From Armatimonadota bacterium (lineage in GTDB: Bacteria > Armatimonadota > UBA5829 > DSUL01), in the NCBI GenBank assembly GCA_025998755.1, contig AP024674.1:248001-312000 (forward strand): 64,000 bases of DNA, read 5' to 3'. Below are positions 1-64,000 of this stretch, piece after piece (positions within the stretch are counted from its first letter, which is position 1; every line of letters starts with the position of its first letter). The notes beneath the pieces were generated by a model. It saw only the letters and a list, made by a program, of their open reading frames with translations. It was not told the DNA's origin and searched no databases. The position numbers and the translations under genes were made by a program.

Positions 1-2
1 TC

Positions 3-1388
3 GACTGGAGCACGGAAGGAGTTGCTGTTTTCCACGGGCTGGCTGATGGACCCCATACCTTTGAAGTGCGTGCGCGGGACGAGGCCGGAAACGTGGAGGT
101 GGCGACTGCAACGGTCTCCTGGACAGTAGACACGAGTGGGCCCGGGGTGCCTGTTGTCACGGACGATGGCGCCTTCACAGCGAGTGTGTTGACGCTATCG
201 GCTTCCTGGGAATCGACCGACACGGAGTCCGGCATTGCGGAGTATCAGTATGCCATTGGCACGTCTCCCACGGACCCCGGCAGCGGCTACGTGGTGGGCT
301 GGAAGTCCGCGGGTCCAGCCGAGCAGGTAACCGAGACAGGTCTGAGCCTGCAGAACGGCGTGACGTATTACTGGTACGTGAAGGCCCGGAACGGCGCGGG
401 CCTGTGGAGCCTGGTGGGTGTCAGCGACGGGATAACGGTGGACCTGACCCCGCCGGATACTCTCATAACAGGCGGCCCGACGAACTCCGGCCTGAGCCGA
501 ATCGCCGATGCCACGTTCACGTTCTCGGGAACGGACAATCTGGCCACATCCTCCGAGCTGCTGTTCCAGTGGAGGCTGGACAACGGCGAGTGGAGCGAGG
601 CTTCCGCGGACACCTCAGCGCACGTAACGAACATTCCAGACGGGGTGCACACCTTCCAGGTCCGTGCTGTGGATGGTGCTGGGAATGCGGACCCGACGCC
701 CGCATCGGTGACCTGGCGGGTGCTGGCGGGCCCCATGCCGCCGGAGGCGACTGGAGCGGGGCGCGCCAAGCTGCGGGCGGACGGTGTGGAGGTCCTCCTG
801 ACGGGGTGCGTTGTGACAGCGTCTCCGGGCCAGGCGGCTGTGGGCCGGGCGTATGTGGAGAGCCTGGATCGCTCGTCGGGTCTTGCGTTGGTGACGGATG
901 TGCCTGTGTTGGAGGGCCAGTTGATTGAGGCTGTGGGCCGGATGGGGACGAACGTGGACGGGGAGCGTGTGCTGACGGAGCCGTTCGTTCGTGTCATTGG
1001 CCAGGTGGAACCTTTGGATCCTGTGTTTGTGACGCTTGCGGGCGCGGCGGGAGGTCCGTTTGCCTACAACGGGGTGACCGGATCGGGTCAGCGTGGGGTG
1101 ACGGATCCTGCGGGGCGCGGTCTGAACATGACGGGCCTTCTGGTGCGAGTGAGCGGCTGGGTATCGGAGATAGACTCGAGCTTCATCCACATCAACGAGG
1201 GATCGCTGCCGGTGGTGGGAGGAGTGCGAGTGTCGAGTCTGAACGCGCCTTCGGGCATCCGCGTGAACGACTTCGTGACGGTGACGGGGATCTGCTCGAT
1301 GCGCCGTGTGGGTCTGTCGTATCAGTTGGTGATCCGTCCGCGTTCGTCTTCGGACTTCCAGGTGGTCACGAGTGCCGCGGGGCCATAA
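3..1388 (+). CDS. Secreted Fn3/Ig-like repeat protein with C-terminal OB-like tandem (5' end outside window)
   Basis: The reading frame is open from base 3 with no start codon, so the gene begins upstream of the window. The visible part has the end of an Ig-like domain, one Fn3-like repeat (AIGTSP and YYWYVKARNG motifs, about bases 150-440), an Ig-like domain beginning TPPDTLI (about 450-720), and a roughly 210-residue C-terminal segment that looks like two OB-type beta-barrels in tandem (about 760-1370). The last 900 bases are almost identical to the end of the next gene, so the two are recent paralogues. The protein is probably secreted or surface-exposed like its neighbour. The enzymatic or binding head lies outside the window and its function is unknown. 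Confidence 0.85.
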   Translation, partial: DWSTEGVAVFHGLADGPHTFEVRARDEAGNVEVATATVSWTVDTSGPGVPVVTDDGAFTASVLTLSASWESTDTESGIAEYQYAIGTSPTDPGSGYVVGWKSAGPAEQVTETGLSLQNGVTYYWYVKARNGAGLWSLVGVSDGITVDLTPPDTLITGGPTNSGLSRIADATFTFSGTDNLATSSELLFQWRLDNGEWSEASADTSAHVTNIPDGVHTFQVRAVDGAGNADPTPASVTWRVLAGPMPPEATGAGRAKLRADGVEVLLTGCVVTASPGQAAVGRAYVESLDRSSGLALVTDVPVLEGQLIEAVGRMGTNVDGERVLTEPFVRVIGQVEPLDPVFVTLAGAAGGPFAYNGVTGSGQRGVTDPAGRGLNMTGLLVRVSGWVSEIDSSFIHINEGSLPVVGGVRVSSLNAPSGIRVNDFVTVTGICSMRRVGLSYQLVIRPRSSSDFQVVTSAAGP

Positions 1389-1445
1389 GGCGATCGGTTT
1401 CTCGGCAAAGCGTTTCGCGTGTTGGCAGGCTTCGCGCCAAAAAGC

Positions 1446-1475
1446 TTGACCTGGCAGGTGTCTGAGGAGTATTAT
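1446..1475 (+). promoter_or_regulatory. Sigma-70-type promoter of the WD40/lectin gene
   Basis: TTGACC at 1446-1451 and TATTAT at 1470-1475 are separated by 18 bases. This would give a transcript start near 1482 and a leader of about 45 bases before the ATG at 1528. The gene would then be transcribed independently of its upstream paralogue. Confidence 0.55.
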
Positions 1476-1527
1476 GGAGGCACATTGGGCAAACTAGAGC
1501 CCATTTGGGACCCGAGGGAGAGTGGAA

Positions 1528-4500
1528 ATGAGCTCACGCTTCTTGTTGACGCAGCAATGCTCCTGGTTGTCGCTGTGTTGCTGTCAGTTATCCCGTAATC
1601 TGAAGTCTATCCCTTACGGCGTGGCGGCTTGGGCTGCTCTTGCCGCGTCGGTGTTCACCGCGTCGCTCCAGCCGGCTCACGCGGTCGGTCCGGAGCGCAT
1701 CCTTTGGATGGCTGGGGGGCACACAGGGAGTGTGTCCTCCGTTGCCTTTTCCCCGGACGGGCAAACCCTCGCCAGCGGAAGTAGTGACTCCACCATCAAG
1801 CTGTGGCGCGTCTCAGACGGCAAGCTCCTGCAGACGCTGACAGGTCACGCAAACGGTGTATGGTCCGTTGCCTTTTCCCCCGATGGACAGACCCTTGCCA
1901 GCGGAGGTTTTGACAACACCATCAGGCTCTGGCGCGTGTCGGACGGGGTGCTCCGTAAGACCCTGAGCGACCATACTGCCACTGTCAGGTCTGTGGCGTT
2001 CTCCCCGGACGGGCAGACCATTGCCAGCGCCAGTGAGGATGGCAGCATTAAACTCTGGCGTGTTTCGACTGGTGCGGTGCTTCGCACCCTCATTGGCCAT
2101 TTCGGAGGTGTTACCTCTGTTGCTTTTTCCCCCGACGGGCAGACGCTTGCCAGCGGAAGCCTTGACAATACCATCAAGCTCTGGCACGCCTCGACCGGCA
2201 GCGTCATCCGAACCCTGACCGGTCACACGGGATATGTTGAGTCTGTGGCCTTTTCCCCGGATGGTCAGACGCTCGCCAGCGGAAGCCTCGACGGAACTGC
2301 CAAACTCTGGCGAGTCTCGGACGGCGTGCTTCTGCAAACCCTAAGCGGCCACACGGAGTATGTTTGGTCCGTGGCCTTCTCGTTGGACGGGCAGCGACTG
2401 GCAACCGCCAGCAACGACAAGACCATCAAGTTGTGGCGCGTCTCGGACGGGGTACTGCTGAGGACCGTGGGGGGTCATCAAGACGGCGTCTGGTCCGTAG
2501 CCTTTTCCCCTGGCGGGCAGCTCCTTGCCAGCGGAAGTAACGACAAGACGGTGAAGCTCTGGCGTGTCTCAGACGGCTCTTTGGAGCGGCAACTGACCGC
2601 TCACTCAGGGCATCTTTCTTCCATTGCCTTTTCCCCGGACGGGCAGACGCTTGCCAGCGGAAGTGAGGATGCAACCGTCAAGCTCTGGCAAGCGTCGAAC
2701 GGTACGCTGCGCAAGACATTGAGCGGTCATACACAGTATGTCACGTCCATTGCCTTTTCCCCGGACGGGCAGACGCTTGCCAGCGGAAGTGGCGACTTTA
2801 CTGCCAGGCTCTGGCACGTCTCGGAGGGCACTCTCTTGCAGACAATGACCGATGCCGCGGGGCACGTTACCTCCGTCGCCTTCTCTCCTGACGGGCAGCT
2901 CCTTGCAAACGGCAGCTACGGCGGGACCATCAATCTGTGGAGAGTCAGTGACGGTGCTCTCCAGCAAACGCTTTTCGATCAGGCATGGTTTGTTTCCGCC
3001 GTGGCCTTTTCGCCGGATGGGCAAACCCTTGCCAGCGGCAGTTGGAACGGGAGCATCAACCTCAGGAGCTTGCCGAGCGGGGTGCTCGTCAACACCTTGA
3101 TAGGCCACACCTGGGTTGTTACCTCCCTTGCCTTTTCCCCGGACGGGCAGACGCTCGCCAGCGCAAGTGAGGACATGACCGTCAATCTGTGGCGTGTAGC
3201 GGACGGGACGCTCTTGCGAACCCTGATCGGTCACCAGGATTACGTTAATTGTGTTGCCTTTTCCCCGGACGGGCAGATCCTGGCTACCGCCAGCAATGAT
3301 AGGACTATCAAGTTCTGGCGCGTTTCGGACGGCGTACTTTTGCGTACGCTGAGCGATGACACGAGTATATTGACCATTGCTTTCTCGCCGGACGGAGCAC
3401 TGTTTGCTTGGGGGCGGGCGGATGCCACTCTTGTCGTAGGATCCGGTGGTGAGGACTCTCCTCCGACAACTCCTGTGGTGACAGATGCCGGGCAGTATAC
3501 CGGGGACAGCGCGTCGCTGTCGGCCAGCTGGACGTCATCGGATCCTGAGACCGGTATTGTGGAGTATCACTATGCCATCGGCACGTCTCCCACGGATCCC
3601 GGGAGCGGCTACGTGGTAGGCTGGAGATCTCCAGGTCTGGCCACGCACGCAACCGAGACGGGTCTGACGCTGCAGAACGGAGTGACATATTACTGGTATG
3701 TGAAGGCCCGGAACGGAGCGGGAATGTGGAGCGCGGTTGGGGTGAGTGACGGGATCACGGTGGACACTACGCCTCCCACCACGCCGTCCGTTGCGGATGG
3801 TGGTCGTTTCACCTCGAAGGCGACGGAGTTGACGGCCAGCTGGACGTCGTCGGATCCGGAGTCGGGCATTGTGGAGTATCAGTATGCCATCGGCACGTCT
3901 CCCGCGGATCCCGGGAGCGGCTACGTGGTGGGGTGGAAATCCGCCGGAACAGCCACGCAGCGAACGGAAACAGGCCTTAGCCTGCAGAACGGCGTGACGT
4001 ATTACTGGTATGTGAAGGCCCGGAACGGAGCGGGAACGTGGAGCGCGGTTGGGGTGAGCAATGGGATCACAGTGGACACCACGGCACCGACTACCCCGTC
4101 CGTTACGGATAGCGGTCGTTTCACCTCGAAGGCGACGGAGTTGACGGCCAGCTGGACGTCGTCGGATCCCGAGTCCGGCATTGCCGAGTATCAGTATGCC
4201 ATCGGCACGTCTCCCACGGATCCCGGGAGCGGCTACGTGGTAGGCTGGAGATCTCCAGGTCTGGCCACGCACGCAACCGAGACGGGTCTGACGCTGCAGA
4301 ACGGAGTGACATATTACTGGTATGTGAAGGCCCGGAACGGAGCGGGAATGTGGAGCGCGGTTGGGGTGAGTGACGGGATCACGGTGGACACCACGGCACC
4401 GACTACCCCGGCCGTTACGGATGGTGGTCGTTTCACCTCGAAGGCGACGGAGTTGACGGCGAGCTGGACGTCGTCGGATCCCGAGTCCGGCATTGCGGAG

Positions 4501-6426
4501 TATCAGTATGCCATTGGCACGTCTCCCATGGATCCTGGGAGTGGCTACGTGGTAAGTTGGAAGTCCGCAGGTCTGGCCACGGAGGTTACCGAGACAGGTC
4601 TGACCCTGCAAAGCGGTGTCACATATTACTGGTATGTGAAGGCCCGGAACGGAGCGGGAACGTGGAGCGCGGTTGGGGTGAGTGACGGGCTATACGTTGC
4701 CTTGCCCGTCTTGAACCCCGGCAACGGCCACTACTACCAGTATGTGCCGGGATGGCTGAGCTGGGAGGATGCTGCGGCCGAGGCAGCCGGTCTGGAGTAT
4801 GAGGGTCTTTCGGGTCATCTGGCGACAGTGACTTCGCAGTCGGAGTGGGAGTGGCTGTTGAGCCATATGTCGGAGTGGTGTCCTGGCGGTTTTGACCACC
4901 TTTGGCTGGGAGGGTACCAGGACCGAGCTGCGGCGGACTACTCTGAGCCTGGAGGAGGCTGGAGGTGGGTGACGGGAGAGGCATGGACGGGCGCGTGGTG
5001 GCGCTCTGGTGAGCCGAACAACCGGTTTTACAACGGAGATGCCGAGGATTACCTGACGTGGTGGCATACGTCGCTGGCGAGTGGTTGGAACGACTTTCCG
5101 GGGTATGGCGGGATCCAGGATCCTGAGTTTCACGTGCGTGGGTACCTTGTGGAGTATGACGTTGTGGACACAACGGCACCCAGTATGCCGGTGGTCACGG
5201 ATGGAGGTCGTTTCACCTCCAGGACAGGTGAGTTGACGGCGAACTGGACACCGTCGGATGCTGGGTCCGGCATTGCCGAGTATCAGTATGCCATTGGTAC
5301 TTCTCCCACGGATCCCGGCAGCGGCTACGTGGTGAGCTGGAAGTCCGCGGGTCTGGCCACGGAGGTTACCGAGACGGGTCTGACGTTGCAAAGCGGCGTG
5401 ACGTATTACTGGTATGTGAAGGCCCGGAACGGCTACGGTCTGTGGAGCGCGGTGGGTGTCAGTGACGGGATCACGGTGGACCTGACCCCGCCGGATACAC
5501 TCATCACCGCCGGCCCGACGAACTCCGGCCTGAGCCGAATCGCCGATGCCACGTTCACGTTCTCGGGAACGGACAATCTGGCCACATCCTCCGAGCTGCT
5601 CTTCCAGTGGAGGCTGAACAACAGTGAATGGAGCCACGCTTCCGCGGATACCACGGTTCCCTTGATGGACCTTCCGGACGGAGTGTATACCTTCCAGGTC
5701 CGTGCTGTGGATGGTGCGGGGAATGCGGACCCGACGCCCGCATCGGTGACCTGGCGGGTGCTGGCGGGCCCCGTGCCGCCGGAGGCGACTGGAGCGGGGC
5801 GCGCCAAGCTGCAGGCGGACGGTGTGGAGGTCCTTCTGACGGGGTGCGTTGTGACTGCGTCTCCGGGTCAGGCGGCTGTGGGCCGGGCGTATGTGGAGAG
5901 CCTGGATCGCTCGTCGGGTCTTGCGTTGGTGACGGATGTGCCTGTGGTGGAGGGCCAGTTGATTGAGGCTGTGGGCCGGATGGGGACGAACGACGACGGT
6001 GAACGTGAGCTGACGGAGCCGTTCGTTCGTGTCATTGGCCAGGTGGAACCTTTGGATCCTGTGTTTGTGACGCTTGCGGGCGCGGCGGGAGGTCCGTTTG
6101 CCTACAACAGGGTGACGGGATCGGGTCAGCGTGGGGTGACGGATCCTGCGGGGCGTGCTCTGAACACGACGGGCCTTCTGGTGCGAGTGAGCGGCCGGGT
6201 GTGGGACGTGGACTCGAACTTCCTGTATATCAACGAGGGCTCGTTGCCGATGTTGGCTGGAGTGCGAGTGTCGCGAGAGCACGCGCCGTCGACGATCGGG
6301 GTGAACGACTTTGTGACGGTGACGGGGATCTGCTCGATGCGCCGTGTGGGTCTGTCGTATCAGTTGGTGATCCGTCCGCGTTCGTCTTCGGACTTCCAGG
6401 TGGTCACGAGTGCCGAGGGGCCATAA
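1528..6426 (+). CDS. Giant secreted protein: 14 WD40 repeats, Fn3-like repeats, C-type lectin domain, OB-like tandem
   Basis: The product is about 1632 residues. The ATG at 1528 is preferred because GAGGGAG lies 7 bases upstream; an in-frame GTG at 1522 is possible. A long N-terminal leader with a hydrophobic stretch ending near PAHA suggests export. Residues 64-650 are 14 repeats of about 42 residues (core VAFSPDGQ, KLWRVSDG), enough for two seven-bladed propellers. Four Fn3-like repeats follow (about 655-1055), then a C-type lectin fold (about 1059-1211) with the calcium/sugar motifs EPN and WND, a fifth Fn3-like repeat, an Ig-like domain, and the OB-like tandem (about 1415-1625). WD40 and lectin domains suggest protein and carbohydrate binding at the cell surface. 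The partner is unknown and no catalytic motif was seen. Confidence 0.9.
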   Translation: MSSRFLLTQQCSWLSLCCCQLSRNLKSIPYGVAAWAALAASVFTASLQPAHAVGPERILWMAGGHTGSVSSVAFSPDGQTLASGSSDSTIKLWRVSDGKLLQTLTGHANGVWSVAFSPDGQTLASGGFDNTIRLWRVSDGVLRKTLSDHTATVRSVAFSPDGQTIASASEDGSIKLWRVSTGAVLRTLIGHFGGVTSVAFSPDGQTLASGSLDNTIKLWHASTGSVIRTLTGHTGYVESVAFSPDGQTLASGSLDGTAKLWRVSDGVLLQTLSGHTEYVWSVAFSLDGQRLATASNDKTIKLWRVSDGVLLRTVGGHQDGVWSVAFSPGGQLLASGSNDKTVKLWRVSDGSLERQLTAHSGHLSSIAFSPDGQTLASGSEDATVKLWQASNGTLRKTLSGHTQYVTSIAFSPDGQTLASGSGDFTARLWHVSEGTLLQTMTDAAGHVTSVAFSPDGQLLANGSYGGTINLWRVSDGALQQTLFDQAWFVSAVAFSPDGQTLASGSWNGSINLRSLPSGVLVNTLIGHTWVVTSLAFSPDGQTLASASEDMTVNLWRVADGTLLRTLIGHQDYVNCVAFSPDGQILATASNDRTIKFWRVSDGVLLRTLSDDTSILTIAFSPDGALFAWGRADATLVVGSGGEDSPPTTPVVTDAGQYTGDSASLSASWTSSDPETGIVEYHYAIGTSPTDPGSGYVVGWRSPGLATHATETGLTLQNGVTYYWYVKARNGAGMWSAVGVSDGITVDTTPPTTPSVADGGRFTSKATELTASWTSSDPESGIVEYQYAIGTSPADPGSGYVVGWKSAGTATQRTETGLSLQNGVTYYWYVKARNGAGTWSAVGVSNGITVDTTAPTTPSVTDSGRFTSKATELTASWTSSDPESGIAEYQYAIGTSPTDPGSGYVVGWRSPGLATHATETGLTLQNGVTYYWYVKARNGAGMWSAVGVSDGITVDTTAPTTPAVTDGGRFTSKATELTASWTSSDPESGIAEYQYAIGTSPMDPGSGYVVSWKSAGLATEVTETGLTLQSGVTYYWYVKARNGAGTWSAVGVSDGLYVALPVLNPGNGHYYQYVPGWLSWEDAAAEAAGLEYEGLSGHLATVTSQSEWEWLLSHMSEWCPGGFDHLWLGGYQDRAAADYSEPGGGWRWVTGEAWTGAWWRSGEPNNRFYNGDAEDYLTWWHTSLASGWNDFPGYGGIQDPEFHVRGYLVEYDVVDTTAPSMPVVTDGGRFTSRTGELTANWTPSDAGSGIAEYQYAIGTSPTDPGSGYVVSWKSAGLATEVTETGLTLQSGVTYYWYVKARNGYGLWSAVGVSDGITVDLTPPDTLITAGPTNSGLSRIADATFTFSGTDNLATSSELLFQWRLNNSEWSHASADTTVPLMDLPDGVYTFQVRAVDGAGNADPTPASVTWRVLAGPVPPEATGAGRAKLQADGVEVLLTGCVVTASPGQAAVGRAYVESLDRSSGLALVTDVPVVEGQLIEAVGRMGTNDDGERELTEPFVRVIGQVEPLDPVFVTLAGAAGGPFAYNRVTGSGQRGVTDPAGRALNTTGLLVRVSGRVWDVDSNFLYINEGSLPMLAGVRVSREHAPSTIGVNDFVTVTGICSMRRVGLSYQLVIRPRSSSDFQVVTSAEGP
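1720..3450 (+). repeat. Array of fourteen 126-bp WD40-coding repeats
   Basis: Tandem in-frame units of about 126 bases encode 14 consecutive WD40 motifs. Units 1-9, 12 and 13 are closest to consensus. Units 10, 11 and 14 lack the GH dipeptide or the WD-type ending, so the last blade of each propeller may be divergent. Confidence 0.85.
3571..4391 (+). repeat. Two exact 197-bp direct copies within the Fn3-like array
   Basis: Bases 3571-3767 and 4195-4391 read as identical over 197 bases, 624 bases (two Fn3-like repeats) apart. The other Fn3-like repeats in the gene differ from them. This points to recent duplication or gene conversion of a two-domain block. Confidence 0.85.
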
Positions 6427-6459
6427 GGCGCCCGGCGATACCTCCCTCATCTCACCTCT

Positions 6460-6487
6460 GCCCGCCCCTGCCGGGGCGGGCTTTTTT
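6460..6487 (+). terminator. Rho-independent terminator after the WD40/lectin gene
   Basis: A perfect GC-rich stem (6461-6468 with 6473-6480, extended by G6460-C6481) with a four-base loop is followed by six T residues. It lies 34 bases after the stop codon. Confidence 0.9.
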
Positions 6488-6489
6488 CG

Positions 6490-7306
6490 CCCTGCCGGCG
6501 GGCCGCCGGCATTCCACGCTTCCCAGTTATCTCTCGGGAGCCCCTATCCCGGCGTGCGTCGAAATCGTTGTGAAGCAGTAACCGGCTTTCGGTTGAGCCA
6601 TTTCTCGCCCGCGGACCGATAGATCGGAGCGAGGTGGTGCGGGCGAAAAAGTAACCAGGGATATCGATGCGGGCTCCGGGCTGATGCTTCTGGGGAGCCC
6701 AGGGCTTGCTGAGAGGATCGCTACAGGATCATCAGTACAAGGTGTCACCACAGCCGACCAGAAGCAGGAGTGTGAGATACAGGTAGTCCTAACGCGCGCT
6801 TGCAGTGCAGGCACCTTAACCCCTCCTCCCGGCAGCGCTTCCGCCATTTCTGGAGCTTCTTTCGGCTCACACCCTCCGCCCCCGGCTGGTCCCTCGTTCC
6901 CAGGGAGAGGGTTTTCCCGGCCGAGGACCGTCGGGACTGCACTCAGAAACGTAAGGCCGGAGGTGGGTGGTGCTCAGGAAAAAGTCCTCTCCTCCTGTGG
7001 GAGAAGATCGGCGTGGGAGGAGTTGGAAAAACGATTTCCCGCAGCCCTTTTCACGGAGGTACTGCCGTCCGCGGCAAGGCGGGCGGGTCGAATTACGTCA
7101 TTTTTAGTGAGTCTTGATACGCAAGCCTTACGGCGCGCTGCTCGACCACAGTGCAGAAGCAGATGCGATATGGATGCCATTTTTCTGTCTTTTTCGTCGT
7201 TTATGCCGGAAGGGAACCGCAGAGGCGGCGGGGAAGAAGTTCCTGAAGATAGATCGGCTTCGGCCCGGTCCTGGCTATACCTCAGGAGGCTTGTGCGTTT
7301 TTCAAT
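6490..7306. other. Non-coding interval of about 0.8 kb with several inverted repeats
   Basis: No open frame here has convincing composition, a ribosome site or a recognisable protein. Visible structure includes CGCCCGC...GCGGGCG around 6607-6645 enclosing CCGAT/ATCGG, GGGCTCC/GGAGCCC at 6671-6700, and a 9-base pairing between 6685-6693 and 6758-6766 that would compete with it. The interval precedes the dehydrogenase gene at 7307 and may hold its leader. No known riboswitch class was recognised. Confidence 0.5.
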
Positions 7307-8353
7307 ATGTCAGACAAGATCCGTTTCGGCATCGTCGGTTGCGGGGTCATAGCCCCATGGCATGCAGGCGCCATCCTTGCGGCACCCAACGCGGAGCTGA
7401 CAGCCGTCTGCGATATCGAGGTGGAGAAGGCGGAGAAGCTGGCGGCCGAACACGGCAATCCGCGCGTGTACGATAACCATCTGGCGCTGCTGGAAGACCC
7501 GGAGGTGGACGCGGTCTGCGTCTGCACACCGTCCGGCCTGCACGCGGCTATCGGCGTCGATGCGGCCAGAGCGGGCAAGCACGTGCTGTCCGAGAAACCG
7601 CTGGATATCACACTGGCCAACATGGACGCCCTGATCTCAGCATGCCGTGAGAACGGCGTCAAGCTGGGTTGCATCTTCCAGCGCCGCACGTCACCTATGT
7701 GGAAGGCGGTGCGGGAGGCAGTCCAGGCCGGAAAACTTGGGAAGCTGGTTGTGGCGGATGCCTATCTGAAATACTATCGCTCCCAGCAGTATTACGATAG
7801 CGCGGGCTGGCGCGGAACCTGGGAGCTGGACGGCGGCGGCGCGCTGATGAACCAGGGAGTGCACTGCGTGGATCTGATGCGCTGGATCGTGGGAGATCCG
7901 GCAACGGTTTTCGGCCGCTGCGACCATCTGGCCCGGAAGATCGAGGTGGAGGACGCGGCCTGCGCCGTGGTTACGTATGCCAACGGGGCGATGGGAATCA
8001 TCGAGGGCACCACGTGCGTATACAACGGTGTCCCCCACAGGCTGGAGTTCCACGGCGAAACAGGTAATATTATGGTCGAGGGCGAACGGATCGTCCGATG
8101 GGAGACCGCCGACGGGTCTGAGGCGCCGGACCTGAGCAAGTTGACGGACGAGGGTGCCGCGTCCGCGAAGCCAACGGACATTGGGAACGAAGGCCACTGC
8201 ATCCAGATCCAGGACTTCGCCGATGCCATCCTGAATGACCATGAGCCGATGGTCACCGGCGAGGATGCCCGCGGGGCCGTGGAGCTGATCCTGGGGATTT
8301 ACCGTTCCAGTAGAGAGGGCGCGCCCGTCACGTTTCCACTGCGGGAGGACTGA
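7307..8353 (+). CDS. Gfo/Idh/MocA family NAD(P)-dependent oxidoreductase (cytoplasmic)
   Basis: The product has 348 residues, the usual family length. The N-terminal Rossmann fold shows the GIVGCGVIA nucleotide-binding loop near residue 10 and the EKP signature near residue 97, where the lysine normally takes part in catalysis. The C-terminal half is the usual alpha/beta substrate domain. Unlike the two paralogues at 15.6 and 18.6 kb it has no Tat leader, so it acts in the cytosol. Members oxidise or reduce sugars, inositols and related polyols; the substrate here cannot be read from sequence. AGGAGG at 7284-7289 is 17 bases from the ATG, longer than usual, but no better start is in frame. 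Confidence 0.9.
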   Translation: MSDKIRFGIVGCGVIAPWHAGAILAAPNAELTAVCDIEVEKAEKLAAEHGNPRVYDNHLALLEDPEVDAVCVCTPSGLHAAIGVDAARAGKHVLSEKPLDITLANMDALISACRENGVKLGCIFQRRTSPMWKAVREAVQAGKLGKLVVADAYLKYYRSQQYYDSAGWRGTWELDGGGALMNQGVHCVDLMRWIVGDPATVFGRCDHLARKIEVEDAACAVVTYANGAMGIIEGTTCVYNGVPHRLEFHGETGNIMVEGERIVRWETADGSEAPDLSKLTDEGAASAKPTDIGNEGHCIQIQDFADAILNDHEPMVTGEDARGAVELILGIYRSSREGAPVTFPLRED

Positions 8354-8376
8354 CGCGCGGGCGTGTTGTTAAGGTC

Positions 8377-9195
8377 TTGACAGAGAATACATCCGGGCAC
8401 GAAGAGCTAAGCGAGGCCAGAAAGCGGCGATCCATCCGTCAACGGGTTTCGGCGCTTGCGCGCAAGGCCGAGATGCTGGCCTCCCGCGGTTTTCTGGATT
8501 CCGCGGCGCGCCGGCTGGAGGAGGCGCTGGAGATGGATCCCTCCAACTCCGGGGTCCTGCTTCAGCTCGCCGGAGTGAGACGGTCGCAGGGCAAGCTGAA
8601 CGAGGCCATCCGTCTGGCTGCCAGCGCGGTGGAGCGTTCGGAGCGGGATGTGGATGCCCGCCAGTTCCTGCTGCAGCTCTACCTGGAAGCTGGAGAATAC
8701 CGCCGTGCCATTGACTGCGGCAAGTCTCTGCTCAAGCTGTCGCCCCGCAACCTGTACGCGCGGGACATCATGGGGGTGGCGTACCTTCAGCTGGGCCAGC
8801 TGGACAAAGCCCTGCAGATGACCAACGAACTGATCCATCTGGATCCCACCGACCCCAGCAACCACTTCAAGCGCGCCGTGCTCTTCCAGCAGAAGGGCGA
8901 CGTGGCGCGTGCCATTCGGGAGTTCGACCGTGTGGTGGATCTGGATCCGGATGCGGACATCGCGGAAGAGGCGAGGGAGGCCATCTCCTGGCTGGACACA
9001 TTCCAGATCCGCCAGATCGTGGGGCTGGCCATGGAGGATGCCATCTTCCGGACCAAGCTGATACGCAATGCCGAGGAGGCGGCTGCGGAGCGCGGCTTTT
9101 ACCTTAGCGGGATGGGAGTGGCCACGCTTCGCCACCTTATTCTGGAGAACCTGCTGGACCCATCTGCCGAGCCCGAGCCGCCCACATACCATTGA
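8377..9195 (+). CDS. TPR repeat protein
   Basis: The product has 272 residues if the TTG at 8377 is used, the first possible start in frame; an ATG at 8473 is the alternative. About five tetratricopeptide helix pairs span residues 20-205 (for example LEEALEMDPSN, NELIHLDPTDP and FDRVVDLDPDAD). No signal peptide is seen, so it is probably cytoplasmic. The last 60 residues form a separate helical segment (AMEDAIFRTKLIRNAEE then RGFYLS) that does not fit the TPR pattern. It lies 23 bases after the dehydrogenase and may be co-transcribed. The role is probably protein-protein interaction; the partner is unknown. Confidence 0.8.
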   Translation: MTENTSGHEELSEARKRRSIRQRVSALARKAEMLASRGFLDSAARRLEEALEMDPSNSGVLLQLAGVRRSQGKLNEAIRLAASAVERSERDVDARQFLLQLYLEAGEYRRAIDCGKSLLKLSPRNLYARDIMGVAYLQLGQLDKALQMTNELIHLDPTDPSNHFKRAVLFQQKGDVARAIREFDRVVDLDPDADIAEEAREAISWLDTFQIRQIVGLAMEDAIFRTKLIRNAEEAAAERGFYLSGMGVATLRHLILENLLDPSAEPEPPTYH

Positions 9196-9217
9196 CGATG
9201 CCGGGGCGGGCGCGACC

Positions 9218-10588
9218 TCAGTTCGTCAGGCTCTGAAGCGGCGCCGGGATGCGCCCTCCCGTCCGGATGAACTGTGCCGATGCGCCGTCCTGAACGCGCA
9301 GGACCGGCGCCTGTCCGAACAGTCCTCCGAAGAACGCCGTATCACCCGGTTTTTTGCCAGGAACGGGGATAATGCGGACGGCTGTGGTCTTCCGGTTGAC
9401 CACTCCTATGGCGAGCTCGTCGGCCATGATGGCGGCCAGGGTCTCAGGCGAGACGTCACCGGGAACCGCCACCATATCCAGTCCCACCGAACACACGCTG
9501 GTCATCGCCTCCAGCTTCTCCAGCGTCAGGCTGCCTTCGGCCGCCGCCAGGGATAGAGCGCTATCCTCAGCAACAGGGATGAACGCCCCGGAGAGTCCGC
9601 CCACCGACGATGATGCGAACGTCCCGCCCTTTTTGACAGCGTCCGTCAGCAGGGCGAGCGCCGCGGTGGAGCCCGGTCCGCCGATGCGTCCGATACCCAT
9701 CGCCTGAAGGATCTCTCCCACGCTGTCGCCCACCTCCGGGGTGGGAGCAAGCGACAGATCCACGATGCCGAACTCGGCTCCGATGAGCCGGGCCACCTCC
9801 CGCCCGATCAACTCTCCCGTCCGCGTTACGCGGAAGGAGGTGTTCTTGATCTCCTCGGCGACATCCGCCAGAGTCAGCTTCACCCCGGACTGGCGCAGTC
9901 TCTCGATAGCGCGTTTGACCACTCCGGGGCCGCTGACGCCCACATTAATAACGGTTTCCGGTTCGCCCTGGCCCTTGAAGCCCCCCGCCATGAAGGGGTT
10001 GTCCTCGGGGATGTTGGCGAAGACCACAAGCTTGCAGCACCCGAAGCCGTCGCTGTCCGCTGTAAGCGCGGCGGTCTCCAGGATCCGCTCTCCTAGAAGC
10101 AGAAGCGCATCCACATTGATGCCCGCCCGCGAGGAAGCTGCGTTCACGGAGGCGCAAACGCGTGTGGTGCTGGAAAGAACCTGCGGGAGCGTGTTTATCA
10201 GGGTCCGCTCGGAGTCCGTAAGACCCTTCTGAACCATGGCGGAGAAGCCGCCTACGAAGTCTATCCCGGCTTCCCCTGCGGCGCTGTCCAGCGCCTGTGC
10301 AACGCGCAGCATCTCTTCCGGCCCGTGGCCTGCGGCGATATTGGCCACGGGCGAAACCGCCAGACGCCGGTTAACCACCGGGATGCCATACTTGCGCGAG
10401 ACCTGTTCGCAGGCGTTCACCAGGCCTCCCGCCTTCCGAAGGATCTTGTCGCGGATGAGCCGGCACATCCGCTCCGCGTCGCGGTCCGCGCAGTCGCAGA
10501 GATCCACCCCCAGGGTCACGGCGCGCACGTCCAGGTGCTCTTCCTGCAGCATCCGGACCGTTGCCAGGATGTGCTCTTTGGAGGGCAT
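9218..10588 (-). CDS. DUF711 / UPF0210 family protein (PFL-like fold)
   Basis: The product has 456 residues and full-length similarity to the UPF0210/DUF711 family, including an N-terminal LGVDLCDCAD-type stretch and glycine-rich segments such as GGPGSTAALALL. Known structures of the family resemble pyruvate formate-lyase and ribonucleotide reductase barrels, but the biochemical role is not settled. The start has an excellent AGGAGGT 10 bases upstream, inside the end of the preceding ACT-domain gene. The two genes are 5 bases apart and form an operon, as UPF0237-UPF0210 pairs do in many bacteria. ACT domains usually bind amino acids, so the pair is probably regulated by, or acts on, a small metabolite. 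Confidence 0.9.
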   Translation of the reverse strand: MPSKEHILATVRMLQEEHLDVRAVTLGVDLCDCADRDAERMCRLIRDKILRKAGGLVNACEQVSRKYGIPVVNRRLAVSPVANIAAGHGPEEMLRVAQALDSAAGEAGIDFVGGFSAMVQKGLTDSERTLINTLPQVLSSTTRVCASVNAASSRAGINVDALLLLGERILETAALTADSDGFGCCKLVVFANIPEDNPFMAGGFKGQGEPETVINVGVSGPGVVKRAIERLRQSGVKLTLADVAEEIKNTSFRVTRTGELIGREVARLIGAEFGIVDLSLAPTPEVGDSVGEILQAMGIGRIGGPGSTAALALLTDAVKKGGTFASSSVGGLSGAFIPVAEDSALSLAAAEGSLTLEKLEAMTSVCSVGLDMVAVPGDVSPETLAAIMADELAIGVVNRKTTAVRIIPVPGKKPGDTAFFGGLFGQAPVLRVQDGASAQFIRTGGRIPAPLQSLTN

Positions 10589-10593
10589 CCCCT

Positions 10594-11166
10594 TTACCTC
10601 CTGTCTCCCAGTCGGAGAACGGCCTGCAGCTCGGTGGTGGCGCGGAAGATGTCCTCGTGCTGCAGATGAGCCACAATACCCTCCTCTTCGGCCAGGCGCT
10701 GGAGATCCTTCTGAATCTCCGGCACGCTAACGCCGGGGGGCACGCCTAGCTCCAGGATCATAATCAAGTCTCCGTCCAGCACGTAGGCATAGAAGTCATC
10801 TATGTTGATGGATGCTTCGGCCAGGGTCCGCGAGATACGATGGATGATTCCGGACCGGTCCCGGCAGCGAGCCGTCAAAACGAAGCGCTCCTGCGGACGG
10901 TCTGGGTGCCAGGCGACGCTGTCCTCGAACGGCGCCGCGCCCACCTGAAACTCTCCCGGTGCTCCAGAGGCGGCGATTGTTTCCCGCAGTGTCTCGGCGT
11001 CGAGCGAGTCGCTCGCCTCCAGAGACAGGATGATGGTAAAGTATCCTCGCAGGACCGTCTGGCTAAGGTGAGTAATATTGCCGCCCAGCGAGGCCACCGC
11101 GCCGGATACTGCGGCTACGATGCCCGGCCGGTCCTTCGCCATCACGGAAACGATGAATTCCTTCAT
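10594..11166 (-). CDS. Double ACT-domain protein (UPF0237/GcvR-like)
   Basis: The product is about 190 residues from the ATG at 11166; an upstream in-frame extension to 11220 lacks a plausible start. Two ACT folds are visible. The first (residues 1-75) has the ligand-site pattern DRPGIVAAVSGAVASLGGNI. The second (about 93-170) has DRSGIIHRISRTLAEASINI. ACT domains are small regulatory modules that bind amino acids. The classical UPF0237 partner of UPF0210 has a single ACT domain of about 90 residues, so this protein is double length and more like GcvR regulators. It is the first gene of a two-gene operon with the DUF711 gene. Confidence 0.85.
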   Translation of the reverse strand: MKEFIVSVMAKDRPGIVAAVSGAVASLGGNITHLSQTVLRGYFTIILSLEASDSLDAETLRETIAASGAPGEFQVGAAPFEDSVAWHPDRPQERFVLTARCRDRSGIIHRISRTLAEASINIDDFYAYVLDGDLIMILELGVPPGVSVPEIQKDLQRLAEEEGIVAHLQHEDIFRATTELQAVLRLGDRR

Positions 11167-11304
11167 TCGCAGGAGAGTCTCCCTGGCAGCCGAATGGCCG
11201 CCAGCGCTATTGTGCACCATTCCGTCGCCGGTTGCTGTAGAGGCCGCTGTTCCGGCAGGATGCGAGTTGGCTTTACGTGGAAACAGATGTCGAGGTTGCA
11301 GGGC

Positions 11305-11958
11305 ATGACAGAATCATTGGGATCCCGAAGACTGGACGTTCTCCTTCTGACCGGCGGAGGGGTGCACGACTGGCGCGGCTGCGGAGCCGTGTTGAAGGAG
11401 TTGCTTTCCGCGCAGCCGGATTTCAACCTGACCGTGGTGGAGGATGATCAAAGCATCCTCAGCAGCGAAGCGCTCTACGGTTTTCACACGATGGTATTCT
11501 ACTGGACGGTGGGAGAGATATCGGCGGCTGAAGTGGCTGCGTGGTCCCGCTGGCTGAAGAGCGGCCGCGGACTGGTCGGTATACACGGAGCGGCTGCCTC
11601 CTTCAAGGAATCGGATCCGTACCGTGCCATGCTGGGAGGATACTTCGTCCGGCATCCGGCAATGAGGGAGTATCAGGTCAGCGTTTTGGACCGCGAACAT
11701 CCCGTTACTGCCGGGATTGACGAGTTCACTGTCCGTGACGAGCAGTATCTGTGCAGCTACGACAGCCGCGTGAACGTGCTGGCCACGGCTCTTTATCAGG
11801 GAGAGCCGTATCCCGTGATGTGGGCGCGCGAGTGGGGCAGGGGTCGGGTGCTCTTTAACGCACTGGGGCACGATCCTGACGCCTGCCGTCATCCCGTGTT
11901 TCAGGATCTGGTGATTCGCGGCGTGCGCTGGACGGCTGCAGCCTTTCAGGAATCCTGA
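11305..11958 (+). CDS. ThuA-like (trehalose-utilization type) protein
   Basis: The product is about 217 residues, matching a single ThuA-like class I glutamine-amidotransferase-type fold. The conserved start (VLLLTGGGVHDW), GLVGIHGAAASF, and the FNALGHDPDA end typical of ThuA are visible. The ATG at 11305 is chosen because GAGG lies 9 bases upstream and the homologous region starts just after; ATGs at 11260 and 11287 are in frame. No signal peptide is seen. ThuA proteins accompany Gfo/Idh enzymes in keto-sugar catabolism. The gene is divergent from the ACT/DUF711 operon and convergent with the large sugar operon, whose second ThuA is exported. Confidence 0.85.
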   Translation: MTESLGSRRLDVLLLTGGGVHDWRGCGAVLKELLSAQPDFNLTVVEDDQSILSSEALYGFHTMVFYWTVGEISAAEVAAWSRWLKSGRGLVGIHGAAASFKESDPYRAMLGGYFVRHPAMREYQVSVLDREHPVTAGIDEFTVRDEQYLCSYDSRVNVLATALYQGEPYPVMWAREWGRGRVLFNALGHDPDACRHPVFQDLVIRGVRWTAAAFQES

Positions 11959-11966
11959 ATGACCGT

Positions 11967-11994
11967 GCGGCCCGCCGGGAGACCGGCGGGCCGC
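11967..11994. terminator. Bidirectional hairpin between convergent ThuA and MFS genes
   Basis: A perfect 12-base-pair GC stem (11967-11978 with 11983-11994) with loop GAGA lies between two convergent stop codons. There is no long U-tract directly after it on either strand, so termination efficiency is uncertain. Confidence 0.6.
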
Positions 11995-12023
11995 CTTGGC
12001 ATCCTGATCTTTTGATCTCCGTT

Positions 12024-13262
12024 CTACGCTGCGGCAGCTACCCTTTCCCGCTCCTTTTCAGGATCTTTGAAGAACAGCAGGAAGGCCACGGCGCAGGCCA
12101 CAGTCAGCGCGCAGGGCACCAGAAAGACGTGGGTCCATTTCGAAGGGTCCTCAGCCGGCTTGAAGATGCTGAGAACCCACCCGGTGAACTGTGTGCCGAT
12201 CCAGTTCCCCAGCCCCATCGTCACCAGCGTCAGCAGGCTTTGAGCCGATGCGCGGATGTCGCGGGGAGCAACCATGTCTACGAAGATCTGGCTCACCACG
12301 AAGAAGAAGGTGAAGCCCAGCCCGTGCAGAGTAAGCGAAGCCACCACGAACGGCTTCATCACCTCCGGCGCCAGAGGCCCGGCTGCAAACACGAAATAGC
12401 GCAGGGGCCAGGCGATTACACCCAGGGCCAGTGTCTTTCGGATTCCCAGGTGCCTCAGGGCAATCGGCAGCAATAGCCACATGGCAAAGATCTCCGCTGC
12501 CTGGGCCACGGTCATCGTCATAGGTATGTTCTGGTGCTGGATGCCCATGGGCTTCTCCAGGAAGCCGGCTGTGGGACCGTAGTAGAACTGCAGCTCGGTC
12601 GTCACAACGAACGCGATCAGCATAAAGACCAGGAAGTTGCGGTTCTTCAGGAGCACGAATGCTTCGCGGAAGGCCAGCGGGTCGGCCGCTTCGTCTTTAG
12701 CCGGAGGGGTGTGCGGCAGCGTGAAGCAGTAAACTCCCATCACCAGGGCAAAAAGCCCGGAGAGCAGCAGACAATCCGCCACGTCCGGCGGCGTGCCCAT
12801 CCTGCGCCAGAAGCTCAGGGCGAAACCGGCGCAGATCCATCCGATGGTTCCCCATACCCGGATCCCGCCGAACTCCTTTTCGCTTGCCAGGTGATGGAAC
12901 GCCAGCGAGTTCGTCAGTGCCAAGGTGGGCGCATATAGCAGGCTGTAAAGACCCACCAGCGTGGCCATCGGGCCGAACTCCTGCGCCCTCGATGCCAGCA
13001 GCAACAACACGCCACCCCCTAAATGCGCCACTCCCAGGAAGATCTGCGTGGGAACATACCTGTCGGCGATCTGCCCGCCTGTGAAGGGCGCCAGAATGCA
13101 GGCCAGCCAGAGAAGACCGAAGATGAACGCCGCCTGGGGATCGCTCAGTCCAAGACCGGCAGCAGGGTCGGTAAGGTAGGGCCAGAGGAAGGGGGCCCAA
13201 GAGCCCCAGATGGCGTACTGCAGGAACATCATCGCGCCGAGGCGCCAGCGTACTCCGCTCAT
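12024..13262 (-). CDS. MFS transporter, nucleoside:H+ symporter (NupG/XapB)-like
   Basis: The product has 412 residues with about 12 hydrophobic segments. The start LGAMMFLQYAIWGSWAPFLWPYL and the loop GGQIADRYVPTQIF match the nucleoside/sugar MFS group found in sugar-catabolic operons of Planctomycetes, Bacteroidetes and Armatimonadota. It is the last gene of the eight-gene minus-strand operon, 106 bases after the SMP-30 gene. It is probably the inner-membrane importer for the sugar, or its oxidised derivative, handled by that operon. The exact substrate cannot be inferred. Confidence 0.85.
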   Translation of the reverse strand: MSGVRWRLGAMMFLQYAIWGSWAPFLWPYLTDPAAGLGLSDPQAAFIFGLLWLACILAPFTGGQIADRYVPTQIFLGVAHLGGGVLLLLASRAQEFGPMATLVGLYSLLYAPTLALTNSLAFHHLASEKEFGGIRVWGTIGWICAGFALSFWRRMGTPPDVADCLLLSGLFALVMGVYCFTLPHTPPAKDEAADPLAFREAFVLLKNRNFLVFMLIAFVVTTELQFYYGPTAGFLEKPMGIQHQNIPMTMTVAQAAEIFAMWLLLPIALRHLGIRKTLALGVIAWPLRYFVFAAGPLAPEVMKPFVVASLTLHGLGFTFFFVVSQIFVDMVAPRDIRASAQSLLTLVTMGLGNWIGTQFTGWVLSIFKPAEDPSKWTHVFLVPCALTVACAVAFLLFFKDPEKERERVAAAA

Positions 13263-13274
13263 GTCCGCTCTTTC

Positions 13275-13295
13275 CCGCGCGGGAGCTGCCCGCGC
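13275..13295. repeat. Intergenic hairpin between the SMP-30 and MFS genes
   Basis: CGCGCGGG and CCCGCGCG flank a five-base loop in the only sizeable gap of the operon. It could stabilise the upstream message or partly attenuate the transporter gene. There is no U-tract on the transcribed strand. Confidence 0.4.
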
Positions 13296-13368
13296 GCCCG
13301 AAGTCGTTATCCGGCGGAGTCTTCGACAGAATGCGGCGGCAGACCTTCCCGCTTTTGACCGGCGGTCT

Positions 13369-14331
13369 TCAGCGCGGTTGCCCCGGGAGAAAACCGCCCA
13401 CCAGTGTCCGGATGCGGTAGAGTCCCGTCCGCGCCGTCACATAAAGATCCCTGCCGTCTTTGCCTCCCCACGCACAGTTGGCGGGCACTTCAGGCGTCAG
13501 GATGGTTCCGAGGTGCGTCCCGTCAGGGTCGAACACCCATATGCCACCTGGCCCGGTGCTCCAGACGTTTCCCTGGCGGTCGACTTTCAAACCGTCCGGA
13601 ATGCCCTCGCGCCGGTCACGCAGTGTCGCAAAGATCTTTCCGTCAAGCAGCTTGCCGCTCTCTGTCACCCGGAAGCTACGGATGTGGCTGCGCGAAGAAG
13701 AGTCCGTCACATACAGAGTCCGGTAGTCCGGCGAGAACGCGATGCCGTTCGGACGGTCGAAGTCCGAAAGCAACAGTTCCAGACGGCCGGTGTCCGGCCA
13801 CAGGCGATACACCCCCTGGACCTTCTGCTCCTGCTGCTCCGGGCGGATGCCGTAGGGAGGATCCGTAAAATAAAGGGTGCCATCGCTGAACAAGTCCGCG
13901 TCGTTCGGGCTGTTGAGTGGTTTGCCCGCATATTGGGAGGCCAGCGTTGTGAGGCTGCCGTCTTTTTCCGTCCGCGTCACGGAGCGGCTGCCGTGCTCGC
14001 AGCAGATCAGGTGGCCCCGCGCGTCCAGGGTTAGTCCGTTGGAGTTACGGCTGGGCTTGCGGAACACGCTGACGCGTCCTGAGGGATCCCAGCGGTATAT
14101 GGTATCTGCCGGGATGTCGGAGAAAAGCACGGCGTCTCCCACCCAGACAGGCCCCTCCGTGAACTGGAAATCTCCCGCCAGCTTCTCCACCTGCACCGGG
14201 CGGGACACCAGCTTCCAGATCCGCGCGTCTTTGGCTTCCACCACCGTGCTTGCCTCCCTGACGGACGCCCCGCAACCGCCCGCCGCCAGCGCTGCTGCAA
14301 CAGCGGAGAACACAAAAGATGGCGCTTTCAC
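13369..14331 (-). CDS. SMP-30/gluconolactonase-like beta-propeller, exported
   Basis: The product is about 320 residues from a GTG at 14331 that overlaps the TGA of the preceding DUF6807 gene by 4 bases. A hydrophobic leader ends AAALAAGGC, a possible weak lipobox. The remainder is an SMP-30/gluconolaconase propeller: FTEGPVWVGDAVLFSDI carries the metal-ligand glutamate, NGLTLDARGHLICCEHGSRSV and SPNDADLFSDGTLYFTDPPYG are family signatures, and DGLKVDRQGNVW carries the later aspartate. Such enzymes hydrolyse sugar lactones made by sugar dehydrogenases, which fits the two Gfo/Idh oxidoreductases in the operon. Confidence 0.88.
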   Translation of the reverse strand: MKAPSFVFSAVAAALAAGGCGASVREASTVVEAKDARIWKLVSRPVQVEKLAGDFQFTEGPVWVGDAVLFSDIPADTIYRWDPSGRVSVFRKPSRNSNGLTLDARGHLICCEHGSRSVTRTEKDGSLTTLASQYAGKPLNSPNDADLFSDGTLYFTDPPYGIRPEQQEQKVQGVYRLWPDTGRLELLLSDFDRPNGIAFSPDYRTLYVTDSSSRSHIRSFRVTESGKLLDGKIFATLRDRREGIPDGLKVDRQGNVWSTGPGGIWVFDPDGTHLGTILTPEVPANCAWGGKDGRDLYVTARTGLYRIRTLVGGFLPGQPR

Positions 14332-15542
14332 GGCAAGGTCACCACGAAAGGTTTGTGCAGGGTTGCCTGGGCACCGAATGCCGGAACACCGGCCTTCTCC
14401 GGTTCGCCATCGAACACAAGCACTCGGTAGGCCAGAGTCAGCCAATCGCCTGCCGGGATCTCAATGGATCCGTCCCGCTCTTTGTCTCCCGTGAAATCCC
14501 GTACGCCGAAGGGATTGGCAGCGAACAGACCATAGTCCCGTGCGTGCCAGTAGGTGGGGAAGCGGAAATTCTGAGGATCTTCGGCGATGGCCACGCCTGT
14601 GGTGCCGGCTGCTGCAGGACCCCAGTAAATTACCCATGCCGCACGCTTGCCCCAGGCCGCCCCGTCACGGTCCCCGGCGGAGTTCAGGATGTGGCCAGTA
14701 CCATTCTTCAGAGTCATCCATTTGGGCACACGGATGGCGAAAGTGCCCTCCTTGGTATCCCCCAGCCGGACAGCACCTTCGGAAGCCTTCAGAGTGATCC
14801 GGAAATCAATGACGTTTCCCAAGGGTGTTCTCCAGAAGACTTGCGTGCGCTCGTCTTCACAGACCTTCTGGCCGTCCGGAGCCACCCAGTCGTTCACTGT
14901 CCGGATGACAGCGCATACTGGCCCGGAGGACACGCTGACCGATCGCTGGACGGTGCGTCCTTTCGGTTCCCCCTCTCCCCAGAAGTCCACACCGTTGACG
15001 TCACCATGGGTGAACCATAATCCGCGATGATGGACGTGGTCCTGGTCTTCGCCCGGGACGTCCCGCATCGGGTAGCTGCGAGTGACGTCCACCCCGCCGG
15101 GAGAGAATACGGGCCAGAGGTAGGGCTTGAACGGGTGAGTGCTGTTGTGTCGGGCTATCAGGGAGTCTCCCGCATAGACAGCCAGCGCTTCAGCCTCCGG
15201 GCGTACCTCCACCCGGGCCGATCTGCGCGCAGGGCTGGCGTCAAACGTGACCTCATACACAGTTCGCGCCCCGCCCCCCGGCAGATCCACCAGCGCCGCC
15301 ACGAAGTCCCGTCCCTCGATCCGCACCAGCTGGCCATCCGTGCGCCTGCCATCCGGGGAGCGCAGCGCCGGGGCGCCCCGAGGAACCGGCGCCGTCAGGG
15401 GGATCAGGACAGGGTAGCCCTTCAGTTCCGCGGCGGCCAAGATGGACACTCGCGCGACCGTTTCTCCACCCGCCTCAAGCCGGCTGCAAACGCCGGCAAA
15501 GAGGGCCGCCATCGCTGCAGCGCCAAGCAAAAGTCCTCTCAT
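14328..15542 (-). CDS. DUF6807 (PmoA-like) family protein, exported
   Basis: The product is about 404 residues from the ATG at 15542, which has GGAAGG 10 bases upstream; a GTG at 15560 is in frame. It has a signal peptide (MRGLLLGAAAMAALFAGV). The family signature DHVHHRGLWFTHGDVNGVDF is intact near residue 160. DUF6807 proteins recur in operons with Gfo/Idh oxidoreductases and DUF1080 proteins in Planctomycetes, Verrucomicrobia and Armatimonadota, but their reaction is not established to my knowledge. It overlaps the SMP-30 gene by a GTGA junction and is probably periplasmic. Confidence 0.85.
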   Translation of the reverse strand: MRGLLLGAAAMAALFAGVCSRLEAGGETVARVSILAAAELKGYPVLIPLTAPVPRGAPALRSPDGRRTDGQLVRIEGRDFVAALVDLPGGGARTVYEVTFDASPARRSARVEVRPEAEALAVYAGDSLIARHNSTHPFKPYLWPVFSPGGVDVTRSYPMRDVPGEDQDHVHHRGLWFTHGDVNGVDFWGEGEPKGRTVQRSVSVSSGPVCAVIRTVNDWVAPDGQKVCEDERTQVFWRTPLGNVIDFRITLKASEGAVRLGDTKEGTFAIRVPKWMTLKNGTGHILNSAGDRDGAAWGKRAAWVIYWGPAAAGTTGVAIAEDPQNFRFPTYWHARDYGLFAANPFGVRDFTGDKERDGSIEIPAGDWLTLAYRVLVFDGEPEKAGVPAFGAQATLHKPFVVTLP

Positions 15543-15585
15543 CTTTTCCGCGCCTTCCACCGGCGGCTCCGCCTGAGCGGGGCCG

Positions 15586-16863
15586 TCAGATCTGAAACAT
15601 CTTCTCGTTGAACTGGATCTTGCGGCCCGTCTGCGCGGCGTGATTGGCCATCAGGCAGGTCACACACGATTGAAGCGCCGACTCAGGGTCCGACGCAGGC
15701 TTCTTGCCGGTGCGCACACTCTGGAAGAACTCCTCCAGCTCCACATAGTAGTCGTCCTGGGAGGCGTCGGTCTTGATCTCCTCCTGCCCCGTTCCCTCGC
15801 GGGCCCGGCGGGTGGCGCCGGCATCCAGCACGATCGCCTCTTTGCCCTTGGACTCATCCTTGTGCGCCATCGGCGCCCAGACAAGCTGCTCTGCTTTCGG
15901 CTCCCGGAACAGCAGACCTTTCTCCGGGGTTACCACCAGCGTTCCCTCGTCGCCCATATACATCTCGTAATAGGCCTCGTGCTCGTTGGTGGTAATGCAG
16001 GTGTAAGTGCACCGGATGCCGCCGGGATACTCGTATATGACGCTGATGTTGTCGTAGACCGTGCGGCCGTCCTTCCAGTAGTCAATGCCGCCGCTTGCCA
16101 TCACGGAGACCGGCAGCGCGTTCAGGAACCAGTTGACGGCGTCCATCTGATGGCTGCCCAGTTCGGCCATCAGACCCTGGGAATACTCCCGGTAGAGACG
16201 CCAGTTCAGCTGTTTCTCCAGCGATTTGTCCGGCACGGCTCTGCGCCAGCTTCCGTTCCGGTGCCACTGCGCGCGCACCTGAGTCACGCGTCCGCACACC
16301 TTGTCCACGTTCAGCATCCGGTATGCGTGCCGATAAGTAGTGTTGACACGGCGCTGGTGTCCCAGTTGCAGAACCTTGTTGGTTTCGCGCTGTTTGCGAG
16401 CCATCGCCTTGGCCTGCTCGATGGAATATGCCATCATCTTCTCGCAGAAGACGTGCTTCCCAGCATCCAAGGCGTCTATGCTCATCTTTGCATGCAGGTG
16501 CAGCGGGGTCGCGATGATGACCGCCTCAATGTCCTTTCGGTCCAGGAGCCTGCGGTAATCTTGATAAGGCTCCGCGTCGGGGGCAAGGATGAGGCTCTTT
16601 TCCAGATGCGGCTCGAAGATGTCGCAGCAGGCTACGATCTCCACTCCCGGAATTTTGACGGCGTTACTGAGCAGGAACGTCCCCTGCGCCCCGGTGCCGA
16701 TGATCCCCGCACGTATGGGCTCCTCAGGTGACTTCTGTGCTGTCTCCTCGGCGTGTGCCCGCTGCCCTCCGAACACCGCGACGGTTGCCGCCGCTGCCGC
16801 CGAACCCTTCAGGAAATCGCGGCGGGTGAGATAGTCCCTGCTGAAAAGATTACTCCCAGACAT
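15586..16863 (-). CDS. Tat-exported Gfo/Idh/MocA oxidoreductase
   Basis: The product is about 425 residues from the ATG at 16863 (AAGGA about 10 bases upstream), overlapping the ApbE gene end by 14 bases. The twin-arginine leader TRRDFLKGSAAAAAT predicts export of the folded, cofactor-loaded enzyme. A Rossmann loop (AGIIGTGAQG) and an EKM motif near residue 145, in place of the usual EKP, are visible. The C-terminal domain contains GSHQMDAVNWFL. Periplasmic members of this family keep NAD(P) tightly bound and oxidise or reduce sugar rings, for example at C3. The operon contains a second Tat-exported paralogue, so two redox steps, or an oxidation and re-reduction pair, are plausible. Confidence 0.88.
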   Translation of the reverse strand: MSGSNLFSRDYLTRRDFLKGSAAAAATVAVFGGQRAHAEETAQKSPEEPIRAGIIGTGAQGTFLLSNAVKIPGVEIVACCDIFEPHLEKSLILAPDAEPYQDYRRLLDRKDIEAVIIATPLHLHAKMSIDALDAGKHVFCEKMMAYSIEQAKAMARKQRETNKVLQLGHQRRVNTTYRHAYRMLNVDKVCGRVTQVRAQWHRNGSWRRAVPDKSLEKQLNWRLYREYSQGLMAELGSHQMDAVNWFLNALPVSVMASGGIDYWKDGRTVYDNISVIYEYPGGIRCTYTCITTNEHEAYYEMYMGDEGTLVVTPEKGLLFREPKAEQLVWAPMAHKDESKGKEAIVLDAGATRRAREGTGQEEIKTDASQDDYYVELEEFFQSVRTGKKPASDPESALQSCVTCLMANHAAQTGRKIQFNEKMFQI

Positions 16864-17821
16864 TGCCTTCCGTCCTTGATACTCCGTTCTCCGATCCTCC
16901 GCCCACCTCGCGGATCGGCCTGCCCTTTTCGTCGTAGAAGATGACGCGTACCTCTCCACGCCCTCTCAGAATCCGCTCCGTGCCCTCCGGTCCCAGCACC
17001 AAAGCGGCTGTCGCAAGCGCATCGCTTGCTGCCGCGCTTTCGCACAACGCCACCCCCCATCCTTCCCTTTCCACCGGATACCCCGTGCGCGGATCCAGAA
17101 CGTGCCCGAAGCGGCGTCCCTTGTAAGAAAAGCTCTGCTCCGAAATCCCCGAGACCGACAGGCTCCCGTCCTGTAGCTCAAGAACGGCGGCGCGTCCATC
17201 GTTGTGACCAGGAATGCGGATCCCCACCTGCCACGGCCGTCCGCTGCTGTCCACTCCCAGCGCCGCCACGCTGCTTGTTCCCGCGTGCATCAGCGCCGAC
17301 TGTGCGCCCGCGGCCCGAAGCGCTTCCATCGCCAGATCCAGACCGAACCCCTTGCCGTATCCGCCGGGATTGAGGCGCACCCCTGGGCGGACCAGCCGCA
17401 CCGTTCCCGCCGCCTCGTCCAGCAACACATTATGCCTGCCAGTACACTTCAGTGCCCGGCTGATTTCGTCCTGCGCGGGCTTGCGCCCCTCGCCGCCTTC
17501 AAACCCCCACAATCGGACCAGTGCCCCGCACGCGATGTCGAATGTGCCCCCCGTCAGGTCGCTCAGCTCGAAAGCATGCGCCAGCGCTCGGAGCGTGAGG
17601 GGGCTGACCTTCACAGGCCCGGCCTGGCCCTCCCGGTTGATCCGGCTGATGTCGCTGGAGGGGAGAAAGACACTCAGCAACTTCTCAGCAAGCGAGACTT
17701 GCTCGAATGCAGCATCAGCTAGCGCGGGCGCGTCGGGTTGGTCCGCAGACAGCGTCAGCTCCCATATGCACCCCATCGCCCTCCGGCGGAAACGCAGGAG
17801 TGAGGCGGCCTCCTCCGTCAT
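16850..17821 (-). CDS. apbE: FAD:protein FMN transferase, ApbE family
   Basis: The product has 323 residues. Family signatures are GTFDIACGALVRLWGF, LNPGGYGKGFGLD, HVLDPRTGYPV, and SAAASDALATAALVLG, the last containing the metal-binding aspartate region. The enzyme transfers FMN from FAD to a threonine or serine of a target protein. No signal peptide or lipobox is seen, unlike most ApbE proteins, which are periplasmic lipoproteins. The start codon overlaps the stop of the ThuA gene (ATGA). No protein in the window shows an obvious FMN-binding-domain target, so its substrate within this operon is unclear. Confidence 0.9.
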   Translation of the reverse strand: MTEEAASLLRFRRRAMGCIWELTLSADQPDAPALADAAFEQVSLAEKLLSVFLPSSDISRINREGQAGPVKVSPLTLRALAHAFELSDLTGGTFDIACGALVRLWGFEGGEGRKPAQDEISRALKCTGRHNVLLDEAAGTVRLVRPGVRLNPGGYGKGFGLDLAMEALRAAGAQSALMHAGTSSVAALGVDSSGRPWQVGIRIPGHNDGRAAVLELQDGSLSVSGISEQSFSYKGRRFGHVLDPRTGYPVEREGWGVALCESAAASDALATAALVLGPEGTERILRGRGEVRVIFYDEKGRPIREVGGGSENGVSRTEGNVWE

Positions 17822-18561
17822 TCCGGAAGGCGGATCCTCGCCTGCGGCAGGCCCGGTCTGTCATTCCCGGCCGCCCACAAGGTCCCCCTGTAGAGGAGGA
17901 TCTGGAAATTCCGGTTGTTCCAGCTGCGCCGGTCGTGCCCCAGCGCCAGGTAGAAAACTCGTCCCCGGCCGAAATGGCGCACCCAGCAGACCGGCTCCCC
18001 GTCCGATGTCCGCACGGCCAGCACGTGCCTCTCCACGTCTGGATAGAGGTCGTGAACGTAGTCCTCGTCCCGCACGTCGAAGCCGCTCAAACCCCGGCTG
18101 ACAGGGTGCTCTCCGGTGAACTCCACCCGGAAGTCACCGTACTTATGCGAGCGGAACTTCCCCCCCAGCATCCGGAAATACTCCTGCGCCCCCGACTCGC
18201 GGAACGCTCCCGCGGCAGCGTGCAAGACCACCAGCCCGCCGCCGTCCCGCACGAATCCCAGCAGTCCGGCGAGCTGCTCGTCAGTGATTCCGCCGCCCTG
18301 TGTCATGATAAAGACCAACCGGAACGGCTCCAGCGTTTCTCTCCTAAGGCTTTCCCGGTCCTCGGTGGAGGTCACACGGATCTCTGTGCCGGTTTCCAGT
18401 AGGGACCGCACCGCTTGCGTCTGTTGCTCCCAGGCATGGCAGCAGCCTCCCCACAGGAGAAGCACCCGGGTCTCCTCCGACTGGCCGGCTGAGCGCGCCG
18501 CGGTTCCCGCGAAGGCGATTCCGCACGCCAGCAAAATGAGGCGCACAACGCAGCGGCTCAC
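17818..18561 (-). CDS. ThuA-like protein, exported
   Basis: The product has 247 residues with an N-terminal signal peptide (VRLILLACGIAFAGTAARSA) and the ThuA fold: RVLLLWGGCCHAW at the start, GLVVLHAAAGAF in the middle and FYLALGHDRRSW at the end. It shares these landmarks with the non-exported ThuA at 11.3 kb. The GTG start overlaps the TGA of the upstream Gfo/Idh gene and its stop overlaps the ApbE start, so translation is coupled. ThuA-type proteins act with Gfo/Idh-type dehydrogenases on 3-keto sugars; this one would do so in the periplasm. Confidence 0.85.
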   Translation of the reverse strand: MSRCVVRLILLACGIAFAGTAARSAGQSEETRVLLLWGGCCHAWEQQTQAVRSLLETGTEIRVTSTEDRESLRRETLEPFRLVFIMTQGGGITDEQLAGLLGFVRDGGGLVVLHAAAGAFRESGAQEYFRMLGGKFRSHKYGDFRVEFTGEHPVSRGLSGFDVRDEDYVHDLYPDVERHVLAVRTSDGEPVCWVRHFGRGRVFYLALGHDRRSWNNRNFQILLYRGTLWAAGNDRPGLPQARIRLPE

Positions 18562-19787
18562 GTCAGCAGCCTCTGTCTTTCCGGATCGAACACCATCACC
18601 CGGTTGCGCCGGTATGCCAGCACCCCCAGGGCGATGGCGGTCATGGTGCGGTAGCCCAGTTCAGCATCGCAGTGCGGGGTCTTGCGGGTGCGGATGCAGT
18701 CCATGAAGTTTTCCATGTGGCCGGGGCGGGGCTCCTCGGAGATGATCTCCTCCTGCTCCTGCCGGAACTCTGTCTCAGGCCGGATGATCAGCCGGGATCC
18801 TTCGAAAAACATTGTGGCTTCCTGCCCACGGATGATCTCCGGAACGCACTGCTTGTTGGCCATGGACGACACCAGCACCACGGTGTGCTCCGACGGGTAG
18901 TCCACGGTCATAAAGAAGGTATCCGGCACTTCGCGGTCCTTCTGAATGTAAACGCCTCCGGATGCGGTCACGCGCCGGGGGAACTCCGGGCCGAGCGCCA
19001 CAAGAAGATGCCCGAGCTGATGATAGAAAAGGTCTGTAGCGATCCCGCCCGAGTAGTCCCAGTATTTCCTCCACCGGAAGAAACGCTCCGGGTCGAACGG
19101 ACGCTTCGGAGCGGAGCCCAGGAATGCCTTCCAGTCCAGGTTGTCCGGCGAGGCCCCGGTCTCCACCGGATAGTTCCACTCGCCTTCCTTGGAGTTGCGG
19201 CAGATGCCGGTCTGGCTCCACAGGACCTTACCCAGCCGCCCCTGCCGGATCAGATCCCGCGCCTTCCACCAGATGTCCTGCGAGGTGGACTGCACCCCCA
19301 CCTGCACGATGCGACCTTTCTCCCGGGCCGCCCGGGCCACTTCCCGCGCCTCCTCCCAGGTGTGGGTCATCGGTTTTTCCACATAGACGTCCTTTCCGGC
19401 GTCTATGGCGTCCAGCGTCATCCGGGCGTGCCAGTGGTCCGGTGTCGCGATCACGACGGCGTCCAGATCCCTGCGCTCCAGCAACTTGCGGTAGTCGTGG
19501 TAGACTTCCGCTCCGGATATCTCCTTGGCTCTCAGTTTGCGGGGCTCATAGATGTCGCATACTCCCACCACCCTGACCGGCTGGCCCAGCTCTCTCTGGC
19601 GATGGATCAGATCGCGAAGGTGGTTGGTTCCCATCCCCCCGCATCCGATGACGCCGAAGTTGATGCGCTCTCCGGCTCCCCGGATCTGACCGATGGCCGG
19701 CGAGCCGGTCAGCATGCCCAGCCCCAAGGCCGCCGCGCCGGTTACTGAATGCCCCAGGAACTGCCTTCTCGTCAGATGCTTCGCCAT
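18558..19787 (-). CDS. Tat-exported Gfo/Idh/MocA oxidoreductase
   Basis: The product has 409 residues. The leader TRRQFLGHSVTGAAALGLG is a clear twin-arginine signal. The Rossmann loop NFGVIGCGGMG (about residue 43) and the catalytic EKP motif (about residue 138) are intact. ATPDHWHARMTLDAI is typical of the large Planctomycete/Armatimonadota periplasmic subgroup. It follows the DUF1080 gene by 38 bases and is translationally coupled to ThuA through a GTGA overlap. The likely role is oxidation or reduction of a sugar or glycoside ring in the periplasm. Confidence 0.9.
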   Translation of the reverse strand: MAKHLTRRQFLGHSVTGAAALGLGMLTGSPAIGQIRGAGERINFGVIGCGGMGTNHLRDLIHRQRELGQPVRVVGVCDIYEPRKLRAKEISGAEVYHDYRKLLERRDLDAVVIATPDHWHARMTLDAIDAGKDVYVEKPMTHTWEEAREVARAAREKGRIVQVGVQSTSQDIWWKARDLIRQGRLGKVLWSQTGICRNSKEGEWNYPVETGASPDNLDWKAFLGSAPKRPFDPERFFRWRKYWDYSGGIATDLFYHQLGHLLVALGPEFPRRVTASGGVYIQKDREVPDTFFMTVDYPSEHTVVLVSSMANKQCVPEIIRGQEATMFFEGSRLIIRPETEFRQEQEEIISEEPRPGHMENFMDCIRTRKTPHCDAELGYRTMTAIALGVLAYRRNRVMVFDPERQRLLT

Positions 19788-19825
19788 CGTGCTGCCCTTC
19801 CTCTCACGGCCCGGCCCCGGATACC

Positions 19826-20509
19826 TTACGGGTTGGGTGGGGGTGTGTGGAGCGTCAGTGGCCGGATGCGGATGTCCCGGAACTCCACCTTCGCCCCGTG
19901 GTTCTGGAAGCCGATGTATCCCTCCGGAGCGCGGTTCCAGAACCTGCGCTCCTCCGCCAGAGACTCATTCAGAGCTTTGTCAAACAGATCCGCCATCACC
20001 ACAACCCTGCCGTTCAAAAGCACGGTCAGGGTGTTGCCGATATAGATGACTTCGTAGCTGTTCCACTCTCCACCGGGACGGGAGAGGTTCGCGGACGGGG
20101 CGATGGCGTCGTAGACCGATGCGGTGCTGTGCTTGCTCGGCGGCCGGCCGTGGTCGCCGAGGATCTGCAGCTCAAGCCCCGTGAAGGCCGGGTTGCCCTG
20201 CTCCGTAGCGCGCAGGAACAGGCCGCTGTTCCCGCCGTCCCCGATGCGGTAGTCAAGGCGCAGGATGAAATCCCTGTACTTGTTGTTGGAGCGCAGCCAG
20301 CCTCCGCCCTGCCCCGAGCAAACGATCATGCCGCTCTGAACGCTCCAGGATGCATCACCCATCACGGTCCATCCCGAGAGAGTCTGTCCGTCAAACAGGG
20401 ATGCGAACCCTTCCCGCTTCTCGCAGTCGGTCAGCGCCAAGGCGGGACCTCCTGTCAAGATCATCCCCAGAATCCCCATCGCAGCCGGGATCGCCATCCA
20501 TCTCGCCAT
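19826..20509 (-). CDS. DUF1080 (3-keto-disaccharide hydrolase domain) protein, exported
   Basis: The product has 227 residues with a signal peptide (IPAAMGILGMILTGGPALA). The DUF1080 fold is recognised by FASLFDGQTLSGW, FILRLDYRIGDGGNSGLFLRA, and the ending GYIGFQNHGAKVEFRDIRI. Family members have lectin/glucanase-like jelly-roll folds, and some cleave or hydrate 3-keto-glycosides. It is the first gene of the operon, with AGGAAGGA 9 bases before the ATG, and is divergent from rhamnulokinase. Its position upstream of two exported Gfo/Idh enzymes supports a role in oxidation-assisted glycoside cleavage. Confidence 0.9.
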   Translation of the reverse strand: MARWMAIPAAMGILGMILTGGPALALTDCEKREGFASLFDGQTLSGWTVMGDASWSVQSGMIVCSGQGGGWLRSNNKYRDFILRLDYRIGDGGNSGLFLRATEQGNPAFTGLELQILGDHGRPPSKHSTASVYDAIAPSANLSRPGGEWNSYEVIYIGNTLTVLLNGRVVVMADLFDKALNESLAEERRFWNRAPEGYIGFQNHGAKVEFRDIRIRPLTLHTPPPNP

Positions 20510-20675
20510 CGCCGGAAATCCTTCCTCTGCAAGTTGTTGTCGCTGGACATTTTGCCGATCTTCGCTTCTCCCCGATCCGCCCGCTTTCCTGCTGGGAGGA
20601 TTGGGGGCTTCCCGTGCGTAAGGTCTCCCTCGCAGGTCGTCTCGGGGACGGCATCAGGATTTTGAAGGAGGACCG
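20510..20675. promoter_or_regulatory. Divergent control region between the sugar operon and rhaB
   Basis: These 166 bases separate two divergent units and must hold both promoters. No clear consensus -35/-10 pair could be assigned on either strand. Ribosome sites are clear at both edges: AAGGAGG at 20665-20671 for rhaB, and AGGAAGGA on the minus strand. Confidence 0.5.
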
Positions 20676-22163
20676 ATGCAGTTGAGCCAGGCCAGATCAT
20701 TCCTCGCGCTGGATCTTGGGGCCGAGAGTGGACGCGCAGTGGTGGGTAAGCTGCGCGGAAACGTTTTGGATCTTGAGGTGGTTCACAGGTTTCCGAACAT
20801 TCCTGTGCGGGTTCCCGATGGGCTGCACTGGGATGTGCTGCGTCTGTTCCAGGAGATGAAGGAGGGGCTGCGGCTCGCATCCCGCGAGAATCAGCTTGCC
20901 TCTCTGGGGCTGGACACGTGGGGAGTGGATTTCGCCCTGCTCGATTCCGCCGGCGCGCTGCTCGCCAATCCTCATCACTACCGCGACAGCCGCACGGACG
21001 GCAAGATGGAAGAGGTCTTCGCCATCGTGCCTCGCGAGGAGATCTTCCGCGCCACCGGCATCCAGTTCATGCAGCTCAATACTCTGTATCAGATGTATGC
21101 CCTCAAGCAGTCCAGCCCGCACCTGCTGGATGCCGCTGCGAAGATCGTAATGATCCCGGATCTCTTCAACTACTGGTTCAGCGGCGAGGCGGTCTGCGAG
21201 TTCACCGAGGCCACCACCAGCCAGATGTTCGATCCCCTCCGGGGGGGGTGGGCCACAGAGCTGGCCGACAGGCTGGGGCTGCCGCTGGAGAAGATGGCTC
21301 CCGTCGTACAGCCGGGGTCGCGCCTGGGCCAGATCCTGCCGTTTGTCGCCGAGGAGTGCGAGTGCCCACCTGTGCCCGTCATCGCTCCTGCCTGCCACGA
21401 TACGGGATCCGCGGTGGCCGCCGTACCCGCCGAGGGCCGGGATTTCGTCTACATTTCCAGCGGGACCTGGTCGCTGGTGGGGGTGGAGGTGGATCAGCCC
21501 GTCATCACGGATCGCTCCCTGCAGTACAACTTCACCAACGAGGGCGGAGTGGCCGGCACTTACCGCCTGCTGAAGAATGTGATGGGGCTCTGGTTGGTGC
21601 AGGAGTGCCGCAGAACGTGGGAGCGCCGCGGAGTCTCCTACGACTACACGCGCCTCACGGAGATGGCCGCGGATGCGCCTGCATTCCGGAGCATCCTGGA
21701 CCCGGACGATCCGGCGTTCCTGCATCCCGGCGATATGCCGGCGCGCATCCAGGAGTTCTGCCGGTCCACGTCTCAGCCTGTGCCGGAGGATCCGGGCAGC
21801 ATCGTCCGGACGGCTCTGGATTCCCTGGCGCTGAAGTACCGCTGGGTTGTGGAACGACTGGAGGAGCTGACCGGGCGCAGCCTGCCGGTCATCCACGTGG
21901 TGGGCGGAGGCACGCAGAATCGCCTGCTCACTCAGCTCACCGCGGACGCCTCGCGCCGTCAGGTGATCGCCGGGCCGGTGGAGGCAACGGCGATGGGCAA
22001 TATCCTCATGCAGGCCATAGGACTGGGCGAGATCGGCTCGGTGGCGGAGGGGCGAAGCCTTGTGCGAAGCTCCGTGGATCTGGCCACTTACGAGCCGCGG
22101 CCCGATTCCGCCGCTATGGCGGACGAGGCTTACGAGCGGTTCCTGAAGCTCGGGCCCCGCTAG
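20676..22163 (+). CDS. rhaB: Rhamnulokinase
   Basis: The product has 495 residues, the normal length for RhaB (FGGY sugar-kinase family). The N-terminal phosphate loop LALDLGAESGRAVVG, LGLDTWGVDFALLD, and the rhamnulokinase-specific ISSGTWSLVGVE and NEGGVAGTYRLLKNVMGLWL are intact. The C-terminal ATP site VVGGGTQNRLLTQLTAD is present. It phosphorylates L-rhamnulose to rhamnulose-1-phosphate in the cytosol. Its partner, L-rhamnose isomerase, is encoded 29 kb away at 51.3 kb; no rhamnulose-1-phosphate aldolase was found in the window. Confidence 0.97.
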   Translation: MQLSQARSFLALDLGAESGRAVVGKLRGNVLDLEVVHRFPNIPVRVPDGLHWDVLRLFQEMKEGLRLASRENQLASLGLDTWGVDFALLDSAGALLANPHHYRDSRTDGKMEEVFAIVPREEIFRATGIQFMQLNTLYQMYALKQSSPHLLDAAAKIVMIPDLFNYWFSGEAVCEFTEATTSQMFDPLRGGWATELADRLGLPLEKMAPVVQPGSRLGQILPFVAEECECPPVPVIAPACHDTGSAVAAVPAEGRDFVYISSGTWSLVGVEVDQPVITDRSLQYNFTNEGGVAGTYRLLKNVMGLWLVQECRRTWERRGVSYDYTRLTEMAADAPAFRSILDPDDPAFLHPGDMPARIQEFCRSTSQPVPEDPGSIVRTALDSLALKYRWVVERLEELTGRSLPVIHVVGGGTQNRLLTQLTADASRRQVIAGPVEATAMGNILMQAIGLGEIGSVAEGRSLVRSSVDLATYEPRPDSAAMADEAYERFLKLGPR

Positions 22164-22196
22164 AAGCCAGCCGCCGCCTGAAGGAGGAACAGACCG

Positions 22197-22232
22197 TCCC
22201 CTCGCGGACCGCAACTAATGGACGCGAGGGGA
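22197..22232. terminator. Hairpin between convergent rhaB and rmuC
   Basis: Ten-base arms (22197-22206 and 22223-22232) form a perfect stem with a 16-base loop between the two convergent stop codons. It could end transcription from either side, although no strong U-tract follows. Confidence 0.55.
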
Positions 22233-22237
22233 TTCAT

Positions 22238-23605
22238 TCATTCGTCTTCGGCGGGGGTGGCCGGCTCTTCGGGGGCCTCCGCGATATCCACCTCCGGCAG
22301 TGTGCCGGCCTCCGGTGGGAGGGGGATGCGCGTCTGCAGATCTATGGGGGCCGGCTCGGCAAGCGCATCGGCGGAGACGCCAAGCTCCCCCAGCTTCCGC
22401 GCCGATGGAATCAGCCGGCTCTCAAGCGACCCGACCGTCCGATTGTAGCTCTCGACGGAGCGCGTGAGGTTCTTGCCCAGATCCGAAAGATGGGTGTTGA
22501 ACGTCCCGATCCGTTCGTAGATCTCCCGTCCCAACTGGGCGATGCGCCGGGCGTTTTCGGACACCTGTTGCTGCTGCCAGCCGTATGCAACAGCCTTGAG
22601 GAGCGCCAGCAGCGTCACGGGTGTGGTGGGCAGAACGCGCTGCTGCAGGGCGTATTCCAGAAGGGTGGGGTCTTGCTCGTAAGCCACGCTCAGACAGGAG
22701 TCGTTGGGGACGAACATCACCACGAAGTCCGGCGTCTTCTCGAACTGGCTCCAGTACTGCTTTTTGCCCAGATCCGTGATGCGCGAGCGGACGGCGTTGG
22801 CGTGCTCAATCAGCTTTCCTGCCCGTTCACCCTCCGGGCACTCGATGGAAGCCAGGAAGGACTCCATCGGTGTTTTGGCGTCAACCGGGAGCACGCCGCC
22901 GTTCGGCAGCCTGACCACCATATCTGGCCGCCCGGCGTCGGTGGACTGTTGTTCGTCGAAGTCCACGTGGCGGGTCAGGCCCGCCATCTCCACAACGCGC
23001 CGGAGCTGCACCTCTCCCCATCTTCCCCGTACCGTGGGGGATTTCAGTGCCTGTGCAAGCGTGGCGGCAGTGTGCTGCAGATCCCGGTTGCTCTGAAAGA
23101 GTTGCTCGATCTGCTTTGTCAACCCTTCGTATGCGCCTTCCCGACGGCGCTCCAGAGTCTGCACCTGCTGATCCAGCTCCGCGAGCGACTTTTGCAGGGG
23201 TTCTACCAGATTCTTGATCTCCAGCTTCTGCGCGCCCCAGTCGCCTTTGAGCTGGTTGGCGAGGGCGTCGAGCTGGTCTCTGGCGCGTTTCAGGAACTCC
23301 TGGGCGTTGGTCTGGAGGGTCTGCGCCGCCAGCGACTGGAAGGCCTCGCGGAGAGATTGTTCGGCAGTCTGTGCCCACGCCAGCTTTTCAGCGTCCGCTT
23401 CGCGCTCCTTCTCCAGCGAGTTCACACGGAGTTTGAGTTGCTCATTCTCTTGACGGAGCGCTGTGGACTCGGCGGCGGCTGACTCGGCTTGGCGCAAGCG
23501 TTCCTGAAGAGTCGCCATGGCGGCGCTCTGGCGGAACATCGAGGCCAACCATCCCAGGAGCGCTCCTGCCGCCAGTCCCACGATAAACAGTAAAATCTGC
23601 TCCAT
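22238..23605 (-). CDS. rmuC: DNA recombination protein RmuC homologue
   Basis: The product has 455 residues. It has a single N-terminal membrane segment (ILLFIVGLAAGALLGWLA), then a long coiled coil (residues 30-185), then the RmuC nuclease-like domain (about 190-390) with GRWGEVQLRRVVEMAGL, GRPDMVVRLPNGGVLPVDAKTP and FVPNDSCLSVAYEQDP. The D...DAK pattern resembles a PD-(D/E)XK nuclease core. RmuC limits inversions at short inverted repeats in E. coli. The C-terminal 60 residues are acidic and low complexity. It is divergent from the macroglobulin gene. Confidence 0.95.
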   Translation of the reverse strand: MEQILLFIVGLAAGALLGWLASMFRQSAAMATLQERLRQAESAAAESTALRQENEQLKLRVNSLEKEREADAEKLAWAQTAEQSLREAFQSLAAQTLQTNAQEFLKRARDQLDALANQLKGDWGAQKLEIKNLVEPLQKSLAELDQQVQTLERRREGAYEGLTKQIEQLFQSNRDLQHTAATLAQALKSPTVRGRWGEVQLRRVVEMAGLTRHVDFDEQQSTDAGRPDMVVRLPNGGVLPVDAKTPMESFLASIECPEGERAGKLIEHANAVRSRITDLGKKQYWSQFEKTPDFVVMFVPNDSCLSVAYEQDPTLLEYALQQRVLPTTPVTLLALLKAVAYGWQQQQVSENARRIAQLGREIYERIGTFNTHLSDLGKNLTRSVESYNRTVGSLESRLIPSARKLGELGVSADALAEPAPIDLQTRIPLPPEAGTLPEVDIAEAPEEPATPAEDE

Positions 23606-23816
23606 CGCCCTTTCCTCCCTTCGGATGACAGCTCAGGCTTCGGGACGATGGCCGTTGATTCCTCCCCGTCGTTTGCCCGGTGGTGGCGGTGGTGGTATCA
23701 TCTATTCGTCCGGACCAGGCAACTACCGTCCCGCGCGTCTCGCTCCAATCTGTGCGGGCATCCCCTGCAGGCGGGGAAGCTGCCGCGCCCGGAAAGCACA
23801 GGAGGGTTGTCCCCTG
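23606..23816. promoter_or_regulatory. Divergent intergenic region, rmuC / alpha-2-macroglobulin
   Basis: These 211 bases must contain promoters for both divergent genes. No consensus elements could be assigned with confidence. GGAGGG at 23801-23806 is the ribosome site for the macroglobulin gene. Confidence 0.4.
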
Positions 23817-26800
23817 ATGGCGGACGGTCGGTCTTCTACTCTTGCCAGCATCATCGCTGTGGTCCTCGCGCTGGCTTTTGCCGGCGGTCTGGTCTCCCTC
23901 ACTGTCGCCGGCGAGCCCCGTTGCGGCATCCTGACGGGCAGGGTGGTGAATACCAAAGGGCAGCCTATTCCCGGCGCCTTTGTCAGTGTTCCCACCGTGG
24001 ACGGAGAGGACATTCGGCGAGTGCTTACGGACTCGGGCGGCTATTTCCGGGCTGCCCGTGTGCCGGTAGGCTACCACGTCATCGCTGCCCAGCGCAGAGG
24101 CTATGAGTATCAGGAGGCCGGGACGGGCTCCGTGCAGGAAGGCCGGGGGCTCCGGATGCAGCCCATCGTCCTGCGTCCCGCGCCGGATTCGCTGGAGATG
24201 AGCGTCGCGTATCCGCTTTCGGTCGCCACAGGGGGGCGCAAGCGTTTGTACGTCAGCGGAGTCTGCTCGGCGGAGCGTGCGCGTGTGCGCTTCAGCATCC
24301 ATCCCTACGATCTGGTGGGAGAGCGTGAGCGGGATCTGCGCCGCTCCGGGGGCGAGGAATTCGACCGGAGACAGCGGCTCATCAAGGAGATCAACAGGCT
24401 GGAGCCCGCCGTCTGGAGCTGGGAACGCAGCTATTCCACATCCGAGCTGAACGGCCACTTCGACGGCTATCCGGCCACCCCGAAACTGGACCGGCCGGGC
24501 ACCTATCTCGTGGTGGCCACCCTCGGCAAGGCATCTGCGGGAGACACACTGAACGTCACCTCGCTTGCGCTGGTGGCCAAGCGCGATGCGGACGGTGTGT
24601 TGGCCTGGACCACGGACATCAGAACCGGCAAGCCCGTGGCCGGAGCGTCAGTGGAAGTGCATGGCCGTAATACGGGTGGGGCCACAGCGGCGACGGACGA
24701 TCAGGGCCTGGCGCGGTTGAACACCTCCGGCGAAGACTCCCTGGTGGTCGCCCGTCATCAGGGCAGTGTCGCATTCACCAGCTCTTACTACTACAGCGAC
24801 GAATATAATCAGGGCTGCCTCATCTACACGGACCGGCCTCTCTACCGCCCCGGTCATACGGTGCACTTCAAGGGCATTTTCCGCAGGAGCCTGCCCGGCT
24901 CATACCAGGTTCTGGCCGATCGTGAAGTGGAGTTCGTGGTGGAGGATCCGGAAGGGCGCGCGGTGGGCTCGGTGATCGCACGCACCAACGGGTTGGGCAC
25001 CGCGACGGCCGACTGGCAGATTCCGGAGGATGCTCCGCTCGGCAGCTACCGGGTGCGGGTGAAGCTGGACGGCCGGACGGCCGACGCGCGCTTCTCTGTG
25101 GACGAATATCGCAAGCCGGAATACGCGGTGGAGGTCAGCCTGCCGCAGCCGTTCTGCGTGCGCGGCACGGCGGTCAATGCCACCGTCCGGGCCAACTACT
25201 ACTTCGGGGCGCCGGTGGCGGATGCGGAGGTCACTTACACCGTCTACCGCTCGCGCTGGTGGTTCCATCACTATGACAGCGAGTTCGAGTCGTGGTTCGA
25301 CACGATGTTCGGGGGCTACGGTTACGACTACGGCGGGTACGGCGAAGTCGTTATGGAAGGGACCGGCCGCACCGACGAGGCCGGGCAGCTGAAGATCCGT
25401 CTGGATACGGGTAAGGAAGAAGAACTTGCTCGCTGGGTGGTTGAGGCGCGGGTGGTGGATATCAGCATGCGCGAAGTCACGGCTTCGGCGGGCATTACTG
25501 TGACTCCCGCGGACTTCAGTGTCCAGGCCTCCCTCCGGCGTTATGTGACAAGTCCCGGTGAGGCGGTCGTCGTAGATATCCAGACCGTGGACTGGACCGG
25601 AAAGCCAGTGCCGGACCGCAGTCTGGAGGCCATCGTCGAACGGGTCCGGTGGTCCCGGGGCTCCCAGCGCACTGAAGAGGTCGCACGCCTGAAGGCCTCC
25701 ACGGACGGGAAGGGGCGCGGAACCTTTCAGTGGACCCCGGAGTCACGTGGTGACTACCGTATCACCCTTGAGTGCCGGGATGACAGGGGGCGCATCGCCA
25801 GGGATCAAGCCGATGTCTGGGTGGTGAGCGCCGGGCAAAGCGAGTTCTACGGACAGGGTCCTCCGGAGGAAGCTCTGACCATCGTGCGGGACCGCAAAAT
25901 GTACCGGCCGGGCGATACGGCAAAGCTGCTGGTGCGCACAGCCATTCCGGGCCTGAATGTCCTGCTGACCATCGAAGGCCAGAAGCTGTATGAGGCGCGT
26001 GTCCTGCATCTGCAGGGAAGCACGCTCACGGTGGATGTCCCCCTCAACGATTCTCAGCGGCCGGGGGTAACCGTCTCCTGCCTGTACATAAAGGATGGTC
26101 AGATGCGTGTGGCTACGGAAGAGCTGGGCGTAAGCCCTGAGGATGCCTTCCTGACCGTGGAACTGGCCTCCTCCCGGGAGCGTTACCGGCCGGGCGACGA
26201 GGCGCGGTACACCATCCGCACGCTGGATGCGAAAGGGCGAGGCGTCCAGGCTGAGGTGTCGCTCGGTGTGGTGGACGAGGCCATCTACGCTTTGCGCGCC
26301 GACAACACCCCTGACCTGCGGCGCCACTTCTGGGGCCCGAGATACAACCGGGTCAACACCTCTTCCAGTGTCGAGGACTACTATCTGGGCGGCGTGGACA
26401 AGTTCGAGGATAGTGTCCGCAGGGACTTCCGCGACACCGCGTTCTGGGCCCCGCAGATCCTCACGGATTCGGAGGGCCGGGCGACGGTGCGGTTCAGGAT
26501 GCCGGACAACCTGACCACTTGGAGGGCCACCGCCCGTGCCGTCACGGAGGATACGGCTGTCGGGTGGGCTGTGCACAAGTGCCTTGTCACAAAAGATGTT
26601 GTGGTGCGTCTACAGGCTCCGCGCTTCTTCCGGGAGCGCGACCGCCAGACGCTGGGGGTCATCGTCCATAACTACACGTCCGAGCGGCGCAGGATTCGCG
26701 TCAGCCTGAGCGCTACCGGCCTTGAGATCCGGGGGGCTTCCGCGCGGACGGTCACAGTGGACGCGGACGGGGCTGCCAGAATTCCTGTGGAGGTGGATGT

Positions 26801-28514
26801 GCGCAGGCCGGGCGAGGCCGTCCTGACCGCTCGCGCTGACGGAGGCAACCGCGAGGCATCCGACGCGATGGAGTTGCGGTTCCCGGTGCATCCGCACGGC
26901 GTAGTGGCCACCGTGGCCAAGGCGGGGGCGGCTCCGGTGCGGGAGGCGGTGTTCAACCTTCCGGCGAATGCGCATCTGGATTCGGCCCGCCTCCACCTTG
27001 AGATAACCCCGTCCGCCGCTGGAGCCATCTTCGCCGGGCTCCGGTATCTGGTTAACTATCCCTGGGGATGTGTGGAGCAGGTGACCTCCAGCTTTGTTCC
27101 GGACGTGGTTGTGAAGCGCGCGATGGACCGGCTGGGGCTTCCGGCGCCGGATGAGGCGCGCGAGCTCCCGCAGATGCTGCGGCGAGGTATCCGCCTTCTG
27201 CGCGACGCCCAGAACGGTGACGGTAGCTGGGGGTGGCACGGTGAGGGTGTCGCCGACATCGGGATGACCGGCTATGTGCTGTTTGCCCTCGCGGAGGCGC
27301 GCGCCGCAGGAGCTGATGTTCCGGCGGATATGGTCGCGCGCGGGACCGCCTGGCTGGCCGAAGCTGTCGGCAGGGGGGTGCCGCCGAAACCCGCGGCTCG
27401 CGACTGGCTGAAGATGGGCAACTGGTATCGAAACCAGCTGGAAGGTTTTGCCTTTGGGCTTGCGGCGCTTTCCGCCAACGGCGCCGGAGACCGGACACTG
27501 TTCCGGGATCTCTGGGAGCGCCAGGCGGATCTGACCGATTTTGCCCTTGCCTGTCTTGGAATGGCGGCCGCGCAATCAGGGTGGTCTCAGGAGCTCACTG
27601 ATGTGGCCACGGCGCTTCAGGGCAGGAAGAAGACAGAGGCCGGGTTCATGTTCTGGAGCGGGTCTCCGGATCCCTTCGGATGGAGGGCGCCTGCGGCCAC
27701 GGCGATGGCCATGCGCGTCCTGCACCGGGCCGGCCGGACGAGCAACCAACTGGAGCCGGTGGCGGCCTGGCTTGCCCGGCAGAGGGCGGGAGACAACTGG
27801 AGCAACACCCGAGAGACCTCGCTGGTCATCCTGGCGCTGGTGGAGCATATGGAATCCTTGCCCACCGCCACAGGGTCCGTGGAAGTTCTGGTGAACGGGC
27901 GCACAGCGGCGGCGTTCGAGCTGCGGCGGCAGGATGCGTTCCTCCCGCCGCGGTCTCTCGATGTGCCTGGCAAGTCACTGCGGGCGGGCCGGAATACGGT
28001 CACAATCCGGGTGAACGGAACCGGGACGGCCTTCTGGTCCGGAGTGCTCACTTTCGTGGATCCCTCAGAAGACCTGCCGGCAGCGCCCGGCTATTTCCGC
28101 GTCACGCGCGCCTTCCAGCGCGTGAGACTGGAAAAGCAGCCGGACGGCTCTTTTAAGGAAAACGTGGAGCCGCTCAGGGGCGGCGTCCGTGTGGGCGAGA
28201 CTCTGCGGATGCGCATCCAGGTCCGGCCGCGCTCTTCCGGGCAGTATGTGCTGGTGGAGTGCCCCCTGCCATCCGGATTTGAAGTGGTGGAGCGTCCGAA
28301 TCCTTCCTGGGATCTGTCTTTCTCGGGCATCGAGGTGCGGGATGACAGGGTGGGCATCTTCAGCCGGACGCTGGACGGGGATGTCAACACGTTCGACTTC
28401 CAGGTGCGCGCTGAAGTTCCGGGCGAGCTTCATGTAATGCCCGTCAGGGCCTATGCGATGTACGCTCCGCAGCTTGCCGGGACTTCGCCGGAGGCTCGCC
28501 TGACGGTGCGATGA
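23817..28514 (+). CDS. Bacterial alpha-2-macroglobulin with intact thioester
   Basis: The product is 1565 residues from the ATG at 23817, which has GGAGGG 10 bases upstream. The frame is open further upstream but that part is not credible protein. Domains in order: a signal or anchor segment (residues 10-32), a carboxypeptidase-regulatory-like beta domain (about 38-100, GRVVNTKGQPIPGA), MG-type beta domains (TDRPLYRPGHTVHFKG near 340), the A2M domain (VVDEAIYAL near 820, then FRMPDNLTTWRATARAV), the thioester domain with GC1085VEQ, and a C-terminal receptor-binding-like beta domain. The Cys-Gln thioester covalently traps attacking proteases in the periplasm. No lipobox is seen. The stop overlaps the vanW start. 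Confidence 0.93.
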   Translation: MADGRSSTLASIIAVVLALAFAGGLVSLTVAGEPRCGILTGRVVNTKGQPIPGAFVSVPTVDGEDIRRVLTDSGGYFRAARVPVGYHVIAAQRRGYEYQEAGTGSVQEGRGLRMQPIVLRPAPDSLEMSVAYPLSVATGGRKRLYVSGVCSAERARVRFSIHPYDLVGERERDLRRSGGEEFDRRQRLIKEINRLEPAVWSWERSYSTSELNGHFDGYPATPKLDRPGTYLVVATLGKASAGDTLNVTSLALVAKRDADGVLAWTTDIRTGKPVAGASVEVHGRNTGGATAATDDQGLARLNTSGEDSLVVARHQGSVAFTSSYYYSDEYNQGCLIYTDRPLYRPGHTVHFKGIFRRSLPGSYQVLADREVEFVVEDPEGRAVGSVIARTNGLGTATADWQIPEDAPLGSYRVRVKLDGRTADARFSVDEYRKPEYAVEVSLPQPFCVRGTAVNATVRANYYFGAPVADAEVTYTVYRSRWWFHHYDSEFESWFDTMFGGYGYDYGGYGEVVMEGTGRTDEAGQLKIRLDTGKEEELARWVVEARVVDISMREVTASAGITVTPADFSVQASLRRYVTSPGEAVVVDIQTVDWTGKPVPDRSLEAIVERVRWSRGSQRTEEVARLKASTDGKGRGTFQWTPESRGDYRITLECRDDRGRIARDQADVWVVSAGQSEFYGQGPPEEALTIVRDRKMYRPGDTAKLLVRTAIPGLNVLLTIEGQKLYEARVLHLQGSTLTVDVPLNDSQRPGVTVSCLYIKDGQMRVATEELGVSPEDAFLTVELASSRERYRPGDEARYTIRTLDAKGRGVQAEVSLGVVDEAIYALRADNTPDLRRHFWGPRYNRVNTSSSVEDYYLGGVDKFEDSVRRDFRDTAFWAPQILTDSEGRATVRFRMPDNLTTWRATARAVTEDTAVGWAVHKCLVTKDVVVRLQAPRFFRERDRQTLGVIVHNYTSERRRIRVSLSATGLEIRGASARTVTVDADGAARIPVEVDVRRPGEAVLTARADGGNREASDAMELRFPVHPHGVVATVAKAGAAPVREAVFNLPANAHLDSARLHLEITPSAAGAIFAGLRYLVNYPWGCVEQVTSSFVPDVVVKRAMDRLGLPAPDEARELPQMLRRGIRLLRDAQNGDGSWGWHGEGVADIGMTGYVLFALAEARAAGADVPADMVARGTAWLAEAVGRGVPPKPAARDWLKMGNWYRNQLEGFAFGLAALSANGAGDRTLFRDLWERQADLTDFALACLGMAAAQSGWSQELTDVATALQGRKKTEAGFMFWSGSPDPFGWRAPAATAMAMRVLHRAGRTSNQLEPVAAWLARQRAGDNWSNTRETSLVILALVEHMESLPTATGSVEVLVNGRTAAAFELRRQDAFLPPRSLDVPGKSLRAGRNTVTIRVNGTGTAFWSGVLTFVDPSEDLPAAPGYFRVTRAFQRVRLEKQPDGSFKENVEPLRGGVRVGETLRMRIQVRPRSSGQYVLVECPLPSGFEVVERPNPSWDLSFSGIEVRDDRVGIFSRTLDGDVNTFDFQVRAEVPGELHVMPVRAYAMYAPQLAGTSPEARLTVR

Positions 28515-29206
28515 GAACGTGCGTGTTCCTGCGGGTCGGCGTTGCCGCGGGAGCCCTTGCGGTCTTGACGGCAGGGGCGGTCGCCCTGCAGAACGCCCAG
28601 AGAGAGCGCGTGCTTGCCGCCTTCTCCACGTCGCTGGAAGGTCGCACGGAAGAGCAGCTTCATAACATCCGTCTGGCCGCCCGGCGGGTGGACGGTGCAC
28701 TGGTGCTGCCGCAGCAGGAGTTCTCCATGGCGGCGGCGCTCGGGCCATCGTCTGCTGACAGGGGTTGGCGCAAAGCGGGAGCGTTCGTGGCGGGCGAGGT
28801 GGAGCAGGCCGTCGCGGGCGGGATCTGTCAGGTCTCGTCTACCCTATATAACGCTATCTTGCTGGCGGGGCTGCCGGTCACGGAGCGCCACGCGCACTCG
28901 CGTCCTGTCGCCAGCGTCCCGCCGGGCCGCGACGCCACTGTGGCATACGGAGTAGCGGACCTGCGGTTCCGGAACACCCGCAGTTGGCCCGTCCGGATCA
29001 GGGCGTCAGCGGAAGGTGCGAGGCTCACCGTGCGGATCACGGGGCCGGGGCCCGCTCCTCCTCCGGTGCGGTTGTGCGTAACGGCCACGGAGACGGGCGA
29101 CCGGCTTGTCGCAGTGGTCTGGAAGCAGATCTCCGGCCGCCCGGATATCCTGATCTCCCGCGACGAATACCGAATCTCCCGCGACGAATACCGACTGGCG
29201 CGCTGA
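28511..29206 (+). CDS. VanW family protein
   Basis: The product has 231 residues with an N-terminal membrane or signal segment (residues 7-27). The VanW domain occupies about 45-165: LVLPQQEFSMAAALGP, AVAGGICQVSSTLYNAILLAG, and ERHAHSRPVASVPPGRDATVAYG are family landmarks. The ATGA overlap with the macroglobulin gene means coupled translation. VanW proteins occur in vancomycin-resistance clusters and widely in Firmicutes and Armatimonadota; the activity is not established. The C-terminus carries a perfect 21-bp in-frame duplication. Confidence 0.9.
   Translation: MRTCVFLRVGVAAGALAVLTAGAVALQNAQRERVLAAFSTSLEGRTEEQLHNIRLAARRVDGALVLPQQEFSMAAALGPSSADRGWRKAGAFVAGEVEQAVAGGICQVSSTLYNAILLAGLPVTERHAHSRPVASVPPGRDATVAYGVADLRFRNTRSWPVRIRASAEGARLTVRITGPGPAPPPVRLCVTATETGDRLVAVVWKQISGRPDILISRDEYRISRDEYRLAR
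29153..29194 (+). repeat. Perfect 21-bp tandem duplication in the vanW 3' end
   Basis: Bases 29153-29173 and 29174-29194 are identical and duplicate the heptapeptide ISRDEYR just before the C-terminus. The reading frame is kept. Confidence 0.9.
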
Positions 29207-29223
29207 AGCCGTCCGGCAGATTC

Positions 29224-30849
29224 TCAGCCTGAGGAGGTCCGGTGCCGCACCGCGAGCAGCCTTCTCCCCTCCATCATCACGTAGCCGGCGGCGAGGATAA
29301 CGGTTACAAAAACCAGTACCCGCACCTTGCCCGCGCGGGTTGCCTCCTCGGACCACTGCTGCAGGGCTCCGGCAGTGACCAGTGTCAGGCAGACCGCTGC
29401 CAGCCCGCCGGAGACAGCGGGAGCAAGGCCCCGGACGGCGGGTGCTGCGGCCAGCACGAACGGCGCCGCCATCCCGGCCGCCCCGCACCCCAGCAGGAAC
29501 AGTCGGAGGGAAGGCTCACGCAGCACAGTGGAGACCAGCAGTACTGTCGCCCCGAGTGCCACGGGCAGCATCACGGCGCCAAGCATGGCTCCAGCGCGGG
29601 ATGGCGCTTCCTCCTGACCGCCTGCCAGTGATATCAGCACGAACGGGAGGGCCAGACCGATGGACAGTCCCAGGAAAACGTAAGGCGAGGATGCCGGGAT
29701 GCTCGCTCCCCCATGCCACTCCAGCCAGATCCGTAGGGCGCACCAGGCGGCCAGATATCCCGCGCCCCAGGCGATCCAGGCAGGAAAGGCCTGCCCGGAT
29801 GCCCGGCCCATCCACGGGGTCAAAAGGGACCACAGCCCTAGCGCCCCCATCAGCCCGGCTGCGCAAAGGGCCAGACCGAAGCCCGTCTGAAACCGGAGCG
29901 AGAGAGCGGCCGCGGCGAGGATCGCCGCCGCGCTGACCAGAGAAGAAGTCCTTACCTGCGGAGACGACGGCTCCATCGCCCCGCTGATGTACAGTAGCAC
30001 GATCGTTGCTCCTGCGCCAAGCCCCGCCCACAGGCAGTATGCTGCCTGGCTGTCGGCGTGAACGGCTTTCGTCAGCAGCCACGCGAACCAGAGGGCGAAG
30101 CCAGTGTAGGCTAATCCCCAGAGCGCCGATATAGCGCGGGATCCCGGGAAGGCCAGCCTCTGCGACAGACTCAGCGCTAGCCATATGCCCAGACAGGCTG
30201 CAAGAAAGAGAGCCGTCACGTCTCCGGCGCGCTCTAAGCGTCCGGCATAGTGCATCTTGCCGAGCAATATGCCGAAAGACACAGTGGCGCAGCCCGCTGC
30301 CAGGGCCTCCAGTATCTCCTGCGCTCTTTTACCTGCATCTCCCTCCCCGACCCCCCGGAGCGCCATTACGACGGATGCGGCCGTGATGGCTGCCCCGAGC
30401 GGCGCGACCGCCAGCCACTCTGAAGGGCGGGCCGTGTGCTTGCCGAGGAGATAGGCTCCCAGCATGGCGGGGATGATAAGGGCTGTCATCGCGGCATCTG
30501 TGGCGCGCCAGGCATCAGTGCCGGCGCCGGCGTCCTTCTGCAAGATCAGACCGGCGGCCACCACCCCCACCAGGCACGCGAATGCTCCGATGGCCACCTG
30601 AGTCCAAACAGGGCCGGGCGGGCCGATGGCTGCGCCTTTGCCGATCGCCCACTGACAGGCGGCTGCCGTCAGAGCCGCGACGACCGCTCCGGCTAGACCC
30701 GCGGGCAGCAGAGTCCTGATGGCCGGTGCCGTGCGCGCCCCGGAGATCCGGCAGGCCGCGAGGGTCCACGCCAGGGCTGCCAGTGGAGCCGCCCAGCACA
30801 GCAGAACGGAAAGATGGACAGGGGTCCCTGTTGCTTGCATCGGAGGCAT
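29224..30849 (-). CDS. Polytopic membrane protein of unknown function
   Basis: The product is about 541 residues from the ATG at 30849 (GGGAGG close upstream; an ATG at 30840 is the alternative). About 15 hydrophobic segments cover nearly the whole length. No family signature was recognised. Polar loops are short (for example LQKDAGAGTDAWRATDAA and LAGGQEEAPSRAG). The C-terminus is cytoplasmic-looking and basic (MMEGRRLLAVRHRTSSG). Its 3' end is only 17 bases from the convergent vanW gene. It could be a transporter or a membrane subunit of unknown type. Confidence 0.75.
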   Translation of the reverse strand: MPPMQATGTPVHLSVLLCWAAPLAALAWTLAACRISGARTAPAIRTLLPAGLAGAVVAALTAAACQWAIGKGAAIGPPGPVWTQVAIGAFACLVGVVAAGLILQKDAGAGTDAWRATDAAMTALIIPAMLGAYLLGKHTARPSEWLAVAPLGAAITAASVVMALRGVGEGDAGKRAQEILEALAAGCATVSFGILLGKMHYAGRLERAGDVTALFLAACLGIWLALSLSQRLAFPGSRAISALWGLAYTGFALWFAWLLTKAVHADSQAAYCLWAGLGAGATIVLLYISGAMEPSSPQVRTSSLVSAAAILAAAALSLRFQTGFGLALCAAGLMGALGLWSLLTPWMGRASGQAFPAWIAWGAGYLAAWCALRIWLEWHGGASIPASSPYVFLGLSIGLALPFVLISLAGGQEEAPSRAGAMLGAVMLPVALGATVLLVSTVLREPSLRLFLLGCGAAGMAAPFVLAAAPAVRGLAPAVSGGLAAVCLTLVTAGALQQWSEEATRAGKVRVLVFVTVILAAGYVMMEGRRLLAVRHRTSSG

Positions 30850-30989
30850 TTTCCTCCCTTCCGGCGGGATAGTATCACCCGCGCGCGCGGCGCGCAAGGG
30901 AGCAAGCCTGCAGATCGCAGACACGGTCGGCTATTCTGTGCGCGGGGCGGCGCGCCGTCCCGTCATTCTGCCGCTGGAGAGGATCAGCC

Positions 30990-31676
30990 ATGGCCGTTTG
31001 CGAAGTGCACGGGGGAGTCCAGGTTGCGCTCTGGAAACAGACGTCTTTCACAGTCATTCTGCCGGAGAAAGGAGACGGACCGTTTCCCGTGCTCTATCTC
31101 CTGCACGGGCTGTCCGGGGATCACACGGTCTGGGTACGGCGCACGAGCATCGAGCGGTATGCGCAGGATCTACCGCTGATCATCGTGATGCCGGATTCCG
31201 CCCGCGGGTGGTACACGGACAGTCAGACCTGTCTGACGGCGGCATTTGAGACCGCCATCGTGCGCGATCTCATCGCATATGTGGACCGTGTCTTTCATAC
31301 CGTTCCCGGACGCGCCGGCCGTGCCATCGCCGGTCTATCCATGGGCGGCTACGGCGCGCTGAAGCTCGCCTTCAAACATCCTCATCTCTTCTGCGCCGCC
31401 GGATGCCACAGCGGAGCGCTCATCCTCGACGAACTGCGTTCCATCGGCCCGGAATGGGCCCGGGAGTTCGAGCTGATCTTCGGCCCGCAGGCTGCGGGCG
31501 GCCCGGAGGATGTCCTGACTCTGGCGGAGCGGCTGGATCCTTCAGAAGCTCCGGCCGTCTGGATGGACATCGGATTGGAGGACGGTTTCCTGGAGATGAA
31601 CCGCCGTGTGCACGCGGATTTCCAGAGCATCGGGCTGGCCCACGAGTACCACGAATGGCCCGGCGGGCACGCCTGT
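30990..31676 (+). pseudogene. Esterase (S-formylglutathione hydrolase / esterase D-like), 3' end truncated
   Basis: The ATG at 30990 follows GGAGAGG. The alpha/beta-hydrolase core is clear: VLYLLHGLSGDH (oxyanion region), the nucleophile elbow GLSMGGYGALK (Ser near residue 115), an acidic region WMDIGLEDGF (Asp near 192-196), and the catalytic His in EWPGGHAC (near 229). Family proteins continue about 15-25 residues with a W..W helix. Here homology stops right after the His at about base 31676, and the frame runs on to 31865 through sequence antisense to the DUF6785 gene. The catalytic triad remains, so residual activity is possible, but the native C-terminus is gone. Confidence 0.75.
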
Positions 31677-32311
31677 GTCAGTTCCAGAGGTAGCCGCACG
31701 ATGGGGAACGAGAGCTTTGTTTCATCCATCCAGGCCCGGCGCACGATGACCGACAGACAGAGCATTATCCATCCGATGGACAGGATGAACACCGACCAGA
31801 ACCCGAGCGGGACCAGCCAGGCCCTCAGCACCTCGGGCTCCGTCAGGGAGCGGCTGCCTCCGTAGAACGCTCCCTCCATCACCTCCCGGTCCCACACGAA
31901 CATCCACTTCGGAAGGTGGGGGAACATCAGCTCTTCCCAGCGGTTCTCCGGGGTGGCATACCAGCTTGCCCAGCCGAGGGTGCTCATCAGGTTGATGATG
32001 AAGTCGTGTGTGGCCACCGTGCACGACATCACCAGCATCACGTAGATCACCACCAGATCTCCGCGCGTGAAGACGAGCCGTGGCATCCGCCACCGGAGCA
32101 GGGCGTTCAGGCCCGTCAGTGCGAACAGGTAGAATACAGGGGTTACGAAGAGCGGGTTCAGCGTGAGAATGACATACCATCTCAATTCCGCCGCCAGCAC
32201 CCAGTATACGTTCAGCGGCACTAGCACCAGACCCAAGACCACCCCACGCGGGGTGATCCGGCCTTCGGACGCGGTTCTCCCGGAATGAGTAGACTGAGGC
32301 GTCTCTGTCAC
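31677..32311 (-). pseudogene. DUF6785-type membrane protein, truncated after the N-terminal third
   Basis: From a GTG at 32311 the first about 210 residues match the start of DUF6785 proteins: VVLGLVLVPLNVYWVLAAEL, a second and third membrane span, TVATHDFIINLMSTLGW, and WMDETKLSFPIVRLPLELTQ. Family members run to roughly 600 or more residues with many spans. Here homology ends near 31677 and the frame continues to 31382 as the antisense of the esterase gene, ending in serine/arginine-rich nonsense. The gene has therefore lost most of its 3' part at the same point where the convergent esterase is broken. Confidence 0.7.
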
Positions 32312-32559
32312 CGATGCCTGACTTTGTTCGTTATTCGAATACGGCCGAGATGGCGCGAGATGACAGGGAATGCTGAAGTTGTCAGGAGTCTGTTCATCAG
32401 TCGATTACCTATATCTCGCATGTCACAATACCACTCGAACGGAGATCTGTCAATCCATCTGGGGAGGATCCGCAGCGGCGGCCGAGGGCAACCCCTTGCT
32501 CTCGAGAACTTCAGGCTTTAGAAGCTGGATCCCAAACTCTGGACCGTTTCAGCAAGATG
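32312..32559. other. Intergenic region, no gene seen
   Basis: About 250 bases, somewhat richer in A+T than the flanks, lie between the DUF6785 remnant and the sensor gene stop. No credible gene, terminator or promoter was identified. Confidence 0.5.
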
Positions 32560-33717
32560 CTAGACGGCCACCGCCTCCGCCGTCTTCGGAGCCGACCTCT
32601 CCTCCAGCAACTTCTGCAGCCAGACAGTGGTCCCTTCGCTACCGGTAGCCAGCCGCACAAGATCGGCCGAGTCCAGCATGATGGTGAATCCCAGCCCCAT
32701 CGAAGCCTTGGTGGTGAAGCCGGGCACGAGGGCGATGCGCGGGATGGTGAACGTGTCCATTCCCTTGCCGTGGTCCACCACGGCCACCCAGACGGAATGG
32801 TCGTCCGAACCCGCGTAAAGAAATCCGCCGCCGGCGTGCTTGACCGCGTTGGCAAGCGCCTCTCCTACCGCCAGCTCAAAGCGCTCCAGGCTCTCTCCCG
32901 TGAGCCCGCGTCGCCGGCAATAGTCCATCGCCTGATGACGGACCCGGGAAAGATGCTCCGGCCCGGGCAGCCGCGCGGAAAACTCGGCCCCCGCCAGCCA
33001 ATCCGGCGCCTCGTCCTCCTCCCCCAGCATGAGATGACCGCCTGTGACGGCAAGGATGGTCTCGCGGTAGAACTGTCTCTTGTCGCGCTCGGCCTGCTGG
33101 AACGCCTGCTGGCGCTCCTCTTCCTCGCGCCTGCGCTCGGTCAGATCGCGGGCGATGGCCAGGCATACCAGCTCGCCACCGATCCGCTCCGTGCGGGCAC
33201 AGATCTCAACCGGGATCTCCTCCCCGCTTCGGCGGACCAGCACCGCCTCGAAGACCGCATCCCCTTCGCGCCAGAGCCGCTCAAGAGCCTTCAGGGTGGC
33301 GGGACGCTCGCGCGGCGGCACAAGGTCGGCGGGAGTCAGGCGCAAGAGGGCATCGTGGCTATAACCGGTCTCTCGAACGGCCGACTCATTTGCGTCCAGT
33401 AACGGGCCGGGAAGCCCCTCCTCGGTCATCTGAAAAAGAAAGATGCTGTCGTTGATGCTGGAGAAAAGCAGATGCATCCGCGACTCTGCGCGATAGATGC
33501 GCTGGATGCTGGAGCGCACCAGGGCGTACAGGGCAACAGACGTCACGGCGACGAAAAGCAGACCTTTGAGCACCGAAGACATGGTGATCTTGGACGCCTG
33601 TTCGCCCGGCGACAGCAAGCCAAACAACAGCCAGTCCGACGTCAGAATCCACAGGCTGGCCGCCGCCGCATAGATGAGCGCGATACGAAGCGCTGGACGG
33701 TTGACCGACTCCTTCAT
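32560..33717 (-). CDS. Membrane PAS sensor with anti-sigma-type (RsbW-like) HATPase domain
   Basis: The product has 385 residues; the ATG at 33717 has GAGGAG 10-15 bases upstream. Two membrane spans (about 12-32 and 49-69) enclose a short external loop. A PAS domain (about 85-200; NDSIFLFQMTEEG, LDANESAVRETGYS, IARDLTERRREEE) is followed by a short coiled linker and an HATPase fold (about 255-375; FELAVGEALANAVKHA, VVDHGKGMD, MGLGFTIML). The H-box dimerisation domain of ordinary histidine kinases is missing, and the ATPase resembles RsbW/SpoIIAB serine kinases. It may signal through an anti-anti-sigma factor rather than a response regulator; none is nearby. Confidence 0.85.
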   Translation of the reverse strand: MKESVNRPALRIALIYAAAASLWILTSDWLLFGLLSPGEQASKITMSSVLKGLLFVAVTSVALYALVRSSIQRIYRAESRMHLLFSSINDSIFLFQMTEEGLPGPLLDANESAVRETGYSHDALLRLTPADLVPPRERPATLKALERLWREGDAVFEAVLVRRSGEEIPVEICARTERIGGELVCLAIARDLTERRREEEERQQAFQQAERDKRQFYRETILAVTGGHLMLGEEDEAPDWLAGAEFSARLPGPEHLSRVRHQAMDYCRRRGLTGESLERFELAVGEALANAVKHAGGGFLYAGSDDHSVWVAVVDHGKGMDTFTIPRIALVPGFTTKASMGLGFTIMLDSADLVRLATGSEGTTVWLQKLLEERSAPKTAEAVAV

Positions 33718-33932
33718 AAGCCCGGCTCCTCACCCCCGGGCCCGGAATGACGGCGATCGTCACCAGCTTTCTGGAATCCTTCGCCTTCCTGCGCCTCTGT
33801 CAGGATTGTCGCGGGACACTGCGAATCATTCCGGGTCCTGAGAGGATATTACCCGTTTTGAAGGCATCTGATTGCCTTCGCGGGTGGACCGGCTTGACAG
33901 GCCGCCTTCTCTGCCTGTCGCAATCGCTCGCG

Positions 33933-35966
33933 TCAGTCCAGCCGCAAGATGTCGCTCCAGTCGCGCATCCGGACCAGCCGGCGGATATCCGTCCAGCCGG
34001 AGGGCACACTGCCTTCCACAATGCCGGTCACTGCGCACAGATCCCCCTGCGCCACCGGCAGGGAGGAACCGGGGCAGCGGACCATCACGCCGCGCCGCCC
34101 GGCCAGGTCTACCACGCCGGATCCATCGTCCACAAAGATCACGGTTCCCAGCACGGCGGTCACACGACCCACGACAGTTACCAGTTGTCCCACGTTGTTG
34201 ATACCGAAGCCGCCCCGCGCTCCGGCCAGATAGGGGATCACCGGTCCACCGCCCACCTGAATACCCCGCATTCTGAGAGCGGGAAGCATTACGGGCGGGG
34301 CAGCCAACCGTGTGATGGATGCCTCTGCCACCGTGCGTTCAGCGTTCACGCCGCCGAGCACGCGCGTGCGGGCTTTGCCGGTCACATTGACCGTGTCACC
34401 CACCGAGACTCCAGTCGCCACGGCCTCCACCCGGACCGCCGCGGATCGGTCCGGCTCCGAGACATAGGTCGCTCCGTCCGCTGGGAACACAGCGGTGACG
34501 ATCTTACGAAGCAGCAGCACAGGGGCATTTTCTGGCAGCAGCTTCACCGTCCCGCAGCGGTCGCCACCCTGAGGTTGGGTCGGGCGCCCCAGTGCGTTCA
34601 CGGGCGCCGATGGCTGGCCGCCGGAGTCCAGCGCGAATGCCGTGTAATAGTAGACCGCGCCGTTCATCAGTCCCGTGTGCGCAAAGGTGTCCCAGGATCC
34701 GGGCGGTCCGGGACGCTCACAGACCAGGACCCCGTCGGTCAGGCTCTGCGGATAGCCGTCGGTTCGCATCCGTATCACCGTTCGGTCGAAGCTTCCTGAG
34801 GGGTTCTGCCAGGTCAGGCGGACGGCGGCGTCCATCGCCTGCGCCGTGAAGTTCTGAACCGGGGGCGGCGGAGCGCCCGGGAAGGAGCGGGTCAGGAAGT
34901 TGTCGCGGTAGTAGGCGCCCGCCGGCTTCAGACTGTAGTCATATCGCCAAAGGCCGAAATAGTTCTCGAAGCTTTCATACTGGTTGATTGTGTAAGTCTT
35001 GGCATCATAGGTCATCCACTGCAGGCAGCCCGCGATGTCGTGGTTTTCGAAAGCCTCCAGCCACTGCTGGTACATTGCCAGCTGCTGCGTCTCGTTATAG
35101 TCCCAGATGAGCACTCCGTCCCGGTTGCACGGGGTGGGGTTGGTTGGCCAGCCGAACTCCTGCGCCAGGATGGGTTTCTGGTTCACCCCCATGAACGACT
35201 TGATGACCGGGATCTCCGTGTTGTTCGTGATGTGGGACCAGTAAGAGTGGAAGCAGACGATGTCCACAAATCCTATGACATCTTTGTTATTGTTATACCA
35301 GCGCATCCCCACCGAGACAGGGTGATGGGGGTCAATCGTGCGGATGTGTGCCGCCATGCGGCTCAGCCAGCTGACGATCCTGTCCCGCTGTGTGGGAGCC
35401 ATATCCCAGTCATCGAAGCCGTTGATGGAGCTGGGGTGGTCCGGCTCATTCTTCACGTCCCACATGAAGACGTAGGGGTTGTTCTTCAAACGGCCGACAA
35501 TGGCGTTGATGTAGCTCTTGTGCTCGGTCTCGCGCTGTGTCCCGGCCGCCGGGTAGCTGGTCTCCCAGTCGAACAGCGTCACGCAGCTACGGATGCCGTT
35601 CGCGCCCAGATGGTTCACCAGGGATTCCAGCTGTTGCAGACGAGTTTCCGGCGGACTGGGGCCGTTCCATCCTCCGTGCGTGTAAGGCACCAGGATCCGA
35701 ACCGCATTCATCCCGAGGGACCGCATCCGGTCTGTGTCGGCCAGAATGGCGTTCCAGTTCCAGTTGGTCCACATGCTGGCCCACATTCCGTCCCGGGGAT
35801 AATAGTTGGTCCCCTTGATGCGGATGGGCTGGCCGTAGATGGTCAGCTTGCTACCTTGCACGGCCACGAAGCCGTAAGGGGGATTCTGGGGGGATGCCAT
35901 CACGGGCACCCCCCAGGGGACCGAAGCCAGCACTGCTCCGGCCAGGATGACGGCAACCAGTCTCAA
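33933..35966 (-). CDS. Secreted GH5-like glycoside hydrolase with Fn3 and OB-like tandem
   Basis: The product has 677 residues; the only plausible start is a TTG at 35966 with AGGAGA upstream. A signal peptide (residues 1-24) precedes a TIM-barrel clan GH-A catalytic domain (about 35-365). The predicted acid/base is Glu174 in WDVKNEPD and the nucleophile is Glu270 in ILAQEFGWP, with a preceding CFHSYW strand. An Fn3-like domain (about 367-460) and a 210-residue OB-like tandem (bases about 33936-34560; KIVTAVFPADGATYV, VVGRVTAVLGTVIFVDDGSG) follow. It is probably an extracellular beta-mannanase or glucanase-type enzyme. It is the last of three consecutive minus-strand genes sharing the C-terminal module. 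Confidence 0.88.
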   Translation of the reverse strand: MRLVAVILAGAVLASVPWGVPVMASPQNPPYGFVAVQGSKLTIYGQPIRIKGTNYYPRDGMWASMWTNWNWNAILADTDRMRSLGMNAVRILVPYTHGGWNGPSPPETRLQQLESLVNHLGANGIRSCVTLFDWETSYPAAGTQRETEHKSYINAIVGRLKNNPYVFMWDVKNEPDHPSSINGFDDWDMAPTQRDRIVSWLSRMAAHIRTIDPHHPVSVGMRWYNNNKDVIGFVDIVCFHSYWSHITNNTEIPVIKSFMGVNQKPILAQEFGWPTNPTPCNRDGVLIWDYNETQQLAMYQQWLEAFENHDIAGCLQWMTYDAKTYTINQYESFENYFGLWRYDYSLKPAGAYYRDNFLTRSFPGAPPPPVQNFTAQAMDAAVRLTWQNPSGSFDRTVIRMRTDGYPQSLTDGVLVCERPGPPGSWDTFAHTGLMNGAVYYYTAFALDSGGQPSAPVNALGRPTQPQGGDRCGTVKLLPENAPVLLLRKIVTAVFPADGATYVSEPDRSAAVRVEAVATGVSVGDTVNVTGKARTRVLGGVNAERTVAEASITRLAAPPVMLPALRMRGIQVGGGPVIPYLAGARGGFGINNVGQLVTVVGRVTAVLGTVIFVDDGSGVVDLAGRRGVMVRCPGSSLPVAQGDLCAVTGIVEGSVPSGWTDIRRLVRMRDWSDILRLD

Positions 35967-36084
35967 GATATCGCGTGTCTCCTGTTCTGTTCTGCCCGCC
36001 TTACGCGCTCGCGGGTTTCTGCTTCCGTCGGCCTCCCTTGACTATAGTCCATATTTGTTGAGGATTAGTTCCGCAGATAGTGCG

Positions 36085-38127
36085 TCAGTGGATAATCAGA
36101 TCCTGTGCTGAACGCATGAAGAGCAGGCGTCGATTCGTGCTCCACCCGGTGGGGATGCTTCCGGTGACGACGCCGCTCACCGTGACCATCTGTCCTGCGC
36201 TCACGGTGGGAGTCCCGAATGGCCAGCGCACCATCACCCCGACGCGGCCCGAGATATCCGGGACCGCCTCCCCGTCGTCCACGTAGAAATACTGGCCAAC
36301 CACGGCCGTCACGCGGCCGCTTACCCGAACGAGGAGGCCCATCGAGTTCACGCCTTTGCCGTCACGGACTCCCGGGATGTAGGGCGGAACGGCTGCCCCT
36401 CCCACGGTGGATGTCCGCATATGCAGCGGTACGGGCGATGGTCCACTGCCTGTCAGGGTGATCGTGTCAAGGCGCAGCTGTCGCTCCGACGGGATCCCGC
36501 CGACCAAAACAGTCTCCATCGTCCCCGAGATGTCCACCCTGCTTCCCACACTCAGAGGCGGGAAAGTTCCAGCCACTCGCAACCCGCCGGCTCGGTCTTC
36601 TTCCTGCACATAAATACAGCCGTCCGAAGAGAATATGCCCGAGACGACCTTGCCCCTCAGCATAGTCCAGGTGCCGTTCGGCAGCATCCGTACGTCCGTG
36701 CACCGCTGCGGGCGAGGAGTTGCTTGCACGGAGACGCCTCCCGAGAAGCTGCCGTCCGAAGCCTTGGCAAAGACGGAGTAATACTGCGTGGTGTTGCTTG
36801 CGACGAGGTGGAGATATGAGGACTGCGCACCTGGAGATGCGGCAACCTCGGCTACCCGGGTTCCATCCGTGGGGCTGGTGGGAAAACTTCCGGACTTGAC
36901 ATTCACCACCGCTGCAACCACGCGGCTGTCGGCCGGATTGGTCCAGGTCAGCCGTACGGCCCGATCCCCCACATCGGCTCGAAGATTGGTTACAGGTGGC
37001 AGGGGAGTTACCACCGATGAACCGGACACGTAGGCGATGGTCTCGGCATGATCGTAGACGAGATGGACCGTTGAGTCCGGACCTGCGACGATGCAGGGCC
37101 AGCCTTTCCATACATTGTCCGCCGCGGAGGCTGCCGTTTCGGGAGCCGACCACGTCCCTCCAGACCATCTCCGGTAGAGGATGGCCCGCTGGCTCGGCCT
37201 TTCATGGTAGACCAGGTGCACAACTCCGTCTGCCCCCTGTGCGAGCCAAGGGTAATGCCCGGCCGAGACAAGAGTGGATATTGGGGTCCACGTCTGACCA
37301 CCATCCGAGCTGGAGCAATGCTTGATCTGGTAGGTGCTGTCATTGACCTGGTCGAAGGTCACCACAACTACGCCGTTCGAGCCGGATGTCGCTATCCGCC
37401 CGTAGGCGAAGAACCCCGTGGTGGTTCCGATGACTTGAGTGGACGTCCACGTCGAACCTTCCAGGCGCCGATACAGAATCCTCTTCGATTCCTCCCAGAT
37501 CACGTGGACGCGCCCTGCGGCATCGACGGCGATTCCGGGCCTATGGTAAAATTCGCGCTCGCAGTTGCCCAGCGCCACCGGCGCCGTCCAGCTTGAGCCG
37601 TTCCACATTCGGTACTGGATACTTTTGTCGACGGCATAAACCAGATGGACGCGCCCGTCCCCCATGACCCGCATCATGGCGTAATCCTCATTGACGCCTG
37701 GCGTGTTCGTGAGCTGGACGGTGCTCCAGGTGCCGCTCACCCGTCGCGCGAGAAACAGGTCTGTGGCTCCGCCGGGCGGAGAACCGGCATAAACCACCCA
37801 TATGCTGCCATCCGGGTGATAAGCGATATTGGCTCGCTCCGACCAAGGCACGGAGACGGTCTCCACCGGTCCCCACACTCCGGTTGCCGAGCGCTCGCGA
37901 TAGAGCAGGCGCCAGTCCGGGTTCTTCCTGCGGTAAACCACGAAGATGCGCCCATCCGGGGCTGACGCTATGCTCGGCACCGAGCAGCCTGTGTCCGATG
38001 CCGGGGAGATGATGAGTGGCGGAGTCCAGGTCAGAGCTGATGTCGGAGATGTCCCCACCACGCAGGCGGCTATCGCCGCCGCGAAGCTCATTGCAACCTT
38101 TATTACCAAGTGCTTTCTTTCCAACAC
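36085..38127 (-). CDS. Secreted sialidase-like beta-propeller with Fn3 and OB-like tandem
   Basis: The product has 680 residues from a GTG at 38127 with AGGAGGG 5 bases upstream. A signal peptide (about 1-31, ending TSALT) is followed by repeated blades of the BNR/sialidase-like type (about 35-385), for example SSSDGGQTWTPIS, IAVDAAGRVHVIWEES and IAYHPDGSIWVVYAG. The arginine triad of true sialidases was not identifiable, so sugar binding is as likely as catalysis. An Fn3-like domain (about 388-475) and the OB-like tandem (about 480-680; VVSGIFSSDGCIYVQEEDR, VSGRVTAVVGQYFYVDDGE) complete it. It lies 118 bases upstream of the GH5-like gene. Confidence 0.85.
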   Translation of the reverse strand: MLERKHLVIKVAMSFAAAIAACVVGTSPTSALTWTPPLIISPASDTGCSVPSIASAPDGRIFVVYRRKNPDWRLLYRERSATGVWGPVETVSVPWSERANIAYHPDGSIWVVYAGSPPGGATDLFLARRVSGTWSTVQLTNTPGVNEDYAMMRVMGDGRVHLVYAVDKSIQYRMWNGSSWTAPVALGNCEREFYHRPGIAVDAAGRVHVIWEESKRILYRRLEGSTWTSTQVIGTTTGFFAYGRIATSGSNGVVVVTFDQVNDSTYQIKHCSSSDGGQTWTPISTLVSAGHYPWLAQGADGVVHLVYHERPSQRAILYRRWSGGTWSAPETAASAADNVWKGWPCIVAGPDSTVHLVYDHAETIAYVSGSSVVTPLPPVTNLRADVGDRAVRLTWTNPADSRVVAAVVNVKSGSFPTSPTDGTRVAEVAASPGAQSSYLHLVASNTTQYYSVFAKASDGSFSGGVSVQATPRPQRCTDVRMLPNGTWTMLRGKVVSGIFSSDGCIYVQEEDRAGGLRVAGTFPPLSVGSRVDISGTMETVLVGGIPSERQLRLDTITLTGSGPSPVPLHMRTSTVGGAAVPPYIPGVRDGKGVNSMGLLVRVSGRVTAVVGQYFYVDDGEAVPDISGRVGVMVRWPFGTPTVSAGQMVTVSGVVTGSIPTGWSTNRRLLFMRSAQDLIIH

Positions 38128-38163
38128 GCTATCCCTCCTAGCTTTCCTCTATGTGGTCCAGAC

Positions 38164-40260
38164 TTATGGACCGACAAGTATCTGGAGATCGGCATAGGTG
38201 CGGAGCCGGACCAGCCGCCGGTTCGTCGTCCAGCCTGTGGGCACACTGCCCTCCATCACCCCCACCGCGCGCACCAGATCCCCCACGTTTGCCGGTATGG
38301 AGGAATCCGGGCAGCGAACCATTACTCCGGTGCGGCCTGATGTGTCCAAAACCCCGCTGCCGTCGTCAACGAACAGATAGCTGCCCACTTTCGCCGTCAC
38401 CCGGCCGGCCACGGCAACCAGCAGCCCGATGGTGTTTACACCGTATCCGTCGTTCACCCCCAAAATCAAGGGCGGTGCACTCCCTCCCCCCGCCGCAATT
38501 CCTTTCATCATCACGGGCCTGACACCGCTGCCCCTCGCCGTCACTGTCACCGTCGCCTGCACGATTTGCCGTTCGCTTCGCAGGCCGGTGACAATGCGGG
38601 AGTCCATCACTCCAGAGACGTTCACAACATCGCCGACAGCCATCCCCGCTGTCGGCGTGACCACCCGAATGCCCGAGGATCGCTCCGGGTCCTGGATATA
38701 GATGACGCCGTCTGAAGGGAATACAGCCGTTATCACCCGTCCTGTCAGGTCCACCCGCGTGCCATCTGCCAGCAGACGCACACTCCCACAGGTTTGAGAG
38801 AATGGTGTCGCGGAGGCCTTCGCGGGCTGCTGGCTCTGGCCGAAAACGTCCAGGCAGAAAACGGAATAGTAATAGGTCGTTCCGTTGGTCAGACCCGTGT
38901 GGTCCACGGACCCGGCAGTGCCGGGATGCACCAGCGCGTCATAGAGCGGAAGGCCGTCGGACGGGCTTGCCGGGAAGGTCGAAGTGCTGTACCGGATGAC
39001 CACCCGGTGCAGGTTGATTGATGATGGGTTGGTCCACCGGATACGCGTCAGCCTGTCGGATGCCGTGGCGCTGAGGCCCTCTGCAGGAGCAGGTGGCCCG
39101 GACGGATAGGGCAGGGTGGAATAGTAGGCGTTCGGCGCGTCCTCGCCCCCCCAGTATTCCCACACAGCATATAGGGTATTCTGCGAGTCCGTGCAGAGAT
39201 CGGGATCCACAGTGTAAGCGAGGGGCAGACCCACCGAGACCACCGACGGAGTGGGCTGCCACTGCCCGTGCGCGAAGCGCTTGCCCAAAAGACGGTCTCT
39301 GGAGGCCCCCAGTTCGGAGTAGACGATGTAGAAATACGTATGCTGCACGGCGGCCACAGCAGGGGCGAACCCCTGTGCCACCAGCAGCTGCGGTCCCCAG
39401 CCGGTAACAGGACTGTAGTGGCGGGCATAGATCTTCTCATCCTGGTCCCAGGCCACCATAATCTCCCCCTGCTTGTTGATGGCGATGGAAGGACGCGCCA
39501 CGAACTCCGTGCCCGTGTTGGTGGAGACCACGATCTCCGGACCCCAGCTGGAACCGTCGAAGCGCCGCATGCAGAGCTGCCAAGATCCCCCGATCTTCCT
39601 CCCGTAGGTGCGGTAAACGCTGCCGTCCACAGGGTTACGGCAGGCCCCGGTCACCGCATAGGAGTTATCCGTCCACGTGCCCATCGAGGCATGGGGCGAC
39701 CATGAGGATCCGTTCCAGGTTCCGGAATACAGGACGTTCTCTTTGGCCCTCCACGAGGCGCATAGCATGTTCGGACCATATTGCGGCCCAAACGGAGCAA
39801 GCTGTGGGGTCTTGGCCTGTCCACCGTCTCCGGGCGGGTAAGCGTAGGCTGTCACCGGGAAGGTTGTCCAACTGGCCCCTCCGTTCGATGAACGGGCCGC
39901 CCAGATCTGTTCCCCTCCCTGGGCGTCGTCCACCCAGTTCTCCCAGGCAATCCAGATGTCCCCATTTCCCGCCAGTGCGATGTCGGAACGTCCGCCGGGC
40001 CAACCGGTGACCGGAACTATGCTGGGAGGTGAAAGGACGCCTGCGTGCAACCGCCGATAGCGCACGGACCAGGATGGCTTGGTGGGCTTGTAGTGTATAT
40101 GCACGCCGCCCGCCGGGTCGGGATACAGCACCGGATTCTTGACCGCCTTTTCAGTGGCCGGCGAGTTGATCAGCGCCGCTGGCGCCCACTGTTGAGCGCA
40201 GGCGGATCCGGTCAGACAACCCAGCAGAGCAAGCGGAGCGGCGATAAGCAGGCAGCGCAT
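38164..40260 (-). CDS. Secreted sialidase-like beta-propeller with Fn3 and OB-like tandem (paralogue)
   Basis: The product is about 698 residues from the ATG at 40260, which has AAAGGA 9 bases upstream; the longer frame to 40377 lacks support. The signal peptide is CLLIAAPLALLGCLTGSACA. The propeller (about 25-390) has a BNR-type box SSNGGASWTTFP and blades such as IALAGNGDIWIAWENW and IAINKQGEIMVAWDQD. Fn3 (about 393-485) and the OB-like tandem (about 490-698; VITAVFPSDGVIYIQDPERSSG, VAGRVTAKVGSYLFVDDGSG) follow. It is 36 bases upstream of the next propeller gene, so the three genes probably form an operon. Substrate unknown. Confidence 0.85.
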   Translation of the reverse strand: MRCLLIAAPLALLGCLTGSACAQQWAPAALINSPATEKAVKNPVLYPDPAGGVHIHYKPTKPSWSVRYRRLHAGVLSPPSIVPVTGWPGGRSDIALAGNGDIWIAWENWVDDAQGGEQIWAARSSNGGASWTTFPVTAYAYPPGDGGQAKTPQLAPFGPQYGPNMLCASWRAKENVLYSGTWNGSSWSPHASMGTWTDNSYAVTGACRNPVDGSVYRTYGRKIGGSWQLCMRRFDGSSWGPEIVVSTNTGTEFVARPSIAINKQGEIMVAWDQDEKIYARHYSPVTGWGPQLLVAQGFAPAVAAVQHTYFYIVYSELGASRDRLLGKRFAHGQWQPTPSVVSVGLPLAYTVDPDLCTDSQNTLYAVWEYWGGEDAPNAYYSTLPYPSGPPAPAEGLSATASDRLTRIRWTNPSSINLHRVVIRYSTSTFPASPSDGLPLYDALVHPGTAGSVDHTGLTNGTTYYYSVFCLDVFGQSQQPAKASATPFSQTCGSVRLLADGTRVDLTGRVITAVFPSDGVIYIQDPERSSGIRVVTPTAGMAVGDVVNVSGVMDSRIVTGLRSERQIVQATVTVTARGSGVRPVMMKGIAAGGGSAPPLILGVNDGYGVNTIGLLVAVAGRVTAKVGSYLFVDDGSGVLDTSGRTGVMVRCPDSSIPANVGDLVRAVGVMEGSVPTGWTTNRRLVRLRTYADLQILVGP

Positions 40261-40527
40261 GGTTGAACATCCTTTTGGCGCGGGTGGCCTAAGTCGCAAA
40301 CACCAGGCCGTGCCTGCCCTCCCCGGACCAGGGCAACCGGAGAGCAAGCAACGGCCGGGCAGAACTGGCACTCTCAATTAGAGGTTACCATACGGGGTGC
40401 CCCGGGTCAACGGGATTATTCCCTGCTTCCGACGCCTCCAGTGGGCCTGTGGTAGAATACGTGCCGGACTGAGCTTGCGTGTGCCGGTTGTCCGTCCATT
40501 CGCTCTGGAAAGGTTGCCACTCGCTTG

Positions 40528-43314
40528 ATGAATCTCTTGCGCTTTGCTGTTCTGCTCGGGTTGCTTGTTTGCCTTGCGGCCACGCCGTCTCTCGGGGCCG
40601 CTCCCGGCCCGGTTTTCGACGATGCGCTGAACTACGCCGTTGTGGACCAGACCTGCCCGCCTCTTGATCCGGCGCAGGAAGGGTTGGTGCTGGTGGCTCA
40701 GGGCAAGGCTCAGTGGGTGCAGCTCTCCAGCAAGAGTCCCGTCGGCCAGACGTTTACGCTTAGCGATCGCGCCCGGAGACTATGGCGCATCTTCGTGGGC
40801 ATCAGCCACTGGCCGGATAGCTGGCAGGAGGGAGAAGCGGTCACCTTCACCCTCTACGACTCCCCCGAGAAGCGTACAAAACTCTACTCCCGGACGCTCG
40901 ATTTCGACCACAAATGGAGCAAGTGGGACACCGCTTTTGATGTGGACATTGAGGCCGCTCCCGGCCAGAGCTTCTATTTCGAACTCACCCACAACGGGGG
41001 TGGGGATGACCGCGTCAATGTGACGGCTGTCTCCGGAAACGTTTACCCGCGCGGGAGTGCCCGCATCGGTGGGGTGGAGCAGCCGGACCTGGATCTCACA
41101 TTCACCGTCACCGCCAAGCCCCAGCCGGACCGCGAGGCGAATCTGCGGAGATTCATCGGCCGGTTCGACCTTCAGCATCCCTTGCTGGAAAAGGCCCGGC
41201 AGGCCTACGACGCGGGCGACCTGGACCGCACGTGCATCGAGATCTTGCGAGCCGTGGAGGCGCATCTGCGGAAAGCCGACTGGATCCCCTGGCTGAAGCC
41301 CGGGGAGAAGCCGGACGTGTCGCGGATGGAAAAGGTGGTCTCCGAAGGGCGCCTGTATTCCACCAGAGAAGACGGAGAGGGGTCTTGGATCGAGATGTCC
41401 CGCCAGACCACCTGGCGCGAAGTGTGGCCGGGATCCGCCAGCTACGTCCGCCACAACGACCTGTTCGCCGACCTGGGGCGGGCCTACGCCGCCACGAAAG
41501 ATGAGCGTTACGCCAGAAAACTGAACGAACTTATGCTGGATTTCGTTCAGGACCACGCCTCTCCCTTCGAGGGGGGAATGCGCGGCGGGCGATGGGTAGC
41601 CATGTTCCAGGCGTGGAGACTGGGTGACGCCTGGGACGGCTTTGCCCTGGCGATGGGCTCAACCGGACTGACCGACGACGTGAAGCTCGCATGGCTGGAC
41701 TACAACGCGCGGATGGCGCACTTCGCCCTGACCGAGCCCTCCGGCGGCAACCACGCCAACGCCGTCGCGGAAGCGTTGATGAAGTTCGCGGAGCGCTTCC
41801 CTATGTACGCGGAGTCCAAGGTCTGGTTCTCCCGCGGGTTCGAGCTTCTGGTCAACAACTCGCTGAAGCTGTTCTGGCCGGACGGCGGATGCGTTGAACC
41901 CGCCATGAACTATCACGGGTTTTCGCTGGCCAACCTGATGGCCGGTCTGGAGACCGCCGGGAGGTTCGGACTGGATGCGCCACCGGACCTGATGCGGGTG
42001 GTCGAAGCGGCCCACGCTTACACCGCCTATATGCTCAAGCCGGACGGGCAGATCCCGACATACGGCGACACGGATTGCGAGGATTTCCGTCCGGGGATAC
42101 AGAAATGGCAGGGCTGGCGCAATGGGGAGGCTATGACCGGCGCGAAGCTATTCAACCGGAAGGATCTCCTCTTCATCGCCACGGCGGGCCGTGAGGGCGA
42201 GCGCCCGGCCGAGGATTCCTACTGCTTCCCGGACACGGGGCATTACATCCTGCGAAGTGGCTGGGGTGGTCCTGGCGGAACCGGATTCGAAGATGACCGG
42301 TGGCTCTTCCTGCGGGCGGGGCGCTTCGGCAGCCACGGGCACGACGACCTCAACATGGTCACGCTTTACGCGTATGGCCGTCCTCTGCTCATTGACCCCG
42401 GCCGGACCGAGTATGGCACGGAGCTTATGTTCGAGCTCACCCGCAACCGGTCCCACAATGTGCTGTTGGTGGACGACTTGATGATGCAGCACCCGGCCCC
42501 GCGGCTCAATGCGTGGTCCACGTCTCCGGTGTTAGACCTTGTGGATAATTCTTATGCAGAGTTGTATCCGGGCGTGGAGCATCGCCGGGCTGTGGTGTTT
42601 GTAAGGCCGGACTATTACGTGCTTTTCGACTCAGCTTCGGCCGACAGAGAGCACAACTATGGAGTCAACTTCTGGCTGACCCCGCCCGACGCTGCGCTGG
42701 ACCCCGCCCGCGGTACGGCGCGTTCCACAACGCCCGATGCGGCCAATGTTCTCCTGCAGTCTGCGGATGCAGGAAAGATCCGCCTGGCTGGCCGGAAAGG
42801 CACGCTGGACCTGCGCGGCATCCGCGACGATATCCCGGTGGTGACGTTCTGGCGGGACGGGGTGAAGGCGGCCCGCTTCGCAACCATCCTGTATCCCTTT
42901 CCGGCCGGAAAGACTGTGGAGTCCCTGGATGTCCGGGATCTTACTGCTTCGGGCGAAGAGCGGGTGCTGCGTATAGGGACGCCTTCGGGCGTGGATTATG
43001 TGGGCTACAATCCGTCCGGCGGAGAAGCCGGCCCCTCCGCCTGGGTGATACGCTGTGTTCGTGATGGCCGGACAGTCCGTGCGTTCGGTGTGGCCGGCGC
43101 CCGTCGGGTGGAGCTGAAGGGGCGCGTGCTGGCGTCTGCGGACAAGACGCTGACGGGCCTCTCGGTGGAGTATGGCCGGGACACTGTGACGGTATCCCTT
43201 CGTCAGCCGGAGCCCTCCCTGCGTGTGGCGACGCTCGGGCGCAGGAAAGCCTTGGTCAACGGCCGGGAGATGGCCGTGTCAGGCGCGACGTTCGCTCCGT
43301 TTCCCCCAGAGTAG
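40528..43314 (+). CDS. Secreted heparinase II/III-type polysaccharide lyase
   Basis: The product is about 928 residues; a TTG at 40525 directly precedes the chosen ATG. It has a signal peptide (about 1-23). Residues about 30-190 form a beta-rich accessory region (IFVGISHWPDSWQ, FYFELTHNGGGDDRVNV). The alpha/alpha-toroid spans about 200-560 (LTEPSGGNHANAVAEALM, CVEPAMNYHGFSLANLMAGL). The heparinase II/III beta-sandwich starts with GRFGSHGHDDLNMVTLY (about 598-614), whose His/Asp are typical metal or catalytic residues, then GRPLLIDPGRTEYG. Such enzymes cleave uronic-acid-containing glycans such as alginate, heparin-like polymers or ulvan by beta-elimination; specificity cannot be read. It is divergent from the propeller/GH5 operon. 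Confidence 0.88.
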   Translation: MNLLRFAVLLGLLVCLAATPSLGAAPGPVFDDALNYAVVDQTCPPLDPAQEGLVLVAQGKAQWVQLSSKSPVGQTFTLSDRARRLWRIFVGISHWPDSWQEGEAVTFTLYDSPEKRTKLYSRTLDFDHKWSKWDTAFDVDIEAAPGQSFYFELTHNGGGDDRVNVTAVSGNVYPRGSARIGGVEQPDLDLTFTVTAKPQPDREANLRRFIGRFDLQHPLLEKARQAYDAGDLDRTCIEILRAVEAHLRKADWIPWLKPGEKPDVSRMEKVVSEGRLYSTREDGEGSWIEMSRQTTWREVWPGSASYVRHNDLFADLGRAYAATKDERYARKLNELMLDFVQDHASPFEGGMRGGRWVAMFQAWRLGDAWDGFALAMGSTGLTDDVKLAWLDYNARMAHFALTEPSGGNHANAVAEALMKFAERFPMYAESKVWFSRGFELLVNNSLKLFWPDGGCVEPAMNYHGFSLANLMAGLETAGRFGLDAPPDLMRVVEAAHAYTAYMLKPDGQIPTYGDTDCEDFRPGIQKWQGWRNGEAMTGAKLFNRKDLLFIATAGREGERPAEDSYCFPDTGHYILRSGWGGPGGTGFEDDRWLFLRAGRFGSHGHDDLNMVTLYAYGRPLLIDPGRTEYGTELMFELTRNRSHNVLLVDDLMMQHPAPRLNAWSTSPVLDLVDNSYAELYPGVEHRRAVVFVRPDYYVLFDSASADREHNYGVNFWLTPPDAALDPARGTARSTTPDAANVLLQSADAGKIRLAGRKGTLDLRGIRDDIPVVTFWRDGVKAARFATILYPFPAGKTVESLDVRDLTASGEERVLRIGTPSGVDYVGYNPSGGEAGPSAWVIRCVRDGRTVRAFGVAGARRVELKGRVLASADKTLTGLSVEYGRDTVTVSLRQPEPSLRVATLGRRKALVNGREMAVSGATFAPFPPE

Positions 43315-43326
43315 CCCTGACGGGGT

Positions 43327-45591
43327 TTACCAGCTTCGCGAGAAGCTGACCGTGATCGCTCGCGGGAGCACCTGGGTGGAGACAGATCCGTCCGCAGCCA
43401 GAGTGGTGGGCGTCCGGGAATCGAAGATGTTGTAAACGTGGATGCCCACCCGTCCGGATGACGGATCGGATGTGACCGGCCGGCTGAGTCCCAGCGTCAC
43501 CACAAAGTTGTCCTTCACGCGCCGGGTGTTCTCCACGGTGTCTGTAATTGAGGTCCAGGGCAAACCGCTTCCCCACTGGATACGTGCAGATGCCTCTGTC
43601 AGGCCGAAGTCGCGGACCAAGGTGGCATCCAGAGTGTGACGCTGGTCCCAGTCAGGGTAGGTCCAGGCCGTAGGATCGAATGCGCTCGGCACGCGCACCT
43701 TCGACCAGGTGTAGCTTATCCATCCCCGTAGTCTCTCAGCCATCCGCCGAGCGATGGAAAACTCGACACCTCTGGCGGTGGCCTTCGCGCGGCTGACGAA
43801 GGTCAGCGGCGAGTCCGGATCCAGCGGATCCATAGGCACCCGGTCCAACAGGTCGGTGTATTCCCGGTAGAACGGCGTCACTCGAAACACGGAGTCCGGG
43901 CGGAACTGGCGCTCCAGGCTCACTTCGTATGATGTCGCGCGTTCCGGGTCCAGGATGGCGTCGGATGCGTAGATCATCTCCCAGGCGGGATTCGTATACA
44001 CTCTGTCAAGTACGGATGTGGGTGTGAACTGGATAAAGCGTCCCCAGCTCGCCCGTACCACAGTCCGGGGATCGCGCGACCATGCCACGCCCAGGCGGGG
44101 CGAGATCTGCGAATCCGAGAAGTCCGGCCCCACAGCCTTGTCGTAGCGCATCCGGTCGTAGCGCAGGCCTGCATCAACCACCCACTCGTCCGACAGGCGG
44201 ATCTTGTCCTGGACGAACAGGGCGAGCTGCCGCGTTCCCACTCGGGAGGTGTAGTCGAAAGGATCGAACATCTCCGCAATGTCCGGATCACCGGTCATCC
44301 TGAGCGCCAGGTCCGGGATGTAGCGACGGAAAGAGTTCGAGCCGCTGATATACCACACGCCCGCCGTCACGCCGTGGCGGGATCCGAACGCTTTCCTGAA
44401 TTCCACCTGGACGCCGCGCTGGAGCGACCGGCTGTCGGCGGAGTCCCCCAGGTCGGTGGAGAGCGCGTTGATGCGGTTCTTGCTCATGAAATAGTAGGGG
44501 CGCACCAGGATGTTCGCGTCGCCGCTCAGATCCCGGCTCCACGTCAGACCGGCCAGACCGTAGCCCTGTGTGGTGTGGTCCTGCCCGTCCGGCACAGCTC
44601 CCTCCGCCAGCGGAAGCAGGTACCTGGCGAAACCTGTGGCCCAGAGGAATGTAAGCCGGTCCGACGGCCCCGCAGGATACACCAGCTTGATGGTGGTGTC
44701 CTCGGAGTTTGCTGCGCGCGCCACGTAGCCGCTGAAGTCCGACCTCCACGTGTAGTTCCCGATATACCAGTCCAGCCCGGATGGCAGCACTCCGCCCGCT
44801 TCCCCCAGTCCTCCCAGGTACTGGCGGGAACCTGCTGTCACATCCAGGGTGGCGCCCATCAGCTCGCTTCCGGTTTTCTTGATCTCGTTGAGGACTCCGG
44901 AGATGGCGTTTCCGTACTCCGCCTGATATCCGCCTGTGTAGACCTGCAGACGGGACATCCCCACATTCACCAGATTCGTCCCAAAGGTATTGTCCACCGG
45001 GTTCGTTACCGGGATTCCTTCGATCATCCAGCCGATCTCGTCGTCCCGGCCGCCTCGGATGTGCAGGTTGCCCAGTCCGTCCCGCACTACACCGGGCACT
45101 GTGCTGACGATGTCCGGCACCTGGTTGAATGCGTGAGGGGAGGTTCTGGCAAGCTGCTGGTCCCGTGAGGAGCGGGTGTATAGCGTCTGGGTGGCGTCGG
45201 GGTTGGTCAGAGTGCGGTTCTGCACCACCACGATTTCGGGCTCCTCCTCCACGGTCCGCTGCATCCGGATGGTCACTCGGGAGATCAGATCCATCTGGAC
45301 ATCCACACCGGTGACTTCCGCCGGCGCGTAGCCGACCAGCACTGCGGAGACCGTGTAGTCCCCAGGGGGAACATTTAGGAACGAGAAAGCGCCCGAAGCA
45401 CCGGAGACGGTGGTCAACGAGGTGCCGCCGAGACTCAGGTTGACACCGGCCAGAGCTTCTCCCGTCTCATCATCCACCACTACTCCCGACAGGGTGCCGG
45501 TGGTCGCTGCCCGAGCGGCAGACGAAAATGCGAGCACGCTCAAGACCGTGATCGCCAGACGGACCGCTAGCGTCTTCTGCCAGTTCGCCAT
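43327..45591 (-). CDS. TonB-dependent outer-membrane receptor with carboxypeptidase-regulatory-like domain
   Basis: The product is about 754 residues from the ATG at 45591 with GGAGG 10 bases upstream. A signal peptide (ends SSAARA) is followed by a carboxypeptidase-regulatory-like domain (TLSGVVVDDETGEALAGVNL, about 30-115) as in SusC-type and OmpA-like transporters. The plug domain follows (about 150-250; PDIVSTVPGVVRDGLGNLHIRGGR, GNAISGVLNEIKKTG), then a 22-strand-type barrel ending in the outer-membrane signal aromatic residue (SFSRSW). It would import oligosaccharides or siderophores using TonB energy, and its place beside the lyase suggests glycan uptake. Its 3' end nearly touches the convergent lyase gene. 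Confidence 0.88.
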   Translation of the reverse strand: MANWQKTLAVRLAITVLSVLAFSSAARAATTGTLSGVVVDDETGEALAGVNLSLGGTSLTTVSGASGAFSFLNVPPGDYTVSAVLVGYAPAEVTGVDVQMDLISRVTIRMQRTVEEEPEIVVVQNRTLTNPDATQTLYTRSSRDQQLARTSPHAFNQVPDIVSTVPGVVRDGLGNLHIRGGRDDEIGWMIEGIPVTNPVDNTFGTNLVNVGMSRLQVYTGGYQAEYGNAISGVLNEIKKTGSELMGATLDVTAGSRQYLGGLGEAGGVLPSGLDWYIGNYTWRSDFSGYVARAANSEDTTIKLVYPAGPSDRLTFLWATGFARYLLPLAEGAVPDGQDHTTQGYGLAGLTWSRDLSGDANILVRPYYFMSKNRINALSTDLGDSADSRSLQRGVQVEFRKAFGSRHGVTAGVWYISGSNSFRRYIPDLALRMTGDPDIAEMFDPFDYTSRVGTRQLALFVQDKIRLSDEWVVDAGLRYDRMRYDKAVGPDFSDSQISPRLGVAWSRDPRTVVRASWGRFIQFTPTSVLDRVYTNPAWEMIYASDAILDPERATSYEVSLERQFRPDSVFRVTPFYREYTDLLDRVPMDPLDPDSPLTFVSRAKATARGVEFSIARRMAERLRGWISYTWSKVRVPSAFDPTAWTYPDWDQRHTLDATLVRDFGLTEASARIQWGSGLPWTSITDTVENTRRVKDNFVVTLGLSRPVTSDPSSGRVGIHVYNIFDSRTPTTLAADGSVSTQVLPRAITVSFSRSW

Positions 45592-45796
45592 AGAACCTGT
45601 TCCTCCCATCCCTGGATAGCCGGGTTGAGATACGGGCCGGCCCTCCAACCGGCTGCGGTTATCATTATCGGATTAGGATGAAGATTCCTTGAAGGTTCGC
45701 AAGCGCCAACAGAGCCGCTCGTTCGCCGAAAATGAGACGGCAGACAATGTTCGTGGAACAATCCGGATGAGCGGCAAGCAAAGGGGCTCTATTCTG

Positions 45797-45825
45797 TTGA
45801 CAGGGTCCATGGGGACCGGTACAAT
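45797..45825 (+). promoter_or_regulatory. Near-consensus sigma-70 promoter of rpoN
   Basis: TTGACA at 45797-45802 and TACAAT at 45820-45825 are spaced by 17 bases. Transcription would start near 45832, giving a GC-rich leader of about 110 bases before the GTG start at 45943. Confidence 0.75.
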
Positions 45826-45942
45826 CCTTCATGGAGCCGCGCCGCGCCTGCCTGGGAAGCGTGGCGAGACCGGTTGTCCCCGCTTCGCCTGCTCCGCCGC
45901 CGGAAAGCGCCGGGCCGAGCCCCGGCGGGAAGAGGTCGGGAA

Positions 45943-47376
45943 GTGCTGCTCAGACAGAGCCTGAAGCAAAACCTGTCCCAGAAGATCGATCCAAAGATTA
46001 TTCTGGCAAACACCATCCTCGCCTGCTCCACGCTCGAGCTTGCGCAGGCCATAGATCGGGAGCTTGAGGAGAACCCGGCGCTGGAGCGAGCGGACGAGGA
46101 TGTGTGCGGCTCCTGCACGCTTCCCCGTGAGATGTGCCCCACCTGTCCCCTCAAGGTCGAGCGGCCCGCCGAGGCGGAGACGGAGGAGTTCGATTGGCAA
46201 GACTACTACGCCCGAGACAACGACTGGGTGGAATCACTTCCGGCCTCGGATGATTCCGAGTTCGATCCCATCAGCAACGCTTGCGCCCGCCAGACCCTTC
46301 AAGACCACCTAATGGACCAGCTCCGGGCCTCTGCCCGGCCCGACCAGATGGAGGCGGGCGAGTATCTGGTGGGGTGCATCAACGAAAGCGGCTATCTGGA
46401 AGGGTCGCTTTCCGAGATGGCGGCGGAACTGGGATGCGAGGAGAGTTTCCTCGAGGAGGTGCTGGCCCTTATCCAGACGTTCGACCCGGTCGGGGTGGGG
46501 GCGCGAAGCCTGCAGGAGTGCCTCCTCATTCAGCTGCGCAATCTGGACGAGGAGACGGATGCTTCCAGGCTCGCCCGCATGATGGTGGAGCGGCACTGGC
46601 CGGAAGTGGCGGCCCGGCGAATTTCGCGGTTGGCGCGTGCGCTGCGGGTGCCGGTGGAAGCGGTGGAAGAGGCGCTCCGCTTCATCACCCGCAGTCTCAC
46701 CCCTCATCCCGGAGAGTGCTTCCGGCTTCCCTGGGACGACCGGCAGGAATCGGTTGACGCGGTGCGCCCCGATGTCATCGTGCGGCGGACGATTTCAGGC
46801 TATGACGTGGAGGTCGTCACGCACGAGTCGCAGCTTCTGTCACTGAACGCCCGTTACCGGGAAGCCTACCAGAAGATCCGCAATGGCGGGGCCCGCTCAT
46901 TCTCGGAGGATGAGCGCCGACACATTCTGGAATACGTGGACCGCGCGGAGAACTTCATTCGCAGCATCGCCCAGCGCCGCAAGACCCTCAGGAGCATCAC
47001 TCTGTATGTGGTGCAGTATCAGCAGGGGTTCATAGAGACGGGGCAGAAGTCGTTCCTGCGCCCGTTGACCCGCACACAGGTGGCGCGAGCCCTGAAGATG
47101 CACGAGTCCACCGTCAGCCGCGCCACGGCCAACAAGTGGGTTCAGCTTCCGAGCGAAGAGGTGGTCAGCTTCGACCTGTTCTTCGATGGTTCGATGTCCG
47201 TAAAGGACCTAATTGCGGAGATCATTGCGTCCGAGGATCCCGCCCATCCGTTGTCGGACCAGGAGATTGCGGACATTCTGCAGGAACGCGGCCTGGAGGT
47301 CGCGCGCCGGACAGTGGTTAAATACCGCGAGGCGATGAACATCCTCTCCAGCCGCCAGCGCCGCCTCGCGTCCTGA
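45943..47376 (+). CDS. rpoN: RNA polymerase sigma-54 factor
   Basis: The product is about 477 residues from a GTG at 45943 (AGAGG 6-7 bases upstream), the usual RpoN length. Region I is recognisable (LRQSLKQNLSQKIDPKIILAN, then LELAQAIDRELEENPALE), although the usual LTPQL stretch is replaced by IDPKI. The acidic region II, the core-binding domain, the helix-turn-helix ALKMHESTVSRATANKWVQLP and the RpoN box ARRTVVKYRE are intact. Sigma-54 directs transcription from -24/-12 promoters with enhancer-binding activators. No activator gene is nearby. Two dispersed intergenic repeats follow the gene. Confidence 0.96.
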   Translation: MLLRQSLKQNLSQKIDPKIILANTILACSTLELAQAIDRELEENPALERADEDVCGSCTLPREMCPTCPLKVERPAEAETEEFDWQDYYARDNDWVESLPASDDSEFDPISNACARQTLQDHLMDQLRASARPDQMEAGEYLVGCINESGYLEGSLSEMAAELGCEESFLEEVLALIQTFDPVGVGARSLQECLLIQLRNLDEETDASRLARMMVERHWPEVAARRISRLARALRVPVEAVEEALRFITRSLTPHPGECFRLPWDDRQESVDAVRPDVIVRRTISGYDVEVVTHESQLLSLNARYREAYQKIRNGGARSFSEDERRHILEYVDRAENFIRSIAQRRKTLRSITLYVVQYQQGFIETGQKSFLRPLTRTQVARALKMHESTVSRATANKWVQLPSEEVVSFDLFFDGSMSVKDLIAEIIASEDPAHPLSDQEIADILQERGLEVARRTVVKYREAMNILSSRQRRLAS

Positions 47377-47492
47377 TCGGCCTTGCTTGCGCAGCCCGGC
47401 GTTTCTGCAGGTGCCGTGCAGAATCCTTCCTCCGAAGAGTATCGAGCAACCGCAGTCTTTCCAGTAGATCGCGCGGTGAGCCTCCGTTACAC

Positions 47493-47590
47493 TGGTCGAG
47501 TAGCGCGCCGCGAGGAGCGCTTATCGAGAGCAGGTGCATGAAGTGGTTTCGACTCGTCCGCCTGCGGCGGACGGCTCAACCACCGTAGGG
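47493..47590. repeat. Dispersed two-hairpin intergenic repeat, copy A
   Basis: The left part, starting TGGTCGAGTAGCGCGCCGC, and a right part GACTCGTCCGCC-TGC-GGCGGACGGCTCAACC each can fold into a hairpin. The same two-part structure recurs at 47.7, 50.9 and 63.7 kb. Confidence 0.8.
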
Positions 47591-47688
47591 GGAGTTTCGG
47601 GAGCAGGTTCGTGAGATACCACAGCACCACGACCTTAAACCTTCAACTGTTGACGCTCAACTCCAGTCTCTAGACTCCGCCCCTCCTC

Positions 47689-47787
47689 TGGTCGAGTAGC
47701 GCGCCGCCAGGCGCGCGCATCGAGGCCACGTCGGTGGCCGCCTGTGGTTTCGAATCGCCCGCCGAGGGCGGATGGCTCAACTCCCCC
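47689..47787. repeat. Dispersed two-hairpin intergenic repeat, copy B
   Basis: Same left hairpin (GTCGAGTAGCGCGCCGCC with GCGCGCATCGAG) and a diverged right hairpin (CGCCC...GGGCG, GGCTCAAC). It is 98 bases after copy A in the rpoN-DUF4914 interval. Confidence 0.75.
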
Positions 47788-47833
47788 GGTCTCTAGCGGG
47801 CGCCGGGCAGGGCGTGTATAATGCCTTCCGGCT

Positions 47834-49777
47834 GTGCGAACGAGTCTTGAATATACGCGGAAGGAGATCCACAACACTTTGGCGGTAGTGAATGAGATAG
47901 CTGGTCTGCACTTGCCACCCGATGTGCTCGACATAATCCGGGTCTGTCCGGGATTCACCGTAGCGCAGAGCATAGAAGACCTGATCGAGCTATCCACGCG
48001 CGATGCCGTCAACGGCATTCACGAGGTGGCCTATGATGTGCCCGGCAAAGGCCGAGTGGTCGAGGCTTGGGTCTGCCGCGTCCGGAACGGCATCAGCGCC
48101 AACTACCCGGAGCCGTATATGCGCCGGCGCGACCCGGATTGCATGGTCATTGCGGATGACCTGCCCACCAACAAGGAGCGCTTCTCGGAGCGGTTCGGTT
48201 ACGATTTTGCGGAGCTTCGCCAGCTGACCTTCGACTGGCTGAAGACACAGGAACTTGCTCTGTTCACCTTCAAGGCCGGTTCTGTGGCGGATGGCCCGGA
48301 CACCGTGGTGGTTGCTCCAGCGAACGCTGGCTTCTTCGCTCTGGGACTGGCCCTCTTGCAGGACATCCTGAACACGGAGACACTTCCGCGCGACTTCAAG
48401 CCGGAGGCGGTCATTTATGTGGCTCCGCCTTTCCGACACACCCACTTCGGGGGCAAGCAGTTCGTGGTGCACAGGCGAGGACCGGAGCTCTACGAGATGT
48501 TCAGCTACAACCTGTACCCCGGCCCCAGCGCCAAGAAAGGGGTATATGGCGTCCTCATCAACCTCGGGGAACAGGAAGACTGGGTCACCGCACACTGCTC
48601 CACGGTGCAGGTCATTACTCCCTATGACAACAAGATCACCATCATGCACGAAGGAGCCAGCGGCGGCGGCAAGAGCGAGATGCTGGAGCAGATGCACCGC
48701 GAGAGCGACGGTCAGCTGCTGCTGGGCGAGAACCTGGTCACCGGAGAGCGGCGCCTGCTCACTCTGCCCCGGGGCTGTTCCCTGCGCCCGGTGACGGATG
48801 ACATGGCCCTGTGCCATCCATCGTTCCAGAAAGGCGATGGCAAGCTGGTGGTCACGGACGCTGAGGCGGCCTGGTTCGTCCGGGTGAACCACATCCAGCG
48901 CTACGGCACGGATCCTCACCTAGAGGCGGTGACCATCCACCCCCGTGAGCCCCTCCTGTTCCTGAACATTGACGCCGCCCCGGGCAGCACGGCTCTCATC
49001 TGGGAACACATTGAGGATGAGCCGGGCAAGCGGTGCCCGAACCCTCGTGTCATCATCCCGCGCCGCATCGTGCCGGGCGTGGTGGACGGGCCGGTCAAAG
49101 TGGACATCCGAAGCTTCGGCGTGCGGACTCCTCCGTGCACAAAAGAAAAGCCCACTTACGGCATTCTGGGGCTGTTCCACGTGCTGCCTCCTGCGCTCGC
49201 TTGGCTTTGGCGTCTGGTGGCTCCGCGTGGGCACGACAATCCGAGCATCGTCGAGACCGAGGGGATGAGCAGCGAAGGGGTCGGTTCCTACTGGCCATTC
49301 GCAACCGGCCGGATGGTTGACCAGGCCAATCTTCTGCTGAGGCAGTTCCAGGAGACGCCTCTGATGAGGCAGATCCTGGTGCCCAACCAGCACATCGGTG
49401 CCTGGCGGTCGGGTTTTATGCCACAGTGGCTGGCTCGGGAATATCTCGCCCGCCGGGGCGGAGCCTGGTTCACCGCCGATCAGCTTACTCCTGCTCGCTG
49501 CCCACTGCTGGGTTACGCTCTGAAGAGTCTGATGATTGAGGGCCAGACCATCACGAACTGGTTCCTGCGTGTGGACCGGCAGCCCGAGGTTGGAGAGGAA
49601 GCCTACGACGAGGGAGCGAAGATCCTGGCCGACTTCTTCCGGCGCCAACTGCAGCAGTTCCTGGAGCCTGATCTGGACCCGCTTGGGCGGAAGATCATCG
49701 AGTGTTGCATGGACGGCGGTTCCGTGGAGGATTACCGCAACCTGCTGCACCCGGAATCGGTGTTTCTGGAAGAGTAA
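47834..49777 (+). CDS. DUF4914 family protein (PEP-carboxykinase-like P-loop protein)
   Basis: The product is up to 647 residues from a GTG at 47834. That start lacks a ribosome site; a TTG at 47879 with AAGGAG 12 bases upstream is an alternative. The central segment has a kinase-type phosphate loop [15 protein letters not shown] (about residues 272-286) as in PEP carboxykinase (GxxGxGKT/S). [12 protein letters not shown] and [11 protein letters not shown] are family landmarks. No signal peptide or membrane span is seen, so it is cytoplasmic. The reaction of DUF4914 proteins is not established to my knowledge; a nucleotide-dependent phosphotransfer or decarboxylation is an inference from the fold. 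It appears monocistronic. Confidence 0.82.
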
Positions 49778-49800
49778 GGGAATCCTTCAATCCCTGCAAA

Positions 49801-49842
49801 AGAGGGGCCCCGGCGTCTCCATTGGATGCCGGGGCCTCTTTT
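49801..49842 (+). terminator. Rho-independent terminator after the DUF4914 gene
   Basis: A GC-rich stem (about 49802-49814 with 49828-49838) is followed by TTTT. It lies 24 bases after the stop codon and before the convergent PEP-CTERM gene. Confidence 0.85.
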
Positions 49843-49877
49843 CTGCACAGCCTCCCGGATGATGGAGGCGCGTGAGG

Positions 49878-50588
49878 TCAGACTGTGCGTCTCCGGCGGA
49901 GCCCTGCGATCCCTGCCAGCCCCACGCCAGCCAAAACGAGGCTGGCTGGCTCAGGAATGGGATTGCACTGGGTCAGCATCCGGACGTTGTCCACATAGAG
50001 GGCCGCTCCTTCGGGAATCAGGAAGTTCCAGGAGATCTTCTCGCACTCGGGCTGGGGCCAGATCTCGTAGTAAGCGGTCACTTGATAGAGTCCCTGGGGG
50101 GTCACGTCTATGTGGTAGTCTTTGCCCTGGACCAGCCGGACGGTGTTGTTAGGATACCAGCCGAGGAGCGCCTCGCTGATCTTTGGCACGTTGCCGGCGG
50201 CCGCCACCCGGGCGTCGAACTGGAACCAGACCTGCTTGAAGAAGTGCGGCCGCCAAACGTTGTCCATCCGGACCGCAAAGTCCGCAAATGCGGGCGTCAG
50301 ACCGTTGGAATTGTCGGCCACAAGGAATCCAGGCCCCAAGGCCATGATCCCGCTCAGGCCGAGCGAAGGAACATCTTGCGGTTCCGGATAGTTCTTTTGC
50401 CAGGCGGACGGTGCAAGACCCTGCTGGAAATCCCACGAAGCCCACTGCTTCGGGTAGATGCATCGTTTGAACCAGTCAGGGGCCCAGTCGGGGTCATAAT
50501 AGGCGACCTGCGCCTGCAGTTGCCCTGCCAGCAGAAAGACAGCCGCCAGACTAACAGTCCAAAGGAGACGTGTCTTCCCGTGTGTCAT
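49878..50588 (-). CDS. PEP-CTERM sorting-domain protein
   Basis: The product has 236 residues with a signal peptide (LLWTVSLAAVFLLAGQLQA). Residues 27-205 form a beta-rich secreted domain without a recognised family. The C-terminus is a textbook PEP-CTERM tail: PEPAS, a hydrophobic segment LVLAGVGLAGIAGL, and a basic end RRRRTV. Exosortase cleaves such tails and releases or attaches the protein, often in exopolysaccharide-producing bacteria. No exosortase gene is in the window. AAGGAGGG precedes the ATG at 50588 and a hairpin lies just upstream of it. Confidence 0.9.
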   Translation of the reverse strand: MTHGKTRLLWTVSLAAVFLLAGQLQAQVAYYDPDWAPDWFKRCIYPKQWASWDFQQGLAPSAWQKNYPEPQDVPSLGLSGIMALGPGFLVADNSNGLTPAFADFAVRMDNVWRPHFFKQVWFQFDARVAAAGNVPKISEALLGWYPNNTVRLVQGKDYHIDVTPQGLYQVTAYYEIWPQPECEKISWNFLIPEGAALYVDNVRMLTQCNPIPEPASLVLAGVGLAGIAGLRRRRTV

Positions 50589-50605
50589 GGTTGGAACCCT
50601 CCTTC

Positions 50606-50642
50606 TCTCTCGCTACTGTAAGGTTGCGCGGTTCGCGAGAGA
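50606..50642 (-). promoter_or_regulatory. Leader hairpin just upstream of the PEP-CTERM ribosome site
   Basis: An 8-base inverted repeat (50606-50613 with 50635-50642) with a 21-base loop abuts the Shine-Dalgarno on the transcribed strand. It could stabilise the message or modulate initiation. No protein-binding site is identified. Confidence 0.45.
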
Positions 50643-50904
50643 ATACAGAACAGGCGTAGCACGGATTCACACTTGCGTCAAGGCCTGGCCGCAAATTCAG
50701 GTATAAATGCGTACGCTGTGTGACAGAACGCCCGGGCTTCTTGCCCCGGCCGGTCTGAGCGTGTTCAGGGAGAGTCGAAAAACAGTCCGGAGGAGAGGCG
50801 CTGGGGGAACGGAGCTTTTTCGGGGTGAAGCGCGAAGCTTTCAGACCTCAGCGCCAGACATTCAGCCCTGAGCCCCTGACCGGCCCGTCCCCGGGGTGAT
50901 TGGC

Positions 50905-50995
50905 GCACCCGCAGGCGTGGGTATCGAGACCATTCCTGCTGTTCGCCATGGTTTCGACTCGTCCGGCTGCGCCGGACGGCTCAACCACCGTAGGA
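50905..50995. repeat. Dispersed two-hairpin intergenic repeat, copy C
   Basis: The right hairpin GACTCGTCCGGC-TGC-GCCGGACGGCTCAACCACCG is nearly identical to copy A. The left part is degenerate, with only GGTATCGAGACC conserved. Confidence 0.65.
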
Positions 50996-51141
50996 GGCGA
51001 GCTACGGGAACAAGTGGCCGGACCATCGGGTTTCCCCCTCACCCGAACCTTCTCCCACCATGGAAAGGAGGCTTTTAGCCCCACGGCCCCCTGAGCATCT
51101 CCGATATATGCCCGCTCTCCTTGCGGGACATGGAACAAAAA

Positions 51142-51166
51142 CCCTCTCCCTGAGAATGGGAGAGGG
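51142..51166. repeat. Palindromic CCCTCTCCC intergenic repeat
   Basis: A perfect 9-base-pair stem (51142-51150 with 51158-51166) is followed by GTCTGGGTGAGGG. A related CCCTCACCC...CTTCTCCCACC block lies about 100 bases upstream (51035-51075). This resembles the short palindromic repeats found between genes in many bacteria. Confidence 0.6.
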
Positions 51167-51224
51167 TCTGGGTGAGGGCGATCTTGTTTTCAGCGGCTCT
51201 TGATGCTGGACTTCCCCGAGATGT

Positions 51225-51262
51225 GGGCCGAGTAGCGCGCCGCAAGACGCGCGCATCGAGAG
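51225..51262. repeat. Dispersed intergenic repeat, copy D (left hairpin only)
   Basis: CCGAGTAGCGCGCCGC and ACGCGCGCATCGAGA match the left half of copies A and B. The right half is missing and the rhaA stop codon follows 30 bases later. Confidence 0.65.
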
Positions 51263-51292
51263 CCATCCGCCGGCGTCTATGACGTCCTGAGC

Positions 51293-52558
51293 TTACTGGC
51301 GGCTCAGCAGCACGTCGCGCTCGTATTGGCGGACCTCCTCCAGCCAGGCGCCGCCCGCCGGAACCCCCTGCTGTTCGCAGTAGTAATCCCACACCGCGCC
51401 GAACGGGAGCGTCTTCAGCTCCTCCATCAGGGCCAGGCGCCCGGTGTGGTCTCCCGATGCCTCCATCTCCCGGAGGCGGTCCGTTGGCTCAAGCAGCGCG
51501 ATGAGCAACGCCTTGATCATGCATCGGGTGCCGATGACCCAGGCCGCCACGCGGTTGATGCTGGCGTCGAAGAAGTCCAGCCCAATGTGGACTCTGTCCA
51601 AGAAGCCGCCGCGCACAAGCTCTTCAGCGATGGCCCGCAGCTCATCCGACAGGATGACCACGTGGTCCGAGTCCCAACGTACACCCCGGCTGACATGCAG
51701 CAGAAGCTCCGGCACGAACAGGAGCACGCTCGAGATCTTGTCCGAAATGACCTCCGTGGGATGGAAATGGCCCGCGTCCAGACACAACAGCTTGCCGTTC
51801 TTCACGGCATATCCCAGATAAAACTCGTGCGAGCCCACCACGTAGCTTTCCGACCCGATGCCGAACAGCTTGCTCTCCACGGAATCCAGGTTCAACGATG
51901 GATCCAGCGGTTCGGCGAACAGCTCATCCAGCGACTTCTGCAGGATCATCCGGGGCGTCAAGCGGTCAGCCGGGATGTCCTTGTAGCCGTCCGGGATCCA
52001 CACATTGGTGACGCAGGGGGTTCCCAGAGCCTTCCCGATGGCCGCCCCGATCCTCCGGCAGACGATGCCGTGCTCCACCCAGAATTTCCGGATGCTCTCA
52101 TCGCGGCTTGCCAGCGTGAAGCCGCTTTCCGCAAGTGGGTGAGAGAAGTAGGACGGGTTGAAGTCCATACCCATCCCTTTGGAAGCTGCCCACTCGATCC
52201 AGCGCGAGAAGTGCTCCGGGCCCAGCTCGTTGCGTTCCACCTTGCGGCCGCCGGTTTCAGCGTAAATGGCGTGGAGGTTCAAGCGATGCCGCCCGGGGAT
52301 GAGCGAAAGCGCTTTGTCCAGGTCGGCGCGCAGTTCGTCCGCGTTCCGCGCTTTGCCCGGATAGTTCCCCGTGGCCTGAATGCCGCCGCCGGTGAGTCCT
52401 TCTTCGCTTTCGAACCCTCCCACGTCGTCTCCCTGCCAGCAGTGCAGGCTGACGGGTATCCCGGCCAGCCGCTCGATGGCCGCCTCGGTATCCACTCCCA
52501 GCTCTGCATAGCGCTCCCTGGCAAGGGCGTATGCCTGTTCAACTCGTTCCGTTGACAT
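51293..52558 (-). CDS. rhaA: L-rhamnose isomerase
   Basis: The product has 421 residues, matching E. coli RhaA (419). Signatures are [16 protein letters not shown] at the N-terminus, [54 protein letters not shown] (metal-binding Asp/His) and RWDSDHVV. It converts L-rhamnose to L-rhamnulose, the substrate of the rhamnulokinase encoded at 20.7 kb. The start ATG at 52558 has only a weak upstream AAAGGG. It is divergent from a secreted glycosidase gene. Confidence 0.97.
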
Positions 52559-52818
52559 TGTTGCCGCAAAACCCTTTCCGCAGATATCACCTTACCACTG
52601 CTTCCCGAAGCTCCTCGCCAAGTCCTCCCCGGCCCTCCGCCTCGCTACGCTCGGTCAAAATCCCTTACAGGTGAGGAGGAATCTCTTTGGCCAGGTGCTG
52701 TAATGACTATCAGCATCAATACGCGTTCAGGGTGTTTTCGCCCGGGATAGCTCCTCCGGCGATTCTCAACGCGCCCTGAAGCGTTGCCCTCGAGAGAACT
52801 AAGGAGGTCACAGATCAA
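52559..52818. promoter_or_regulatory. Divergent region between rhaA and the GH/CBM6 gene
   Basis: These 260 bases must hold promoters for both genes. AAGGAGG at 52801-52807 is the ribosome site of the rightward gene. A GGTGAGGAGGAATCTC block near 52670 resembles a ribosome site but no open frame follows. No operator could be assigned. Confidence 0.4.
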
Positions 52819-54429
52819 ATGCACGTTACCGCGTGGGGAAGCAACCGCCTTGGTGCCGGGCGGCTGCAGACGACAGGCAGGCACATCAGCGTCTTGATGC
52901 TCTCTGCGCTGCTTCTGTTTAGCTACTCTGGATCCGTCTTGGCGCAGGGATCCTATCCGATCTACGGCATCCATTTCTGGTCGCCCAGCGCCTCGTCGGG
53001 CAGCATTCAAATCCAGAACGGCCGGCCCATGTGGACCTTGGAGTTGATGTATACCCAGGATGCCCGTACCTGGAGCGAGGCCAAGTGGTCAGAGGTGCGA
53101 GCCAACTTCCAGGCCATGCGGAACAATAATATCCGCATCATCCTTCGGGTGGACTACGCTCACTGGTCCACCATTCCTCCCGAGGAGAACTGGGTCGAGA
53201 AGTACTACTTTGCCCACGACTGCAAGCTGATCGCCTCCAAAGTGGGAGATCTCCTGGAGGCCATGATCATTGGCAATGAGCTGCTAGACGGCCAAGGGTT
53301 CACTTCCGGCTGGTATGCCAAGGTCTTCAACACCAGCGACCCCAGCGACCCGAACTCGGTCTATCCGCTCGTCAAGAGCGTGCGCCCCAATCTGAAAGTC
53401 GGTATTTACGCTCCCGGTGGGTGGCCGGGCACGCCTAATCTGAACTTCTGGGACAACGTGGTTGCCAGCGTCAAGAAAGATGCCGCCGGCAAACCGCAGA
53501 TAGACTGCTTCCCGCTTCACGCCTACAGCGGCGCCAGTACTATCTCAAACACAAACGCTGAGGATCCGCGCTACGGCGACGAGTGCGATTTTAGGGGATT
53601 TGTCCCGTATATGCGCCGAATCTACTCCATTTTCGGCACGTCGAAGCCGGTCTACATCACGGAGACCAACACTCAGTGGTACTTCGGCCAGTGGGCCACC
53701 AATATGCTGTACTCCGAGCAGAGCTACCGCCCGAACTGGATCAAAGAGGCCTTCCAGGCGGTGGATGACTGGAACAAAGGCAACGACCTGAAAATATGCG
53801 CATTCTGCTGGTACGTATGGCAATGGCAGTGCATCCAGAACTGCGACCAGTACCAGAATGCGCTTTGCCGAACCGACAACAATCTGCTGAACACCGCCCG
53901 GAACGACTTCTGGTGGGTGACCTACTTCACCAACATGACTCCCGGCAATCCCGGAGGGAACATACGGATCCAGGCCGAGCACTACCGCAACAGCGACACG
54001 GAGGGTGGGCGTGGCATCAAGAATGCCGTCGCCGGGGTCGATTACTATGACACGACATCTGGCAACTCCGGAAACTTTTACCGCTGGGAAGACGTGGACA
54101 TCTCCGTGGACCCGTACTACACCACGGTGTTTGTGGGATGGACCGCGGCGAACGAGTGGCTCGCCTATGAGAGCCTGTTTGGAGGAGGCAACTATCGGCT
54201 GAAGTTTCGGTTCTCCAGGGGAGCCGCGGGAAGCAGTAAAGTGAGTCTGCAAGTGGACGGAGTGACCAAGTGGACGATGTATCTCGACGACCCTGACGAC
54301 AACTGGAACACTTACCACGAATCAGGGTTAGGCGCGAGCGTCTACATTCCGGCCGGGCAGCACACCCTGAAACTGATCTTCGACCAGGGACTGGTCAACA
54401 TAGACTGGTTCGAGCTGGTGCGCCAGTAG
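52819..54429 (+). CDS. Secreted clan GH-A-like glycoside hydrolase with CBM6
   Basis: The product has 536 residues. A signal peptide with a long N-region ends near residue 43 (SVLAQG). A TIM-barrel catalytic domain (about 45-375) has candidate catalytic residues Glu154 (EAMIIGNELLDG) and Glu282 (VYITETNTQW), with CFPLHAYSG on the strand between them. The C-terminal CBM6 (about 383-535) begins IRIQAEHYRNSD and ends GLVNIDWFELVR, the usual ligand-binding end. It would degrade a beta-linked plant or algal glycan outside the cell; the exact GH family is uncertain. It may work with the rhamnose genes on rhamnose-containing polymers, but this is inference from position only. Confidence 0.82.
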   Translation: MHVTAWGSNRLGAGRLQTTGRHISVLMLSALLLFSYSGSVLAQGSYPIYGIHFWSPSASSGSIQIQNGRPMWTLELMYTQDARTWSEAKWSEVRANFQAMRNNNIRIILRVDYAHWSTIPPEENWVEKYYFAHDCKLIASKVGDLLEAMIIGNELLDGQGFTSGWYAKVFNTSDPSDPNSVYPLVKSVRPNLKVGIYAPGGWPGTPNLNFWDNVVASVKKDAAGKPQIDCFPLHAYSGASTISNTNAEDPRYGDECDFRGFVPYMRRIYSIFGTSKPVYITETNTQWYFGQWATNMLYSEQSYRPNWIKEAFQAVDDWNKGNDLKICAFCWYVWQWQCIQNCDQYQNALCRTDNNLLNTARNDFWWVTYFTNMTPGNPGGNIRIQAEHYRNSDTEGGRGIKNAVAGVDYYDTTSGNSGNFYRWEDVDISVDPYYTTVFVGWTAANEWLAYESLFGGGNYRLKFRFSRGAAGSSKVSLQVDGVTKWTMYLDDPDDNWNTYHESGLGASVYIPAGQHTLKLIFDQGLVNIDWFELVRQ

Positions 54430-54475
54430 GCGGCCATTCTCAGTCAAACGGTTCGATACGGACCGATTTGAGAAG

Positions 54476-54509
54476 AGGGGCTCGCAGGTGTCAAGCGCCT
54501 GCGAGCCCC
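54476..54509 (+). terminator. Hairpin after the GH/CBM6 gene
   Basis: A 12-base-pair stem (54477-54488 with 54498-54509) with a 9-base loop is followed by a weakly T-rich stretch, 47 bases after the stop codon. Confidence 0.65.
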
Positions 54510-54705
54510 GTCTACCTCTCCTTTCCTTGCGGGTCAGTTTTAATCCGGTCTGAGCGCCTTTCTTTGCGGAAATTTCAAGAGAATTTTTGCGGCACGCGTG
54601 CCAAGGCGCCCTGCGGCAGGGAGCGGCCTTGTGGCTGGCGAAGCATGGCTGGGAAAGCAAGGACAGAACACGCGCAGGCGAACCGCATAAGGGGGAGTTT
54701 CTGGA

Positions 54706-55197
54706 ATGGACGCAATCGAGTGCATGAAGACGAGGCGGAGTGTGCGTAGCTACCGGCCCGGGGAAGTGGCGCGTGACGTGCTGGAAGACATAGTGGACTG
54801 CGGACGGCTGGCTGCCACAGCCATCAACATCCAGCCGTGGCATTTCGTGGTCATAACAGATCGCGAGCGTCTGCGAACCGTCGCGGACATGACCGATTAC
54901 GGCAAGTTCATCGCCAGCGCATCCGCTTGCATCGCCGTTTTGTGCGAGGAAGGGAAATACTACCTGGAAGATGGCAGCGCCGCGACTCAGAACATCCTGA
55001 ACGCTGCGCGGGCGCATGGTCTGGGAAGCTGCTGGGTTGCCGGCGACAAAAAGCCCTACGCGCAGGATGTGGCGCGGTATCTGGGAGCGCCAGAGGATGT
55101 GAAGCTGGTGTCGCTGGTTGCCATCGGACATCCCGAAATCATCCCCGAGCCCGAAAAAAAGCCCCTCTCCCACGTGCTGCACTGGGAGAAGTTCTGA
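54706..55197 (+). CDS. Nitroreductase family protein
   Basis: The product has 163 residues, the short nitroreductase subclass. CMKTRRSVRSYRP at the N-terminus forms the FMN-phosphate site, AATAINIQPWHFVVI is the central signature, and the GLGSCWVAG stretch lies in the second FMN region. It likely reduces nitro or quinone compounds or acts in flavin metabolism with NAD(P)H; many short members have unknown substrates. GGGGGAG lies 9 bases before the ATG. A UroD-family relic begins 16 bases downstream, so the two once formed an operon. Confidence 0.9.
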   Translation: MDAIECMKTRRSVRSYRPGEVARDVLEDIVDCGRLAATAINIQPWHFVVITDRERLRTVADMTDYGKFIASASACIAVLCEEGKYYLEDGSAATQNILNAARAHGLGSCWVAGDKKPYAQDVARYLGAPEDVKLVSLVAIGHPEIIPEPEKKPLSHVLHWEKF

Positions 55198-55213
55198 AGA
55201 AAGGCAACCGACA

Positions 55214-55516
55214 GTGCCAAGCCTCTTCGGGACCGAGCCCGATTACCGGCGGCTGCTTTCCGTCCTTCAGAAGCAGGAGCCGGACCGGGTGCCGGTCTAC
55301 GAGTTCTTCAGCGATACCTCCATGCAAGGACGTGCGATCGGGGAGGTCGGGGAGGAGCCGCGTCTCGGAGCGTATGTCCGCGACATCGTGCAGCGGTGCG
55401 GTCCCGGAGGAGGGTTCGCCCCTGGGCAGCGGCAACTCCATCGCCAACTATATCCCGCCGGCAATCTTCGGGTGATGCTGGACGAGGCCTTCCGCTGTCA
55501 GGGAGTAACGGTCTGA
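55214..55516 (+). pseudogene. Uroporphyrinogen decarboxylase / methyltransferase-family relic
   Basis: From a GTG at 55214 (AAAGG 8 bases upstream) the first 40 codons read like the start of a UroD/MtaA-type protein (DYRRLLSVLQKQEPDRVPVYEFF). They join directly to what looks like the C-terminal end (YVRDIVQRCGPGGGFAPG ... RVMLDEAFRCQG). Between GGGFAPG and RVMLDE the family sequence GNSIANYIPPA is present but in another frame: one extra G near 55433 and one missing base near 55464 shift out and back. Roughly 250 internal residues are gone. Full members have about 340 residues, so this is a non-functional remnant. Confidence 0.75.
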
Positions 55517-55529
55517 TCTGGGGAGCTCC

Positions 55530-56360
55530 TCAGAACTCCGGCGGCAACTCCTTCAGCTGCGCGTAAGAGAACACCGGCCCGTCTATGCACACGAACTTCT
55601 CGCCGATGTTGCACCGCCCACATTTGCCGATGCCGCACTTCATCTTCATTTCGAGCGTGGTGTAGATCTGCTCCGGCTGGAAGTGCAACTTTTCAAGGCT
55701 TTCCAGCACATATTTGATCATAATGGGCGGCCCACACGTGATGGCGATGGTGTTTTCGGGCGAGGGAGCAAGATCCATCAGATAGGCCGGCACGAATCCC
55801 ACGTTCCCCTGCCACGTCTCGTCGCCACGGTCCACCGTCAGAAACACCCGCGAGTCCGGAGCCGACCTCCACGCGTCGAACTCATTTCGGAAGCAGAGAT
55901 CCTGCGGGCTGCGCGCCCCGTAGATCAGGTCTATGGGTCCGTAATCCGCGCGGTTGTCCAGACAGAAATTCAGGAGCGAACGGAGCGGGGCCATCCCGAT
56001 GCCCCCCCCGATGAACAGGAGCTTCTTCCCCTTCCACTCTTCGTACGGAAACCAGTTTCCGAATGGTCCGCGGATCCCCACGACATCGCCCGGACTCATT
56101 TCGTGGAGCGCGGTGGTCACCTGTCCCACCTGCTTGACGCTGAACTCCACCACGCCGGGACGCGTGGGAGTTGACGTCAGACAGAAGGTGGCTTCTCCCA
56201 CTCCGAACACAGACACTTCCTGGAACTGTCCGGGTTCGTAGGTAAAGCTCTCGCGCAGTTCGGGGTCACGGAAGACGGCCCGGAATGTCCGCGTGTCCGG
56301 GGTCTCTTCGATGATCTCCTCGACAGTCGCCAGCTCAGGCTGATACGGATTCGCAGCCAT
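55530..56360 (-). CDS. flxA: FAD/NAD(P)-binding oxidoreductase subunit FlxA of Flx-Hdr complex
   Basis: The product has 276 residues. An FAD-binding beta-barrel (about 5-100; EPGQFQEVSVFGVGEATF, VEFSVKQVGQVT) is followed by an NAD(P) domain (LLFIGGGIGMAPLRSLL near 114-130; ITCGPPIMIKYV). A 2Fe-2S-type cysteine motif CGIGKCGRCNIGEKFVC lies near the C-terminus (about 239-256), as in dihydroorotate-dehydrogenase electron-transfer subunits. It would accept electrons from NAD(P)H and pass them to FlxB/C/D and HdrA. It is the last gene of the seven-gene operon, overlapping flxB by 26 bases. Confidence 0.88.
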   Translation of the reverse strand: MAANPYQPELATVEEIIEETPDTRTFRAVFRDPELRESFTYEPGQFQEVSVFGVGEATFCLTSTPTRPGVVEFSVKQVGQVTTALHEMSPGDVVGIRGPFGNWFPYEEWKGKKLLFIGGGIGMAPLRSLLNFCLDNRADYGPIDLIYGARSPQDLCFRNEFDAWRSAPDSRVFLTVDRGDETWQGNVGFVPAYLMDLAPSPENTIAITCGPPIMIKYVLESLEKLHFQPEQIYTTLEMKMKCGIGKCGRCNIGEKFVCIDGPVFSYAQLKELPPEF

Positions 56361-57429
56361 TTCCGCTCACAATCTCCGAAAGCACGCCGCGCAGGTCCGC
56401 GTTGACCGGGCAGAGTTCAACACATCTGCCGCATCCCACACATCCGCAGATCCCGCACTGATGCACGATGTATTTGAACTTGTGCGATATCCTCTGCCGC
56501 ACCCGCTCCCGGCGCGAGGGACGGGGGTTGTGGCCATGTCCCATTTTGGTGAAATCGCAGAACTGGCAGGTGTCGCGAACGCGATAACGTTCCACCTTAC
56601 CCCCGGCAATGGTCTCATCCTGGATGTCGAAGCACGTGCAGGTGGGGCACAGGAATGAGCAGACCCCGCACCCGATGCACTTTTCGGCGATGGCGTCCCA
56701 CGCCGGCTCTTCCCAGTCCACGCCAGCCGCCACCTTCTCCGGGTCGAACGGCTCGGCTCTCTCCCGCAGGGCGTTCCAGACGATGTCGCGAGTGGCAAGC
56801 TCATCGGCGGATACGTCCCGGAAAGCGGGACATCCCAGAAGCTCTTCGCCCGCCGGAGTGTTGGCGGTGGCCACATAAGCCTCTCCCACATCGGTCAGGG
56901 CCACATCCGCCGCCAGGCTCCATTCAATAGGATCTCCCACGCTGGAGCAGAAACAGCTCCAGCGCTTGCTCTCACAGACGTACGCGACGGTGACCAGACT
57001 CTTTCGCCTTCCCGCGTAATAAGGATCTTGGAAGCGCCCGTCCAGAAACACCCTGTCCAGCACCTCCAGCGACCGCACATCACAGGGCTTCATCCCCACC
57101 ATAAGGGTGGGGGCGAACTCGCCGCCCGGCGGCACCAGGCGCGGTTGTCCGTCACCCGGATCGAATGTAAACAGCGTCTCGCAAGAGGGGAGGACGGCCT
57201 CTTTCGGCGAGGCGCACTGGCGCCGGTTGTCCAGCGCGGGCAACCGGTCCGCCGACACAGCGGCAAAGGACCGGGAACCATCCTCCGCCTCGACTGGCCC
57301 CAGCAGGTGGTAACGGGTGGATGCCCACTCCAGCCAGTCCTTCAATGCTGTTTTGGGTAATAGTTTGTCCAAGTCGCTCTCCGTCAACCTTATACAGCGG
57401 CGCTCACTCGGCGGGACCGTCGTCATCAT
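56335..57429 (-). CDS. flxB: 4Fe-4S dicluster subunit FlxB
   Basis: The product is about 364 residues from one of two adjacent ATGs at 57429/57426, overlapping the flxC end. The N-terminal region has cysteines typical of hydrogenase beta-subunit-like proteins (MVGMKPCDVRSLEVLDRVF, CESKRWSCFCSSVGD). Two ferredoxin motifs follow, CIGCGVCSFLCPTCTC (about 252-267) and CGICGCVGCGRCVELCP near the C-terminus. It carries electrons between FlxA and the Hdr part. No membrane segment is seen, so it is cytoplasmic. Confidence 0.82.
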   Translation of the reverse strand: MMTTVPPSERRCIRLTESDLDKLLPKTALKDWLEWASTRYHLLGPVEAEDGSRSFAAVSADRLPALDNRRQCASPKEAVLPSCETLFTFDPGDGQPRLVPPGGEFAPTLMVGMKPCDVRSLEVLDRVFLDGRFQDPYYAGRRKSLVTVAYVCESKRWSCFCSSVGDPIEWSLAADVALTDVGEAYVATANTPAGEELLGCPAFRDVSADELATRDIVWNALRERAEPFDPEKVAAGVDWEEPAWDAIAEKCIGCGVCSFLCPTCTCFDIQDETIAGGKVERYRVRDTCQFCDFTKMGHGHNPRPSRRERVRQRISHKFKYIVHQCGICGCVGCGRCVELCPVNADLRGVLSEIVSGNGCESVSA

Positions 57430-58342
57430 CCCGGTATGTGGCGAGCACCGGTTCAGCGTCCGGATCCATCCCGGCCCGGTATCCGAAGAGGGCATCCACC
57501 TCGCTCGCCATCCGCCGCATCAGTGTCTGGATGGGGATGCCCGCCGGACACACCCTTTCACACTCCCCGCAACCCACGCAACGGCCGGCCAGGTGGAAAG
57601 CTCGCGTGGTGTGATACATCCAGTTTTCCGGACCCGCGATTCGCTTGGACACCCATCCTACGGGCAGCCGGTCCGTGAAGCACTCCTTGCAGTAGCAGGC
57701 CGGACACACCTGACGGCAGGCGTAGCAGCGCACACACTTCGAGAACTGCTCCGCCCAGAACTCGCGGCGGGCGTCCAGGTCTTCCGGCAGCGTCTGGTCC
57801 GCTGCGGGCTGCAAAGGGGGAGCCTCCCCGATGAGAGTGTCCGAGAGCGGCGGAACCGGCGTATCGCAGAACAGGCAGGCCCGTTTGAGGACCGCCTCGC
57901 GCTCCAGCGGAACCTCTCCATCGCCGCAGTCGGCTTTCAGGCCACCGTTCTCCGCCGCCAGCGACTTCAGCGTGCCTTCGTCCAATCCGGCCGGAGCCAG
58001 ACGGCCCGGGTCCACCACCCCGGAGCAGGATACTCCGATGATGTGGACATCTTCCCGCCGGATCTGTTTTTCCTGAATGAGTGTGGCGATGGAGCGCGCG
58101 TCACACCCCTTGGCCACGACGGCCACTTTTCCCCGCCCGGCCTGCTCCCTTACATAGAGAGCCAGATTCTGGGCGCACGCAGGCGACCAGAACAGCCGGT
58201 CCACATCCTCCGCCCTGCGGACGAACACCGGCGTGGCGCGGGCGGGAGTGCTCCCCGGCCCGTAACCGATGACCACACTCACCTCGCCGGATTCCAGGAG
58301 GCGGCGCGCCTCAGTCCGGATCTGTTCGGTCTGGCTGTTCAT
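57404..58342 (-). CDS. flxC: 4Fe-4S dicluster subunit FlxC
   Basis: The product has 312 residues. The N-terminal half (about 20-120) is a beta-subunit-like fold (VSVVIGYGPGSTPARATPVFV, VAVVAKGCDARSIATLIQEKQI). Two ferredoxin motifs follow, CVRCYACRQVCPACYCKEC (about 201-219) and CVGCGECERVCPAGIPI near 248. The ATG at 58342 overlaps the TGA of the upstream MvhD-like gene by 4 bases. It works with FlxB in intra-complex electron transfer. Confidence 0.82.
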   Translation of the reverse strand: MNSQTEQIRTEARRLLESGEVSVVIGYGPGSTPARATPVFVRRAEDVDRLFWSPACAQNLALYVREQAGRGKVAVVAKGCDARSIATLIQEKQIRREDVHIIGVSCSGVVDPGRLAPAGLDEGTLKSLAAENGGLKADCGDGEVPLEREAVLKRACLFCDTPVPPLSDTLIGEAPPLQPAADQTLPEDLDARREFWAEQFSKCVRCYACRQVCPACYCKECFTDRLPVGWVSKRIAGPENWMYHTTRAFHLAGRCVGCGECERVCPAGIPIQTLMRRMASEVDALFGYRAGMDPDAEPVLATYRDDDDGPAE

Positions 58343-58878
58343 CGCGCCTCCACTCCTACAGCCTGAGCCTCAGATTGCCTTGCAACGACGGGAATCAGCA
58401 AAGGCACGGGCCTGCCCACTCCCTGGAACGGTCCCAGCTTGCGGATGCGCTCCGTCATCTCCCTCACGCTTTCCGCCCATCGCGCTCCCTCCGATGCCGA
58501 CACCCATTGGAACTGGAACCGTTCGCGCGGGATGCCCATCGTCTCCAGGAACCGGGTCAGCAGGGTCAGTCTGCGGCGGGCGTAATAGTTCCCCTTGGCG
58601 TAGTGACAGTCGCCCGGGTGGCATCCGCTCACCAGCACCCCGTCGAAGCCCCGCATGAACCCTTTCAGCACAAACTGCGGGTCCACGCGACCGCTGCACG
58701 GGACGCGGACGATGCGCACATTCGGCGGATGCTGCAGCCGCGCCGACCCGGCCAGGTCCGCACCCGCATAGGAGCACCAGTTGCACAGGATTCCCAGGAT
58801 CTTTGGCTCCCAGGTTCCCTCTGCCGCCTGTCCGTTCATCGTCTCCGTCCCCTCAAGAACCTCTGGAGTCTCCGCCAC
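58339..58878 (-). CDS. flxD: MvhD-type hydrogenase iron-sulfur subunit (FlxD)
   Basis: The product has 179 residues from a GTG at 58878 with AGGAG 12 bases upstream. The MvhD/FlxD signature is complete: ILCNWCSYAGADLAGSARL, VRVPCSGRVDPQFVLKGF, and VSGCHPGDCHYAKGNYYARRR. These cysteines bind a 2Fe-2S cluster that links the NAD(P)H or hydrogenase module to HdrA. It follows hdrA by 16 bases. In methanogens the same subunit couples Mvh hydrogenase to Hdr; here the FlxABC genes replace the hydrogenase. Confidence 0.9.
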   Translation of the reverse strand: MAETPEVLEGTETMNGQAAEGTWEPKILGILCNWCSYAGADLAGSARLQHPPNVRIVRVPCSGRVDPQFVLKGFMRGFDGVLVSGCHPGDCHYAKGNYYARRRLTLLTRFLETMGIPRERFQFQWVSASEGARWAESVREMTERIRKLGPFQGVGRPVPLLIPVVARQSEAQAVGVEAR

Positions 58879-58894
58879 GGAAGTGAGTCTCCTT

Positions 58895-60868
58895 TCAGGC
58901 CAGCGCCAGGGCGTCTATCTCGGATAGCACCTGGGCGTTCGTAAAGCCTCGCAGGTCTATGCAGCTGCCCCGGCATCCGGCCACGCACGTGCCGCATCCG
59001 TGGCAGAGTCCCTCATTCACCCGGGCTGCGCGCCTGCTCGCCCCGTTCCTGCCGTTCAGCTCCACCAGTTCGATGGCGGAGAACGGGCACACCTGGACGC
59101 ACTGCCCGCACGCCGCGCAATCCTCTTCCCGGACCGAGGCGATCATCGGCTCGGAGAGCAGATGCGGCTTAGAGAACAGTCCGGCCACCTTGGACGCCGC
59201 CCCCGAGGCCTGCGCCACCGTGTCCGGGATGTCCTTGGGATACTGGCACGCCCCCGCCAGGAAGATGCCGGAGGACAGCACCTCCACCGGCTTCAGTTTC
59301 GGGTGCGCCTCTGAGAACCAGTTGTGCTGGTCGGTGGAGATGCCAAGTTTACGCGCCAGATCCTTTGCATCGTCCTGAGGCTCTATGGCGGTAGCCAGCA
59401 CCACCATATCGGCCTCGATCTCCACCGGCCGTCCCAGCAGAGTGTCCGCACCCTTCACCACCACTTTGTCCCCGTGGCGGTAGATGCGGGAAACTCGCCC
59501 GCGGATGTAGTTTGCGCCGTACTCCTCGATGGTGCGGCGCACGAATTCCTCGTAGCCCTTCCCGTTGGCTCGGATGTCCATGTAGAACACGTAGGACTGC
59601 GTGTCGGGGTATTTCTCCTTCAGCAGCAGGGCGTGCTTGGCGGTATACATGCAGCAAACTTTGCTGCAGTACTCGTGGCCGTGATTCTCGCTGCGGCTTC
59701 CCACACAGGCCACGAAGACCACGGTTTTTGGCGGCCGGTGGTCGGAAGGCCGGACGATCTTTCCTTCCGTCGGCCCTGAGGCGTTCATCAGCCGCTCAAA
59801 CTGAAGCCCGGAGATCACGTCCGGAATGGTGCCGTATCCGTACTCGCCGATCTGTGAGTGGTCCCACATCTGGAACCCGGTGGCCACCACGATGGCGCCG
59901 AACCGTTCCGTCAGCACCTCATCCTGCTGATCGTAGGCGATGGCTCCCGTAGGGCAGAGTTTCTGACATACACCGCATTTCAGGTCGTTGTTCAGGCGGC
60001 AATGCTGGCGGTCTATGACGGGAACGTTCGGCACCGCCTGTGGGAACGGCACGTAGATGGCGCGGCGCTCGCCCATTCCCTCCTCAAATTCGTTGGGCAC
60101 CTTGACGGGGCACTTGCTGTAGCAGACGCCGCAGCCGGTGCACTTTTCCATATCCACACCGCGCGCCTTCTTGCGGATGCGAACGTTGAAATTCCCGACG
60201 AATCCGGTGACCTCTTCCACCTCGGCATAGGTCAGGATGGTGATGTTGGGGTGCGATGCGCAATCCACCATCTTGGGCGTCAAGATGCATGCGGCGCAGT
60301 CCAGGGTGGGGAACGTCTTGTCGTACTGCGCCATCCTCCCTCCGATGGAGGGGGTGCGTTCCACCAGCGTAACGGGGTAGCCGGCGTCTGCGATGTCCAG
60401 AGCGGCCTGGATGCCGGCCACCCCGCCTCCGATGACCAGCGCCCGCTTGGTGATCGGGATCTCATTCCGGAAAAGTGGAAAGTCCCGGCGGGCCTTGGCC
60501 ACTGCCATACGGACCAGATCTATGGCCTTCTCCGTGGCCGCATCTCTATCCTGGTGCACCCACGAGCAGTGCTCGCGGATGTTGGCCATCTCCACCATAT
60601 ACGGGTTCAATCCCGCTTCAGAGATGCACCGCTGGAAGGTAGGCTCGTGCAGGCGGGGAGAGCACGAGGCAACCACCACTCGGTCCAGCCTATGATCCCG
60701 GATGGCATCCCGCACCATGGTCTGCCCCGGTTCGGAGCACATATATTTGTAGTCCGTGGCGAACACCACTCCCGGGATGCGGCCGGCCGCCTCCGCGACC
60801 CGCTGAACATCCACGGTTCTCGCGATGTTCGACCCGCACCAGCAGACAAACACGCCGACTCGCGCCAT
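58895..60868 (-). CDS. hdrA: Heterodisulfide reductase subunit A-like flavoprotein HdrA
   Basis: The product has 657 residues; the ATG at 60868 has AGGAG 6 bases upstream. N-terminal cysteines (GVFVCWCGSNIA) and VVVASCSPRLHEPTFQ are typical of HdrA. The FAD site ALVIGGGVAGIQAALDIADAG lies near residue 142. Four ferredoxin motifs are visible: CTGCGVCYSKCP, the unusual CRLNNDLKCGVCQKLCP, CAACGQCVQVCP and CHGCGTCVAGCR. HdrA holds the FAD that bifurcates electrons between ferredoxin and HdrBC. No selenocysteine codon is seen. Confidence 0.95.
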   Translation of the reverse strand: MARVGVFVCWCGSNIARTVDVQRVAEAAGRIPGVVFATDYKYMCSEPGQTMVRDAIRDHRLDRVVVASCSPRLHEPTFQRCISEAGLNPYMVEMANIREHCSWVHQDRDAATEKAIDLVRMAVAKARRDFPLFRNEIPITKRALVIGGGVAGIQAALDIADAGYPVTLVERTPSIGGRMAQYDKTFPTLDCAACILTPKMVDCASHPNITILTYAEVEEVTGFVGNFNVRIRKKARGVDMEKCTGCGVCYSKCPVKVPNEFEEGMGERRAIYVPFPQAVPNVPVIDRQHCRLNNDLKCGVCQKLCPTGAIAYDQQDEVLTERFGAIVVATGFQMWDHSQIGEYGYGTIPDVISGLQFERLMNASGPTEGKIVRPSDHRPPKTVVFVACVGSRSENHGHEYCSKVCCMYTAKHALLLKEKYPDTQSYVFYMDIRANGKGYEEFVRRTIEEYGANYIRGRVSRIYRHGDKVVVKGADTLLGRPVEIEADMVVLATAIEPQDDAKDLARKLGISTDQHNWFSEAHPKLKPVEVLSSGIFLAGACQYPKDIPDTVAQASGAASKVAGLFSKPHLLSEPMIASVREEDCAACGQCVQVCPFSAIELVELNGRNGASRRAARVNEGLCHGCGTCVAGCRGSCIDLRGFTNAQVLSEIDALALA

Positions 60869-60921
60869 CGTCCGCTCCTATCCTCGCCTCGCAGCCCGCT
60901 TGGGAATGAACCCCGCCGACA

Positions 60922-61833
60922 TCACTGCTCTGCCTCCATACCGTTTGCCGCCGCAGTTTCCCGGCGCGCCACCGCAGATGCATCCACGAAATGCATCTTC
61001 AACCAGCGCTCCGCGTCCGGAATCCCCATCGCCAGCGCCATCAGTTCGGTGAAATAGAGCACCGGTATCCGGAAGCGCTCCCCGGCCGCCTTCAGCGCCT
61101 CGCCTTGCCGCATGTCCAGATTGGTCATGCACAGAGGGCATGCGCAGACGATGCAATCGGCTCCGCACTCCCGGGCCATCTTCAGGATGTCCGCACTGAG
61201 CTTGCGCACGACATCCGTGCGCGTCAGCGAAAGCCCTGCGCCGCAGCACTCCGTCTTGTGAGGCCATTCCACCGGTTCCCCGCCCATGGCGCGGACAAGC
61301 TCGTCCAAGGACTGCGGATCCTCCACACGCTCGTCCGTCTCAAGAGCCCGCGGAGGACGCACCAGCAGGCAACCGTAATAGCAGGCTACCTTCAAACCTT
61401 CCAGGGGACGCACAACGGCGTCGCGGATTCGCTCCGTTCCCACATCCCGCGCCACCACGTCCAGCAGGGCGCGCGCCTTCGCTTTGCCCTGCAGGGGGCG
61501 CTCCAGCACTCCACGCACCTCTTCTGCGAGCGAAGCGTCCTCGCGAAGCTCATGGCCGGCGACGGCCAGGCGATTGAAACAGGCCGCGCAGGGAACTGCC
61601 ACCTCCTCCAACCCCATCTCCTCGACCAGGGCCAGATTCCGGGCGGCCAGAGTTGTGCTCAGCAGGTGGTCCCTGCCGTGGGCGCTGCTCGCGCCGCAAC
61701 AGTTCCAGCCGGGAACCTCGCGCAGCTCCACTCCCAGCGCCGCGCAAATGGCCCGCGCCGAGAGGTCATACTCCTTTGCAGTGGCGTGAAGGGAGCATCC
61801 CGGGTAGTAGGCATAAGCGCGATTATCCTGCAT
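60922..61833 (-). CDS. hdrB: Heterodisulfide reductase subunit B-like protein HdrB
   Basis: The product is about 303 residues from the ATG at 61833, which has AAGGGAG 6 bases upstream; an ATG at 61839 is also in frame. Two CCG domains are complete. The first runs from YYPGCSLH through GWNCCGASSAHG to PCAACFNRL; the second from YYGCLLVRPP through TECCGAGLSLTR to CACPLCMTNLD. These bind the unusual non-cubane 4Fe-4S clusters that act on disulfides in HdrB. It overlaps hdrC and precedes hdrA by 53 bases. Confidence 0.93.
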   Translation of the reverse strand: MQDNRAYAYYPGCSLHATAKEYDLSARAICAALGVELREVPGWNCCGASSAHGRDHLLSTTLAARNLALVEEMGLEEVAVPCAACFNRLAVAGHELREDASLAEEVRGVLERPLQGKAKARALLDVVARDVGTERIRDAVVRPLEGLKVACYYGCLLVRPPRALETDERVEDPQSLDELVRAMGGEPVEWPHKTECCGAGLSLTRTDVVRKLSADILKMARECGADCIVCACPLCMTNLDMRQGEALKAAGERFRIPVLYFTELMALAMGIPDAERWLKMHFVDASAVARRETAAANGMEAEQ

Positions 61834-62443
61834 GGCCATCTCCCTTCCCGGCGCGACGTTTGCACTCTTCAAAGATGCGCCGGACCTCCGCTTTGCCCTC
61901 CGGGGTTTCCGGCAGGATCGCAAGCTTGCCCTTTGCCATCATGGCCACGCCCGCGGGCACATCCTGGAACAGCCGGCCTGTCTTCAGCTTCAAGGCCGCG
62001 ACCAGAGCCAGTTCGTGCAGCCGGCCGCCCCGCTCCACCCCGTGAAGGAACGTATCGTGGAACGCCCGGATAGCGGGTTCCGGACAACGCACGCCACGGT
62101 GTGTCGCGATCTGCCGGAGAGAGTCCATCACGCGCGGAAGGTCCACCAGGCGGGGGCAGCGGGTGACGCACGTATTACAACCCACGCACAGCCAGATGGA
62201 CCGGCTTTGCAGCACTTCATCAGCCATCCCGGCGAGCGCCATCCGCGTGACCTGGTTGGGCATCAGGTCCATCGCGAACGCAACCGGACAACCCGCCGTG
62301 CATTCGCCGCATTGATAACAGGCGGACAGCTTCTGGCCACTCAGGCGTTCGACCTCGCGGCAGAAGCCCGGCTCGGTCTTTTTGCCGCCGAATCTTACCT
62401 CGCCGGAGGTGGTGGCGGACTCAGCAGAGATCGCATCACCCAC
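61823..62443 (-). CDS. hdrC: Heterodisulfide reductase subunit C-like ferredoxin HdrC
   Basis: The product is about 206 residues from a GTG at 62443 with AGAGG 8-9 bases upstream; an ATG at 62470 extends it but has no ribosome site. Two 4Fe-4S motifs are complete: [12 protein letters not shown] (about residue 42) and [22 protein letters not shown] (about 86). It is the first gene of the operon and passes electrons from HdrA to HdrB. Its upstream region is shared with the divergent prepilin-like gene. Confidence 0.9.
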
Positions 62444-62807
62444 GAGAAAGCACCTCTTTTGCGCTTGCATGCCGCCGTGCTACGGAGGAACGCAATACCA
62501 GCGTCCCCTTTGCCGCGAAGCCCGACGGCTGTGTCCCGGGCGAAGATCGGGCGGGCGAGGTGTGCAGGCCGTCGCGGCGCGCTTTTCACCCGCTCTCACT
62601 GCAATGATAGCCTTTCGCAGCCTCTCTCGAAAAGAGGACTCTGGTACTACTCTTCACGAAGAGGCCCCGCTTAGAACCAGTGCCCCATTTTCCAGACCGG
62701 AAGCTCTTGACCTCGCGGCCCGCGTCCGATACTCTGAGAGAGACAGGTTGAGACCCTCTGCACGCGTGCCGCTGCCGTTGGTCTGGGCTACCGGGAGGTA
62801 TACGAAC
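62444..62807. promoter_or_regulatory. Divergent region between hdrC and the prepilin-like gene, with a rightward promoter
   Basis: TTGACC at 62707-62712 and TACTCT at 62730-62735, 17 bases apart, form a plausible sigma-70 promoter for the rightward gene with a leader of about 66 bases. Short hairpins around 62620-62690 lie upstream. The hdr operon promoter must lie here too but was not resolved. Confidence 0.5.
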
Positions 62808-63608
<801 letters not shown>

Positions 63609-63629
63609 CAAGAGCTACAATTGGAGTTA

Positions 63630-63657
63630 GGGCCCCGGCCCGAGCCGGGGCCCTTTT
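63630..63657 (+). terminator. Rho-independent terminator after the prepilin-like gene
   Basis: A perfect stem (63630-63639 with 63644-63653) with loop CCGA is followed by TTTT, 21 bases after the stop codon. Confidence 0.92.
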
Positions 63658-63739
63658 ACCATCGGCCAGTAGTCTGTTTCCCCCGGTGGGAACCTGTGGC
63701 CGCTGGGCTGTGGGGACTATCCTGCCAGATCCTCCTACG

Positions 63740-63837
63740 TTGGTCGAGTAGCGCGGCGCCAGCCGCGCGTATCGAGACCTTGTATTCCCAGGCGTGGTTC
63801 GACTCGTCCGCCTCCGCCGGACGGCTCAACCGACGTA
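63740..63837. repeat. Dispersed two-hairpin intergenic repeat, copy E
   Basis: The left hairpin GTCGAGTAGCGCGGCGCC with GCGCGTATCGAGACC and the right hairpin GACTCGTCCGCC-TCC-GCCGGACGGCTCAACC match copies A and B, 16 kb away. It lies between a terminator and the pfkA start. Confidence 0.8.
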
Positions 63838-63912
63838 TCTGGCTGCGGCGCAGGGCAGCGCAAGCCGATAAAATGCTTTGCGAGTGCAGACTACGAAAGG
63901 AAACAGCATCAG

Positions 63913-64000
63913 ATGGCCAGGCAGAGCAAGGCAAGTTGCATTGGCATCCTTACATCCGGAGGCGATTGTCCCGGCCTGAACGCGGCCATCCGCGGCGTGG
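63913..64000 (+). CDS. pfkA: 6-phosphofructokinase, N-terminal fragment (runs off window)
   Basis: Only 29 codons are inside the window, from the ATG at 63913 with AAAGGAA upstream. They read [20 protein letters not shown], the nucleotide-phosphate site that opens nearly all PfkA-family phosphofructokinases. The remainder lies beyond base 64000. Whether it uses ATP or pyrophosphate cannot be decided from this part. Confidence 0.88.

Follow-up and report, generated by a model that had tools for sequence, protein, structure and literature searches.

The module of roughly 200 residues that closes five genes of the window, the whole stretch of 64,000 nucleotides analysed here, is a new family of a known fold type, the tandem OB barrel, and is unusual in the scale on which it occurs. 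About 65 copies are present in the source genome (3.29 Mb), where a single tail used as query gave 60 matches at E<=1e-3 and a profile search gave 70 segments; at the level of sequence, these counts rule out recurrence by chance. As the earlier note had anticipated, the module is strongly restricted, in fact to one class of one phylum. It occurs in 22-102 copies in each of 24 of 28 same-class genomes, in none of the other four, which come from two genera, and in 0-2 copies in the rest of the phylum Armatimonadota. The most probable single explanation, which we hold tentatively, is that the module is a non-catalytic two-OB accessory that may keep secreted proteins attached to a ligand outside the cell. 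Naming the family would allow more than a thousand matches to be annotated in the 24 genomes alone and provide a marker for the proteins exported by a lineage that has hardly been studied, and it would document the recruitment of the OB fold as a mass-produced extracellular accessory domain.

The five tails of the window (Table 1) are homologous, with 28 columns invariant in their alignment and identities of 27-47%, rising to 89% for the pair near 1-6 kb. The common module first noticed on three consecutive genes and on this pair is therefore real, and translations and alignment also reproduced the sequence landmarks listed for it. The heads have been described as one GH5-like enzyme and two sialidase-like propellers, and this needs some correction. 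The P0001 head matches a TIM barrel of the GH-A type (PF02836, E 3e-9), not GH5 itself; the P0002 head reaches a BNR family (PF13088, 1e-12), while that of P0003 reaches no BNR family in Pfam and is propeller-like by resemblance only. The Fn3-like domain said to precede the module in these three genes is sub-threshold in Pfam, and the linker of the 1-6 kb pair is Big_13/OmpL47-like. P0004 belongs to a 1715-aa ORF (244241-249385 of the source genome, G000) that starts outside the window, which contains only its 3' end; the head of this ORF is unrelated to that of P0005. For P0003 an ATG start was chosen, MRCLLIAAPLALLG. The window also encodes exported proteins, P0006 and P0007, that do not carry the module.

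Table 1. Module copies and the genes that carry them, in window coordinates.
Feature	Position	Strand	Content or basis
P0004 tandem OB module	753..1370	+	translation and alignment
P0005 gene	1522..6426	+	signal sequence, WD40, Ig-like repeats, C-type-lectin-like domain, module
P0005 tandem OB module	5791..6408	+	translation and alignment, AlphaFold2
P0001 gene	33933..35966	-	signal sequence, GH-A (GH5-like) head, linker, module
P0001 tandem OB module	33936..34559	-	translation and alignment
P0002 gene	36085..38127	-	signal sequence, BNR head, linker, module
P0002 tandem OB module	36088..36705	-	translation and alignment
P0003 gene	about 38164..40260	-	signal sequence, propeller-like head, Fn3-like linker, module
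P0003 tandem OB module	38173..38793	-	translation and alignment, AlphaFold2
P0003 barrel 2	about 38173-38427	-	
P0003 linker		-	between the barrels
P0003 barrel 1	about 38500-38793	-	

Each half of the module is predicted to be a five-stranded OB-type barrel. The AlphaFold2 model of the P0003 tail contains two beta barrels (pLDDT 88.2, pTM 0.86), with strands at residues 13-25, 30-34, 41-45, 56-68 and 71-86 in the first half and 125-136, 139-143, 157-160, 173-181 and 194-197 in the second. The divergent P0005 tail was modelled as two barrels with the same strand order (pLDDT 78.9, pTM 0.78), so that a common fold is found for both tail types, and the structural neighbours of both models are OB proteins. 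Together with OB matches at the profile level, this bears out the two OB-type barrels originally suggested from the letters of the sequence. The top two-barrel structural matches of both models are HIN domains, along with SSB, at a TM of 0.35-0.44 to HIN. On strands 2-3 and the loop that joins them, barrel 1 has a near-invariant tyrosine (Y in 126 of 138, W in 8) together with Q/E, D-R and R/K. Barrel 2 carries the signature F-x-h-D-D-G-S/T-G (h, hydrophobic), and the linker that joins them is conserved and rich in Gly and Asn. Net charge per 100 residues is -0.5 in the source genome and -1.4 in the class, and the aromatic content is 6%, versus 10% in the heads.

Pfam and NCBIfam, scanned with the five complete proteins and with 61 modules, contain no family that covers the module, in agreement with the earlier note, and no published description of it was found in the literature. 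We infer that the module is non-catalytic, since no enzyme family matched it. PF01336 was touched by 22 of the 61 modules at E<=1 (best 2.9e-5). DUF5689, BOF, DUF5818, RMI2 and YgiW were each rejected as the family, because they matched only a few members weakly; such matches fit a common OB fold. In sequence, barrel 1 matches the barrel at the N-terminus of an extracellular EEP nuclease of known structure, 9sf8 (E 3.5e-6, or 2e-5 with another profile), and barrel 2 matches RPA14 (E 2.5e-6). The secreted YhcR/ExeM/NucH nucleases (CD04486, NF033681) likewise contain two OB folds, but their OB region is N-terminal to the catalytic domain, whereas the module is C-terminal, lacks an attached EEP nuclease and follows heads of many unrelated types. 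With the PF01336, RPA14, RMI2 and Stn1 folds the module shares its barrel 2 signature; unlike them it is secreted, fuses its OB folds into a fixed two-barrel unit and has no replication or recombination context. HIN-200 proteins also fit two OB barrels within about 200 residues, but they are basic and bind DNA, whereas the module is slightly negative and 8-15% identical to them, and no sequence evidence was seen for homology beyond the fold.

A search for relatives with a three-tail alignment gave four loci, and a plasmid collection contained no relatives of the module. One outside homologue (L108), from a 0.8 Mb genome, is a protein that shows features of export and anchoring and carries a homologous two-barrel module (E 1e-18); it passes the PF01336 cut-off (31.3 versus 27 bits). 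It is a single copy, accompanied by two lamin tail domains (LTD, PF00932) and a C-terminal LAKTG-TM anchor, none of which is found in the Armatimonadota proteins. Another locus, L107, was rejected as coming from a genome outside the class: the match coordinates in its genome, G292, are identical to those in the same-class G226, which places this case inside the class.

The carriers form a secreted set with varied heads, much as had been proposed. By a simple rule, 57 of 60 complete module ORFs have a signal-sequence-like N-terminus, and the signals are of Sec type. Enzyme heads include GH5/GH-A, GHL10, NAGPA glycosidase, PLD and Amidase_3 domains, and five of the six S8 peptidases (subtilases) of the source genome are carriers; non-enzyme heads include beta-helices and Kelch, BNR, WD40, PQQ and Vgb propellers. 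The module lies within 30 residues of the C-terminus, and mostly within 5, in 56 of 62 proteins of the source genome and 65 of 70 of the class. Internal copies make up the remainder (6/62 and 5/70); in those of the source genome the next domain is of the Fn3, carboxypeptidase-regulatory, vWA-like or another type, and in L107 the module has a beta-helix on one side and a GH36-like domain on the other. Up to three copies can stand end to end in one protein, and a near-solo protein (834125-834976 of G000) consists of a signal peptide and the module.

Comparisons between tails and heads mark the module as a mobile, functional accessory domain: it is under purifying selection, tails have been exchanged among heads, and some heads are found both with the module and lacking it. 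Tails of close orthologues have a dN/dS of 0.08-0.20. Two amidases are 59% identical in their heads and 97.5% identical (nt) in their tails, and P0005 and P0004 have their last 1159 nt in common at 91.5% under different heads, exchange being seen in single pairs only. Within one genome, one amidase head ends either in the module or in module-free C-termini that on visual inspection resemble Fn3 or Golvesin domains. Most paralogous tails are 25-40% identical, and orthologous tails diverge in step with their heads, so that concerted homogenisation across all tails was rejected.

The earlier note had offered sorting, anchoring or polymer binding as the role of the tail. Polymer binding, to a putative ligand, is the most economical of these; strict sorting or anchoring is less supported, given that about 10% of copies are internal, that tandem copies exist, that the same heads occur without the module, that there is no conserved terminal peptide after the module, and that the module proteins of the source genome have neither a membrane anchor nor an LPXTG-like terminus. 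A sorting or outer-membrane secretion signal for a dedicated machine, with a role like that of the type IX tail, would explain the placement of a single tail type at or near the end of diverse heads, and the tail-less genera also lack homologues of the amidase heads. The internal and tandem copies nevertheless argue against a classical C-terminal signal, the type IX domain being obligatorily at the extreme C-terminus; the closing R-x3-D-[IVL] is kept in internal copies too, which makes it structural, and P0006 and P0007 are exported without the tail. SprA (PF14349) had no match in 31 genomes, although no positive-control genome matched either. We consider such a signal improbable, slightly more so than binding of extracellular DNA, in which the module, as a secreted form of the YhcR/ExeM-type tandem OB, would tether enzymes to biofilm eDNA. 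That reading, itself unlikely, draws on the 9sf8 match, on weak matches of 4 of the 61 modules to NF033681 (ExeM/NucH; best E 0.0014, under the family cut-off), on the DNA-binding HIN domains and SSB as best two-barrel matches, and on the requirement of ExeM nuclease activity for its two-OB region (PMC6085458). Against it stand the slightly negative charge and the low whole-module TM to HIN. EEP nuclease ORFs of the class, mostly 149-400 aa (one of 585), also lie apart: none was seen with the module or coincides with a module-bearing ORF of the source genome, and no EEP domain was found in the module-bearing heads scanned, one of which has a PLD-like domain.

Docking to a receptor that is repeated along a scaffold or surface-layer protein, in the manner of dockerins and cohesins, seems the least probable of these alternatives. 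The dockerin architecture is likewise one constant C-terminal module on many hydrolases, and barrel 2 is closest to OB folds used mainly for protein contact (RMI2, RPA14, Stn1), but copies in tandem or nearly alone fit a dockerin less well, and no candidate receptor was found. Cohesin (PF00963) is absent from the source genome and gives 1-2 scattered matches in 9 of 29 genomes, with one control matched; it was rejected as partner because its distribution does not follow the module, and SLH because it has few copies and is found in tail-less genomes too. Carbohydrate-binding modules, dockerins and type IX secretion tails resemble the module by role, as constant accessory or C-terminal modules on varied secreted enzymes, but their folds differ from it, and none gave a sequence match.

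Retention on an extracellular ligand, the reading we prefer, would give the module a role like that of a carbohydrate-binding module, to which it is akin in being exchangeable, optional and present on varied hydrolases, including glycan-active enzymes. The tandem copies and the near-solo form are typical of binding modules. The ligand would most likely be a polymer of the producer's own matrix or cell surface; among glycan, nucleic acid and protein, a glycan is a first guess, in view of the many glycosidase, amidase and propeller heads and of a module that is not basic. Binding may occur through barrel 1, on the face that OB folds canonically use for ligands; strand alternation suggests that the conserved Y, Q/E, D-R and R/K are exposed there, while the RPA14/Stn1/RMI2-like barrel 2 would mainly pack on barrel 1 or a neighbour by way of the Gly/Asn-rich linker. 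Counting against polymer binding are aromatics fewer than in many carbohydrate-binding modules, a C-terminal placement of about 90% that exceeds that of most binding modules and would suit a sorting tail too, and close sequence relatives outside the class that bind nucleic acid or adjoin nucleases.

A more specific proposal, which we also regard as unlikely, is that the module serves as the tag by which an undescribed system, specific to the class, recognises many hydrolases and propeller proteins and assembles or retains them outside the cell. Such a system would correspond to the cellulosome or to type IX surface display but do without cohesin, and its receptor would be common to the 24 genomes with the tail and missing from the two genera without it. 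These genera offer a natural comparison for finding the ligand of the module.

A homologous module of about 207 residues was found by translation and alignment to end three consecutive minus-strand genes (33933-40260) and two plus-strand proteins (1-6.4 kb), and the landmark motifs reported for it in the earlier note are present in these tails. Tail identity is 42-47% within the three-gene group and 27-31% between this group and the 1-6 kb group; the tails of the two plus-strand proteins, P0004 and P0005, are 89% identical to one another. AlphaFold2 models from an 11-sequence alignment (P0003 tail: mean pLDDT 88.2, pTM 0.86; P0005 tail: pLDDT 78.9, pTM 0.78) contain the same two strand sets, and the Foldseek neighbors of both are OB proteins: two-barrel HIN domains over the whole length (TM about 0.35-0.44), and RPA14, RMI2, aaRS anticodon domains and SSBs for single barrels. 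At the sequence level, barrel 1 matched the N-terminal barrel of the EEP nuclease 9sf8 (3.5e-6) and barrel 2 matched RPA14 (2.5e-6). Predicted structures and sequence matches thus both back the earlier proposal of two OB barrels.

Features in the window, the rest of the genome (G000) and related genomes
Feature	Location	Strand	Description
P0001	window 33933-35966	-	tail gene
P0002	window 36085-38127	-	tail gene
P0003	window 38164-40260	-	tail gene
P0004		+	3' end of 1715-aa ORF starting outside the window
P0005	window 1522-6426	+	secreted; >12 near-identical WD40 repeats, then Ig-like repeats and a stretch resembling a C-type lectin
Third homologue of P0004/P0005	G000:C1:3257243-3262024
Neighbors of P0001-P0003	window 40525-45648		heparinase II/III-like enzyme and TonB-dependent receptor adjoining the tail genes; both without tail
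Alpha-2-macroglobulin-like protein	window 23517-28514		1665 aa (by eye only)
Split module copy	G000:C1:2981490-2982071		lies in more than one frame; a frameshift, in the gene or the assembly, appears to have disrupted it
Minimal frame	G000 834125-834976		barely more than signal peptide and module
L033	G000:C1:2678873-2684093		adjacent Amidase_3 genes
L137	G228:C245:31000-34700		732 aa; short N-terminal domain with G-S-I-G-Q motif, then three modules in tandem
L108	JAUVWW010000006.1, 1462-3603		two lamin tail domains, then tandem OB, then LAKTG-TM anchor

A profile of the five tails recovered 64 modules in 62 open frames from stretches of the same genome, and a whole-genome profile search matched 70 segments, or about 65 module proteins after allowing for fragments. 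By a simple, crude n-region/hydrophobic/AxA rule, 57 of 60 complete module frames have a signal-sequence-like start, compared with 59 of 116 other frames of ≥350 aa, a set containing spurious frames; one further module frame has a Tat-like RRDFLKG start. The heads include subtilases (five of the genome's six bear the module), glycosidases (GH-A/GH5, GHL10, a phosphodiester glycosidase), propellers (Kelch, BNR, WD40, PQQ, Vgb), PLD, Amidase_3, beta-helices, DUF362 and DUF7901, and a sizeable share had no Pfam match. The module lies ≤30 residues from the stop in 56 of 62 proteins of this genome and 65 of 70 sampled from the class. Internal copies precede Fn3, carboxypeptidase-regulatory, vWA-like or lectin-like sequence, one is flanked by a beta-helix and a GH36-like domain (by eye), and some proteins carry two to three modules end to end.

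In profile searches of relatives, many of them fragmented MAGs, 24 of 28 class genomes (this one counted) carried the module, with 22-102 matches per genome; a handful of these counts are "at least" values. Four class genomes from two genera (G221 of g4; G237-G239 of g16) had none, and the rest of the phylum, which named relatives identify as Armatimonadota, had 0-2 per genome. The protein set seems to have been lost rather than trimmed in the two tail-less genera, because homologues of the module-bearing amidase head, the one head tested, are missing there too. The single S8 protein of G221 resembles the one S8 without a tail in G000.

Tails are exchangeable between heads. In a comparison of window 3-1385 with 5265-6423, the last 1159 nt of P0004 and P0005 are 91.5% identical and their heads differ, with WD40 in P0005. 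In the L033 pair, heads are 59% and tails 97.5% identical (nt), and the last 1356 nt are 93% identical; this C-terminal segment was copied recently. Elsewhere in the class, one type of amidase head can, within a single genome, be followed either by the module or by a module-free, Fn3-like or Golvesin-like (by eye) C-terminus. In close pairs, dN/dS was 0.08-0.20 for tails and 0.10 for heads; purifying selection on tails is about as strong as on heads, and the tails are therefore functional.

Across 138 modules, the most conserved positions are, in barrel 1, structural Gly, Y32, Q/E34, D37, R38, R/K43 and E74-R75 (tail numbering), and elsewhere the Gly/Asn linker and the D-D-G-S of barrel 2. Judging by strand alternation, the outward side of barrel 1 strands 2-3, where OB folds usually bind their ligands, would carry Y32, Q34 and R43. 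The module is most likely a binding or retention module, because it is optional, exchangeable, sometimes repeated, mostly terminal, carried by hydrolases and propellers, and without an enzyme signature. Of the sorting, anchoring and polymer-binding roles offered earlier, polymer binding is favored, and the putative ligand would be a matrix or surface polymer. DNA, the leading rival ligand, is less likely given that the modules are, on average, weakly acidic, although the heads are more so. Reading by a dedicated sorting machine ranks next, but a strict sorting tag is made less likely by copies that are internal or in tandem, and by the fact that internal ones keep the final R-x3-D-[IVL]. SprA (PF14349) was not found in 31 genomes, in a search run without a positive control. 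Protein docking ranks third among the rivals to polymer binding.

Among known regions, the nearest to the module is the pair of OB folds in YhcR/ExeM-type extracellular nucleases; in ExeM this part is required for activity (PMC6085458; also PMC4118848). On the tests made, the Armatimonadota module does not belong to that family: it lacks the EEP domain, NF033681 matches are weak only, and the EEP proteins found among class genomes are separate, short ORFs. The two regions share a fold and probably a distant ancestry. No published description of the module was found in the literature searched, which largely left out subscription journals. The module is a new family with a known fold, put to what would be a known use, and is remarkable chiefly for its scale and its restriction to this lineage. 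A 0.8 Mb genome contains a single-copy homologue of both barrels (L108), possibly a link between the Armatimonadota tails and nuclease-associated OB pairs.
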